The notes below the pieces were generated by a model. The model saw only the letters and a list, made by a program, of their open reading frames with translations, was not told the origin of the DNA and searched no databases. A stretch of DNA of 64,000 bases from Heterobilharzia americana. Lineage: Eukaryota; Platyhelminthes; Trematoda; Strigeidida; Schistosomatidae. The position numbers were made by a program, and so were the translations under genes. This document shows positions 1-64,000 of this stretch, in pieces. Positions within the stretch are counted from its first letter, which is position 1. Each line of letters opens with the position of its first letter. The DNA lies in the NCBI GenBank assembly GCA_944470555.2, contig OX104127.1, positions 41,653,934 to 41,717,933 of the forward strand. The letters are read 5' to 3'.

Positions 1-204
1 AAAAAGTTTATTATCACCATGGCAGATAGTGATGGTCAGAAACTTATCAAGATGTTTCAAAAGTTGAAAGAGAATGTTAATGGATGTGTATGACTGAATC
101 TGCTAGACTTATGGTTGACAGACATTATTTCAACAGTATTTTGCAGAACAGAGTTGATATTTTATTAAGCATAGGAATGTGCTCACTTGTTAATGCACTT
201 AAAC

Positions 205-330
205 TTCGTACCCATCTACGGGACTAGCAGTGGAATCCAGGACGGGCATTTCATCCTATCCGGGACTCGTTGGTTGGATGCACCTCCACCCTAGTAAGTG
301 ATGCTATTGAGCAGTTTAACCCCGTGTAGC
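205..330 (-). mobile_element. Sm-alpha-like hammerhead SINE, decayed fragment
   Basis: On the minus strand this stretch resembles the ribozyme part of the Sm-alpha SINE: stem II and its loop are recognisable and the downstream piece reads CTGGATTCCACTGCTAG. The catalytic CTGANGA box has decayed to an ACGA-like remnant, so cleavage is not expected. The tRNA-like head is not recognisable. Confidence 0.7.
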
Positions 331-2597
331 AGCGCAGAATTACAAGTATCAAAAAGTATTTAGACTATTTTTCAGATTTTAGATAAGGTAGTGGAAGTAA
401 GGATATAAAATCAAATATATGGATGTTTCGATGATTATACTGCTTTACATCCCTTTTCCCTGCATAAATAGAATTTCGTAACATTTCAGGTGTCATTATT
501 AATAGATCTATGCAAGTAAGCGAGTTGGATGTGCTGCTGATATTTGCCGGCAGGCTATTCGAAAAATAGCCTAGTTTACTTGATGTATACCTTACATAAT
601 TCATAGACAGATGACAGTCTAGTGTAACTAAATGTTGACCTGTACTCCGGAAGTTAAGTTTTCTACTTTTATCCTCATAGGAAATAAACTAATACAGGGA
701 TTAGTAATTAAATCTTACTATAGTGTAAAGATTTCTAGGTTATCTGTAAAAAACTGGATCAGGGCACTATATTACTGATGAATATCAGAAGTTGGAAATC
801 ATTCAACGCTGATCTTGAGACTTAGTTAATTCACCAGTCCATGACATTTATATGTCGGATGTAAACACACTTTATGAACTTACCTTTTTCGTTTTCAACA
901 ATAATCCCGTTGATATTATAGTTGGGCAGTTGAAAAACAGCTCAGATGTGAGGGTGGTGAAATTGAGTAGTAAATGACTTAAGAGGTATTTATTTTGTGC
1001 TCAAAACCGTAATAAGTGTTAACTAGTACAAGTGTTTTGATACAATATTGTTAACATTTACACTTTGTCTGAATTCATGCCTATAATTATATGACTGTGA
1101 CCACTCAGATTAACAGCAAAAGATTTAGGACAGATGGATTCTCAATGAAAGTTAGAGGTTGTTTTTATAGAACTATGTAATTCTGAATATGAAAAAAATA
1201 CACAAAAACTTTTACTACTATTATCATCAAAGTAGTATAGTTTTTCTTGCAAAAGTTTTATCGCGTAACGAAAACCGTAGTTTGAAATATATTTCAGTTC
1301 AATCATAAGGATACTTACTGAAGTTTCCCAAGACTTTTCGAATACTTGAGTAGATGCTAGGTTCACAAAATTTCTCACAAACCATCCAACCTTTAGATTT
1401 TACAGGCTCAAAATAAACTTCAGTGCGAAACTTTAGCATCATCTAATTAAGTAAATGGTGACACATGCAAACATAACGGTTACGTAGTGTTTAACTGCTA
1501 CTCGGTACTTAATAATTGCGATCTCACTAGGTTCCGCTTGGTAAAACCATTCTAAAGTTTATGATATGTAAGGAATACTTTTGTAGATCATTATTTTAGT
1601 TTATGGCTGATAACTACGTGACTCCCAAGCAAGCTTCGACTTTTGAGCCCTAATAGCGAAATCTAGTTACGGAATATAACCAAATAAATAGAATAGTTGG
1701 AGTGAGCTTAGTAGCAAGTGATTATATGCTCTTTGTAAAGAGACTTGGCAGTAAATATCAACATTGGAAAGTTTTGGTAAGCTGATAAAGCTTTTGGAAT
1801 AAGTAAACTCGCAAGGCAACCATCATTTAGATTAAAACAAACCTTGCTTGATTATTGTGGCATGCTGAATTCTGTTTAAATAGTCTGAAATTTGTATTCA
1901 TCAAAGTAGACGTATTGACTAGTCATATGTTCTCCTAAACTGGTCATTAAAACCATTTCAAGTGATCTTACTTGTCGGTGCATGTTCTTAGAAAGAGGGA
2001 ATTTGTCCTCAGACAATGTTCGTTGATTGTTTATTCATTCCAGAATTCATTTACTTCCATTAGTCTTTGATTCAGAATGTAAACTGAATGCTTTTTTATG
2101 GTGGTTGGTTCAGTAACTAGAATAGCCTTTAAGACCCTTTTAATGGACAATAAATCAGACGTTATGTGGTATTGTAGATTTGTTCACTTCAAAAAATAAG
2201 TGAGTAGCTGCCCGTGGTCAAATTGACCAAGCAGCTATTTCAGAAAGTCAAGCTTTGCTGATTAGGTAAGTGGTTCTATGGAAGTAGGAAGGGGGGAAAG
2301 GATGACTTTCAATTTAATTATAAGTGGAGCTTTAGTCGATTTATGTAACGTTCTTTTCAGAAGAATTGAAATGTTATCTATTAATGCTAATACTACATAA
2401 ATGTGCATAAATTTTATTAAGGAAATAGTGTGAATAATAGCGCAAAGACGATTAGTTTTGACGAGAAAACTGATGGCAATATTTTGTTAGTAGTATATAT
2501 AGGTGGTAGGACTAAATGTTCCAGTTAACGATTACCGATATACTGTATCTTTTTAATTTTTTTCCTAAAGGAAAAATTTCCTGCTGGTAATCCACTA
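331..2597. other. AT-rich stretch without recognised feature
   Basis: Short random-looking open frames only. I see no repeat family, exon-like block or RNA gene. It may be intron or flank of the rootletin gene, whose missing 3' exons should lie in this direction. Confidence 0.4.
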
Positions 2598-3145
2598 AAA
2601 ACCCTTAGTTAGGAGTAGTATTCATCATGGACCTACGTCAGTTGGGGAACCATTGAAAGTCTGGAAGCACTGGACAGCTGCTTCGTTCTAATATGGGACT
2701 CCTCATCAGTACGAACCCACGACCCGGCTAGGGATCGGACCCAGAAACTTCAGGTTTCACGGCGAGAGCGTTAACCATTCAGTCACTGGGTCGGTTTCTA
2801 CTGGTTCACAATTTCCAACTTCTGTCAATTTACGACATAGCGCAACTATCACCCAAGGTCTTCAGTTAGCATCCACTTCACTTCCGACTGGTTGACCCCA
2901 CAGGTCACGGCTTCTCAATAGAGCTTCCTGATATCCATCTGGAAGCAAGTCACTAATGAGCAATATACAGTAATGTATTTTTGAGATGAATAGGGATTTT
3001 TAATTTAGAAGTAGTATTCATCATGGACTGACATCAGTTGGGGAACCATTGAAAATCTGGAAGCGTTGGTTCCCCAACTGATGTCAGTCCATGATGAATA
3101 CCACTTCTAAATTAAAAATCCCCGTTCATCTCAAAAATGCATTGA
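2598..3145 (-). mobile_element. Second-family hammerhead SINE in fold-back arrangement
   Basis: Read on the minus strand the order is: an inverted tail fragment (3066-3140), a tail in sense (3065 down to about 2976), then a nearly full unit (to about 2600). The full unit has a tRNA-like head and a hammerhead-like core at about 2670-2715 with CTGATGA present. Several changes (GAAGC for GAAAC, AGAAC for AGGAC) suggest an inactive ribozyme. This is the subfamily whose tail ends CTAAATTAAAAATCC rather than CTCCACAACC. No convincing target-site duplication was found. Confidence 0.75.
2980..3140. repeat. Near-perfect palindrome of two SINE tails
   Basis: Arms of about 70 bases (about 2980-3049 and 3066-3140) face each other around a 17-base centre and differ at only a few positions. 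Both arms are the 3' tail of the second SINE family; the ribozyme and tRNA head between them are absent. Confidence 0.85.
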
Positions 3146-4659
3146 TTAAGAGTTAACAGAAAAAAACATAACGAAGAAGCACCATTGTGCTTTACAAGTT
3201 AACTGCAAAAGAATGAAGTTGTAAGGGGTTAACATGTGATCTTGTTGTATGTTAAATAAAACAAATACATTGCGGGATCTGCATACTTGAAGCATTATGC
3301 TGTTTTTTATTCTTACTCACTTATACAATACACTATATTGAATATTGCAATTTAATATGAACTATAGGGTTTGTAAACACTGATACGCGTACTATCAATT
3401 AACTTAGATATCTGTTTATCACCCTACTGACATCTTATTTAAGGTAGCTTACAGACCAGGTGCTGAACAGTATGCTTTAAAATAATGTAAAAGTCTTCAC
3501 TTGTATATCTTTATAACGAAGTATACTACTTATAGCTCAAGATGACAATATTTATGTAATCATTAAAATAGTATTCCAATTCGATGCATGAAAGTCACTG
3601 TAAACCTTATCGTTTAATTCTACTGTTTATGAAAGCGGATGAATAGAAAATAAGATTCATGAAGTCTCATCAGTGATTTAGTTTATCACTGATCATTAAA
3701 TTTATCACACACTATACCACCCAAAAAAAAATTTCTGTTAACCAAAATTCAAATTATGTAAATTTTGATGTCTTCTGCTTGTCGTTCAAGGTTCAATAAA
3801 TTAAATTTTGGATAAGTAGAGAATAACTGTCTTATTTATGCACAAAAGGCCTCTTCGTTTATGTATGCATATATATATATATGAGTTGACAAAGCAACTG
3901 TGATCACCTTTCGTTTAGCTATAATCTAGTATTACGATGTTTTGAAATCCTAAATAATTTGTTTTAATCTCCACTTCATTAACATTTGACGCGCAATATT
4001 TCAAAAGTGAATAGATTGCCGCTGTTCTTGATATAGTTTCTGTTTTATTTTGTTTTTCTTTAAGTGTATATATTTATCATGGTTTGAATGTTATCGGATT
4101 AAAAAACCAACAGCAATGAGAAAATAAAATAAGATTGAAGTTCTGTGGAAACGAAATTTGAAAAACAAAAAAATCAACTTAATTCTCTATAGTTTTAACA
4201 TTTTTATATGTTATTATTTTAATAGACTGCATAGTTAATTTCTCTATTTTTCTAACACACAAAAGCAGAGAATAAAAATACAATCGGAAATGAAAATTGT
4301 ACAGCATTACTATAGTAACCAGATAAGTGATTCATGACTTTGGATGAGGTGGTTGCATTTCTCTCTCTCTTTCTCTCTTTGCGTATATATAATTTTGATA
4401 TATCCCATTACTACATTATCATAAATGATATGATTAAATTGATTAAAATTACTGGAGGGATGAGGTCAGATTAGGGTTAACTTTGAAAGTTTATTTTGAT
4501 TAGCAGTAAACTGACTTAACCAGATACTAGAGTAATATACTGACTAATGATTACAATACATCCTGAAACACATTGTATTGCAGTTACATTTATTGCCTGG
4601 TAACTTTACCATTGATTTTTCTTTAAGTAGAAGCTATTATGTTCAGCTGAACTTATCAT
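3146..4659. other. AT-rich stretch without recognised feature
   Basis: Contains a short AT dinucleotide run near 3868-3881 and a CT-rich run near 4360. No coding block or repeat family recognised. Confidence 0.4.
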
Positions 4660-4850
4660 CAAACGGATGGATGGTAGGTAGCAGTAGAATCTAGGAAGCA
4701 CGTTTCCCCGTATTTGTGATTCATCAGCTGAACATATCTACCTCCCGATTGGGTGAAGATATTCTTATCTGTAATTTTGAGATATAATCTTAGAATATAT
4801 CTAGACATTCGCATAAGTATCCATAAACCAACAGAGACCAACTAATTCTG
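4660..4850 (-). mobile_element. Sm-alpha-like SINE, heavily decayed
   Basis: The minus strand shows a GCTGATGAATC-type core at about 4718-4730 followed by the Sm-alpha downstream piece (CTACTGCTACC near 4680). Stem II and the GAA box are mutated. An old copy. Confidence 0.6.
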
Positions 4851-5044
4851 TTCAAATCAATTAACAACCGGGAATGAAAAGTTCTCGTATCAACCTCAAA
4901 CACTTTAGTAAAGTATGTTTAATATCACAGTGGAATATTCCATCGAATTGCATTTATTTATTCATTCATTATTGTGTTAAATATTAGTTCTTGTTTTTTT
5001 ATAGGTAGTAAATATACTGCAGCTTTCAGTCTCATCGAAATTCA

Positions 5045-5325
5045 AGTAATGGATAGAGGTCAGCAGTGGAGTACACAGTGCGCATTTTGTCCTTTCCGAG
5101 GCTCATCAGCTGAACATACCTGTTCCGTAGTGTGTGTGTGTGTTACCACTAGGCCTTGAACTCAACGCTCATCGCTTCAAATACCAGGGCGTCATGCACT
5201 TGGCTATTAAGTCATGATAGCCTCTTTATGTGCAAGGGAAGTAAGGTACATTTAGTTGGTGAGTCTCAAATAAGAATAAAAGTGTATCCTGGATTCCACT
5301 AACAACTGTTATCCATCATAAGTGC
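5045..5325. mobile_element. Sm-alpha-like SINE pair, head-to-head fold-back, decayed
   Basis: A minus-strand unit (ribozyme region about 5050-5130, tRNA-like head about 5150-5220) is followed by a plus-strand ribozyme remnant (about 5250-5310, ending in ATCCTGGATTCCACT). Both ribozyme cores carry mutations. The tRNA-like head on the minus strand has recognisable internal promoter boxes. Confidence 0.65.
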
Positions 5326-7866
5326 AAAATTTCAATTACCGACACCATGATTGCATCCAAGTAGGAGGCCATTTCAGTCCAACTACCGGTAGCAGACCGT
5401 AAGCTATAACATCAGTGAAGTTCTATCTATCATAGTTTAGTGGGTTTTCCCATCCTCATAGTTTTCAAAGGGTTGGTCTCACCAGACTGAATAATAATCC
5501 AGTTATTGCCTACCATTGTGTTGCGTAAGCTACCTTGCATAAATCTTTTCTGATTGAGATTTATTACAACGTATGATCATAGTCTGATGGATAATCAGTT
5601 TCAATGTTAACGAATATGTATCAGACCATTGAGCTTTTATACCAGTGTTAAAATGGTTGTTATCTGATAACTATGCCCGAAACTTATTGTTTCCGTTGGT
5701 TATTCTAAAAAAATAGGTAAGTGTTCAAGGTATGATTTATTAGTTGGATGCGAAAAATATTTGCTAATCTTTTAAAGTTTATCATTCGTTATTACCTTAA
5801 TGGTTAAAATAATTTATGTTATTGAAATGATGAAGATTAATTTTTAGCGTTAGTGGATGATCTTAGTTGAGTTACACTTTTTGAGCTGTGCAGTCAGTAG
5901 TTTAACAGTCAACGGAAACTCTTAATTACGCAACACTTCTGGATTATTCATAGAGAAATCTTGATACTTTACTTCGTCTTGCAGTTGCTGCTGATAGATG
6001 TTGATTGTAAGGATAATGAAAGCTTGATGACTACATCATCCAGTCCTGAGAATGCAGTACAGTCAAGATTAAAATGATTCTAACCTCATAAAATTCTTTT
6101 CTTGTCTTTAATATTCATCAGTTAATTAGCATGTATGTTCAACATGAACATTGAACTACATGAAAAAGTTTTTTACCTTTTAAAATTTTCGTAGATCATA
6201 TTACTTTCATGTTAAACATATTTCATAACTATTCTTAACTTCAAAAAAAGTTAGGCATATTAAGCCATTTATGAAACAGACATTCAACGTTTTTATGAAG
6301 TCGTTTGATAATATTATGTATGAAGTAAGGATTTTGTTGAAATTCATGTAAACAACTATTAGACAAATGAATAATTTTATAATTTTTCATCATACTACTT
6401 ATGTTTCAGTTGTTGATAAACTACTAATATTGTAGTATTACAATAATAAATGGTGACACTGATTAACTGAACAATAGGACACTAATATAGAAATTATTGT
6501 AAAATTTATGTGCTTGTTAAGCATATTCATCGAATAGGTCATCTAAATATGAATATACGTTGTAAAATTCACATTTCTTAAAAACTGCCAGCTTTTGATC
6601 CGTTTTGGTTAACCAAGTCAGTTAAAAGAACCGATAACTGTCGATGACTATGAATGATGACAGCCTTATACTACTGATCAATTAAAATAATAATCTTAGA
6701 TTGTTGTATCCCAGTCGAGTAGTTGAATGATAGCTAACTTACCATAAACCCTAACTGTTTCGAGCTCAGTTCTAAGTGCTTTGAATGATTGTTGTTGTTT
6801 TTTTTCTGAGCAGTCCCAGACAAGGATGAAATAGCCGACTTATCAATGCTTTACCTTTTGGGCGATGTTACTTACTTATTTTGTTTATCAGAAGGCATAG
6901 CTTCATTGTTGTCACAGAATCATATTACCCTGATTTCAGTATTATAAAACTATGCATTTATTCATTTTCTTGTTATCTGCATTCTAATCTCTTGAAATCA
7001 AAAAAATTTCTGAACACCGTGAACCTGAAGAAAGATAGATTATTATTTAATGACGATATATGATTTATCTGATTCATCACTTCTTCAGTGAGTTTATTCA
7101 AAACCTACGCCTTGTTGATATCCTTCAATTCATAAAGAGAATGTTCACTCATTGGTCTATCGATTTAACTGTCCGAATTTTACATTATTCTGGACAATTT
7201 ATTTTTTCAGTTATTGATGAAAGGTTAACCATTAGATCTATTAACGGTTTAAGTTATATTTTTATGGCTTAGTGATATGTTATGATGAAAACTGAGCAAT
7301 GAATAAACGTTCTAAATCAAAGTTCTTCGCTGGTTTCAATTTGTTGGGCTTAAATGTACTTTTAAATCTGAAGTTTCCTTTGAGATTCGAAATATAGTAT
7401 TGTTTATAACTACTCATCTAGTTATGGCCACTCACAAAATAATAAACCAGATAAAGTATCATCAAGCTCGAAGACAGACCTTGCTAAAACATGTAAATTA
7501 GCATAGAATCAGTATTTATTGCTTTCCATTTAACTGTTTTAAACTGCACAGTAGTAAATAAAGCATACTCCATTTGTGAATGCGCTATGGTTCTTAGTAG
7601 AACCAACATAGTCATTACTGTGTTGCATAATCCTTTTTAAAAAGATGGGACTCAAAATAGAAGATGAACAGCAACTGATTGGACTACGTAACTAATTATT
7701 TGAGCAGGTACAAGCCGAGTGTATGATTCACTAATCTCCGTGAATGCATCTGTTAAAAACTAGTGGCGTTAGTTTAACCCACAGACTACTTCTAACTCAT
7801 CTTGGTTTCTTATTTGTGTTTGAAGTAAGCATCTCATTGAAGTCACCACGCGTGTAAAGACATTAT
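5326..7866. other. AT-rich stretch without recognised feature
   Basis: Two short open frames lie at 6881-7272 but show no family signature, and their composition matches the surrounding AT-rich DNA. I could not support a gene here. Confidence 0.4.
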
Positions 7867-8551
7867 TGTGATTATTATTACCCCTTTGGGTTCCTAGTGG
7901 AGCATAGGTATTCAGTTGTATGTCGCCATTTCACTCTCTTCTCTGCAATCTTTTCAACCTGGCTCCACCACTACCCACAAGCTTTCATTTCTTCCTCACA
8001 TGATCTCCATGTCACCCCATCTGGGACGACCAACTAGTCATTTCCACTTTTGATTCCATTCCAGAACCTGGGCTGGCGCGTGGTTTCCCCAGTCGGTTTT
8101 CTCAGTAGATGTCCGATTCAATCTATCTCCACTTCCTTCTTCTGCATATTTGTTGGACGATGGGTTCTTGCCTCGTTGGTTCGTTCCCAGCCAGCCAGAG
8201 TTCCTTCGTACTTATTCTTATTATTGTGGCCATCTGATCTCCATCTTCACTATCGACTGACCGTAGGTGGCAGCTGTCGATGACTGACCATAGTTTGTTG
8301 TAAGTGCTTTTCGTGACGCGCCAAGTATCTCAACCATCATACAGTAGCACTGAATTGTCTGACATTAATGTTGAAAATTCGGATGTTGTTCACGCTTTAG
8401 GCCGAGTGGAATGCAGTGAGGTGCAGTAGATCTCCACACTGGTTTCACATCAATCCAGGAACGCCTGTCTTGCTGTCTTTCCGATCCTGGCTTTCACGTA
8501 CTCATCTGTGCCTGTACCACCGTAGTCCCTGTAGTTGAGACGATGCTGCCT

Positions 8552-8609
8552 AGGTAGGTAGGTAGGTAGGTAGGCAGGTACGTAGGTGGGTAGGTAGGTA
8601 GGTAGGAGG
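8552..8609. repeat. GGTA/TACC tetranucleotide repeat inside RTE copy
   Basis: An imperfect run of GGTA units within RTE copy 1. The same run occurs at the same element position in the copies at 14.5, 26.9 and 57.6 kb, so it belongs to this RTE lineage and is not a local accident. Confidence 0.9.
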
Positions 8610-8757
8610 AGAGGTGAAAGAGACTACTTCGTGTAGATTTCTCCCGTTTATGCTGATTGCTGCTTGTTGTTGTTGTTGTTGGTTGGTTGGCTGGTTGGTT
8701 GGATATCTTCATCACCTCTCTCTTCTCTACGTCCACCTGAAGAAAGTCCGTCTTCGC

Positions 8758-8791
8758 TGCCCTGCCCTGCCCCGCCCCGCCCCGCCCCGCC
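8758..8791. repeat. CCCCG repeat inside RTE copy
   Basis: GC-rich pentanucleotide run (CCTGCCCTGCCCCGCCCCGC and onward) in otherwise AT-rich DNA. The minus strand has runs of four G and could form a G-quadruplex. Shared with the RTE copies at 14.3 and 27.1 kb. Confidence 0.9.
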
Positions 8792-9046
8792 TCTTCTGCC
8801 AATTTGTTAGTTTCCGTCTGTAGGTCTTCGAGTTTGTGCGACAAGACACCAGACATAAATCATCATCGACAAAATCGAAATCTTCTTCTGGGGTCTTTTC
8901 ATCAGTCCAGACAGCGTATGCGCCTCTTCTCGCTCTTCACAGTTTGTTGCATGATCCAGTTGAGTCGACCACAATCAGGAAGATGAACGGTGATGGTATG
9001 TAACCTTTTCTTACTCCTGTCTTCACTTCAAAGCCATCACTGTTAG

Positions 9047-10065
9047 GACATACTGAACATTATTATTTGTAGAAAAAGATAACAGTGAGCTAAAGTCTAG
9101 GTACGCATGAAATTCACCTGACCTACATGAAACGTTCCGTAAGCTGATTATTTACTTCTTTGGTGAAACAATGAAGCGTAAAGTATGTCATCAATGAAAG
9201 TCTACCTATAAAATAATAAGGTTTTTAAATACTGAGAAACAGCATTGAATTATAAATCCGAACTTATGTTTTCGTATTGCTAAAGATTTGAAACCTTTCA
9301 TGAGACGGGAGTTTGCGTGTATCAAGATTCAAGAGAAAAAGCGGATAGCTAATCGAAAACATGACGCTGTTGATTGACGCCAACTTATTTGCACTATAAA
9401 CTTGAATTCATTATAGTGCATAAATAATGACTTTCATTTAGACGATGTAGTCGTTGTAACTAATCTAGTAAGCTATCGAGGGATTTTCAACAGTGAATTC
9501 TAATAGCCTTATATCAGTACTGAAGTCAAGAGGTAACCGAAAACTCTTAAAGACTATTTTATTGCCAGTGAACTAGATACATATCTTAATGTACCAATGT
9601 AGATCGTGGGTAAGGAAATCAAATTTGTTGGTAAAAAAAGTAGACTTCATTACGAGCTAGTTAAATTCCATTTAGATGAATGAAGTAACCATAAGAAGAA
9701 ATTCGGTAGAAACTAGTTTTGGAAATCAGTTATCTTTGGTCAGTATCTTAACTAACACTAAAGAGCTCACCAGAGTTAAATGAGGCTAAAACCGTAGGTC
9801 ATTGTCAATTTTAAAGTGTTATTCAATAGAATTTAGAAATTTCACTTTTATATCTGCTTGTAACGATTCATTTTATAAAAAAAATAAACTGAAGCAGTGC
9901 GATAAAGCGAGGGCGTTTATTAAGTTGTTCTGTTTCAATGTGAGGCTCTTTGTCAATGGACTATTTGAAGAATTCGATGCTTACAGTAAGCAGATATAGT
10001 ACTACTGAAGCAAGACGTTAGAATCAAGTAGTTGTCATAGCCTAGTTGCAGTCAATATTTGTTAT
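9047..10065. other. AT-rich stretch without recognised feature
   Basis: No supported coding block, RNA or repeat family seen. Confidence 0.4.
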
Positions 10066-10711
10066 AATGCAGCTCCCTTCACCTATCTAGGCAGCACTGT
10101 TTCAACTACAGGCAACACAGGCACAGACGAGGATGTCAAAGTCAGAATCGGAAAAGCAAGATAGGCGTTCATTATCCTGAAACCAGTGTGGAGATCTTCT
10201 GCACTCAGTATGCAGAACGAGATACGGATTTTCAACACCAACGTCAAGTCAGTGCTTCTGTATAGTTCAGAGACTTGGCGCGTTGCGAAAGCATTTCCAA
10301 CAAACTACAGATATTCATCAACAACTGCATACGCTGGCTCGTTACTGAAGATCAGATGGCCAGAAAGAATAAGCAACAAGGAACTCTGGGAGCGAACCAA
10401 CCAAGAACCTATCACCCAACAAATATGCAGAGGAAGGAGGTGGAGATGGATTGGGCATACATTGAGAAGGCCGATTGGTGACATCACGCGCCAGGCCAGG
10501 CACTCGAGTGGAACGCCGATGGGAAGCGACTAGTTGGGCAACTGAGGAGAGGGTGACGTGGAGATCGTGCGAGGAGGAAATGAGAGCTTTTGGGCTGTCG
10601 TGGAGCCAGGTTCAAAAGATTTCAGAGAAGATAGTGGAATGGAGAAGTGCTACTAAGGCCCTATGTTCCATTAGGAGCCCAAAGGACAAATAATAATAAT
10701 AATATTAATAA
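10066..10711 (+). mobile_element. RTE-type LINE 3' fragment, copy 2
   Basis: A 5'-truncated RTE copy of about 0.65 kb. It encodes the region after the reverse transcriptase core: YLGSTVSTTGNTGTDEDVK, then [20 protein letters not shown], then the [17 protein letters not shown] and [11 protein letters not shown] motifs typical of RTE C-termini. It ends in CAAATAATAATAATA. Frameshifts are present and it is not functional. Confidence 0.88.
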
Positions 10712-11626
10712 TTTAAAAAAAAACTTTTGCTGAGAAGTTTTCATTAGTTCCGATTCATTTCATTCAGTGTTTGTAGTCTACCCTATTTCCATTAAACAAC
10801 TTTGAGAACTAGTGACCCTTTTAAGTGACCAACAAATGTTTTATCATAGGTTAGTCAAACACTGGTTCAGATGATATAATTTTCTCATTTAGAATGTGTG
10901 GTTTATTAGCTGAAGACAACTTGATGAAGCACTAAATTGTAATCCCATCTTCGCTTAGGAATTGTTTACTTACTCTAGTAAGCTATTCAAAATCTCAAAC
11001 TATTGCATAATTTGCGACATGCGAATCTCAGGAAAATTTTGATGATGTTTATACTGATTTGGGTGTTGCTTTTCAGGCTGTGTACAGTTTACATAGTGGT
11101 CATTATCTGGAGTAAAATTCTTCCCTCTTAATAGTCTATGCTTGGTTAGTAAGTTGAATTAATCTGTTGGCAAAATCTAGTAATATATTCAACTAATTCA
11201 GATATTTATGCACAGTTGTGTACTAAAACTATTTACTAACATTACTTTCGTTTTGCTAGTCTACTTATCGGTGTATGATAGTTTTTCTTTTTCCTACAAA
11301 AGTTGATTGGTAATCTATCCTGTTTTTTTATACAGCGTCAATCCTAATCATATATGAATTGTTATTTACTCACTGGAAAATATAGTACGTTTGAATTGCT
11401 TAAACAGTTATTAATACTGAAACATTGAACAACTATCAATCAACTTTGGAGATTTGCAGATATATATATATATATCCTATATTAAGTGTACTGTAGTCCA
11501 AAAGTTTTAAGGACATACAGGAAATACTCAACCCATGCATCTGTTTATAATTTCAAGGTTACTTTATCGTACTGAAGATGCGGCTATAAGAGTATCATTA
11601 AAACAAAATAATATTATTAAATAAAT
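10712..11626. other. AT-rich stretch without recognised feature
   Basis: A short TA run lies at about 11460-11475. Nothing else recognised. Confidence 0.4.
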
Positions 11627-12358
11627 TTCGAGGAGGTTGTGGGGATTTAGAAATATTTCAAGTTGTTATTCATCGTAGACTGACATAAGTTGGAGGAAAA
11701 GTGGGAACCTGGAAGCACTGGACACCCGCTCTGACCTGGTATGAGACTCCTCAGCAGTGCGCACTCACGACCTCGCTAAGGATCGAAGCCCAGACCTTTA
11801 GGTTCCGAGGTCAGCACGTTACCATTGAGCCACTGGGTCGGAATCCAATGGTTCATATTTCCAACTTCTGTCAGTTCACGACATAACGCAACCGCCATCT
11901 AATTTCATCGTTGAGTAACTGTTCTCACAACCATCAGGTTAGCCACACTGGTCACTACTTCTTATTGGAACTTCGCGAATCACCTCTCTGAGCTAGTCAC
12001 CAATGAGCACCAGTTCAATTGAATTTTGAGGAGGTTGTGGAGATTTAGAAATATTCCAAGTTGGTATTCAGCCCGTTGGTCGTGAGGACAGTTACTCAAC
12101 GATGAAATTGGATGGCGGTTGCGTTATGTCGTGAACTGACAGAAGTTGGAAATATGAACCATTGGATTCCGACCCAGTGGCTCAATGGTAACGTGCTGAC
12201 CTCGGAACCTAAAGGTCTGGGCTCCGATCCTTAGCGAGGTCGTGAGTGCGCACTGCTGAGGAGTCCCATACCAGGTCAGAGCGGGTGTTCAGTGCTTCCA
12301 AGTTCCCATCGTTCCTCCAACTGATGTCAGTCTAAGATGAATATCAACTTGAAATATT
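11627..12358 (-). mobile_element. Second-family hammerhead SINE, large fold-back
   Basis: A full minus-strand unit (about 11627-12026) is joined to the tail of another minus unit (about 12027-12068) and then to a plus unit (about 12070-12358). The arms are about 285 bases each and nearly identical. Both carry the same private change in the ribozyme (GGTCAGAGCGGGTGT where other copies have GGACGAAACAGCTGT), so one arm derives from the other. This change destroys the GAA box, so neither ribozyme should cleave. The tRNA-like head has TGGCTCAATGGTAA and CTCCGATCC boxes. Confidence 0.85.
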
Positions 12359-13239
12359 ACCGAAAAAATTATTTGTATTAGATGGTAATTCAACTAAGAT
12401 CAAAGTAAGGTATTGGCTAATGCATGTTAATTTGACCATTGAAGTGAGCACATTTCTAGGGAGAATTTGGTTTAGGTTAGATGAGTCTGTGAGTAATATA
12501 TCTAGACCGAAGAATAAAATTTGATATCCCACCAAAACAACGCGTTTCCTACTTCCCATTTTATGTTGTATGTCATGGAATGTATTACTAGTTCAAGGAA
12601 TTTGTACTTTCTACCTATTTATCCGTCTAAGGATGAGACCGGTTGAATATTGTTCAGTTATAGTTCGAATTACATTTTCGCAAACTAACTTCTATTCTAT
12701 CCAAATAAATATGTAACTAATTTGGCTCTCTGTTGTACTTTCAATTTATAGAAAAAGGGGCTTTCCCTTGGATTCAAATTTTCAGTTTCACACATGAAAA
12801 TTTCGGATTTGAATAATAATGCTCAGTTTGAAAATCTTCTTCAGATTACCAGAATTGTTTAATGCTCAAATACTTCGATATTGCTCATCAGTACCACAGT
12901 TTAGGACTAAGATAAAAAAGCATTTTAAAGTTTTAATATTTCAAATCTTTGGAAAAATTACGAAGTTGACCTGGTAACCATTCTCCAACCGGATAAGGTG
13001 TGAAATGTTGTCGCGATGAGTAAATGTGACTACAAAAACAAATGCTAGCTAACTTCATTAACAAAAGTAGTTTTTTATAGCTGTTGTCTCATCAAATGTT
13101 AGAACATTGCAAGTGAAAATAAACTTTAATTAGTGCAGCTCTTGAATATGAATGATATTAACTAAGAGGAAGTTGGTTCATTGGAACCTGTGGAGCTTGA
13201 AGATTCATAAAATCTAATAATCCCTTGGATACAGTATCG
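12359..13239. other. AT-rich stretch without recognised feature
   Basis: Only short open frames without recognisable motifs. Confidence 0.4.
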
Positions 13240-13710
13240 TCTGTGTGTTGTTCTTTCATGCAAGAACTGGGAAACGAATAATGACAATGTTGAATTCGAT
13301 TCGTAATGAGCTCTGTAGGTTTTCATTGAAAGATACCTTTGAACTTGTTGACCTTTTTAGTAACATGGATATCGAAAGCAAGGCTATGTACTCTTTTGAT
13401 GTACCTTCTTTATTCACTTTCTTTCAGGTATTTAAGACTATTAGCATTCTCTGTAATTTTATGTGCTATAACAACCTTCTGTTCCTTATTACTTCCACTT
13501 ATCTGAGGGGACTGTTATTACCAAAAAAGTTCTTTTCACATTCGAAGGTGAACAGTATTGACAAGTTGATGGTGTAGCTATGGGATGTCCTTTAGGATCA
13601 TTAACTACTTGACGTTTCTAGTTCATATATCGAAAACCTGGCTGTTGATCTTATCAGTAAAGTTCCCCTTTACAAGAGATATAGTGATGGCATCATAGTT
13701 ATTTGAGCCG
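13240..13710 (+). pseudogene. Penelope-like element reverse transcriptase fragment
   Basis: The plus strand encodes KDTFELVDLFSNM and a short SFDVPSLFT-like block, then after a frameshift QVDGVAMGCPLG, which corresponds to the conserved DGVAMGSPLGP block of Penelope-like reverse transcriptases. YKRYSDGIIV follows, resembling the RYVDDIFV catalytic block with the DD pair lost. In-frame stops and frameshifts are present. It abuts an RTE fragment at about 13715. Confidence 0.65.
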
Positions 13711-14280
13711 CATCACCATGGAGGGAATAAAACATGCTCTGGATTCAAAATTGTGACCGGAACACGCTGGATTCAGGAAGTATAAATCATATGTGGACCA
13801 AACTGTAACGCTACGCATCATCATAGTACACAGCATAGAATGGCAGTCAACTCTCTACCACACCTCAACTTCATCTGTTTTGAAAAAGCATTCGATAGCG
13901 TCGACTGAGAAGTAATTTGGCAGCTGCTGCTTCAACACTACGGAATACCAAAAACCTTTATCAACCTCATTCGACAGCTATATGCTACACTATATGATGC
14001 TACATGCCAAGCAATTCACAGCCGAAAGCTCAGTGATACCATTGAAGTGAAGACAGGAGTGAGAAAAGGTTACATACCATCACCGATCATCTTCTTGATT
14101 GTGGTCGACTCAACTGGATCATGCAACAAACTGTGAAGAGCGAGAAGAGGCGCATACGCTGTCTGGACTGATGAAAAGACCCCAGAAGAAGATTTCGATT
14201 TTGTCGATGATGATTTATGTCTAGTGTCTTGTCGCACAAACTCGAAGACCTACAGACGGAAACTAACAAATTGGCAGAAG

Positions 14281-14333
14281 AGGCGGGGCGGGGCGGGGCG
14301 GGGCGGGGCGGGGCAGGGCAGGGCAGGGCAGCG
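14281..14333. repeat. GGGGC-type tandem repeat (G-quadruplex potential)
   Basis: About ten GC-rich pentanucleotide units (GGGGC, then GGGCA variants) on the plus strand inside RTE copy 3. This is the longest of three related runs in the window. Confidence 0.92.
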
Positions 14334-14483
14334 AAGACGGGACTTTCTTCAGGTGGACGTAGAGAAGAGAGAGGTGATGAAGATATCCAACCAACCAGCC
14401 AACCAACCAACAACAACAACAACAAGCAGCAATCAGCATAAACGGGAGAAATCTACACGAAGTAGTCTCCTTCACCTCTCCTC

Positions 14484-14508
14484 CTACCTACCTACCTACC
14501 TACCTAGG
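14484..14508. repeat. CCTA tetranucleotide repeat inside RTE copy
   Basis: Short CCTA run immediately before the LGSIVSTTG-coding segment. It occupies the same position as the GGTA run (opposite strand) in copies 1 and 5. Confidence 0.9.
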
Positions 14509-14700
14509 CAGCATCGTCTCAACTACAGGGACTACGGTGGTACAGGCACAGATGAGTACGTGAAAGCCAGGATCGGAAAGACAGCAAGACAGGCGTTCCT
14601 GGATTGATGTGAAACCAGTGTGGAGATCTACTGCACCTCACTGCATTCCACTCGGCCTAAAGCGTGAACAACATCCGAATTTTCAACATTAATGTCGGCC

Positions 14701-16670
14701 AATTCAATGCTTCTTCTTATCATATTCAATGAAAAGGAGGTCTTATAAAATGCCTATTTAATAGTATTTGAGTATCAGACATGATAGATGATGTTAGATT
14801 ACTGGACACAAAACTTTCTTGAAACGGATATCCATTGAAGTTTATAAACTATTATCAACTATCACGAAAGTCGACTCTAGACTCAGTTCCTAAGAAAAGC
14901 GTTCATATCACTCCACCATACTAAGGGAAGTTGAGTAGGAAGATTTTGTGACTCAGATTAAGATATGTCATAAGTAAAACACACTATGCAACCAAGCTTG
15001 CTTGATGGAAAATACGAAAAACCAGTTTCATCATCAACGTAAACATTGCATAAATGATTGCATCACGTCTCATCGTATTTACCAGTATAAAAGTGTGTGT
15101 TTATTGAAAAACATACATATGAAGGAGTTATTACGTCATGTGGTCGAGGGAAGACGAACATGTAAATAAATGGATTCAAAAACAATCAGATTATGAGACT
15201 TTTATCAGAGCAGGTGTCAAACAACCCTCTTTACCTATGGAAAGGAGTCACAGAATGATTATCGAAACAGTTTTCATACTTTTATATAGAAAACAGCTGG
15301 GAATGCAGACTGAGGTTTGTGGAGGCTATAGCCACACATAAAGTGAAATCACTGTTGGGTGTACAAAAACAGTTTGTTCTTACATCAGACCTACCTTGAT
15401 AACTTTTGTTTAGCTATTAAGATTACGATCAAATATACCGCCTTTCCTTTTGGATCTTTCTTATTTTTAAACTCCTATCATCTTAGTTGTTCTGTTTGCA
15501 TTCACATTCTTCGGTTTTATATAAATTGACTTGACGAGTAAATGTATGATTAGCTGTTTTGGAATATATTGTGCCGATACGCCACATTGTTAATATAAAC
15601 TTCATCTTCTAATTAAGTTATTCAGATTGTCCCAAGTTCTTACGGTTCTCTAACTTCTAGCATGATAGTAAGATGCCTGTCAACGTGTTCCCGTTTTGCC
15701 AGAAATAATCCACGCTCATTTGTATAGTGGTATTTTATTTTAGATTTTCTAAGGGTAATCAAACAACCGTAGTAGTGAGCAATGAAGGTCTAAAGGTAAT
15801 CAAGCTGAAGGACAATCAACTCTGATTAACCATAATCATGTTTTAGTGCCTGGACTGGAACTCTATGGCTTGGATTTGCAACTTCCTATCCATTCGTGAT
15901 ATAGTGTGATCGTCATCCAAGGTCATCGATAGGCATTTATCCTCGATTCCTCATGCAGTCACGGGTGGGTGACGTTGACGGACACTAGAACTGAGAGGGT
16001 ACACTTTTGACGTGCTCCTATTCCCTTGAAGGTTCTCCAGATGATTTCAATTCACGATGTAAATTACACTGGGAAAACGAATGTTTGCTTGTATATACAA
16101 ATACTTGAAAAGGTGTTGAAAAATCTCAACAAACCCTTCACAGTAGTTCCTACATAAACATAGATGATAAGTTCTTCAGGAGGTCTAATAACAAGAAATC
16201 GTTGCTAAACTCATTGGTTTAGCTAAAAGTTGTTTCATGGATTCTGTGGCTAGTTATTGCGGTAACATTGGTGACAAGAACTGCATTCGACTATAAATCG
16301 AAGTTATATTACTAAGGATTCAATAGTGTGATAACTGTCTAGTGTTTTCCGGTCTTTTAGGTTTATCTTCAGATATTTTATCACGAAGCTAGTTAAGTGG
16401 TGGTCAGCCGCACGTTTATTATTTGAGACCATTAAAGTTCTTATCATAGAGTTTTAGGTTCGAACTTTATGAGACACAAGTATGCATTACCAAGAAATTT
16501 GTTTTCAAGTGTGTGATGGTTATTATTTGTTAATTGTTAATTAGGTGAAACTAAATTTCAACTGAGATCATCTTAAAAAATATTCTGTTTCAAACTGAAT
16601 GTCAAATAACTCAGTAATCTCTCTTACATTTAAAAGTAATAAAGAAATAAATGAATCTCTTTCAGCTTAC
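14701..16670. other. AT-rich stretch downstream of the last recognised rootletin exon
   Basis: I searched the minus strand for the next rootletin exon and saw no coiled-coil-like frame with splice signals. A 67-codon plus-strand frame at 15138-15341 has no recognised motif. Confidence 0.4.
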
Positions 16671-17012
16671 ATGAGTTGCACGTCTATTTAATGCACTTTG
16701 TACAGCATTGACTGTTGATTCAGCAAGATGTAAACTTGAACCAGCTTGATATTTTGAATGAGCTAGTTGACGAAGTGAAGAAATCTCTTCTGGTTTAGAA
16801 AAGTGAATTTTACTTTCCAGTTGATTTATATCATCTCCTTCATTCTGCAATACAATTTGTGTTTTAGTATCTACAGATGGATCAGAAACTGCTGGTTTCA
16901 ATTTATCTGAATATAGATTAACACGTGTGGTTGACCAGTCAGGATTTTTTAAATTAAGGATAGGATCCTGTGCTTCATCAGTATCAGCAATCGTTGCATC
17001 CCAAATAACTAA
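16671..17012 (-). CDS. CROCC: Rootletin exon 7 of those seen (114 codons)
   Basis: Acceptor TTCCCTTTCAG, donor GTAAGC, phase 0-0. The first half (LVIWDATIADTDEAQDP and following) is linker-like. The second half ends in HLAESTVNAVQSALNRRATH, which parallels the LALIHSALHKRQLQ region of human rootletin, where the long rod resumes. No stop codon: the gene continues. Confidence 0.88.
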
Positions 17013-18227
17013 CTGAAAGGGAACAGTAAAGATAGTGTTTATTGTTATTTATTCTGGGCAACAAGAATTTCAACAACATAAAAATAAATAAACGATGTTT
17101 TCTTAACAATGTTAAAATCATTCTGGGATTATTTATGCCTTCAAGTTAAGCTTACTCAACCAAGTAATGGCAGATATTGGAGTCGTTGACACTGTAGCTG
17201 AAATGAGTCAAATAGTTACAGTCAAGCGAGAAAGATATGCTTTTCTAGTCTTCAGTAATCAGCCATATTTTGTTTATTGTATGTATTTTCGCAGTGTAAA
17301 GTATTAGCCAAATACAACATTCGAAAAAGAATAAGAAAGGTACATTTGTACTCTTATTTTGAACTACTTACTAACTAATTCAATTTCATTCGTTTATGAA
17401 GAGAAAAGCTTTCTCAGTAGATTCAAATCCTTAAAGGAGTTCAGATCAGATACTTGAGTGAAATGTTGGAATTTTCTTATTTCAGAGAATATGAATTACA
17501 TTAGATACCAAATTTTCATTTAGCATCCATTATTTGTGAAACTTCTCAGTCAAATTTTGATCACAATTTATATAAAGAAATCAGATTTGGTTAAAATGTA
17601 AGCATGAACTTTTCATATTGGGTGCGTAGAACATGAACATGACTGATGGAAAAAAATTAAAAAAATTGTCATTGTAAGATAAGTACCAGAACACACCTAC
17701 TTTGTGTAAAAATAATCGCGATTAACAAGATATCAAATAGATTTTGTAATTTTCGTAAGTTACTACAGATAACATTAAGGATCTATTGCTTCAGAGCAAT
17801 CGAATAGCTCAGATGTAAAGAAATTATAGAAAGTTATCTACAATTGATGTCCATTACAGGTCAGACTATTTTCGGATAGATTTGCTTCAATTTGTTTAAC
17901 TATCATATGCTTATTATTATAGTGTGAAATAAGATTGATGTTCATAAGAAACCGTATCACCTTAAAGCTTTCTACAACCAATCATGTTGCACTGAAATTT
18001 GAGAGAAAGCACCTAGAACAACATGTTAGTATAAGATTGGTTGAAGTAAAGAAAATCAATAGAAATTCCTGGAAATATCCAATCACATTGTAAGTATGTA
18101 TAACCCCCTATATTTTGCATATATTTTTGATGTTGCAAACACTTTGTCCTATATGCCCATATCTTCCATTCATCGAGAAAAGTGAGCGACCATAAAGGGG
18201 TGAAGCTGAAGATTATTGTTCAAGAGT

Positions 18228-18312
<85 letters not shown>

Positions 18313-21300
18313 TACTAAGTAGCCACCAGAAAAATTTACCAAGTGAAATCAAGGTTATATCAAGTGGCGACCGGGTTATAAACTTTGACTACCATTAATA
18401 GTTTATATCAAGAAACAAGAATTGGAACGTCTGATATTTGATAAAGCCGTCACAACTTGAAGTTCTCTGTATATTAAGTCCGTAAATGGTTGATATTAGG
18501 AGATTTCTTTCAGTTACTTAAGAAAATAGCTATAAAACTTAATTGTTAAAGTAAATTAGTTCTCATTCAATTATTACCTGTGCTATTTGACTCAAAGCAT
18601 GATGCATAACATGTGTATGTTCAATTAGGCGTTTTGTTGCTTTTAAATGATCATCTTCATCATCAGTACTTGGTTCAAGTTCAGACAGACCATCTCTTTG
18701 TTTTCCATTATCAATAACTTTATCTAATACATCATGAATGCGTTTACCCCGTTTAAATGTATTAGAACTTCTTCTTGACTGTGAATTGACTTCATAGTTA
18801 GAGTGTAACTGTTTCATTGTAGTAAGTATTCGATCCCTTTCAGCAAGCTTTTTTGAATGATAAATATCAAAGATGAATAAATGAAATAATAAACTAATAA
18901 ATTACTTGGTAAATTAGTCAAGATGATTTAATTTTGAATAAAAAATCTACTCATTAGAGTGATCAGCCTTTAAAAATTTTATGATAAGATTATATACACT
19001 TTATTTTCTTTCTGGATTTCAATAAATAATCGTTATTGTTTTCTGTTTATAATGACAAGCAATGATATGAACAAAGAATTAAAGTCATTCAGGTAGTTTT
19101 GGTCAAACGACTCATTTCAAAGCTTTTATTATTAACTTACATTACTATTCATTTATATGCTTTTATATTCTTCGTTGTTTTACTGGATCGAATTGTTTAA
19201 CCTCTGTTGGCATATGGCCTACTATGCAGTTGCCTTGATATTGCCTGGATATTAATTATGGTAATTTATTTGGTTGTGGGTAGCAGAGGAATTCAGCACG
19301 CATGTTTCGTCCTATTTTGGATTCGTCAGCCGGATGTACCTGCACCCCAGTCACTGAGAAACCCGTGTACTGGATTCCCCTGATAGATACAACCAAGTAA
19401 ATTACCATAATTAATATTCAGGTGATATGCAGGCATCCATATAGGAGACCATATGCCAATAGAGGTCGAACAATCCGATCCAGTAAAACAACGGAGAATT
19501 ACAAGCAAACCCATGAATATTAATAACTAATACTCATATTACAAAGGGTTGCTATCGTTCCTTCACGGCCTAGTCGATAACGTCTTTGCATTTGGAGCGA
19601 TGGGCATGAGGTCCGAGTCTCAGTGGGAACAACATCACTCATTGGGGTGCAGGTACATTTGACTGACGAGTCCCAAATAAGACGAGATGTGCATCCTGGA
19701 TTCTTCTGCTAGCCACAATCAAGTAAATCACCATTAACTTACATTTTTCAAAGAATGATGTAAGAGTAAGAAGTACGTAGCAGCTTTTACATAGTACTTT
19801 AAGAATCATAGATAAAATCTACTCAGTATACTCAGTATATCACTATTTGGTATTGTTATGAGCTCAATACTACTGAGCATCTGAACTGTATGCCAATAAG
19901 CAAAGTTTTCTGATTTCAGTCAACACAATTTCAGGAAATGATGTGTTATTGTCACCAATTATGTTCTTTATGAAAGATGTGAAGAATGAGACATTTGATT
20001 CATCATTCGAAAATGCTCAATGCCTACGTGTATTTCGCAGGACTGATTGAATTTTGAATGTGTCTCACAACTGTATTATTATTATTAGTCCCTTGGGTTC
20101 CTAATGGAACATAGGGCTTCACTAGCAAGTCTCCAGTGAACTCTGTTCTCTAAGATCTTTTGAACCTGATTCCACGACAGCCCAAAAGCTCTCATTTCCT
20201 CCTCCATGTCACCCTCACCTCGGACACCCAACTCGTCGCTTCCCATCGGGGTTCCACTCGAGTGCCTGGCCTGGCGCGTGATGTCACCAATCGGCCTTCT
20301 CAATGTATGCCCAATCCATCTCCACCTCCTTCCTCTGCATATTTGTTGGGTGATAGGTTCTTGGTTGGTTCGTTCCCAGAGTTCCTTGTTGTTGATTCTT
20401 TCTGGCCATCTGATCTTCAGTAACGAGCCAGCGTATGCAGTTGTTGATGAATATCTGTAGTTTGTTGGAAATGCTTTTCGCAACGCGCCAAGTCTCTGAA
20501 CCATACAGAAGCACTGACTTGACGTTGGTGTTGAAAATTTGGATGCTGTTCCACATGCTGAGTGCAAAAGATCTTCACATTGGTTTCAGGCTAATGAACG
20601 CCTATCTTGCTTTTCCGATTCTGACTTTGACATCCTCGTCTGTGCCTGTGTTGCCTGTAGTTGAAACAGTGCTGCCTAGATAGGTGAAGGAGGTTACTTC
20701 TTTTAAGTTTCTCCCATTGATGGTGACTGGAGTTTGTTGCTGTTGTTGGAGTTGTTTGTGCGGTATCTTCATCACCTCTGTCTTCTCTATATTCACCTGA
20801 AGTCCCGTCTTCGCTGCCTTGCCTCTTCTGTCAACTTGTTAGTTTTTGCCTGTAGATCTTCAAGTTTGTGTGACACTAGACACAAGTCGTCGGCGAAATC
20901 CAAGTCTTCTAGGTTCTTTTCCGCAGTCCAGCCAGCGTATCCCCCTCTTCTCGCTCCCCACTGTTTGCTGCATGATCCAGTCCACCACAATCAGGAATAT
21001 CATGGGGGATAGTAGGCAACCTTGTTTCACTCCTGTCTTCACTTTAAAAGCATCACTGAGCTTCTCTCACAACTGTGGTATGATTATATTTTGATTCATA
21101 CAAGTCAGTGGTTTATATTTGTGTTAATTTATGATTTTAAAAACCATACCTGTATTGCAAGCCTTTCTTTTGCTGTCATAGCTTCAGTTAACTTGGTTTC
21201 TGCTTCAGTTAAACGAGCTTGACTACGTGCTAGGGATTCAGTTAAACCTTGTATACGATTTGTCATATCTGATTCAAGAAAATTAGCTGTTTTCGCTTGA

Positions 21301-24300
21301 CTTGCTTGATTCTGTACTTCAGCTGCACGAAGATTTGCTTCTAAATTATTACATGCTGACTGAATATTGCCTATATATCGACTAAATTCTGTACGAGTCT
21401 GTAAGTTAAATAAGAGAAGAGACAATGATAAAAGATATGCATTGAATCGCTTTCTAATGTAAATTACTTGAAGAATATTTTTTTAGTGCTACTCTGTTGA
21501 ATAAAGCTATTCAGTATGATAATAAAAACAATCGTATAACATTCTGATCCTATATGAGATCTTGGGCGCATAATGTCTTATATTAACTGAAGAGTAACTG
21601 ATTCCAAGCTGAATTATGCTACGCACACTCGAATTCTACTTCACTTCCGATTGATAATTGATTTTTACAAAACATTTATCTGTCTAACACGAAAACATTA
21701 TGAAAATTAAACTTAGTAGTATAATCTTGTTAGTTCTCAGGTAATTAACAAACACAAGTGATTCAAGAGTATCAGATGTAATCAGTTTTAACAAATGGTG
21801 ACCAATGTTTCTAATTCCTTCTCGATAAAATTAGAGTTTTACTGTACTATTGGGTATTTGTTCACATAGGAACATGTGAGAGTTATGTTATGCTGCAAGA
21901 ATAAGATAGTGAGAATATTAAAGAGTATTAACACCTAAGACTTTATGAATAATTTCAGTATTTTGACTATGCAGACTTCAGATTCGATGATTACAGAGGA
22001 TACATATATACTGTATCCCAACTTCGTTCCGATATCTATAAACACTAGTGATATTTATCTTATTTTCGGTATCCATTAGCAATAGGAATTGACTATCAAG
22101 ATAATGAAAAGTCGAACTCATGATAGGAGAATTCACATCAACAACTACTATTCTTTAGTTAAATTCTCAGACAAAAAAAATAGTAATATGTACTTTTAAA
22201 ATTCTGTTTAGATAAACAAGTAGAGTATTTTAACCTGCAGAAAATAATTATTGAAAGTGAACGATGAAAAAATGGGAAGTTAAATTCTGATCCTATACAT
22301 TATCAGTTCTTTTCATGTGTATATGAAGCTTAAATCTGGTGGGAAAACTGTATATCAATCATTATACTACTAAAAGGGATAGATAATTGAACAGTTAAGG
22401 GATTAGTATGTTCAGATAAGGTAACTTCAGGCGATAACTTCTAAACATTTGAATTTAGTTGCCTAATATTGTTTTTGCTCATATTTCAGATCATTACATA
22501 ATTTCTGTTCCCATCTTAAAATGACTGCGGAGAATGACAAAATAAATCTATAAATATGGAAACTGACTAGCGTGTTGTTTACATATGATGATTGGCATCA
22601 CCAGGGAACTATGTGATCTCTTCATGACTGAAAGAAAATATCTAGGTCATAAGAGGGTCGCTCCAGTATTGTTAACCTGGATTTATTTATGACATTAAAG
22701 TAACAACAGTTATTCAGTATTTGATGAAGTCGGCCCAGTCATTTATGCTAACTAGCCATGAAATTTTCCTACCGTTAGCTAAGGCTTAAAGGATATCAAA
22801 CTACTGTTGTCTTTCGTTAGTGTTAGGTAGTTGGAGGTGAGTCTCTGGGAAGACCCAATTAATGTAAAGTCACATGCTTTTCCACAGTCGTCTAAAACCT
22901 TGATGGAACTGATTTCTCTTCACAGATTCCAATATCCTTCACTCAGTGTTACAGTTAGAGACTTTACCCTTGAGTTATTTAGGCTGTGACTGACCTCATG
23001 TCTTAGAACTAAACAATATGGACTTGGTTACTGTCTAATAACTGATCAATGCATCTTATTAAGTCCTGGTTGGAATAACTCAGTGATAACATTTCTATCT
23101 GCAGCATTGGGAGACACGTTTAGGATTGTTTAATGAGATATCAGATCCACCAAGTAACAAATTCAGCCTCCTTCCGATTGTCTACAACCACCTAATGCCA
23201 ACCGAAGTACATGGTGATGGTGAGCCTGTTAAGTTTTGTAGTCAGTTTGCACAATGGTAGACAGAATTCGGTCAGCGCTTAGGAAAAGACAAAGCAACTA
23301 GTGAATACAATATCATCTCCATTCTGCTGTTGCTAAATTCTAGAAGTCTTAATCGATGACTTATTATGACAATTGAAGGAGACTAGTGTTGATGAAAATT
23401 TTTGTTTCCATGTAACATAGCGTGTAATATATTTTATATAGTGTATAAAACAGGTACCAAGCATTACGTTGATTTTGAAATGAAACAAGAAATGCATGAA
23501 TCTTGGAAATATTGAAATCAACAGCATCTTAGGAATGAAATGAATTTCAAAGTTTGTAATGTTCATTACAGTCTTCAGAATTCAAGTTTTCTTTTCGAAA
23601 ATCCTCATATATCATTGTTTGTACTATGTGCTTTATATATTTTCTTGTACATTTATCTTAGTATTTATTCAGGCTAGGACCTGAAGTTTGTTACTAACAG
23701 GGAATGAAATATCGCCTTTCGAATCTAATACTTGATATCACAGTTAAATGCTACCATGGGATGACTAACAACAGTATCTGGACGTCATCACAGAGGATTC
23801 ATCAGCAAAAAATCGATCATTTAGACCGGATAAAATCTACGAAAGGGTAGATAAAGACATCTGCTGGGTTATATGCTTCCATTTAACACGAATTCATAAT
23901 TTTTTTCAAAACTGAAGTATATAATATATTTCAAGCATAATACCAAGTTAGGTTTTTACTTCTGGAGGAATATTATTAACACAAAAAATGAACAGCCTAG
24001 GGTCTTTTCTATGCAACGTTTTGAAAATGAGTGATGTTATATGAAAGTTTCTATGTGGCCAAAGAATGATATATGCAGCAGGCATTTTCAAAAGATTCAA
24101 CTATCGCGAAGTCCTATTATTATTGATGTTAAAGGAAGTCGACATCTAATGGAATGCAATATATTAACCGATTATAGCTGGAATAGTGTAGAATCAATTG
24201 ATAGGTATCTTTTATCGACATTCCTTTCTACTTTCCCAATAGTTTCATCTTCTGTAATTCACTGTACCAAGTAATAGTGTTTGAGGAACAAGATATATAT

Positions 24301-27300
24301 ATATATATATGTGTTAAATGAAAGTGAGACTACAATTTATCAGAAAATATCCGTTTTACAAGAGGGTTAAATTGTTCCAGTAGCTAATGAACAATAAATC
24401 TGCATCATTTCAAGTTGTTACTCATCGCAGACTGACATCAGTTGGAGGAACAAAGGAAACCTGGGAGCACTGGACAGCTGTTTCGTCCTAGTATGGGACT
24501 CCTCAGCAGTGTGCACCCACGACCCCACCAGCAGGGATCGAACCCGCGACCTTCAGAAGTTGGAAATATGGAGCATTGGATTCTGACCCAGTGGCTCAAT
24601 GGTAACGCGCTGGTCGCGGAACCTGAAGGTAGCGGGTTCGATCCCTGCCGGTGGGGTCGTAGGTGCGCACTGCTGAGGAGTCCCATACTAGGACGAAACA
24701 GCTGTCCAGTGCTCCCAGGTTTCCTTTGTTCCTCCAACTGATGTCAGTCTACGATTAATAACAACTTGAAATAATTCCAAATCTCCACAACTCCCTCAAA
24801 ATCTGCATCGGTTATAAACGGTTTCGAAAACTTTATTGAATGTTTAATAATAGTCAGCAGATAGTTGTTTCACTCAAATTCTACTTACCTGATTATATTT
24901 AAACTAACAGTTATCCACGACCTCAAGCTTAATCTTTTCCCGTGTAACAGTCAAATAGCCATTAAGTATGTCATATTTGTTTTATCACATATGTACGATG
25001 ACGAATGAGGGTAAATTGTAAATTTAAGTCGCCGCAGAATTAAAACCATCGGCCTTCTGATTACTGTCTTGGTGGTGTACTAACTTAGCTATGACACCCA
25101 GCTACCTACCAGTTCCTGATTTCATTTATATCACCAAAAGTCTTTCTTGTCATGACTCAGGTTTTATTACAGTATTATATATATATAGCATACTGCTTAA
25201 ATCGCCTTAAATGAAAGGTATTTCATGCGTATTCAGGTGAGCTGTCTACATTGTGTAAATGGTGCCTATATGTATAAGAAATAAGATGAACCCATCTTTC
25301 CAGCCACTGTACCGGTCTATGTCACATGAAGAAACATTATGTTGGTCAACAATACAGCAGTATTCTGGAGCACGAATAAAATCTTCTCCTATGGTGAGGG
25401 TCGTTTACTTCGTAGTTTTATTAATCAAACAAATTGGTGATATAATCATTGTTTTACAGAACGCTTCTAAAAGTTTATAAGAATTCCTAAGGTTTTTCAT
25501 CCGTTTAGCTTTCTGATTGCCTTTCATGATATTCTGGCAGAGAAGATCCTTAATTTGCTAAGTGTTTTATTGGTGACGTTTAGGAAAATAGACATGATGT
25601 AATCTTCAGTTTACTTCAAGAAAATTTTTATCAGGGTTCGTAATTGTAGTGATTTCAAATATTTTACAGGTTTAACTTTGAAGCAACTATCATGGCATTC
25701 TATACATGATCTTTTCAAACAAGTCATAGCTAACGGGAATGGAATCATAAATAAACAGCCTAACTTTCTCTCTAAACTGTAGTCAGAAATGAAATAAAAA
25801 CATAGGATAGCCAGTTTGTTTGCAGTAAAAACTATTACTTTACTTTCAAGCTACTGTGAGTTGAAGGTGCTCATAAACTACTGATAAAAGTGTAAACATT
25901 CTGGTTATTAATTTTTGGTGATTAATTTATAATACTGGATAAAGTATTTTCATACCAAACTAAACATTATTGTTTTCAAACGTTTTCATGATTCAGTGCT
26001 GCGAAGTTTCCTACTAGGATGAAACGGTTTTTCAGTACTCCTTGCCTTCCTCTTATTTTATGTTTCATGTCAGCTGTGAAAAGGATTCTTCTAGAAGATA
26101 ATTAGTCTACCACCAAATTTCCAGGATAAATTTCTTTCTTTTGTTCACCCCTGTATGAATGATCTATGGATAGGTGGACATCTATCAATGTGTCACGCAT
26201 ATCTAAACCACCTTGTCAACAGTAGCAGAAAGACAAATAAGGCAGAGAACATTTGCTTATTTTTATTATTATTTGTCCCTTGGGTTCCTAGTGGAGCATA
26301 GGGATTTAGTTGCACATCGCCATTGCACTCTCTTCTCTGCAGTCTTTTCAACCTCGCTCCACCACAGCCCACAAACTTTCATTTCGTCCTCACACCATCT
26401 CCTCCATATCATCCTTGCCTCAGACGCCCAACTCGTCGTTTTCCATTTCGGTTCCAATCGACGGCCTGACCTGGCGCCTGATTTCCCCAATAGGTCTTCT
26501 CAGTATATGCCCAATCCAATCCATCTCCACTTTCTTCATCTGCATATTTATTGAGCGATAGGTTGTTGATTGGTTCGTTGACAGCCAGCCAGAGTGCCTT
26601 CTTGCTTATTCCAGTTATTCTGGCCACCTGATCTTCAGTATCGAGCAAGTGTAGGCAGCAGTTGTTGATGGATGTCTTTAGTTTGTTGGAAATGCTTTTC
26701 ATAAAGCGCCAAATCTCTCAATCACTAAATTGATTGAATTAATGTTGAGAATCCGGATCTTGGTCATGCTTTAAGCCGAGTGGAGTGCAGTGAGGTGCAG
26801 TAGATCTCCACACTGGTTTCACATCAATCCAGGAACGCCTGTCTTGCTGTCTTTCCGATCCTGGCTTTCACGTACTCATCTGTGCCTGTAGTTGAGACGA
26901 TGCTGCCTAGGTAGGTAGGTAGGTAGTTAGGTAGGTAGGTAGGAGGAGAGGTGAAGGAGACTACTTCGTGTAGATTCCTTCCGTTTATGCTGATTGCTGC
27001 TTGTTGTTGTTGTTGGTTGGTTGGTTGGCTGGTCGGTTGGATATCTTCATCACCTCTCTCTTCTCTACGTTCACCTGAAGAAAGTCCCGTCTTCGCTGCC
27101 CTGCCCTGCCCCGCCCCGCCCCGCCTCTTCTGCCAATTTGTTAGTTTCCGTCTCTAGGTCTTCGAGTTTGTGCGACAAGACACTAGACATAAATCATCAT
27201 CGACAAAATCGAAATCTTCTTCTGGGGTCTTTTCATCGGTCCAGACAGCGTATGCGCCTCTTCTCGCTCCTCACAGTTTGTTGTATGATCCAGTCGAGTC

Positions 27301-30300
27301 GACCACAATCAGGAAGATGATCGGTGATGGTATGTAACCTTTTCTTACTCCTGTCTTCACTTCAATGGTATCACTGAGCTTTCGGCTGTGAATTGCTTGG
27401 CATGTAGCATCATATAGTGTAGCATATAGCTGTCGAATGAGGTTGATAAAGGTTTTTGGTATTCGGTAGTGTTGAAGCAGCAGCTGCCAAATTACTTCTC
27501 AGCTGACGATCTCGAAGGTCTTTTCACAATCGATGAAGTTGAGAACATTTGAGACTGAGACTAAAAGGCTGAAATTCTACTGCTGAGAAGGATCATTTCA
27601 AGCGTTTCAACTGGAAATGCCAATACAGTATAATGTACGCTTTTATAACAATTACATCTTGGTGTTCATTTCACTATTTCACTTTAATGATAGGTAAAAG
27701 GTTTCAAAATGAAGGTTAAACATTATAAAAAGACTGAACGTATGCCAGATATATGTATATCTCATGATTTGAAATTAACAAACGCAATAACATTGTAATT
27801 TTATCATATTCTAAAAACAAAAATGGTTCACTTTTAACTAGTAGGGAGATTTTCTTTTCCAAACTCAGTATAACTTACATTAGTCAAATCTTTATCAGTT
27901 TGTTGTCTTAAATCGGCAAATTGACGTCGAAGGGCGACTACAGCTCTCCATAGGGATAATAAACGATTGTGTTCAGCAGCGAAATAATCATTAAATGCAC
28001 TTTCTTCTTCACGCCATTCTGATTCACGTTTATCTAATTGTTGTGCTGCATGTCTCCATGCTAAAGTTAAACGTGCTACATCTTGACTTAAACCTTGATT
28101 AGCTTGTACAGCTTGTTCTAATTGATCACGGAGTAATTCATTCGCACGGGACAATTCATTTGATCTATTCAAAAGATATTAGAATATGCATACTCATACA
28201 TCGACCTACTTTTATAAGTAATAGAAACTGACAGTATTTTATTACTATAAAAGCATCGGAGAGCGAAAATCAAACAAAAATTGCTTACCTATTTTACAGT
28301 ATGTTATATTCATTGCACGACAATGTATAGGAGAGTGTGATTAAATATTAGTGCAGTAAGATAGAATATAATATGCACTAACTTTGAATACATAGAAAAA
28401 TTTCATTTTAAACAGCAAGTTGCTAAATTATGTGCACAAGGATTATATATATGTAGATGCGAAATTGAATTACCACTTGGTTTTAAGCATTTCGACGTAG
28501 CAACTTGGAGTTATACTCAAGTCAAATAGATAGTCAAAGTAGTCGACTAGGGTCGATAAGAATAAGAGAGTATAAAAACTGCTAAATCAAGGTTAGTGGA
28601 TCCTAATAAGACAAGAAATCTGGAGAAAAGCTCGGCTATATCTCTGCAAGTAATTATACACAATCAAACAGAAGGGTGAGATAAAGCGACAGTGTTAAAA
28701 ACTAACTTAGTTGGGTGGAGGGAGAGATTGATGATCGAGTCTTTGTTTATCAAATCAACGCCAAATACATGCAGTGGTAGGAATGATTCTTCACCTGTCC
28801 AAAATCTATGGAAAATTCTACTACCCTTGTCATAACAGAGGAGAGAAAATTAGGGGTATATAAAGGATATCCCAAAGTTGTGGAGTTACCTGATATGAAT
28901 ATGGACAGTAAAGTATGTCCGAAACGTTATCCAATAAATGATACTGTTTCACTAAACAGACTAAAATGAAATTACAATCTATCACAGTGCCCAAGTTTTA
29001 CTCCTATATTAATATCCCAGTAATGCAGGATAAAACTTTGAGATAAGCAAAGAGGTCAGTATATGCGATAGCTTGTGTCAACATTTTTGAACGATGTACT
29101 ACAACATATCATTCTTACATTTGACTAATAAGAAACGCATTCCGAAGATGGTTGGTAGGTTCTAAGTTTTGTTATTGTTTAGAATTAATAGGAGTAACCA
29201 GTCCATCTAGAAGTTTTCCTGAGAAATCAGTGGAAAAAATAACGTCAATTGTTGTTACTTCGGTTTAAAAAGTCTATGTTAGTCATCACAAAGTTGTATG
29301 ATATCAAAAATATATCGTTCAGCACAACAGCATACATGATTAGTCAGATATCATTACAAGACTCTTATATTATTTTAATCAAACATTATCTTTAAGCTAA
29401 ATAAGATGATAAGTGTTGCACTGAAGCTGATGAGCTTTTGAGAACTTAACAACGAAATTTCATCTAAGTGTGGTTATTATTCGGAAGCATTTTTTCTGAT
29501 ATCATAAAACATCACATATTAAAAGCACGCAAAGAAGATTTTTGTGGAGATAATTGTATAATTCCAGAATACACCAAGTTGTTTTATTCACTGACTTGGC
29601 TTTTTGACATAGTATTTCATCTTTTCATTGCTTGTACGATTAATAAATATTACAGCTGGACAGCTGAAATTAGTCCTAATCTATTACTAATGAATGTTCT
29701 CAAGTACACTATTTACGGACCGACTGATTTTCTGAATCACTAGTTTTTTGTTATTAACATTTATTGACATACTTGTTATTCTCCGTTGTTTTGTTCGATC
29801 GAATTGTTTGAGCCCCTTTGCGGATGCTTCGATACTGTCCGAATGTTAATTATGATAATTTCGGTCGGTTATGGCTAGTAGAAGAATCCATGAAGCGCAT
29901 TTCGTCCTATTTAGGACTCATCAGCTGGATTCACCTGCACCCCAGTGATGTTGTTCCCACTGAAACTAGAACCTCGCACCCATCGCTTCAAACGCCAAGG
30001 CGTTATCCACTATGCCACAGAGGAATGATAGCCACTTCTTGTACAACGGGTACTAGTTATTACTATTTATTGACATACTTGTTATTCTCCGTTGTTTTGT
30101 TGGATCGAATTGTTCGACCTATGTTGGCATATGGGCCCCTATGCGGATACCTCGATATTGCCTGAATGTTAATTATGATAATTTCGGTTGGTTGTGGCAT
30201 CCTAGATTCTTCTGCTAGCTACAACCAACCAAAATTATCACTAGTTTTGTTATCTAAACATTTTTATTACTCAGAAGTAATGGGATATATAAAATTATTC

Positions 30301-33300
30301 GCTTCGATGTGTATATGATTTTCCTTACTCACCTTTGCTGTTCTTCATGTAATTTATTTACAGTGTTTTCAATATCAAACGAACGTTCCTGTTCTAATGC
30401 TCTTGCTCTTGTTTCAGCTACATCAATACGAGCATTTAATGTCTCTGTGGTGGTTTGAAGCTGTTAGAAAAGAAGAAGAGAAAAATTGTTTATCATTTAC
30501 AGGACATGAATTAGTGATGACTGATATTTTCAAAAATTTGGGTGCCAATATTGAATAAACTACTTTTTGAAAGTAATTTAAATGCTGCAAAGGTTGAAAA
30601 TATGATCTTTAATTGCATTCTGACTTCTAAAGGCTGAATTAGTTTGGAAAAATATCCATACTTTGATAACTGGAATATAGAAATTGTATTTACGCGTTTC
30701 GCCTCAAAAGTAATGACAAGTAATATAAAGCAGTACATGATATGATGATGATGATGATAATAATAATAGAATAAAAGTTCAAAAGTACACGTTGAAATAA
30801 TTATTTCCTCTAATATTCCTAAACGTTTGTTTAAGTGAGAAAAAATACATGGTAAAGGCTATCAGATATTCATAAGTCTGTGCATTATATCGTATCTGAG
30901 ATTTGTAGGTTGGCAATGCTCACATTTCAGTGTTTATCCTGACACCGAGAACCGAATGTAGTACTTTATCTTTAAGATTGCCAACTTATGATATCCTATT
31001 GCGTTCTAAATGGAACAAATAATAAATTTTTGTCACATATTCGACCTTTAGGCCAATTATTTTCTCGCAGAACTTAATAATTAATATTTTATATAATACG
31101 TTTCCGAGTGAATTGTTCCAATAGAGTGACCACAGATTTACTTGTAGCTATACATGATGATTAACAACAGAATGGTAAATATAAAGCAATTTTTGTGTTA
31201 GTTACTTTTCAAAAACCAGTACTTTATAAAAGAACCCTTTGTGTTGGTTATTACAGTCTATGTTCACAAGCTTACAACTACACCACTGCACAAAAACAAG
31301 TAGGAAAAACATAAATCACTACATTATTTTGAGTATAGAAGCCAATTTTTAGTACCGATGACCAACCGTTCTTCGTTAAGAACAAATATTGACAAGCTAT
31401 TCAATTAATAATCCTTTATATTTTGAGAGTAAATCAGCCAAGGACTTCTGTAACTGAACAGCTGATCACATATGACGCAAGTATGAGAGATACTCAATGA
31501 TTTCCCCAAAGACAGTAACAATATTCTAATGGTCTATATGTCTACCATCTTTTATAGGACATTCTGCAGTACTTTGAGGAACCGCTGAAGCAAGTATGTT
31601 TATAGGTGAACATGAAAGGCATACATGTCTTATTGATAGGTTTATGAAGTAATAAATTCCTTATTTAAGCCTTTCTAACCCTGAATTTGACATTGGATTA
31701 GGTAAAAGTAGTAACCCGCTTGTGAACGAAGACACTAGAAGCATGAAAACGTAAAAGTAAGTGAAGATAGTGGTGAATTTTTAAAGTCTGATGAGTATAA
31801 AACGTAAATAGATGACATTATTTTCTTGAAAATACCGAAGCTTCATTTTCAGATAAATTACTCATTAGAAACGGCTCACAAAGTTCTACCATCTCATCAT
31901 CTACATGAGCTGATTCATTGAAACTTTAAGTAATTCCAGTTAAATAATGAAAGAAAAGGTAGGCTAAGTAAACTGTGGTGTGCAGATCTACTGCACTCAG
32001 CACAAAGAACAAGATCCAGATTTTCAACACCAATGCCAGTGAAGTCAGTGCTGCTATATGGTTCAGAAACTCGGCTTGTCATCAGAAGCACTTCAAAAAA
32101 ACTACAGATATTCATCAACAACTGCCATTTTCGCTTGTTCGATACTGAAGGTCAGATGGCCAGAATTATTAGAATAAGCAACGAAGAACTCACTCTGGGA
32201 ACGAACCAACCAAGAATCCATCACTCAACAAATATGCAGAGGAAGGAAGTGGAGATGGATTGGATTGGGCATACACTAAGAAGGCCGACTGGGGACATCA
32301 CGTGCCAGGCTCTCGAGTGGAGTCCAAAGGAGAAACGACAAGTCCGGCGTGCGAGGCGAGGGTGACATGGAGAAGATTATGTGAGAAGGAAATGAAAGAT
32401 TGTGGGCAATCGTGGAGCGAGGTTGGAAAGACTGTAGAGAAGAGAATGGATTGATGGCGTGCAACTGAAACCCTATGTTCCACTAGGAACCCAAGGATAA
32501 AATAATAATAATAATAATAAGTAGATAAAAACTTTAACTTCAGTAGCTGGCGTATAGTCTGTAATGTTAATGAAGACGTTTCCCTCACATTCACTATGTG
32601 AATACTGTTCCAGGAATTGTTTACAGTTAAAGAATAATGTGTCACCTTTTGTGAACTTGCCGAGGTCAGTTCTGTTGGTGAACAACATATAAACACATAG
32701 AAAGCTATTGTCTTTTTAGAACGACAGTGAAAGTGGTTGAACGAGTATTGTTTCACTGAACACAAAAGTAGTTTGATGATGAAATTAAGTTGAATAAATA
32801 TTTCAACTGAAAATTCTCATTAAAAGACAATTCTGATATGATATTCGAAATGTTGTTTTTTAAAGACTTTTATCATTAGAAATATTCGGTAAAAATAATT
32901 ATTAAAACTTTGTAGATAAGATAAATTTAGACAACACTGAAAGACAACAGTCACTTAGATCAATTATACAACACTGAACAGTACGCATTCCTCATGCATC
33001 AGTAGTCACGAATTTCTTAGCTCACCACTTTATTAGATGTTTCAAGTTCTGCTTTCAGTTGTTCAACTTCAAATTCCAAATCAGAACTGCGCTTTTTATA
33101 CTGCATTACCTGGTAACATATGTAGAATAATTTTTTTTTTAGGGAATAGTAGAAATAGTAGTACTGATGAGCTATCTTTAAAACGGAAAAAGAGAAATTT
33201 GGGTTTACATTCTGAATTCATGTTAGACCTTGACTTTGGAATCGTTTATACAATAAGTAATATTTAACAAACTGAACCGGTTGCTTTGCCGAATGATGTT

Positions 33301-35712
33301 TATATGCTAAAAACGTAGGATTGAAGTTAGTTTCGAAAAATCAGTTTTTGTGACTGATGAGAAATTTTCTTACCCAGATTTAGGTTATCCCATTCAGTAT
33401 TTGCGAAACCATTTACTTTCCTGGAAGTATGTAAGTGCTATTTACTAACTTTTGTTGATTTTTGAACGTTTCAGTAGAATCCTTTGGAAGAACTAAATTT
33501 ATGTATAACGGTCAATATTGATTTAGTTCTAAACCATAATGTCTAATCTAAATAAAACATGGAAAGCAAATCCAGTTAAGACTACTCACACATGTGTTAT
33601 ACCTCTTGTTCGAAGCCAAGTGATATCATCTGACTTTCGAAACCTAAACAAGAGTAGTGTGGTCTAAACACTAGTTGGTTAAGGAACGCTTACTCACTCT
33701 TATAACCTAGAGCTTCGAAATGCATTTAAATACTTCTGTTTCATATTTATCAGCAAGAAAGAGAATGATAGATTCGACATCAATGGAAAGAACTTAGGAA
33801 TAGACAGCTTCATTGGTTACCCATTGGTGAATGATTCGTGTGCATAATCCAGTCATATAGGCAGTCATTCATGGTCTGAACAGCTCAGTGGTTAAGTTTT
33901 TGTCTTGTGCACTGAGTGACAAAGGTTCAAACCGCCAAGGGAACATCACTTTCCTTTTCTTTACCGATGCCTTCGGTTGATGAGTACCAAGAAGCATGAA
34001 ACCTAGGTTTAGGACTTCTTCAGGATTAAACTCAAACATCTGACACCGAAATGGTGGTTACTGTTGATCTGATTTTCGACTATGATGCTGTTCTGATGAA
34101 ATAAATCTTATTTTGGCTACTCAAAATGAATATAGCAACCTATCTACTTTTTTAACAACTTATTAGTTCCAATCCTCAATCTTCTCATCCTAATCCAAAT
34201 CGATTTAAGATAAGTTGGAAACAGAAAGTCAGTTCATAATGGTCTTATTATCAGTATTCCACCAGAATATTTGGTTTTCCGAAAAGGATCCTATATAATT
34301 TTCATTTATGTACCAAAAAGTTCCAAAGGATGTTCTTTCTAACAAACTTTTTAACCATTTTCATTCCTATGTTCTTTCTTGTTTGTAACTGAATCGTATT
34401 CAGTGCAGATATCTCCCATTTCATACTTGATATAGAGAGCTAAATCTAGTATATTGGAACCCTCAAAATATTTACACTGTTTGATTTACGAAAAAAATCC
34501 CCGTTTGATCATTGGAAAACAAAGAGAGGTTAGATAAAGGTAGATAATCAATCTTAATCAATCTTTAGGAAATAAAATGATATTACGTAACATAAGATAT
34601 AATCCCATTAGTTTTATAAAACACAGTGAATGGTAAGATTTGGTACCTGCTAAAATAAATCAATAAAACTATAATAAAAGATAAATAAATAAATGAAATA
34701 GAAAATAAAATATAAACAGTAGTGCAGAGTACCTGATCAAGGTCATGGTAAAGAAAGTGCAGGTACATATTTCTTTTGGATAGACTGTTAAATTTTTGAG
34801 GCTGTGAATTACCAAAGCTTCAGCTATACATAAGTGTCTAATCCTCACCTCTTTTGAACGGTTTTGGTCAAACTTTTTATTACATAGTATCATTTCATTC
34901 ATTCCTTATATACACTTATTGATTAAGTTTGACATATAGCCAGAAACTTCTCCAGAACATCCCATTATTTTACCTATATGTTTCGTAATGTACACCCCTG
35001 TGAAACTGAATCATCGAAACATCAATTATCTTCAAAGTAACCTCTTTTTGTTTTTCAATTTATATTAATTTACTATTGTGATTAGAATGAATGAGATTGA
35101 CTACAAAAATGAAATTATTCTCAAGACAAGAATCTCATGGAATAGATCTCTCACTACAACTTTTTTCAACTTCTCAAAACGAAAAATAATTATCTTAAAA
35201 GCAATTACATAATCTAATCCCATTGTAATCTGGGTAAGCTTCATCTATATAAATACTATGGAATCTTAACTTAGAAAATGCTTTCATTTGACCACTATTT
35301 ATTTTTACCCCAATTTAACTTCATTGTTTTTATTCTGTCAGTCACTTTTGGTGTATATTTATGTAATTAATATACTAACCTTTGCCTGTAACTTCTGTAT
35401 AAGTTGTGCTTGTTTTTGTTGTCCATCTTGATAACTTGATAACTTTTTTTTATAATTTGATATTTCTGCTTCATATCGTGCCTTGATATGATTAATTGTT
35501 TCCTCTGTATCAGTTGATTGAAGTTGATTGATGAATGGTGAATTTTTCTCAGATATATTAATATGACCTTCATCTGGTGCACACACTGCTACTGGTGATA
35601 ATGGACAATATAAGGCCTCTAATTGTGATGAATCCATTCCGGCCATTTGAAAGAAACCATCCAAACTAATTTCTTCATCTGGATTCATAGTGACTGTTAA
35701 CTCTTTGTTATC
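16671..35712 (-). CDS. CROCC: Rootletin (ciliary rootlet coiled-coil protein), N-terminal part, seven exons
   Basis: Spliced minus-strand gene. Exons in coding order: 35712-35380, 33109-33026, 30460-30333, 28164-27879, 21398-21150, 18847-18578, 17012-16671 (333, 84, 128, 286, 249, 270 and 342 nt; 1692 nt, 564 codons). All introns fit GT/AG and all phases join without a stop. Rootletin is the main filament-forming protein of the ciliary rootlet, which anchors cilia at the basal body. The match to human CROCC as I recall it is strong and collinear: SYQDGQQKQAQLIQKLQAK against AYQEGQQRQAQLVQRLQGK, then QYKKRSSDLE, EEQQR, and a block around EHNRLLSLWRAVVALRRQF against EHSRLLLLWRQVVGFRRLV. The last exon corresponds to roughly human residue 550 of about 2000. 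Missing: the extreme N-terminus and most of the coiled-coil rod. Introns of 2-6.5 kb hold SINE, RTE and PLE insertions. Confidence 0.93.
17013..18229. other. Rootletin intron, no other feature recognised
   Basis: AT-rich intron sequence upstream of the TA microsatellite. Nothing else supported. Confidence 0.5.
18230..18308. repeat. TA dinucleotide microsatellite
   Basis: Uninterrupted TA run of about 79 bases within the intron between rootletin exons 6 and 7. Its length is probably variable between individuals. Confidence 0.97.
18578..18847 (-). CDS. CROCC: Rootletin exon 6 of those seen (90 codons)
   Basis: Acceptor AAAAAAG before CTTGCTGAAAGG, donor GTAATA, phase 0-0. Begins LAERDRILTTMKQLH, then a basic stretch (RRSSNTFKRGKR) and an acidic stretch (EPSTDDEDDH), then a helix ending HHALSQIAQ. 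Human rootletin has a matching acidic break followed by a DLAQAVLSDSE-type helix. The acceptor has a weak pyrimidine tract, so the 5' border could be off by a few codons. Confidence 0.85.
19131..19745. mobile_element. Sm-alpha-like SINE: fold-back plus head-to-tail insertion with 13-bp TSD
   Basis: A perfect 13-bp duplication ATTAACTTACATT (19131-19143 and 19733-19745) brackets one 589-bp insertion. Inside, a minus part (19144-19380; tail then ribozyme) is followed by a plus tail (about 19385-19510) and then a plus unit with tRNA-like head and ribozyme (about 19550-19732). The plus tail running into a new plus head means two units head-to-tail. Minus ribozyme (about 19283-19330): CTGACGA and GAA boxes kept, but the cleavage triplet is GTG and stem II is weakened. 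Plus ribozyme (about 19645-19710): GAA mutated to GAG. Both are probably inactive now. Confidence 0.9.
20063..21076 (-). mobile_element. RTE-type LINE fragment with 12-bp TSD, copy 4
   Basis: Insertion 20075-21064 bracketed by TCTCACAACTGT (20063-20074 and 21065-21076). The minus strand encodes, in three overlapping frames, VKTGVKQGCLLSP-type sequence (here KTGVKQGCLLSPMIFLIVVD), the catalytic [40 protein letters not shown], and the [11 protein letters not shown] and [11 protein letters not shown] motifs. The tail is (TAA)n at 20075-20090. 5'-truncated; frameshifts separate the blocks. It lies in the rootletin intron, in the same orientation as the gene. Confidence 0.93.
21150..21398 (-). CDS. 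CROCC: Rootletin exon 5 of those seen (83 codons)
   Basis: Acceptor TTTAACTTACAG, donor GTATGG, phase 0-0. Coiled coil rich in A, E, Q and T (for example RLTEAETKLTEAMTAKERLA). An RTE copy inserted in the intron ends 74-86 bases downstream of its splice donor side. Confidence 0.9.
21399..24396. other. Rootletin intron, no feature recognised
   Basis: AT-rich; short open frames at 23333-23566 and 24041-24274 show no motif. A short TA run at about 24293-24310. Confidence 0.45.
24467..24512 (-). ncRNA. Hammerhead ribozyme, second SINE family (intact core)
   Basis: Minus strand: CACTG (stem I), CTGAGGA, GTCC/GGAC stem II with loop CATACTA, GAA, the self-complementary ACAGCTGT as stem III, cleavage after C in GTC, then CAGTG closing stem I. 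All invariant core bases are present; position 7 is G, which is allowed. Confidence 0.88.
24667..24712 (+). ncRNA. Hammerhead ribozyme, second SINE family (best copy)
   Basis: Plus strand: GCACTG (24667-24672) pairs with CAGTGC (24707-24712) as stem I; CTGAGGA 24673-24679; stem II GTCC (24680-24683) with GGAC (24691-24694); GAA 24695-24697; stem III ACAGCTGT 24698-24705; cleavage expected after C24706. The stem III palindrome is only 8 nt, so folding may favour a dimer, as known for schistosome Sm-alpha ribozymes. Confidence 0.92.
24800..25950 (+). repeat. 1.15-kb segment present again, inverted, at 40.5-41.65 kb
   Basis: This flank of the SINE at 24.4 kb recurs on the opposite strand at about 40487-41653 with only scattered differences by eye. 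It includes an identical 73-codon open frame (25259-25480) except one residue. It also includes a tRNA-like block (minus, about 25046-25125) and a 12-base TA run that is about 43 bases in the other copy. No coding function is recognised; the shared frame more likely reflects recent copying than selection. Confidence 0.95.
25046..25125 (-). other. tRNA-like block (decayed SINE head)
   Basis: Minus strand reads GTAGCTGGGTGTCATAGCTAAGTTAGTACA, resembling a D-arm/A-box, followed 35 bases later by GATGGTTTTAATTCTG, resembling a T-arm/B-box. The copy at about 41345-41425 (plus) keeps GGTTTGAATTC. No proper acceptor stem, so not a tRNA gene. Confidence 0.5.
25985..26070 (+). mobile_element. Old second-family SINE fragment
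   Basis: CAGTGCTGCGAAGTTTCC, TACTAGGATGAAACGG and TTCAGTACTCCTTG follow the ribozyme-to-tail order of the second family with many changes. The ribozyme is dead. Confidence 0.6.
26245..27551 (-). mobile_element. RTE-type LINE fragment with 11-bp TSD, copy 5
   Basis: GAGAACATTTG at 26245-26255 and 27541-27551 brackets a 1285-bp insertion. The minus strand ends in GGGACAAATAATAATAAAAATAAG. It encodes broken pieces of the RTE reverse transcriptase C-terminus (DDDLCLVS-type box, KLEDLETETNKLAEEA, LDTEDQVARITGISKKALW). It contains the GGTA run (26908-26943) and the CCCCG run (27100-27127) shared with copies 1 and 3. Inserted in the rootletin intron just downstream of exon 4. Confidence 0.9.
27552..27878. 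other. Rootletin intron between RTE copy and exon 4
   Basis: AT-rich, nothing recognised apart from the splice donor region at its upper end. Confidence 0.5.
27879..28164 (-). CDS. CROCC: Rootletin exon 4 of those seen, most conserved block
   Basis: Acceptor TTTTGAATAG, donor GTAAGT; one base then 95 codons. It carries the signature segment of the rootletin N-terminal domain: ANELLRDQLEQAVQANQGLS, KRESEWREEESAFNDYF, and EHNRLLSLWRAVVALRRQFA, ending DKDLTN. This is the exon that identifies the gene most securely. Confidence 0.95.
28165..29735. other. Rootletin intron, no feature recognised
   Basis: AT-rich. A 91-codon plus-strand frame at 29468-29743 runs up to the SINE insertion but has no recognisable motif or splice context. 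Confidence 0.45.
29736..30248 (-). mobile_element. Sm-alpha-like SINE: fold-back plus head-to-tail insertion with 12-bp TSD
   Basis: ATCACTAGTTTT (29736-29747 and 30237-30248) brackets a 489-bp insertion. Read on the minus strand: a short inverted piece starting near the ribozyme cleavage point (about 30198-30236), a tail (about 30197-30080), then a full unit with tRNA-like head (about 30045-29960), ribozyme and tail (to 29748). The tail-then-full-unit order implies a multimer. Located in the rootletin intron, about 85 bases below exon 3. Confidence 0.92.
29886..29930 (-). ncRNA. Hammerhead ribozyme, Sm-alpha type (nearly intact)
   Basis: Minus strand ATCCAG, CTGATGA, GTCC/GGAC stem II with TAAATA loop, GAA, ATGCGCTT as minimal stem III, cleavage triplet TTC, and ATGGAT closing stem I. 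One mismatch at the base of stem I and one in stem III; activity is uncertain. Confidence 0.8.
30333..30460 (-). CDS. CROCC: Rootletin exon 3 of those seen
   Basis: Acceptor TTTTCTAACAG, donor GTGAGT. 128 nt, begins in phase 0 and ends two bases into an arginine codon completed by the next exon. Coiled coil with many E, R and T; ends in KLHEEQQ before the split arginine, matching EEEQQR of human rootletin. Confidence 0.9.
30461..31969. other. Rootletin intron, no feature recognised
   Basis: AT-rich; a short ATG trinucleotide run near 30740-30765. No other repeat or coding block recognised. Confidence 0.45.
31970..32520 (+). mobile_element. RTE-type LINE 3' fragment, copy 6
   Basis: Plus strand encodes PVKSVLLYGSETRLV, the NKELTLGTNQPR region out of frame, [20 protein letters not shown], and ends GGAACCCAAGGATAAAATAA then (TAA)n. 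5'-truncated, about 0.55 kb, opposite to the rootletin gene. Confidence 0.87.
32521..32700 (-). other. Possible exon or retroposed gene fragment, unknown
   Basis: A minus-strand open frame of about 65 codons, richer in GC than its surroundings, reads MLFTNRTDLGKFTKGDTLFF and then a cysteine-containing, N-glycosylation-like stretch (CEGNVFINITDY). It begins after a stop, and an AG with a mild pyrimidine tract lies at its start. It abuts the (TAA)n tail of RTE copy 6. I do not recognise the protein. It could be a nested exon, a pseudogene scrap or chance. Confidence 0.25.
33026..33109 (-). CDS. CROCC: Rootletin exon 2 of those seen (28 codons)
   Basis: Acceptor TTACCAG, donor GTGAGC, phase 0 at both ends. 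Encodes VMQYKKRSSDLEFEVEQLKA and eight more coiled-coil residues. It continues the human order, where QLQGK is followed by ILQYKKRCSELEQQL. Such a short exon is invisible without the neighbours, but the match fixes it. Confidence 0.9.
33110..33870. other. Rootletin intron, no feature recognised
   Basis: AT-rich intron between exon 2 and a tRNA-derived repeat. Confidence 0.45.
33878..34110 (+). mobile_element. tRNA-derived repeat with hammerhead-like remnant
   Basis: ACAGCTCAGTGGTTAAG (A-box-like) and AAAGGTTCAAACCG (B-box) are spaced as in a tRNA head. About 50 bases on comes TTGATGAGTAC, then CATGAAACCTAGGTTTAGG, which resembles the CTGATGA and GAAA-plus-palindrome order of a hammerhead. 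Stem I does not pair and C3 is T, so a working ribozyme is not supported. Confidence 0.5.
34111..35379. other. Rootletin intron, no feature recognised
   Basis: AT-rich; nothing supported. Confidence 0.45.
35380..35712 (-). CDS. CROCC: Rootletin exon 1 of those seen (111 codons)
   Basis: Preceded on the minus strand by a T-rich tract and AG, and followed by GTTAGT. The frame is open from the acceptor (DNKELTVT before the methionine at 35688). It may therefore be an internal exon, or methionine 9 may be the start with the bases before it non-coding. The first half is acidic with a hydrophobic patch (DGFFQMAGM); the second half is coiled coil ending in QLIQKLQAK. Human rootletin has further N-terminal sequence before this point, which favours an internal exon. 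Confidence 0.88.
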
Positions 35713-36187
35713 CTAAAAAATGTAGATAAAAATAATAACTAATCTTCTTTGTTATCAATGATACCAATTTTGATATGTTTTAGCATTTAACTCATTTCGA
35801 TATGGGAATAAAGTATATTTTCAGATTTCTGTGTTGGTAACGAGTTGAGTATTTGACGGCCTATCTTCTTTAGTTCTTAGTGTGTACTTAATATGGTATG
35901 AATGATATGTAGAAGTACACAGCGATGTCTTAAGAAACAGCAATTAAATGACCACATTCATTTCACTGTTAAGATTTATTAGTAATTAAGTCTTTTCACC
36001 ATTATACACTTCAAATACTGTAGTAAGATAATAAGTTGGAAATTACATGACTTAACCAAAATTAGAGAATATTTACAAACTATTCAAATAACGATAATTT
36101 GTCTAATATAATTGTTTTATTAAACAGAAGGAAAGTAGTCAAGTATTTGAAATATTAATGCTATATGAAAACATCTGTTTCTTGATA
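35713..36187. other. Upstream of first recognised rootletin exon
   Basis: AT-rich, acceptor-like T-rich tract next to the exon. No promoter signature could be supported; more likely intron. Confidence 0.4.
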
Positions 36188-36993
36188 CAAATTTAAAACA
36201 AGCAACAGACATAATTAAAACAAGATCTATTGAATTCTTAAATTTCAGTAGGACTCGTCAGCTTTTTACTCTACATACATGATTTTATATACTGTTCTCC
36301 AACAAAGAAATACATACAAACACAATACAAACTAAAACATTGACTGAGGTATGGCAATACAGAGTGAATCATTTACTGATATCGAATTATCATTTTGACT
36401 TTCTGAGATAGATAGCCGTGGTTTAGTAGACTAGTATTTATACTGGGTGATGATTGAAGGTGAAATGGAAATTTGGACCAGGGCTGGATAAAAACCAGCG
36501 ACCATCGGGTTTCCGGTCAGATGCTCTATCAACTGAGCTAAATTGTCCGAATGCTGACCATGTGAATTCGTGATGCATTATTACCGCTTGATTGTATTCA
36601 CATTGGCTGCCTAGTTAAGACTTCTCATCCTAATCTAAATCTAGGGAGGGGAGCATCATTTTGATTATCACTTTAACTATCTGAGATAGATAGTTGTAAC
36701 ATATTGTTAATGAAAAATAAAAAGATTAGGTATGGATTACATTATTTCAAACAGAACAATTCGTTACGTCTTCTCAACCTAATCTTAGTTCTGTTTGACA
36801 TAAGTAAATGATTCACTCTGTGATGCTATATCTCAGTTAATGGTTTAGTCTGTATTATGTATGTATATGTGTATATTCCTTTATTGTAGAAGAGTATATA
36901 AAATCATTTATGTATGATTAGTCCTACTGAAATTTATGAGCTCAATAAATCCTGTTTTAATTACGTCTGCTGCTTGTTTTAAATGCTAAATGA
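36188..36993. mobile_element. Element with long inverted terminal repeats and a tRNA-like centre
   Basis: Arms of about 190-205 bases (36188-36380 and about 36786-36993) are inverted and clearly related; termini read ATTTAAAACAAGC on the left and its complement GCTTGTTTTAAAT on the right. Between them on the minus strand (36478-36552) lies TAGCTCAGTTGATAGAGCA, an excellent D-arm/A-box, followed by a decayed T-arm. No transposase is encoded and no clear TSD was seen. Confidence 0.75.
36478..36552 (-). other. tRNA-like sequence (pseudo-tRNA or SINE head)
   Basis: TTTAGCTCAGTTGATAGAGC is close to a genuine tRNA D-arm, and CGCTGGTTTTTATCCAGCC can form a T-arm with a changed loop (TTTTTAT where TTCAAAT would be expected). 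The anticodon stem does not pair. It is not a functional tRNA by eye. Confidence 0.55.
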
Positions 36994-37384
36994 ATTTGCC
37001 AATGAAAACAGTAATTATAGAAGTGATAGGTAGCGACTAAATTAATACCGAATTTGATTTGCTGATGAAAAGTGACAGTTTAATTACAATCCTAGTTAGA
37101 GGGGGTTGAAACGATGATGAGATGTCGTTAGAAATCACAGTTAGACAGTGATGAAGTTTAATAATGCATAAAGTAAAACATGATGAGACTCTTAATATAA
37201 GAGTAAAACTTGTGCACTCTGGCAGAATGTAATTCTATTTTTATTGATTTATTACACAGTGTAACAGTAAGTAAACATTACTGGATTACGTTTAGGACAT
37301 AATTCATTATCCATAGTCATATCAAGATAATACAATACACAACTTTGAGATATCCTTTACATAGTTCTAATTTCCTCTCCCCTT
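36994..37384. other. No feature recognised
   Basis: AT-rich spacer between the inverted-repeat element and a Penelope-like remnant. Confidence 0.4.
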
Positions 37385-38240
37385 TGTGAGATGGGCAGTA
37401 AGATTTTCCATAAGTCCGGAACAGGTGCTGAGTCACTCCTGCTGCTGTATGTGTTAGGTGTTGATTCGATAAACAAAGATTCAGTTATCAACCTCTCCTT
37501 TCACTCTGTTATGTTAGTTTTAATGATTTTCACCTTGTCCTATCCTATTGTGTGGTTGTGTGTAATCGCATGCATAGCTATGGCTGAGCTTTTTTCTAAA
37601 TTATTTACCTTACTGGGATCTTCCAATATTGACCTGGCTAGGTTTTTGTGTTCCAATAACCTAATTGACCCTGGTCGACTACTTTGACCTATGTATTTGA
37701 CTTCAAAATCGTCGCAAGGGATTTGGTAAACTAACTTATTCTGTTTGATTGGCTCAATAGGATCTTTTAACCTACAAAGCCTATTTCGAAGTGAGTTTGT
37801 AGGTTTAAATGCCACTGTAATCCCAGCCTTATTGGGAATTCTACGTAGTGTTTCTGAGGTGCCTTCTTTGTATGGTATGCTTCAAGCCATAAGAGTTAGT
37901 AAGTCTTGATTTAGAACGGTTTCTAATTGGGTTTGGTACCGTTGCTAAATATTTAGATAAGTCATACGTAGGAGTGTTTCTAAACTCCATTATAGGTCTT
38001 ATAGGATAACTTGGTTTATGAATTTTAGTAGTACCATAAATCCTGCTGGGATTAATAGTTTTCAGCGTTAAACTAACAAAGTAAGACTTCTTTGAATATC
38101 TTCGTTGTTTCATAAATCACAGCCAACTTGATTGTTAAAAGGAGTACAAATACTTGATGGCCGATTATTACCTGATCTGGACTCATCTATTTATACAGGA
38201 GTTGAATGAAAATGCGTTATCTTACAACAGCCACTTCAGT
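37385..38240 (-). pseudogene. Penelope-like element remnant: RT start joined to GIY-YIG end
   Basis: Minus strand 38113-37850 encodes GTTKIHKPSYPIRPIMEFRN and TYDLSKYLATV, the N-terminal reverse transcriptase blocks of PLEs. Then, with the catalytic RT core deleted, 37815-37540 encodes the C-terminal GIY-YIG endonuclease: KLVYQIPCDDFEVKYIGQSS, then an EH box and LEKSSAIAMHAITHNHTI. The CxxC of the PLE GIY-YIG domain is damaged (CDDF). Frameshifted and non-functional. Confidence 0.85.
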
Positions 38241-39295
38241 AGACTTCTCAATCTAAGACTTAAAATACTTGTTAATCAACATTTTTAGGATATCCATCAG
38301 TCTCTTGGATTTTTTCAATACTTTCCAGTCTGTTTTTGATTGACTGCTTAGAGTATTATCCAGTTAACCTTAAAAACGCAGTGTCTAAATAATAGTTTTA
38401 TGTAAGAAATATGATAGAGCTATTTAATAGAAGATATTTATGTATATAAGTATGCTTATGATAAAATGTATGTGGGGTTGAAACATTCCTAAATCCGTAG
38501 TATTCATTTTGTTTATTTGTTCACGTTCATATCTGATATACATCTGAATGATTTGGTTGTCAATACTCTTGACTAAGACGAATCATCTTAATAGCCTGAA
38601 AAATTCATTATTTTCAAAAACTGGAAACTAATCTCATCTCCTCTGATATTGTAAGAAGTAGAAAAACTCATTTTTCAAAAATTACCTCACTATTTGAGAG
38701 ATAAGGAGGAAATTCGGTGAAATCACTCGTGAAACCTTAAATACAGAGAATGGTTATAGGTGTAGCTCATCAGTCTTTGCCTTCAGCTTGCTACTCCGGG
38801 GTTATTACTTAGGATCTAATTTCACCCACCAAGGTTCAGACAATGATGCAGCATCATCAATCCACATATTATAAGTATAATTCACTACAGTAATGAATGT
38901 GTGTAATTGTGGCTGATCACTGAGTTACGTTTGACATTTTCACAGCTGTGAGTAGAACTAAGAAGGATTTATAAGATGATATCGAAAACGTAGTCTTGAC
39001 AACCGAGAAAATACCAGAATTCCAGAAGTTAGTTCCTTTTTGTGAGTTCAACTCAAAAGCTTTGATTTTTATGAGCTTAAATATCTTAACCAGCCAAAAA
39101 AGTAAATTGTTCATGCGGAAATTTGAAGAGAAACTTGTAAAATATTACGTTTGCAGTCATTGTCAGTGTTCTGAAGTGCTATAAATAATTTTGATGCCAA
39201 GAGATTATCAGAGAATTCTGTCTCGCCCTCTCTTCAAGTTACAGAGATTCAAATTTCAGTCTTTGATTATTCGAAAAAATTGAAACCCATTTAGC
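38241..39295. other. No feature recognised
   Basis: AT-rich; overlapping short frames near 38917-39184 on both strands have no motif. Confidence 0.4.
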
Positions 39296-39299
39296 CTCC

Positions 39300-39480
39300 T
39301 TGGGCAAATTCGCGTAGCAGGTAGTGAGGCACACCTATTGCGTGCTGATCAGTGACACTGCCTGGCTCCCCAAACCTCAGTAGATGGAGCGGTCTTTGAA
39401 CCTACATCATCCGAGGTTCCCGTCTATTGTGAAACAAACTACTACTGAACTACGCAAGTAGTTAAAAACCAATCCGGCTG
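39300..39480 (-). mobile_element. tRNA-derived repeat
   Basis: Minus strand GCGTAGTTCAGTAGTAGTTT (A-box-like) and GATGTAGGTTCAAAGACC (B-box-like) at tRNA-head spacing, followed by about 110 bases of GC-richer tail. No hammerhead core is seen. A third kind of tRNA-headed repeat, distinct from the ribozyme SINEs. Confidence 0.5.
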
Positions 39481-40307
39481 ATCTTTAGGTTACACCACTC
39501 AGATGACAGTGGCCTAAACACCGGACGGCTGTTTTGCGCGTTTAGGCCCAAGCTCTTTAGCGATGTACTCGGCCACATCTGGCTCTATGTACTGAAACTA
39601 CAAGATATATGATGTTTCACCATCCAAAATGAAATGCTATTTGTCGTGAAAATGCAGTGAAAAGAAATCGTTTATTTGTCAGTTAACAGCAGATGAACTC
39701 ATCAAAGATTTGAAGACTGTACTTAGTTTAGCATTTCAAGATCTCCGTTTTGTCACAAAGTCAGTTTTTGAAATTAATAGTCCACATGAACGATTAACAA
39801 AAGTTTTAGTTGAATGAAATCCCTCAGGGTTGTACATAAAGTATTTCAAATTAGATAATGAAGTTAAATAATGCCTCAATTTCACTAAACTATCACTGTC
39901 AGTAACAAAATCATGTGTATAATAATCTTTTAGCTGATGAGCATCAAATAAGACCAGATGCGTCTCCTAACCTCCGTTATTGGCCACCATCGAGCAAATC
40001 TCTCAAGAAAAGTCACCAACCTACATTTTTTCAGTTAAAAACCCATAATATTTAAAAACTAAAAAACTGACTAAGTGGTGCTATTTGTGACTTTCTGAAC
40101 AAGAAGTTTATGCTTAGTCTTTAGACTATTAAAGGCTACTTTAGAACTTCCAAAGTTACTTCTGTACTGATCAGCATATGAAACGTCTTACAAATCGATT
40201 CACCACAAGAATATACAATTAATACAACATTTAAAAGGTTATCATTTGAAACACTGAAAATGCTAATAAACAAAAATGCTATAAACTGTAATTTCGTCAT
40301 CATTTAA
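39481..40307. other. No feature recognised
   Basis: AT-rich; nothing supported. Confidence 0.4.
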
Positions 40308-40414
40308 AGCCAATTCTTAGTTAAATTTTGAGGGAGTTGTGGAGATTTGGAATTATTTCAAGTTGTCATTCATCGTAGACTGACATCAGTTGGAGGAACA
40401 AAGGAAACCTGGGA

Positions 40415-40460
40415 GCACTGGACAGCTGTTTCGTCCTAGTATGGGACTCCTCAGCAGTGT
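40415..40460 (-). ncRNA. Hammerhead ribozyme, second SINE family (intact core)
   Basis: Same core as the copy at 24467-24512: CTGAGGA, GTCC/GGAC, GAA, ACAGCTGT, GTC cleavage triplet, CACTG/CAGTG stem I. Confidence 0.88.
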
Positions 40461-41238
40461 GCACCCACGACCCCCCCAAATACTTTATCCAGTATTATAA
40501 ATTAATCACCAAAAATTAATAACCAGAATGTTTACACTTTTATCAGTAGTTTATGAGCACCTTCAACTCACAGTAGCTTGAAAGTAAAGTAATAGTTTTT
40601 ACTGCAAACAAACGGGCTATCTTATGTTTTTATTTCATTTCTGACTACAGTTTAGAGAGAACGTTAGGCTGTTTATTTATGATTCCATTCCCGTTAGCTA
40701 TGACTTGTTTGAAAAGATCATGTATAGAATGCCATGATAGTTGCTTCAAAGTTAAACCTGTAAAATATTTGAAATCACTACAATTACGAACCCTGATAAA
40801 AATTTTCTTGAAGTAAACTGAAGATTACATCATGTCTATTTTCCTAAACGTCACCAATAAAACACTTAGCAAATTAAGGATATTCTCTGCCAGAATATCA
40901 TGAAAGACAATCATAAAGCTAAACGGATGAAAAACCTTAGGAATTCTTATAAACTTTTAGAAGCGTTCTGTAAAACAATGATTATATCACCAATTTGTTT
41001 GATTGATAAAACTACAAAGTAAACGACCCTCACCATAGGAGAAGATTTTATTCGTGCTCCAGAATACTGCTGTATTGTTGACCAACACAATGTTTCTTCA
41101 TGTGACATAGACCGGTACAGTGGCTGGAAAGATGGGTTCATCTTATTTCTTATACATATGGGCACCATTTACACAATGTAGACAGCTCACCTGAATACGC
41201 ATGGAATACCTTTCATTTAGGGCGATTTAAGCAGTATG

Positions 41239-41240
<2 letters not shown>

Positions 41241-41283
<43 letters not shown>
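41241..41283. repeat. AT microsatellite inside transduced copy
   Basis: About 43 bases of alternating AT, against 12 bases in the parent segment at 25176-25187. Confidence 0.95.
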
Positions 41284-41286
<3 letters not shown>

Positions 41287-42173
41287 CTGTAATGAAACCT
41301 GAGTCATGACAAGAAAGACTTTTGGTGATTTAAATGAAATCAGGAACTGGTAGGTAGCTGGGTGTCGTAGCTAAGTTAGTACACCACCAAGACAGTAATC
41401 AGAAGGCCGATGGTTTGAATTCTGCGGCGACTCAAATTTACAATTTACCCTCATTCGTCATCAGACATATGTGATAAAAACAAATATGACATACTTAATG
41501 GCTATTTGACTGTTACACGGGAAAGGATTAAGCTTGAGGTCGTGGATAACTGTTAGTTTAAATATAATCAGGTAAGTAGAATTTGAGTGAAACAACTATC
41601 TGTTGACTATTATTAAACATTCAATAAAGTTTTCGCAACCGTTTATAACCGATGCAGATTTTGAGGGAGTTGTGGAGATTTGGAATTATTTCAAGTTGTT
41701 ATTAATCGTAGACTGACATCAGTTGGAGGAACAAAGGAAACCTGGGAGCACTGGGCGGCACTGGACACCACGAAGCAGCTATCCAGTGCTCCCAGGTTTC
41801 CTTTGTTCCTCCAACTGATGTCATTCTACGATGAATAACAACATGAAATAATTCCAAATCTCCACAACTCCCTCAAAATTTAATTGAACTGGTGCTCATT
41901 GGTGACTAGTTTCGAGAAGTATTCCCCAAGTTCCAATGACAAGTCGTGACTGGTGGAGTCAAAGCCTGATGGCCATGAGGACAAATACTCAGCGATGACA
42001 TTGGGTGGCGGTTGCTCTATATATCGTGAGCTAACAGAAGTTGGAAATATGGAGCATTGGATTGTGACCCAGTGGCTCAATGGTAACGCGCTGAACGCGG
42101 GACCTGGAGGTCGCGGGTTCGATCCCTGCTGGTGGGGTCGTGGGTGCCCACTGCTGAGGAGCCAATTCTTAGT

Positions 42174-43019
42174 GTTTAGAAAATAAATTGTCTCCAATAA
42201 ATTTCTATTGGTTAAGATTTGATTAAGGAAAACAAGTGCAAATTCTTAAATAAGGCGGTCAGTGACTCTTCTTACCCAACACTTTATTATTTAGAAACAG
42301 GTGTAATTTGAAACAGATACAACCGCATACCAGACTATTTTATCAAGGAAACAGAATGTAAATTAGCCAAATGAATGCAAAATAGTGATATTTGACATTA
42401 GATATAGAATCGTATTGTTTGAAATCAAATAATTCCAACGTTGTTTTGCACAGAATTCTAGTCCAAGCTTCTTCAGGGAAATAATCGAAATTAAAATATC
42501 AGGGATATATGGATGAATTCAAAAAACGTGTATTTAATCTCCTTATCTAATCCTCTTTGCATAGTCATTGTCTTCCTAAATTATGATAACTAATCATTTA
42601 GTGTGAAATTGTATGTGGCTTGTTGTATGGCGTATGTACTCCAATTCATAGTCGTCTTGATTGTTAATATCAGACAAAAAGGACGTTGCTGACAGTCATT
42701 CGGTAATTTTATAAGTACAAATTGTAGAAACGATGAGGTGGATGTGTATACAACTTTAGTTGGAATAAAGTGGTGAATAGTGTTAGAGAATTTTCTTTGC
42801 ATTGATTAACCAGAATAGAGTGGAAATGAGTGGTAGTAATGATGGTAGTGATGATGATAGTAATAATGAATCAAATCAGTCCAGGTTGTGTTGTTGTTAG
42901 TGCAGAAATAATGGAGTTGAGACCAGTGTTGATGATAAATGTTTTGAGTCACTCTTTCTGCTTACTAATTAGTAGTTGCCAAGAGGCAGCTAACTGTACT
43001 CTGTCTCGCCTGTTCAAAC
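42174..43019. other. No feature recognised
   Basis: AT-rich, with a GAT/GTA-rich imperfect run near 42828-42880. Confidence 0.4.
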
Positions 43020-44060
43020 TGTCTGGATTTGACCATTTATGAAGGGCTTCGGCTGTCAGTCTTTCTTGGTATGACTCAAAACCTTTTGTAGAACTTTAGT
43101 TCCATCAAAGTCAATTTTTTGTCCCATTTCTATGGAGTGTAGCGTGATGGCGGATTTGTACTCAAGTTTCTTAACCTCTGCTGAAGTTTATGTTCATTGA
43201 CTGTTACATTTACCTGCCTGGCTGTTTCCTCTACATATACTGCAGTACAATTTCTACATTTGATTTCATAGACGCAGTTCTTGTGATTTTCTTTAGGTAC
43301 TACATCCTTAACTTTCACTAAGTTAGAATGTAGGATATTTGTCACACGGGAGTAAACTCTTATGTCGTGTTCGTTGAGAATCCTTCTTATTTCTTCTGAT
43401 CGTGCTTGTCCAATTCTTCGTAGGGAGTTTCGGGACATCCTTAATTTCATTTTTAAAAATACGTCTAATGAAACCTTTGAGATAACTGTTTGCTTCCAGT
43501 GTGCGGCAAACTAATTTTAACTCTTCCTCCTTGTCCTCTTTTGTTGTAACAAGACGGTTAGCCCTGCTAATCAGATTTCGTGCGACAGTTACCTTAGTAG
43601 TCTGATAATCGAGATATGTAGAAGTAGTATTAATCATGGACTGATATCAGTTGGGGAACCATCGAAAATCTAGGAGCACTGGATAGCTGTTTCGTCCTAG
43701 TATGGGATTCCTGAGGAGTACGCACCCACGACCCGGCTAGGGATCGTGGGTGACAGTCGCGGTATGTTATGAACTGACAGAAGTTGGAAATTGTGAACCA
43801 CTGGAAACCGACGCAGTGGCTGAATGATTAACGTGTTCGCCGCGAAACCTGAAAGTCCTGAGTTCTATCCTTAGCCGGGTCGTGGGTGCGTACTGCTGAG
43901 GAGTCCCATAGTAGGACGAAACAGCTGCCCAGTGCTCCCGGGTATTCAATGGTTCCTCAACTTATGTCAGCCCATGATGAATAATAATTCTAAACTAAAA
44001 ATCCTCATTCATCTCAAAAATCGAGATATGTGTCAGAATGTTGTTTTTCTGAAGATCTTA
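43020..44060 (-). pseudogene. Penelope-like element C-terminal fragment, interrupted by a SINE
   Basis: Minus strand 43606-43320 encodes the RT thumb-to-linker region (VARNLISRANRLVTTKEDKE, then after a frameshift RRIGQARSEEIRRILNEHDI). Then follows the GIY-YIG domain, with NCVYEIKCRNCTAVYVEETA where YIGET would be expected, so the catalytic glycine is replaced. A fold-back SINE sits at 43620-44018, with the element's DNA resuming at 44019-44060. Confidence 0.85.
43607..44031. mobile_element. Second-family hammerhead SINE fold-back with 13-bp TSD, inside a PLE
   Basis: AATCGAGATATGT (43607-43619 and 44019-44031) brackets a 399-bp insertion. A minus fragment from tail through ribozyme to the head border (43620-43748) is followed by a plus unit with tRNA-like head, ribozyme and complete tail ending ATTCATCTCAAAA. 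The left ribozyme has CTCAGGA; the right one (43890-43935) keeps CTGAGGA, stem II and GAA, but its cleavage triplet U is C, so neither should cleave. Confidence 0.92.
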
Positions 44061-44554
44061 ATCTTTAGTTTGTTGTGATCCTGTCTTTCCACTATACAGT
44101 CCATATTTCATTGACAAATTGGTTATTTTTGTTAACATCAAAATGATCAAGTGACATGACAAATTAGTAACTTGTATAGATTAAAATAAATGCTCAGTCT
44201 AGATTATTCCAGTTGAAAACCTATTCAGAGATGAAAACATGAAGTACTTTTTTTGTAGATTGTTATACTTCTCAGTATTGATACTTGATATATATATATA
44301 AAGAAGCTGCATTGTGTAAACTATTTGGATCTAGACAACCAAAATGATCCGAGATGAAGCAACAGAAGTAGACCTGTAGACCTCAGATTTCTCTGAATTA
44401 ACAAATTTTTCATTATAATGTCAGAATGACATCAACTTGTAACCTAAATGAAGGTTTTAAAGGGTCAGTTTACTGGTTGAGTTTTCAGCGGTAACTAATT
44501 GGTTTATCAAATTTCCCCTTCTTGAATGAAATTAGACATTATGCAGTTAACTCC

Positions 44555-44608
<54 letters not shown>
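44555..44608. repeat. TAG trinucleotide microsatellite
   Basis: Eighteen uninterrupted TAG units (CTA on the other strand). Confidence 0.97.
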
Positions 44609-45600
44609 CTGATTTAAGTTTTTTTTCATTTTCCTGCTAAGATTAACAACAACAGTAACAACGGCCAAGGTTGCCATAACAACACAGAGTCTAATTGGTC
44701 GAATCAATCAAACACTAAGTATAATTTGTTTTATGTGAAATTTTTTTGTTTTTTTGATTTTATTTTCAATAGTATTAGTTTTACGAATGTTTAAGTTAAT
44801 GGAAAACAGATTATCATAAGCATCAATAGGTCATATAACAGTATAATAGAGTTTTTCAGGTTTATAGACTATATACCACCCATTCAAGAATGTTGTGAAC
44901 ATGTAGTGATCAACAGAATATTATAAAACACCAACAATCAACATAAGAAAGACTAAAGAAAAGGTTGTAAGAATGTTTTAGTAGAGAAACAAATTATCTT
45001 AAGCCAGTTAAACCAACAAATGAATGATAGTTGTTGAGGGAAAATAAACATTGAATCACATATATACAGGTACATCTAAGCAGTAGGGAATACACATCAT
45101 AAACTCTACTGTTTACCACCAACAAATCAAGAGTAGCCCAGTTTAGCTTACACCTCCACACACATCCTAAAACCTGGGAACAGCTGTTGCCTTTGTTAAG
45201 TTTGAAACTGATTTCTGTTACCATTATGAACAAGTTTATAGATATCAGGATGAAGCTACTGAAATAAAGATCTAAGGATATGAAGAGATAAGACACTAAG
45301 CTTATCATCACATTGATAGCTGTGTAATGATTTTATCCGGTGTTTTTTTTAGGCTATTATTCTTTATTTCGGATATTTCATCCTCAAGTCAATTGAGTTT
45401 ATTTATAACAAAGTCATGGATGTGATGAAGGAACTTTCTTGATTGTGCGAAAGACTAGAAAGCATTAAAAAGTCATCATCCTCACTTCAAGCTGTTATGG
45501 TGTAATCAATCTGGATATCTGAATACAGTTTTAAAGCTGAAAAGAAATATGATGAAATGAAAGGGTTATTCGCGCTACGTTATCTACAACTTTATTAACA
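44609..45600. other. No feature recognised
   Basis: AT-rich; a 105-codon minus-strand frame (44994-45311) is hydrophobic at one end but without recognised motif or splice context. Confidence 0.4.
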
Positions 45601-46078
45601 GTTATGTGGGATTAGCGTTATTGCTTGTGTTGCACTGTCGTTGATTGGACCGAATTGATCAGTCTCTGTTGGCATATGGGCTCCTGTGCGGATGCCTCGA
45701 TACTGCTTATGCTTTAATTATGTATGGTAATGATGGGCAGTGGCTAGCAGTGGAATCCAGGCAAAATTGAGGCGTCCGCATAGGAGCCCATATGCCAACA
45801 GAGACTGATCAATTCGGTCCAATCAACAACGGTATGATACAAAAACAATTATACTAAAACTATACCCATCGCACAAGAAGTGGTTATCGTGGCTCGGTGG
45901 TGTAGTGGATAACTCTCTGACGTTTAGAGCGATCGCTTCCGAGTCTGAGTCCCGGTGGGAACAACGTCACTCACTGGGAGGCAGCTACATCCAGCTGACG
46001 AGTCCCAAATAGGACGAAATGCACATCCTGGATTCCACTGCTAGCCACTGCCCATCATTACTATACATGGTTATATGG
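45601..46078 (+). mobile_element. Sm-alpha-like SINE: fold-back plus full unit
   Basis: A minus part (about 45610-45770) is followed by a plus tail (about 45771-45835), then a full plus unit with tRNA-like head (GGTGGTGTAGTGGATAACTC, then GAGTCTGAGTCCCGG) and an intact ribozyme (45989-46033). A candidate TSD, GTTATGTGG (45601-45609) against GTTATATGG (46070-46078), has one mismatch. The layout matches the copies at 19.1 and 29.7 kb. Confidence 0.88.
45989..46033 (+). ncRNA. Hammerhead ribozyme, Sm-alpha type (intact)
   Basis: ATCCAG (stem I 5'), CTGACGA, GTCC/GGAC with CAAATA loop, GAA, ATGCACAT minimal stem III, cleavage after C in ATC at 46027, CTGGAT closing stem I. This is the textbook schistosome hammerhead architecture, with the bulged stem I continuing into TCCACTGC. 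Confidence 0.95.
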
Positions 46079-46189
46079 AATATTTAAATTTATTCGTAGT
46101 ATCAGCTGAAATATAGTTCACTGTATAAGGTTTATTTTTACTTGTGTAATCCCGGTGCAGTATATTAAAACAAATAACAAAAGAAATAT

Positions 46190-47575
46190 AATATTTTGTA
46201 TTATTCCTCAACGTTTCGATCTTGCTAGAAAGATCCCTTTCAAGAGTATGAATCTGACATTAAGTTTTCAGGTTAACATTCAAGTTTTGGTACAATCATC
46301 CAGTGACATAGTGATATGAAGCAAAGGTCGATGTAATACAGGTGAGTGAATAAGCAACTCAGTCAGAAAGGTTTTTCCGTTGTGAGAGTAAGGTGGAACA
46401 AAAATAGGGTGGGGAAATTTTTTTTACTTCGTCTTTGAAAAGTACAATGGAGTTGTGAGACATCAAGGGTGAGAAAGAATAGATTACCAGTTTGGAAGGG
46501 TGAATATTTGAAGACCAGACAATATATGATAAATAAATAATAATAATAATAATGATAACACTTGAAGTATGAGTGACAACAGAATGGATTATGTTATGGT
46601 TCATCGAATGTATATGACTCAGAAAGTAGCGTAAAATTGATGAAAATAGTAGATCAATAAAGTGCTATGGTAATAGGACTAGACAACCTGTTAAAATGCA
46701 ACCAATATACTTTTTTCCTTTTTCCTAGTGGTTAAGACGATTAAGAGAAATAACACCGGAGACTATTCAAACAAGAATGAATTAGGAATGAATAAATCAT
46801 GTGGAATGAAATTGTGTTCCACCTTCTCTTCCGATATTTATTTACAACTACCTGGGCGAGTCATTAATGTTTGCCACCATCTAAGTGGGATATCTAACCC
46901 ATCTTTTCTGTTGACCGAAGAAGGATATGAACAGATGTGCAAAGCTTCTGTAATGGTCCGCTCTTTGTGAGAAAGAAAACCCTTTTGCAGAACTTTTGTC
47001 TGTTTGAATGATACTTTATGACCTGAATATAGGACATGAGTCACAATAGCAGAGCTTTTTTCAAGTTTTTCTAGATCATAGGAATTTTTCAGTGGCTTCT
47101 TGGAACTTCGACTGTGTTCGGCTAGACGTGTTAGTACTTGACGTGATATCTCTCCAATGTATGTGGCATCGCATTCACTACAGTCTATCCTATAAACACA
47201 GTTTTGTTGTTCCAAATGAGGAATCGGACCTTTGAATTTATACAGGTGTGAGTGTAGTATATTCGTCACCTTAAAGAATACTGTGATGTTGTAACGGTTA
47301 AGGATACGTCTTATTTCCTCTGAAGTGGATGTTCGATAAGGAAGTGCTATAGTACTTATCCAATCTTTATGGCTTGACTTTTTCCTATTTTTATTCGATA
47401 AAATGTTTTCGATTCTTTTTAATAGTCTGTCTGAATAGTTATTTTGTTTTAAGACTTCCCGAACAAGTTGCCTATCTGCTTGCTGAGATTCCACTTTATT
47501 TGGTATCCTTTGTGATCTGGTTGCTTTCATCCAATCCTTCATAATAGTTAGATGCTTTTTAACAAAATTATGTTA
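46190..47575 (-). mobile_element. Penelope-like element 3' part with long open frame
   Basis: Minus strand: coding part 47575-46838 then about 650 bases of 3' sequence ending near a GATCGAAACGTTGAGG motif (46200-46225). That motif is flanked by GATC pairs and resembles the degenerate hammerhead known from PLE terminal repeats. The 5' part, including the RT core, is missing. Confidence 0.85.
46838..47542 (-). CDS. Penelope-like element C-terminus with GIY-YIG endonuclease (uninterrupted 234 codons)
   Basis: Uninterrupted frame covering the end of the RT-linker region (WISTIALPYRTSTSEEIRRI) and a GIY-YIG domain. The signature QNCVYRIDCSECDATYIGEI has both the two CxxC-type cysteines and YIG. 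The RLAEH box gives the conserved arginine and histidine, and ERTITEALHI gives the catalytic glutamate. PLE endonucleases of this kind nick the target DNA. It is 5'-truncated and starts at an internal methionine, so it cannot be a complete element, but the domain is better preserved than in the other PLE remnants here. Confidence 0.85.
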   Translation of the reverse strand: MKDWMKATRSQRIPNKVESQQADRQLVREVLKQNNYSDRLLKRIENILSNKNRKKSSHKDWISTIALPYRTSTSEEIRRILNRYNITVFFKVTNILHSHLYKFKGPIPHLEQQNCVYRIDCSECDATYIGEISRQVLTRLAEHSRSSKKPLKNSYDLEKLEKSSAIVTHVLYSGHKVSFKQTKVLQKGFLSHKERTITEALHICSYPSSVNRKDGLDIPLRWWQTLMTRPGSCK

Positions 47576-48311
47576 TTTTCATGATATACTAACGGATTTT
47601 AGCATTTTTTTCCCCCATACTTTAATTAGAAACAAAGGAAACTAGGATAAAGTTGTGGTAACACAGTGTTGTCATTTATGTTTTCTTTACTAGCTAAAAT
47701 TAATAATTTATACATGGTGGAACTGTCATTTGATTGTAGTGAAATGACTGAAGTATTATTAGACAATAAACGGATCACTTATTTTTCTCTATTTAACTAT
47801 GTCACTCAACTGAAACTAACTAGTAATCTTTATATGCTACCATCATTTTGCTTGATGATGATGCTTCTACACTGAAATAAAAGTAATATTGTCAATTTAT
47901 TTACAAACTACTGCCGCAGACTCATGATTTGAAATTTCACTAAGGTAAGAATAAAATATTTTTGTAGTTACATTCACATTCAACTGATGAGTACTGATAA
48001 GTATAAGGCTAACTTCCAAAACAACATCTTACACTAATATACTATGTGGTAATGAATCATTGTAAGCTATTGATCATTTAACGCCTTTTTATTACGAGAT
48101 TTATGTCAAAGATGAGCATAAAAATTGTTTGTTTTCATCAACATCTTACTTTGCGGTCCAGTACAGATGAATTTATTGTAAGTTTCAGTTACTTAGGATA
48201 AAAAACCTACTAATCATTCTTATTCAAAATTTAACGTCAAAAGACGTATTTTTCAATGTTAAGGAAATTCAAAACAGTTTAAGTTCCATATGAATATTAG
48301 GAAAATAATGA
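47576..48311. other. No feature recognised
   Basis: AT-rich; nothing supported. Confidence 0.4.
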
Positions 48312-48900
48312 TTGTATTTCGAGGCGGTTGTGGGGATTTAGAAATATTTTCAAGTTAGTATTCATCGTAGACTGACATCAGTTGGAGAAACAGTGGAAAC
48401 CTGCGAGAACTGGACACCTGTTTCGTCCTAGTATGGGACTCCTCAGCAGAGCGCATACACAACATCACCAGGGATCAAACTCGAGACCTCCAGTTTCTGT
48501 GGCCAGCACGTTACGATGAGTACTAACTCGAAAATATCCCTAAATCCTCACAACTGGTGATCGTTGGCGACTAGGTTCGAGAGGTAGTCTCGAAGTTGCA
48601 ATGAGAAGTCATGATCAGTGGGGCTAGCCTGATGGTCGTGAGGACAGTTACTCAACGATGAAATTGGGTGGCGGTTGCGCTATATCGTGAGCAAACAGAA
48701 GTTGGAAATATGGAGCATTGGATTCTGACCCAGTGGCTCAATGGTAACGTGCTGGCCACGGAACGTGAAGGTCTCGGGTTCAATCTCTGGCGGGGTCGTG
48801 GATGCGCGCTGCTGAGGAGTCACATACTAGGACGAAGCAGCTGTTCCTAGATTTTCATTGTTCCTCCAATTGATGTCAGCCTACGATGATTGCTAAATTG
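48312..48900 (+). mobile_element. Second-family hammerhead SINE: fold-back plus head-to-tail unit
   Basis: A minus part (about 48318-48512; tail, ribozyme 48407-48452, most of the tRNA head) is followed by a short plus tail (48513-48540, ending CCTCACAAC) that runs straight into the start of a full plus unit (TGGTGATCGTTGGCGACTAG, 48541 on) with tRNA head, damaged ribozyme and tail. The minus ribozyme keeps CTGAGGA, GAA and GTC but has a weakened stem I. The plus one has GAAGC for GAAAC and a changed stem II. Confidence 0.85.
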
Positions 48901-49653
48901 AAAAAAAATGATTTTCGAAGTTAACAGTTATTAAATTCGTTTTTCAAGCTTTAGTGTGTAATCAGCGCTTTTTCCTGAGGTTTTATTCAAATAATATAGT
49001 AGTAGATACCCAGTGATCCCACGCAGACCTGCCTTACAATTTTGAAGTGATTAAAGAGCAATTATTCACTATCTACTGTATTCAATATTTCAATGAATTC
49101 AATTGCTTGTAGATGTTTAACCTAAATCATCTTTTCAATTGATTGAAACCTGATAGTAGATACATTTAAGTTCATAGTTACTTCACTTATTTTATGACAT
49201 TAAAAATAAAGAAATATAGAATTCTAGAGATCTTTTTAGACATTCCTCCATAAATTGGTTACAATTCGCTTCTACCAAGGAGCGAAGAACTGTTTTCTTG
49301 AAATTTTTCCGTTCCATTATAGAAATAATCTAAAAAAGGGTTTCTTTATTCTACTGTTAAACACATCATTTGATTCAGATTAAGACTGTACAATGTTAGT
49401 GTCTTTGCAGTACTGTGTGGTAGCGCGCTAGCTCTAAAAGTTGATATAAAAGTACCTGTACTGCGAGAAGTTTAATTGTACAGTATTTACGCTTTTTTAG
49501 CTGTCACAGTGAAGTGAATAAACTATTTGAACATAAAAGTATAAAATCTGGCTTTGGATGTTTTACTAACAATTTGAAATAAAAAGTTTAGTCAGAGAAG
49601 CTGAGAATACTTTTACTTATGAAACACAATAACTGAAAACTAATTTATATTCT
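48901..49653. other. No feature recognised
   Basis: AT-rich; nothing supported. Confidence 0.4.
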
Positions 49654-49686
49654 TAGACGAATGAGGATTTTTAATTTAGAGGTAGT

Positions 49687-50410
49687 ATTCATCACCTAAC
49701 TAGGCAGCATCGTCTCAAATACGGGCAGCGTTACAGATGAGGATGTCAAAGCCAGGATCGCAAGACAGCAAAACAGGCCTTCCTGCATTAATCTGAAATA
49801 ATCAGTGTGGAGATCTATTGCACTCCACTCAGTATAAAGCGAGAACAACATCCAGATTTTCATGACTAATTCAGTCAAGTAAGTCAGTGCTTCTATGTGG
49901 TGGTTGAGAGACTTGGTGCGTCACGAAACGCATTTCCAACAAACAACTGCAGACATGCATCATCAACAGCTACCGCATGCGCTCACTCAATACTGAAGGT
50001 TGAGATCAGATGACCAGAATAATAAGAATAAGCAACAACGAACTCTGACTGGCTGGTTGGCTGGCTGGCTGGCAACAAACCAACGAGGCAAGAATCCACC
50101 GCCCATCAAATATGCAGAGGAGGAAATTGGAGATGGATTGAATTGGACGTTCACTGAGAAGACTATATGGAGACATCACGCACTAGATCAGGCCGTCGAG
50201 TGGAACCTACATGGCAAATGACTAGTTGTGTGTCCGAGGCGAGGGTGACATGGAGGAGATTGTGTGAGGAAGAAATGAAAGCTTGTTGGCAGTGGTGGAG
50301 CGAGGTTGAAAAGACTGCAGAGAGTAGAGTGCAGTGGCGATGTGCAACTGAATCCCCATGTTCCACTAGGAACCCAAGGGACAAATAATAATAATAGTAA
50401 TAATTCATCA
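49687..50410 (+). mobile_element. RTE-type LINE 3' fragment with 8-bp TSD, copy 7
   Basis: ATTCATCA (49687-49694 and 50403-50410) brackets the insertion, which lies inside a SINE. Content: a LGSIVSNTGSVTDEDVK-like region, broken YGSETW region, a GGCTGGCT repeat (about 50047-50072), and the ACTAGGAACCCAAGGGACAA end with (TAA)n. Frames are broken. Confidence 0.88.
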
Positions 50411-50427
50411 TGGACTGACATCATTTG

Positions 50428-51262
50428 GGGAACTATAAATGAAATATATTTTGTAAAATCTCAGTGAATTAGAAAAGTAAATTTCTGACGTTTTGCGACT
50501 TCGTGGAAATCGCTTCTTCAGAGAATAAGACCTGTACAAGTTATCGAATAGTTTAAATATTAAAAGGTGACGAATTAGATCACATTGTCGTCTATACATG
50601 ATGATAATATGAACATGAATGTCATCTTTATGCTGGTGAGGACACGTTTACAATTTGTCTTTGTTTCTGAGTTTAATTAGTCTGGAGTTCAAGGTAATAT
50701 GAATATGTGTATATGTGACTGGGTGTGAAAAATAATAAATAAATAGTATGGATGACAAAATTGGGTTTGTTTGTATGTATATGCTTTTGACCAGATCATT
50801 GTGTGTGATGTGTTGTTTTTGTTTTTGGAAATACTGTCCAGGTTGGTTGGATAATTAGGCCTTCCATTCTACTGAGTGCATTAGGATTCAATATGATGTG
50901 AAATGCCTCTGCTATTCTACTTTCTTTGTAGTTTGACTAATCAACTCCTAAACAAAAACAAATTGTAAACGTGTCCTCACCAGCATAACGATGACATTCA
51001 CGTTCATATGTTCATCATGTATAGACGACAATGTGATCTAATTCGTCACCTTTTACTATATAAACTATTCCATAACTTGTACAGGTTTTATTCTCTGAAG
51101 AAGCGAGTTCCACGAAGTCGCGAAACATCGGAAATTCATCTTTCTACTTCATTGGGATTTTACAAAATATATTTCATTTATAATCCAATTACCCAATGCT
51201 CAACTTATTCGACTTTGTCAGATCAAATTTTGATCCTGAAGTTTACAAAATTTAGGGAACTA
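50428..51262. mobile_element. Fold-back element with PLE-type hammerhead remnants, 8-bp TSD
   Basis: GGGAACTA (50428-50435 and 51255-51262) brackets 819 bp. Two inverted arms of about 248 bases (50436-50685 and 50936-51182) surround a 250-base centre; about 70 bases follow the right arm. Each arm contains CTCTGAAGAAGCGA and a downstream AGTCGCGAAAC-like box, as in hammerheads of Penelope-like terminal repeats. The left arm has GCAAAACGTCAGAA (GAA box broken), the right arm GCGAAACATCGGAA (stem III broken). No coding capacity beyond the arms. Confidence 0.8.
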
Positions 51263-51518
51263 CTGGAAATCTGGGAGCACCAAACATCTGTTTCGTCTTG
51301 GTATGGGACTCTTCAGAAGTATGTACCCACAGCCCCTCTGGGGATCAAACCCAGGACCTTCAGGTTTCGCGGAGAACGTGTTAACCATTCAGCCACTGGG
51401 TTGGTCCCCAGTAGTTCACAGTTTCCAATTTCTGTCAATTCACAATATAGCTGTCCGATGCTCTTAGATTTTTAATGGTTCCCCAACTGATGTCAGTCGG
51501 TGATAAATACTACCTCTG

Positions 51519-52264
51519 AAAATTAATTATTTAGTCATTTAATAATTGGTTCATATAGATTCGATATTAAAATGTTGGAAATCGGTTTGTTTCATAACGG
51601 CCTACTGTAGATATCCCTTTCTTAATAAATCTGTTTTACTTACTAGAACTAAAGATCTGATTGATTAGTGCCTAACAATTGAATCAAGGGCAGAGGAATT
51701 GTACTCCTTTCCATCTACTTAATTCAGGTGGATAGTTACAATCACAACTCGTATATAAATGTAACTAGGCGATAAACATACATTTAGCCATTTAGCATAG
51801 CAGAGATATAACAAGACTTAGGCTTCTATCCATAAAGTGTTCATGAAAAAAACACTTGTTCAGTTTCACTGTAACTAAGGATGGTCTAAAATATAAATAC
51901 TTATACCTGTTAGTGATTCTATGATAAAGAAGACGTAAACAAATTATTATTATGGATAAAAGTTGATGGACCAGTAGATTATTTATTTTCTTAAATGAAT
52001 TTATTTATACCCGTGATATTTTTGATCCATTTGTGACCTTACCTTAGTTTCGTCAGTATTTATTAACTTTAGGTCGTATAATATTCGATCAGTTTATAAA
52101 ATGTACTAACAATTAGGTTCAATATAGCTTGAGGGTTGCCTTATGATTCAGTAATTTAGAGTATCTAATATCAAATATTTAATCATCATTTCAGTTAATC
52201 ATTCTATAATTCAAAAAAATTTGAACAATCGTATGCTACACGAATATACTTAATCATAATCATC
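51519..52264. other. No feature recognised
   Basis: AT-rich; nothing supported. Confidence 0.4.
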
Positions 52265-52370
52265 TTTCTTACTGTTCAGGAGTCCCATACTAAGACGAAA
52301 CAGTTGTTCAGTGCTCCCAGATTTTCAGTGGTTCCCTAACTGATATCATTCCATGATGAATACTACTTCT
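52265..52370 (+). mobile_element. Second-family SINE 3' fragment
   Basis: CAGGAGTCCCATACTAAGAC, GAAACAGTTGTTCAGTGCTCC and the tail GATGAATACTACTTCTA. Starts within the ribozyme (5' part missing). Confidence 0.8.
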
Positions 52371-52751
52371 ACCTTTCTTATATATCTGATAAAGCGAGTT
52401 TTGCATTTTAGGAGACCTTTTACATGTTGTATAATTATAATTTTTAGATCTACATCTATGTACAATAAAGACATGGTTTTTAAGAATTTATTAGTAACTT
52501 CTATAGTTTTAAAACTAACGTTCCAAATTGCAGATAACTTTTTTTAGCAAATTTACGTGAATTTAATTGAATGACTACTTTTAAAAAAAGCACTGAGTAG
52601 TATGAAACAGTCATTTACAAAGACTGGAAGTTATAGTTTCGAGTTATAAATATTTAGCCATTGAAGAAATTACCTGGAATTCCTTTCCTTAATCAGTTCA
52701 GAGACCTATACTTGACTAATGAAGTTTAGAAATAAAGGTTCTTTTTAATTT

Positions 52752-52964
52752 TTGAGGGGGTTGTGGAGATTTGGAATTATTTCAAGTTGTTATTCATCGT
52801 AGACTGACATCAGTTGGAGGAACAAAGGAAACCTGGGAGCACTGGACAGCTGTTTCGTCCTAGTATGGGACTCCTCAGCAGTGCGCACCCACGACCCCAC
52901 CAGCAGGGATCGAACCCGCGACCTTCAGGTTCCGCGGTCAGCGCGTTACCATTGAGCCACTGGT
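52752..52964 (-). mobile_element. Second-family hammerhead SINE, single truncated unit
   Basis: Minus strand from the A-box region (CCAGTGGCTCAATGGTAACG at the upper end) through B-box GGTTCGATCCC, intact ribozyme, to the CCACAACCCCCTCAAAA tail. Only a few differences from the 24.4-kb copy, so a young copy, 5'-truncated at the A-box. Confidence 0.92.
52839..52884 (-). ncRNA. Hammerhead ribozyme, second SINE family (intact)
   Basis: Same 46 bases as 24667-24712: GCACTG/CAGTGC stem I, CTGAGGA, GTCC/GGAC, GAA, ACAGCTGT, GTC cleavage triplet. Confidence 0.92.
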
Positions 52965-54127
52965 TGAAGTATTGATGTCAACTTCATAGAAATAAGACTA
53001 CTCCACCCTAAATAATTAACTAGATGTGTGATGCTTACAGATATTTTGGTTTCTGATTTGTTTTTTTGTTGAGATATCTCAGGTTTATAGTATTTTCTGG
53101 TAGATTTCCCTATTCATTTCTGAGTTATATATTGTTAATCGTGATTTCATCAGCCTTTTGCATAGCTAAGTAATACACCAATAGTATTTCATATTACCTT
53201 TTAAAATCTGAATGGTATCAAGTGATCAAGGATATACATAGTATGAGATTTGCAGTCTATAAGATAAGTTAAAGGATTCTGACAAATAAAAATGTATTAC
53301 AATACATTCCTAATATAAATGGAAACACACGTCAACAGACTATTAGACTAACCAGTTTCTTTTAAAATGCGTATAATTTCGCTTACAAAATCAGTGATTA
53401 ACAGGCTAAATAATTTTTAGATAATCGCCTAAAATGATAATCCTTATAAATTTAGCATGTGCCTGTTTATCGTTAAACAAGTTTGGAGATATTCTTGTCG
53501 AGTGTAGTTTCTGTCTGACTAAACATTCTATTTGCAGTTCTGCAAAACAGTGCACAAAATTTTTGTCCTTGTAATTCTAGATTTTATTTGACTTCATTTT
53601 AATTATGCTGTTTAGGATGACCTTAGTTGATAAACTATCTTTTTATACTCCGAAAATAACTAAAAATTAGGGTTAAACCTTTATTGTAACAAAATTGAAG
53701 CTAGAAAATTTAGAATTATCGTTTCTGTAAACCAGCTACTTTGTTACGCCTTCTAATCAGTCGTAAAATAGGTCACAAGTTTACTTCATTCATCTGTTGA
53801 TCTTCATTGGAGACGTACAATCTATTTTTTTCCATTACAATTGATCTTTTATACAGTTGAGTATTACAATTCAATACTCTTCCCTTTGTTGATGGAGTAG
53901 GACTTTTTGACAACCAAAGGTCAAAACAGACAATGCAGACTTCAAATAAACCTTGAAATTGCTTCAATCACTCTGTAAGTTCCTATGAGTATTTACCCAT
54001 AATTACTCAACTCAGAAAAATATCAGCATAATTAAAGCTGTGTCTAGATGTCAAAACCGTTTCTGATCATCGAAAGCATATACTACTTAGTAGCTTATAA
54101 AACTGACATCATCTCCTTCAGAGCTAT

Positions 54128-54172
<45 letters not shown>

Positions 54173-54954
54173 GCGTCTTACTTTAGTAGAATGTACCAAT
54201 TCAATTATATTTTGCATTCAGTGACTACTGGAGGCCAAGATTTGTTAACGTTATCACACTGTGTAGTATAAATACTTTTTACCGAATAATTCACAGAGAA
54301 TTTTTAAAACAAGCGGCTTGATAACGTAGATATAAGCGACTTGAGAATTGTTATTTTAACTATCCAATTAACCGGAGGTAAATTTAGATAACATCAAATA
54401 CTTATCTACTGGATAATTTTTACCATTTCTCCTCTAACAATATTATTAGAGGATAATTGATGAAAACTGTTGAACCCTTTTTTTACTCAGTTTACCAGTT
54501 ACCATGGTAAGAGCGTTGCATGAATTACTTCATAATATAATAATGATGAGATAAATCAAGTCATCAGCGGTAAGCACTGAAAATGTAAGATTTACAAATA
54601 TTTATAGGTACTCACTGAATACTTGTCTACTAAACAATAACATAATCGACAAAGTGTATATATCTTGTAGTGTTGTAAAGAAAAGCCTTAACCTACACAA
54701 TCATTCAAGTTAGAAAAACAGGAAATGCCCGTTGTCATTAAAAAGATTAGTTGACTGAGACTGGGAAGCGAAAGCAACACTCAGGTGCAAAGCGAAAGTT
54801 CTAAAAAGGCATGAGTTTGCTTCTTTGATTTATGACACAGTGATACAGTATTATTTACTTGATGACGTTTGCAGCATAAATTGTTGCTCATAATCATACA
54901 ATTGTAATCATACCATTTTTGACATGTGCTTTTTGTAGTCCTTTCACCTCATAT
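52965..54954. other. No gene recognised; AT microsatellite at 54131-54169
   Basis: AT-rich with one alternating AT run of about 40 bases. A minus-strand frame at 53773-53967 has a stop immediately before it and no motif. Confidence 0.45.
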
Positions 54955-56065
54955 TCTTTGCTTTAATTAGTAGTAACATTTTCCATATCTCTGGTGTAAG
55001 TGTTGCGTCATTCCTACTACATGTATTGGATGTTAATTCGACAAATACGGATTCGGTAATCAATCTCTCTTACCATCTTTTACTTTAGTACATTGGTTTG
55101 ACTCCACCCTGTTGTGTGGAGTGTGTGTTAATACCTCCATTGCGATATTATTATTATTATTAGTCCCTTGGGTTCCTAATGGAACATAGGGATTCACTAG
55201 CACGTCTCCAGTGACCTCTGTTCTCTGAGATCTTTTGAACCTGGTTCCATGACAGCCCAGAAGCTCTCATTTCCACCTCGCACGATCTCCTCCATGTCAC
55301 CCTCATCTCGGACACCCAACTCGTCGCTTCCCATGGGGATTCCACTCGAGCAACTGGCCTGACCTGGAGCGTGATGTCCCCAGTCCGCCTTCTCAGTGCA
55401 TACCCGATCCATCTCCACTTCCTTCCAGTGCATATTTGTTGGGTGATAGGTTCTTGGTTGGTTCGTTCCCAGAGCTCCTCGTTGCTTATTCTTTCTGGCC
55501 ATCTGATCTCCATCTTCAGTAACGAGCCAGTGTAGGCAGTTGTTGATGAATGTCCGTAGTTTATTGGAAATCTCTTTCGTAACGCGCCAAGTCTCTGAAC
55601 CATACAGAAGCACTGACTTGACGTTGATGTTGAAAATCTGGATCTTGTTCCATCCATTGCGATAGCCAATTGCTTTTTCTAGTTTAATGATCTTATATGG
55701 GCCTGTCATTCTATGTTTAACTAAATTCTTATGTCCCGCTATTCTAACTGACTCCTACTGGCTAGTTTCACCTATGTACTTGACGTCACAATCTCTACAT
55801 GGAATTTGATAGGTCAGATTATTCTGCTTAATTGCTTCTATCGGATCCTTAAGCCAGCCGACAAATCTTATCTGTGAATGAGCTTGTAGGTTTAAATGTC
55901 ACACTAATTCCAACTTTGTTGTATATCCTACGTAAAGCTTATGATGTGCCTTTCTTATAGGGTAACATAATCCAGGCTTTGAATTGTTATATTCTCGTTT
56001 TGTCGATTATATTCGTACTGGTGTCACTGTTATTATTTCGTTTATTATGTGTTCGTACAAATGTC
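54955..56065 (-). pseudogene. Penelope-like element GIY-YIG fragment, interrupted by an RTE copy
   Basis: Minus strand about 55880-55740 encodes DPIEAIKQNNLTYQIPCRDC then DVKYIGETSQ followed by a stop. The continuation (downstream on the minus strand) is found below 55136, where the sequence parallels the end of the PLE at 37.4 kb. An RTE copy with a 12-bp TSD splits the two parts. Frameshifts and stops present. Confidence 0.85.
55136..55664 (-). mobile_element. RTE-type LINE 3' fragment with 12-bp TSD, copy 8
   Basis: TCCATTGCGATA (55136-55147 and 55653-55664) brackets a 505-bp insertion in a PLE. It encodes [34 protein letters not shown] and [13 protein letters not shown] in one frame and the [15 protein letters not shown] block in another; (TAA)n tail at 55148-55163. 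Confidence 0.95.
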
Positions 56066-56514
56066 TCAATAAACTGTAGAGGATAATTATTAACGCTTCT
56101 TTTTATGCGTTTCAGTTCTTAGTTTAGATCCTTGTAGTGACTAGTGAGTTTCCTAGCTCTACCATTTGGACTTTCGTCTAAGCCTGCCTTAACTGAAATT
56201 GAATGAGATAACTTGAAGTCTAAATACCTGTTAGAACTAGAATTGGAGGATAAAATGAAGGACAGATAGTGGTTTGGATACTATCGCCTATAGGAAACTC
56301 ACATATTCGAAAGTTTCCTAGATAAACATGGCAATCATACATAATAAAAGGCTACCATTACTACTAATTGACATGGTATTTGACAGGAAGTTGATATGCG
56401 TAAGTTTGTAGAGATCTTGCTGTCTACATCAAAGTGTAACTCAGTAGAAAACACATGAACAGGATTGGCTGACTTTGATTCATAAGTACCAAAACAACAG
56501 GATAAGTTATGCAT
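56066..56514. other. No feature recognised
   Basis: AT-rich; part may belong to the Penelope-like remnant, but no motif is left. Confidence 0.4.
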
Positions 56515-56700
56515 AAATTACAAAACTCTTATCATGGACTGACATTAGTTAGAGAACTTTCAGAAACCTGGGGGCACTGGACAGCTGTTTCATCCCACCA
56601 TAGGACTCTTCAGTAGTGTGCACTAGGATGAAACAACTATCCAATATTCCTCAGTTTTCACTTAATATCACCTCGTAATAAACACTACCTTGATGGATCC
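56515..56700. mobile_element. Second-family SINE fold-back, old
   Basis: Minus tail-plus-ribozyme (56525-56625; CTGAAGAG and GATGAAACAGC remnants) followed by a plus GGATGAAACAACTATCC and tail (56626-56690). Ribozymes degraded. Confidence 0.7.
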
Positions 56701-57381
56701 CTCTAAACACCCAAAATAAAATTAAAAAATTAGGTGATAATTAATTTTTTTGTTTAAAATTTAACTTTACTGATATGAACACATCAACTATTTGGACAAG
56801 CCCAACTCGGATACCATATAGTATTTCGTCACTCTAGACATCAACTAAGTCATTGTGTAAACCTAGCAAAAGAATAATTATTAGGTGTAAACAAGTTAAA
56901 TGGTCAATGTATTTGTATTGAAAATAAGTTGTTTTTCTGTTAAACATCACTCAATGAAAGTAAGAATACCATACAGGGGAATAGGTGTAACCATGTCGCT
57001 TTCTTCCTCATTAGCAATTTGTAATAAAAGAGAAGGAATATGGTTAACTCTATCACTATTCACTAGGAAGATAAAAATAGGAAGAGAAGGAAAGATAACT
57101 AACAAAAGCAGCAATATTGTTGATGCCTGATATAGATGGTAGTTACAGAAACAGGAACACTTGTTCCTATGGCCTTAATTTACTCTTTGTAGACATTATT
57201 CTATCATGAGTTATTTTATATAGAGTCAAGAGAGGCTAGTGATTACACTTCGTCTACCAGATAAATATTAATAAAATATTTTGAGTTATTTAAGAGTGAA
57301 GTGAAACAAGAAAGCTGGAGAAAACAGAAATTAAAACAACAAGATGATAAGTTTGACAAGAAGACGTATATAATCTAATGA
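56701..57381. other. No feature recognised
   Basis: A 76-codon plus frame at 56900-57130 has no motif. Confidence 0.4.
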
Positions 57382-57951
57382 AAGCTAGAAAATAGGTATA
57401 CGCTGTCTGGACCGATGAAAAGACCCCAGAAGAAGATTTCAGTTTTGCCAATGACGATTTATGTCTAATGTCGCACAAAACTCGAAGATCTACAGGCAGA
57501 AACTAACAAGTTGACAGAAGAGGCAGGGCAGCGAAGATGGAACTTCAAGTGAATGAAGGAAGTTGTCTCTTTCACCTACCTACCTACCTACCTACCTACC
57601 TAGGCAGCATAAGTTCAACTACAAGCGGCACATGCACAGATGATGATGATGATGTCACAACCAGGATCAGAAAGGCAGCAAAACAGACCTTCCTGCATTA
57701 ATCTGAAATCGGTGTGGAAATCTATTGCACTCCACTCAGTATAAAGCGTGAACAACATCCAGATTTTCATGACTAACTCAGTCAAGTAAGTCAGTGCTTC
57801 TATGTGGTGGTTGAGAGACTTGGTGTGTTACGAAAAGCATTTCCAACAAACAACTGTAGACATACATCATCAACAGCTACCGCATACGCTCACTCAATAC
57901 TGAAGGTTGAGATCAGATGACCAGAACAATAAGAATAAGCAACAACGAACT

Positions 57952-57994
<43 letters not shown>

Positions 57995-58715
57995 CAAACC
58001 AACAACAGCATCAACAACAACAAGCACCAATCACCATGAACGGGCGAAATCTAAAGGAAGTCGTCTCTTTCACCTACCTAGTCAGCATCGTTTCAATTGT
58101 AGGCAGAGGCACAGGTGAGGATGTGAAAACCAGGATCAAAAAAGCAAGACAAACTTTCACTAATCTGAAATCAGTGTGGAGATCTACTGCACTCGGCATA
58201 AAGAACAAGATTCGGATTTTCAACACGAATGCCAGTGGAATCAGTGCTGCTATATGGTTCAGAAACTTGGCGTGTCATGAGAAGCACTTCCAACAAACTA
58301 CAGACATTCATCAACAACTGTCTAAGCTGCCTCGATAGTGAAGATCTGATGGCCAGAAAGAATAAACAACGAAGCACTCACTCTGGAAACGAACCAGCGA
58401 GGTAAGAATCTATCACCCAACAGATATGCAGGGGAAAAAAGTGGAGATGGGTTGGATTGGGCATACACTGAAAAGGCCGACTGGAGACATCACGTACCAG
58501 GCCCTTGAGCGGAATCCAAAGGGAAATAACTAGTTGGGAGTCTGAGGAGAAGGTCACATGGAGGAGATCCTGTGAGGAAGAAATGAAAGGTTGTGGACAG
58601 TCGTGGCGCCAGATTGAAAAGGCTGTAGAGAAGACAGTGGAATGGAGACGTGCTAGTGAAGCCGTATGTTCCACTAGGAACCCAAAGGGAAAATAATAAA
58701 AATAAATAAGCTAGA
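57382..58715 (+). mobile_element. RTE-type LINE fragment, copy 9, with internal repeats
   Basis: Candidate 8-bp TSD AAGCTAGA (57382-57389 and 58708-58715). Content in order: VWTDEKTPEEDF-type RT segment, KLEDLQAETNKLTEEAGQ region, CCTA run (57573-57603), a first YLGS-to-TWWLRD region, GGCTGGCT run (57952-57992), then a second YL-S-to-C-terminus region (NGRNLKEVVSFTYLVSIVSI, IRIFNTNASG, WIGHTLKRPTGDITYQ) and an AATAATAAAAATAAATAAG end. The region before LGS is thus present twice, an internal duplication. Confidence 0.87.
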
Positions 58716-59747
58716 CCTTCATATCTGCTACTTGATCTACTCATTCTATTGATCTCCTTACCTGGATTAAGTCTGTGTATTTAGCCAGTCTTTTAAAGTC
58801 TCTTTCTCTGATTAATTTGTTTGTACTTATTATCTCAGATCTTTGGTTTGGTACCATAGCAAACTTGCTAAGACTTAGTGTATTTGAACAATGAATGGGG
58901 AAGTCATTAAATTAAAAAATTATAATGGCGGAAATGTTTCTTATTTTTAATCTTAATATAAGCAGATTTATGCAGCCAAAGGTCGTAAGAGACAGGGAAT
59001 CGAGATATATGTGAATAATATTACTATTCAAAAGAGATGTTCAAAGAATGAGTTGAAATCAACCGGTGGATTTGGCTCCAGAGCCATAAAAAAAAATATC
59101 ATGAAATGTAGGCACATGTATAAGGAATAGTTAAACATAATGCATATGAACGGATAAATTCATTCATTTGCAAAGCCGTCATTAGATAACTTATGACATT
59201 TATACATTCTCAGACTTTGTTCCCCTCAGAGACTCAATATTATTTAATTGGTTAGTTTTAGATAATGTAAGAATAGTTTAGTTTTATGCTTTCAGTGAAT
59301 ATGTGTAAATTTGTAATTCTAACTTGGCGCTATTCAAATCATCCTGGCATACCAATAACTTATAATTAACTATATATTCTGTCTTAAAAAGACAAGTAGC
59401 TTAACTTATATCGCATTAATTACCATATAGAAATTTCAGGGTAGAAGTGAATACCATCTACAGAATAGTGGGACGATAGGCTAGTTAACGGTTTTGGTGG
59501 ACAGTTACAAACAACCATCTAAAAAACAACAGTAAGTCTTTTCGAAGAGATATAATTAAATAAGGCACGACTGATATACTTTAAACAGTCCAGTAGTATG
59601 TTTCCTTTTGGCTTTTGAAATGGTACAGTCAGCAAAATCTCTACATATGCTAGATGAATGGTCGTCTATACTAAAAACTATCATCTAGTTTTCATTCTGC
59701 TTTTTATTCAAACCATTTGGTGCAGGTGTAATGATTACCCTCTACTG
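58716..59747. other. No feature recognised
   Basis: AT-rich; nothing supported. Confidence 0.4.
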
Positions 59748-61835
59748 CTATTATTTGTCCCCTGCTTTCCTAATGAAATATAGGGCTTCACTAGCACGTC
59801 TCCAGTGACCTCTGTTCTCTGAGATCTTTTGAACCTGGTTCCATGACAGCCCAGAAGCTCGCATTCCCTCCTCGCACGACCTCCTCCATGTCACCCTCAT
59901 CTCGAACACCCAACTCGTCGCTTCCCATGGGGATTCCACTCGAGCAACTGGCCTGACCTGGAGCGTGATGTCCCCAGTCCGCCTTCTCACTGCATGCCCA
60001 ATCCATCTCCACTTCCTTCCAGTGCATATTTGTTGGGTGATAGGTTCTTGGTTGGTTCGTTCCCAGAGCTCCTCGTTGCTTATTCTTTCTGGCCATCTGA
60101 TCTCCATCTTCAGTAACGAGCCAGTGTAGGCAGTTGTTGATGAATGTCTGTAGTTTATTGGAAATGCCTTTCTTAACACGCCAAGTCTCTCAACCATCAC
60201 ACAGAAGCACTGACTTGACGTTGGTGTTGAAAATCCGGATCTTGTTCCACATGCTGAGTGCAGTGGAGGAGATCTCCACACTGGTTTCAGGCTAATGCAG
60301 GCCTGTCTTGCTTTTCCGATTCTGACTTTGACATCCTCGTCTGTGCCTGTGTTGCCTGTAGTTGAAACAGTGCTGCCTAAATACGTGAAGGAGGTTACTT
60401 CCTTTAAGTTTCTCCCATTGACGGTGACTGGAGTTTGTTGTTGTTGGTGGTGGTGGTGGTGCGATATCTTCATCACTTCTGTCTTCTCTATATTCACTTG
60501 AAGTCCCGTTTTCGCTGCCCTACCTCTTCTGTCAACATGTTAGTTTTCGCCTGTAGATCTTCAAGTTTGTGTGACACTAGACACTAGTCATCGGCGAAAT
60601 CCAAATCTCCTAGGGTCTTTTCCTCCGTCCAGCCAGCGTATCCTCCTCTTCTCACTCCTCACAACTGTCTGTTGCATGATCCAGTCCAGTCCACTACCAT
60701 CAGGAATATCATGGGTGACAGCAGACAGCCTTAACTTAATCTTGCCTGTCTTCACTTCAAAAGCATCACTGAGCTAGTCATTGTGAATTACTTGGCATGT
60801 GGCGTCTTCATATAGTTGTTGAATGAGGTTGAAAAAGGTTTATGGTTTTCAGAGGTGTTGAAGCAGTTGCCAGATTACTTCTCAGTCGACGGTGTCGAAG
60901 GCGTTTTCAAAGTGGATGAAGTTGAGGTAGAGGGTTGACTGCCATTCTATGCTCTGTTCTATGGTGATGCGAGGTGTTGCAATTTGGTCCGCACATGATT
61001 TGTACTTCCTGAATCCAGCCAACCTGTTCAGGTTGTAGTTTTGAATCCAGTGCATCCTTTAGTCTCTCTAGGATGATGAGGCTTAATATTTTGCTTGCAT
61101 TGGGTGGACAGAAGTGTGATTCCGCACCAGTTCTTGCAAACACTGAGGTGTCCCTTCTTCGGGAGTTTGACAAGGTAACCCTTCTTCCAATCAATAGGCA
61201 GGTACCTTCCCTTCCTTCCTTGCAAACCTTCTGCGATAGTGGTGTGAGCATGTCCGCTGTTGTCCCTGTGTCTGCTCTCAGTGATTTGGGGGGGGGGGAT
61301 TCCATCTGGTCCTGTTGCTTTCCCGCATTTCGGTAGCTTCATGGCGTTCAGGACTTCTACCTTTGTTGGAGGGTTTGTGTTCACTTGTAGTTCTTTGGCC
61401 CATTGTTTCCTTTGTTTCCGTTCTTTGGCAATTAAATTTCCGCCATCATCTTTTATTGGTTTCATCTGTGTTGATTTCTTCCCTCCCAGATAGTAACCTA
61501 GTTATTTGATACAATGTTGTCAGGTCTCTCCCACCAGCACCCTGTTCTGCTTCACTTGCCAATGTGTCGTGGAAGTGTCTTTTGTCTTTCCGCACACTCT
61601 TCTTCACTTCTTTGTCCAGTGTATTGTTTTATACATTGTACTCAGATCCTCTTCTCGTTGTGCATCCTTGCACTGGTTTATCTTCTGCCTCAACATCCTT
61701 CTCTCCTCTATCAGCTTCCATGTGTCCGTCGAGATCCATTCCTTGTCCTGACTTTTTTCTTTTTCCTTCCTTATACGGTTATGCATGTTTCTTCCTACAC
61801 AGCTTTCAAAGAAATCCAGTGCACCCTCTATTGCT
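59748..61835 (-). mobile_element. RTE-type LINE, longest copy (10), reverse transcriptase pseudogene
   Basis: Minus strand about 2.09 kb. From 5': a linker region (IRKEKEKSQDKEWISTDTWK, CKDAQREEDLSTMYKT), then RT blocks KCGKATGPDGIPPPQ, DWKKGYLVKLPKKGHLSVCK, CGITLLS, then a QVGWIQEVQI-type block. A damaged catalytic region follows, then NIEKTEVMKIS, NGRNLKEVTSFTYLGSTVST and a continuous C-terminal frame (59751-60497, 248 codons) with [20 protein letters not shown] and WRWIGHAVRRRTGDITLQ. The N-terminal endonuclease is absent. RTE copies in schistosomes are usually truncated like this. Confidence 0.92.
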
Positions 61836-62492
61836 AGTAAGCAGAAAATTATGCATGTTTGGTTCGTGATAAGTTCTTTTTCTAGAAAATAATTATTCAG
61901 ATTCTTAATTGAATATAAAGTGTTTCCATTTCTCATTATTAAAAATAGTAATACACGAAGAAAAAACATTATTGATGTGACATTTGAAGGAAAACTCATT
62001 TATTCTGGTAATTCGTCGTGTGGTGATCATTACTCTCTGTGAAAGTAATACCAATAGTTCATTTTTTAAAGAATGGTCGACCACTTTTATTCGATAATTT
62101 TGATGCCTACCTTCTATATAATTTATTTCCAGTTCATTCATCTCTTACTGAATTGTTTCACTGCAGCAGTTCTTGAAAACGTTGTTAAAAAAAAGATTAA
62201 GCAGGTATCTTTCTCTGAAGTAAAAAAGTCTAGGCTTGATGCATCAAATTAAGGTCACAGTATACAACTAGTTTACAGTATGTCGTTCACCTATACTTCA
62301 CTTTCAGCAGAATGAGATTTGGTAACAGTTATTAAGTATTATTATTTCTCACTCCTTATTGGCCTCTGTATTTTTTTATTGGCACACGTAGCATATATTT
62401 TATCTTATATTCTTCTAATTGTTGACATTTTAAAGTAACCACCTCCCAGATTCATCACTTTGCAATATATCTCTTGTTTCTGTAATCATTTA
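61836..62492. other. No feature recognised
   Basis: AT-rich; nothing supported. Confidence 0.4.
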
Positions 62493-62691
62493 CTAGTTAT
62501 GACTTCTGCATATCAAGGTAATTGGATGACAGCGTTGATTTTTAACTTTATCGAATCCATAATCACAGACTTCCAAGAACCTTGTTAGAAACAGAAGTCT
62601 AGTAGTTGCCGAATAGATTAAAGGTAATCCAGCAGATGTATCAAATAAGTTAACATTAAAAATATCGTCGGGCATGTATGAAGAAAACAAA
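62493..62691 (-). CDS. Possible exon of an unknown protein
   Basis: Preceded on the minus strand by a very good acceptor (TTTCTTCCTACAG, 62692-62704). The open frame reads FSSYMPDDIFNVNLFDTSAG, then LPLIYSATTRLLFLTRFLEV and a CDYGFDKVKNQRCHPI segment, ending at a stop at 62493. It could be a terminal exon. I do not recognise the protein, see no partner exon, and the frame could be chance. Confidence 0.3.
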
Positions 62692-62704
62692 CTGTAGGAA
62701 GAAA

Positions 62705-64000
62705 TTGGAAAATCTAATTTATTGTGAATATTGTAAACCTAATGAAGCTGTTAGCCAATGACTCTTGATATTTTCTAAGATCTTAAACCAACAACTCTTG
62801 TGGCATGTATGGTATAATTAGGTTTACAGGTTGGACTATTTTGCTAGGGAGGGACAGTCAGCTTCCAAAGCACTACAACCTACTAGTTGTCTTAGTATTT
62901 ACTGATAGTACTTAGGAGCTATTATGAACTGCAACATTACTTGCAAGGTATAGAATGCAAAGATAATGAAGTGTTGGTTTGTTTCAATCAAATGTTTCAT
63001 AAATACAACGAATAACATGATTCTGAATTCAGTCATTAATTAGGTCATTTTTGAAGGTTGACAGATATATCACTTGAAGAGATAAGGCTACGAGTATGGC
63101 TACACTTACTTCCTAAGGTTACAAGGTTTTCTGATTTACAGAAGTCGTTTTCAAACGATCAATATTCTCAGTAATGATTGTCAATTTCTTCGAAATGTTG
63201 TAAAAGAATAACTCTCAGGATATTTGCTCCACTCCGAAAATACAGCTGAGATATGCATATGATGAATCTGAAGCTTTGAAATACAGGTTTATAGGTAGAT
63301 TGCTACATAAATTGATTCAGTAATAGAAGACATCCAACTTGCTTATGATCGGAAGAGTGTTGAAGGAGAGTTATACTGGATTGTGAAATTAAAGGAAAAC
63401 AATCTAAGGCACGTATTAAAAAAACCAGAGGATTGAATTTAGACTCTCGATTCACTTCATCTCCTTCGTATGAGTTAGAGTACGCTTCGTGAAACGTTTA
63501 CTTCACAAGATAAAAGACTAACAAATGAGTTATGAGATACATGAAATAAAAACATGGTGTGAAACCTAATCACCGGTAATTTTCCGGGCAAATTGATCCG
63601 GAAATGCGTAAAATATCTTACAAAAAATGTGACTGGAGTTTTGACATAAATGCCAACGGTACACGCAATAATAAAAGTAGTGAGCAGCAAGAAGTCAAAA
63701 CCATCGTGGTATGGCGGCTGTTCATAAAAGGGACCTCACAAACTTTAAGTGAGATTTTTGACCAGGCTTGAATTGAGGTGATATTTAAACTTGAAAACTA
63801 AGAAAGAAGCCTTGAAAGATAAGCAATCATATGAAGCCTTCTAAACAAAATAAATTAAGCTTCTATAGAGTGTGATCGCTGAATAACCTTGAATCACAGA
63901 ATCAATGCTAAACATATTTATCAAGAATGGATGAGTACCCATTCTTACAACCTGAAATGTTTCCTTACTTCCATCAAAAAGAAGAATTAAGAATAATTAG
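62705..64000. other. No feature recognised
   Basis: AT-rich; a 71-codon minus frame at 63475-63690 has no motif. Confidence 0.4.

Follow-up and report, generated by a model that had tools for sequence, protein, structure and literature searches.

A composite ribozyme-SINE insertion in a schistosomatid fluke holds host DNA copied from the flank of a sister element about 15 kb away

How does host DNA come to lie in the middle of a SINE insertion? The question is raised by a locus at 40.3 kb in the 64,000-nucleotide stretch of Heterobilharzia americana DNA analysed here (the window), where two perfect copies of a 14-bp target-site duplication (TSD), AGCCAATTCTTAGT, located by repeat search at 40308-40321 and 42160-42173, enclose a composite of 1,838 bp. 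This outline agrees with the original prediction, and the TSD sequence occurs nowhere else in the window; in a chance check, 50-nt stretches were drawn at random from the window in 2000 pairs, and 3 of the pairs shared a word of at least 14 nt. The SINE unit is about 404 nt long and is numbered from the base after its hammerhead cleavage site, which we take to lie after GUC; the ruler for this numbering was made from two window pieces, mostly from the composite's own inverted unit (41770-42161).

Along the minus strand, in the sense of the SINE's usual 3' end, the right TSD copy is followed by that inverted unit (42161 to 41770, a plus-strand piece), which is nearly complete and circularly permuted, running from unit 391 through 404, 1 and 100 to 378 and sharing an AG with the TSD. 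Filler of about 15 nt (41754-41769, GCGG CACTGGACA CC, its first base assignable to either side) then marks the head-to-head joint and repeats TGTCCAGTGC, and centred on this joint is a palindrome with 97-nt arms that are 97% complementary and 28 nt apart (perfect over the 30 nt examined). Beyond the filler come the 3' part of a donor SINE (41753-41658), the reversed copy of the donor's flank 24803-25948 (41657-40479) and a second SINE piece (40478-40322, unit 347 to 100), which contains a hammerhead (40415-40460, minus strand), has the family's usual 3' end, CTCAAAATTTA[A], and forms the 3' end of the insertion before the left TSD copy. The copied flank is internal, enclosed by two SINE pieces in direct orientation.

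The donor, about 15 kb from the recipient, is an element at 24.4 kb with an 11-bp TSD of its own, AAATCTGCATC, at 24396-24406 and 24799-24809. Its inverted arm (24404-24556, minus strand; BLAST bounds, overlapping the TSD by 3 nt) spans unit 321 to 69, and its forward arm (24554-24802, plus strand) runs from unit 252 to 404 and then from 1 to 96, with tRNA-like A- and B-box motifs by eye and a type I hammerhead (24667-24712, plus strand; RF00163, 47.8 bits) whose predicted cleavage falls at 24706^24707. The flank that was copied follows at 24803-25949 (plus strand). The original prediction described an inverted copy of 24800-25950; alignment bears out the reversed copy but extends its start about 95 bases upstream, to 24707, with its end at donor position 25948/9. 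The SINE part of the copy (41658-41753, minus strand) is identical to donor positions 24707-24802 at 96 of 96 sites, including ATTAAT and CTCAAAAT, and the joint made by the donor's TSD, CTCAAAATCTGCATC, is present in both places, as had been claimed. Among six SINE segments compared, ATTAAT occurs only in the 24.4-kb forward arm and in the copy. Across the flank, donor and copy agree at 1124 of 1146 aligned sites, with 22 mismatches (14 of them transitions), a divergence of 1.9%; 32 of the 33 gap columns fall in a (TA)n run, which is much longer in the 40.3-kb copy (41240-41283) than in the donor (about 25173-25190). We found no third copy of the donor flank within the window.

Because the 24.4-kb element has its own TSD, its right flank is the native target and the copy is derived. 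Together, the donor TSD, the TSD-made joint in both places, the private ATTAAT and the 96/96 identity establish that host DNA was copied from 24.4 kb to 40.3 kb, the direction first proposed; the reverse is disfavoured, since the TSD joint would then have to arise twice. The 1.9% divergence is close to that among young SINE segments (2-4 differences in 96 sites once the donor-copy pair is set aside), and it is consistent with a single capture event within the family's recent activity. The second direct SINE piece, compared with the donor over units 1-96, shows 2 differences in 96 sites, carries ATGAAT, and ends in TTTAA where the donor enters CTGCATC, so it came either from a template other than the donor or from a SINE that once lay at 25949.

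The surroundings of the donor bear on which RNA was copied. Rootletin-like exons lie on the minus strand at 27834-28178 (PF15035, 111.3 bits) and, more weakly, at 35359-35712 (PF15035, 23 bits, below the cut-off of 36), and ORF 21129-21482 has no rootletin match. The copied flank is downstream of a rootletin-like exon and probably intronic; the donor SINE is downstream of these exons and antisense to them, possibly within an intron. Since the copied sense is antisense to the exons, a sense read-through RNA would not be the pre-mRNA of the rootletin-like gene. Other repeats occur nearby: at least five related copies lie in both orientations, 7862-9042, 10076-10727, 20074-21063, 26257-27543 and 59749-60926 being among the matches listed, and they belong to a multi-copy repeat that is presumably RTE-like. 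One of these copies contains ORF 59751-60539, which matches proteins of Trichobilharzia and Heterobilharzia. The closest named protein matches of two repeat ORFs in the window, this one (whose best match is an unnamed protein) and the PLE-like 46838-47572 described below, are from these two genera.

What kind of element made the capture? Ten loci of the SINE family lie in the window, and no ORF of an element was seen within these short ribozyme-SINE units. Nine type I hammerheads in the window score above the Rfam gathering threshold; four belong to this family (both arms at 24.4 kb, 40.4 kb and 52.8 kb), and the family's other copies fall below the RF00163 gathering score. The remaining five (235-279, 19291-19335, 19657-19701, 29886-29930 and 45989-46033) form a second family that differs in sequence from the composite's SINEs and that appears to resemble Sm-alpha; within its 19.1-kb copy there is an inverted repeat (19141-19524 aligned with itself at 75%). 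In the composite's family, the folding energies of four hammerhead stretches are ordinary (z from -1.51 to -0.94). The unit has A- and B-box-like motifs, GGTTCGATCCC and TGGCTCAATGG, by eye; the one tRNA that ARAGORN reports, a tRNA-Ser at 42091-42180, extends beyond the TSD and is probably spurious. Stem III of the family's hammerhead lacks a proper loop by eye, and it is described likewise for the minimal hammerhead variants of Penelope-like elements (PLEs) in the accessible parts of two papers (PMC7229834, PMC7761336).

Five of the ten loci are clear head-to-head fold-backs (the composite and those at 11.6, 24.4, 43.6 and 48.3 kb), the 2.6-kb locus is probably another, and those at 51.2, 52.3, 52.7 and 56.5 kb have one orientation. 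Inversion is a habit of the family, as in PLEs, and not peculiar to the 40.3-kb event: four of the nine remaining loci are clear fold-backs too. TSDs measure 11 bp at 24.4 kb, 14 bp at 40.3 kb and 13 bp at 43.6 kb; the remaining seven loci have candidates of 6-8 nt, which for six of them are no better than chance. The 43.6-kb fold-back (43607-44031, TSD AATCGAGATATGT) adjoins an ORF piece on the minus strand, 43130-43510, which looks PLE-like by eye and has no Pfam match above cut-off. Unit-to-unit joints occur at 41.9 kb (in the stretch used for the ruler), 11.6 kb, 2.6 kb (70% identity) and, by eye and with a gap, 48.5 kb. Since such joints are read through at 41.9, 11.6 and 2.6 kb, the SINE templates were probably longer than one unit, or circular; no tandem array of units was seen among the ten loci.

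The element ends point in the same direction as the fold-backs. We aligned 14 family ends, a set that leaves aside the 51.2-kb end (unit 18) and the outer end of the composite's inverted arm (unit 378), which fit neither of the two groups that emerged. Six of the 14 are long ends at unit 96-104 (24.4-kb forward, 96; 48.3-kb forward, 101; 11.6-kb forward, 102; 52.7 kb, 100; 3.1 kb, 104; 40.3 kb, 100, counted from the piece map because the alignment continued to 109 into the TSD), and seven are short ends at unit 49-75 (24.4-kb inverted, 69; 48.3-kb inverted, 68; 11.6-kb inverted, 75; 43.6-kb inverted, 54; 52.3 kb, 54; 2.6 kb, 54; 56.5 kb, 49). The forward end at 43.6 kb scored 58, and by eye the sequence goes on from there as far as the long end. 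Three fold-backs (11.6, 24.4 and 48.3 kb) were scored at both ends; in each, the long end belongs to the forward arm, and the end of the inverted arm lies 27-33 nt earlier. The family can be likened to PLEs because it combines head-to-head fold-backs with TSDs and two groups of ends (27-33 nt apart within those three fold-backs), and the two groups suggest that PLE-type machinery mobilises ribozyme SINEs in schistosomatid flukes. One PLE-like ORF remnant in the window has outside support: 46838-47572 (minus strand) shares 43% identity with a 416-aa protein of Trichobilharzia szidati that carries PF00078, a domain we take to be reverse transcriptase; its GIY-YIG match, at 16.5 bits, is below the cut-off of 22.6, and a PDB search with the fragment gave no match. 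A further remnant at 37540-37881 (minus strand) is similar to it by eye only and has no Pfam match. PLEs have a 'tail' of 31 bp in Adineta vaga (PMC3846280) and of 30-40 bp in general (PMC11167929), as far as the available text of these papers goes.

We therefore favour, at a probability of roughly 55%, a single retrotransposition insertion of the hammerhead-ribozyme SINE (or retrozyme), probably by Penelope-type machinery, in which the 3' flank of a sister copy was captured. The single TSD, the donor-to-recipient direction, the order of the pieces and the different variants of the two direct pieces can be read off the composite; the steps of strand synthesis we infer. With the left target cut as its starting point, first-strand synthesis would have begun near unit 100 of one SINE RNA and proceeded to unit 347. 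The nascent strand would then have switched to a read-through RNA of the 24.4-kb element, entering this RNA at its 3' end (25949) and copying it to its 5' end at 24707, an end probably made by the element's own hammerhead. Finally, the copied strand would have joined a cDNA primed at the other target cut, which supplied the inverted unit. At least two templates, or one SINE-flank-SINE transcript, are needed, because the 3' SINE piece of the insertion lacks the donor's variants.

An RNA-mediated event is the best reading of the composite, and the original idea of a read-through RNA retrotransposed by 3' transduction with inversion holds in part: one composite insertion within one TSD and its direction stand, but the flank is internal and the 3' end is another SINE piece. 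Plain 3' transduction of the L1 type was accordingly rejected, as the flank is followed by a SINE piece and the TSD, with no poly(A). Nor is an ordinary end of the read-through RNA evident at the flank end, whether by polyadenylation or by Pol III termination: the nearest AATAAA/ATTAAA signal is about 150 nt before 25949, and 11 runs of at least four T precede the one at 25947, which led us to set aside a Pol III read-through transcript ending at that TTTT. Two further candidates fell away. Had the block entered an older fold-back as a second, independent insertion, it should have its own TSD, and none is visible by eye at 40478 and 41754; a circular RNA running from one hammerhead to the next does not, as the only template, fit two direct pieces with different variants.

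Did the ribozyme itself define the captured block? Collinearity with the donor begins at 24706/24707, exactly the predicted cleavage site. The chance that a breakpoint falls within 1 nt of that site is 0.007 for a single breakpoint and about 0.11 for at least one of 15 hand-listed breakpoints, a list drawn up without the copy at 2.6 kb and without the inner end of the inverted arm at 48.3 kb, and with one outer end among its entries. Hairpin self-priming could also set this boundary, because the palindrome is centred on the joint and the filler repeats TGTCCAGTGC. The position thus suggests, and does not prove, that the copied block was a ribozyme-cut read-through RNA. The fuller proposition is that the hammerhead-cut 3' product of the SINE's read-through transcript itself served as the template for reverse transcription, that a ribozyme can determine where captured host DNA begins at its 5' end, and that geneless short ribozyme elements can mobilise neighbouring DNA by Penelope-type template jumping; we hold this tentatively, with the odds somewhat against it. 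Counting against a ribozyme-cut template is the PLE tested in vitro, for which hammerhead cleavage was not needed and no RNA ends were seen at its cut (PMC11167929). If true, the proposition would give genomic evidence that hammerhead-processed RNA is used in vivo.

In one rival explanation, the donor allele once had a second SINE at about 25949, and a single SINE-flank-SINE transcript was retrotransposed with no switch between the direct pieces. This accounts for the second piece, its own variants and its 3' end, and Penelope-captured sequences are likewise reported to lie between two terminal repeats in direct orientation (PMC3846280, from the text available); against it, the donor locus in the window sequence has no SINE at 25949, so that the element must have been lost or be polymorphic, and we consider this account unlikely. 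An antisense template, such as the pre-mRNA of the rootletin-like gene, seems to us no better a prospect. Here the inverted cDNA strand would fold back, prime itself at the palindrome and then switch template, which fits the palindrome at the head-to-head joint and the repeated TGTCCAGTGC; rootletin-like exons are on the required strand, if their transcript extends to the donor locus (24-26 kb), and self-priming of PLEs on an antisense template was proposed by Arkhipova et al. (PMC3846280, as far as its accessible text shows). Self-priming alone fails, however, since the direct arm has the variants of the donor and differs from the inverted arm at 3 of 96 sites, and the cleavage-site start is left to chance.

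Repair of a DNA break is harder still to credit. An older fold-back SINE at 40.3 kb would have broken at its palindromic centre and been mended by microhomology-mediated template switching into the 24.4-kb locus, which would explain a block placed at the joint of what otherwise looks like an ordinary fold-back, with short microhomology and filler at the joints. Yet the broken fold-back ends match the block ends over at most about 10 nt in the needed direction (by eye), two switches are required, and the cleavage-site start is unaccounted for. Repeats in both orientations, as in the composite, are liable to misassembly, but an assembly artefact or collapsed haplotypes are very improbable here, as a misjoin would not be expected to leave a perfect TSD, or a copy that has diverged by 1.9% and has a (TA)n run of its own length.

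The composite is thus a donor-resolved capture of host DNA by a ribozyme SINE with Penelope-like structure; capture of this kind has already been reported for Penelope-type retroelements. Leaving aside the rotifer gene, we noticed no capture with a resolved donor locus in the parts surveyed of a mostly open-access literature. Here the donor, the recipient and the breakpoints can be followed at base resolution inside a single window, in elements that measure only about 400 nt, and the case bears both on how a host piece gets between Penelope repeats and on the role of the hammerhead. It also raises a testable question: do captured flanks elsewhere start at hammerhead cleavage sites?

How does this insertion compare with known systems? 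It shares with L1 3' transduction, twin priming and template jumping a read-through flank at a new site, an inverted part, and extra bases and microhomology at the joints, as accessible portions of the literature describe them (PMC6431247, PMC2718515, PMC2912911); unlike L1 events, its flank is internal, poly(A) is absent and the insertion ends in a second element piece. Like Sm-alpha and Sj-alpha of schistosomes, the family is SINE-like with a hammerhead, and the available text of PMC2770079 also describes a tRNA-derived SINE family of S. mansoni as similar to Sm-alpha. Metazoan non-LTR retrozymes (Cervera and de la Pena 2020, PMC7229834, in the parts available) resemble it in their type I hammerhead, a unit of about 400 nt, TSDs of more than 4 bp and unit-to-unit joints as in tandem or circular RNA; retrozymes are recognised by a type I hammerhead in a 150-450-bp unit, and here RF00163 exceeds its gathering score four times in a 404-nt unit. 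The family departs from retrozymes as described there in that about half of the window loci are head-to-head fold-backs and no tandem array is seen.

The closest parallels are with PLEs. For Poseidon of Anolis, the accessible text of Frangieh et al. 2024 (PMC11167929) describes cutting and extension of both target strands and two internal start sites of reverse transcription that match the 30-40-bp 'tail', with the hammerhead cut upstream of them. The 14 SINE ends, mostly in two groups, resemble these two start sites and the 'tail'; in Poseidon the main substrate is unprocessed RNA, with no RNA ends seen at the hammerhead cut, whereas here one captured block starts at that very site. In the host-gene capture by a Penelope element of Adineta vaga (Arkhipova et al. 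2013, PMC3846280), an inverted unit, a direct unit, host DNA and a direct unit lie inside an 8-bp TSD, with an empty allele; the available text also discusses other captured sequences, read-through transcripts and template jumps, and gives host-DNA spacers of 0.9-1.5 kb in another Penelope family, against about 1.1 kb for the flank here. The composite has the same architecture, with host DNA between two direct repeats, one inverted repeat, one TSD and a palindrome at the inverted joint; the exception is the outer end of its inverted arm, which at unit 378 is outside both end groups. What sets it apart from the A. vaga case is that its repeats are short ribozyme-SINE units, that its donor, which has a separate TSD, can be seen about 15 kb away, and that one of its direct repeats starts at the predicted hammerhead cut.
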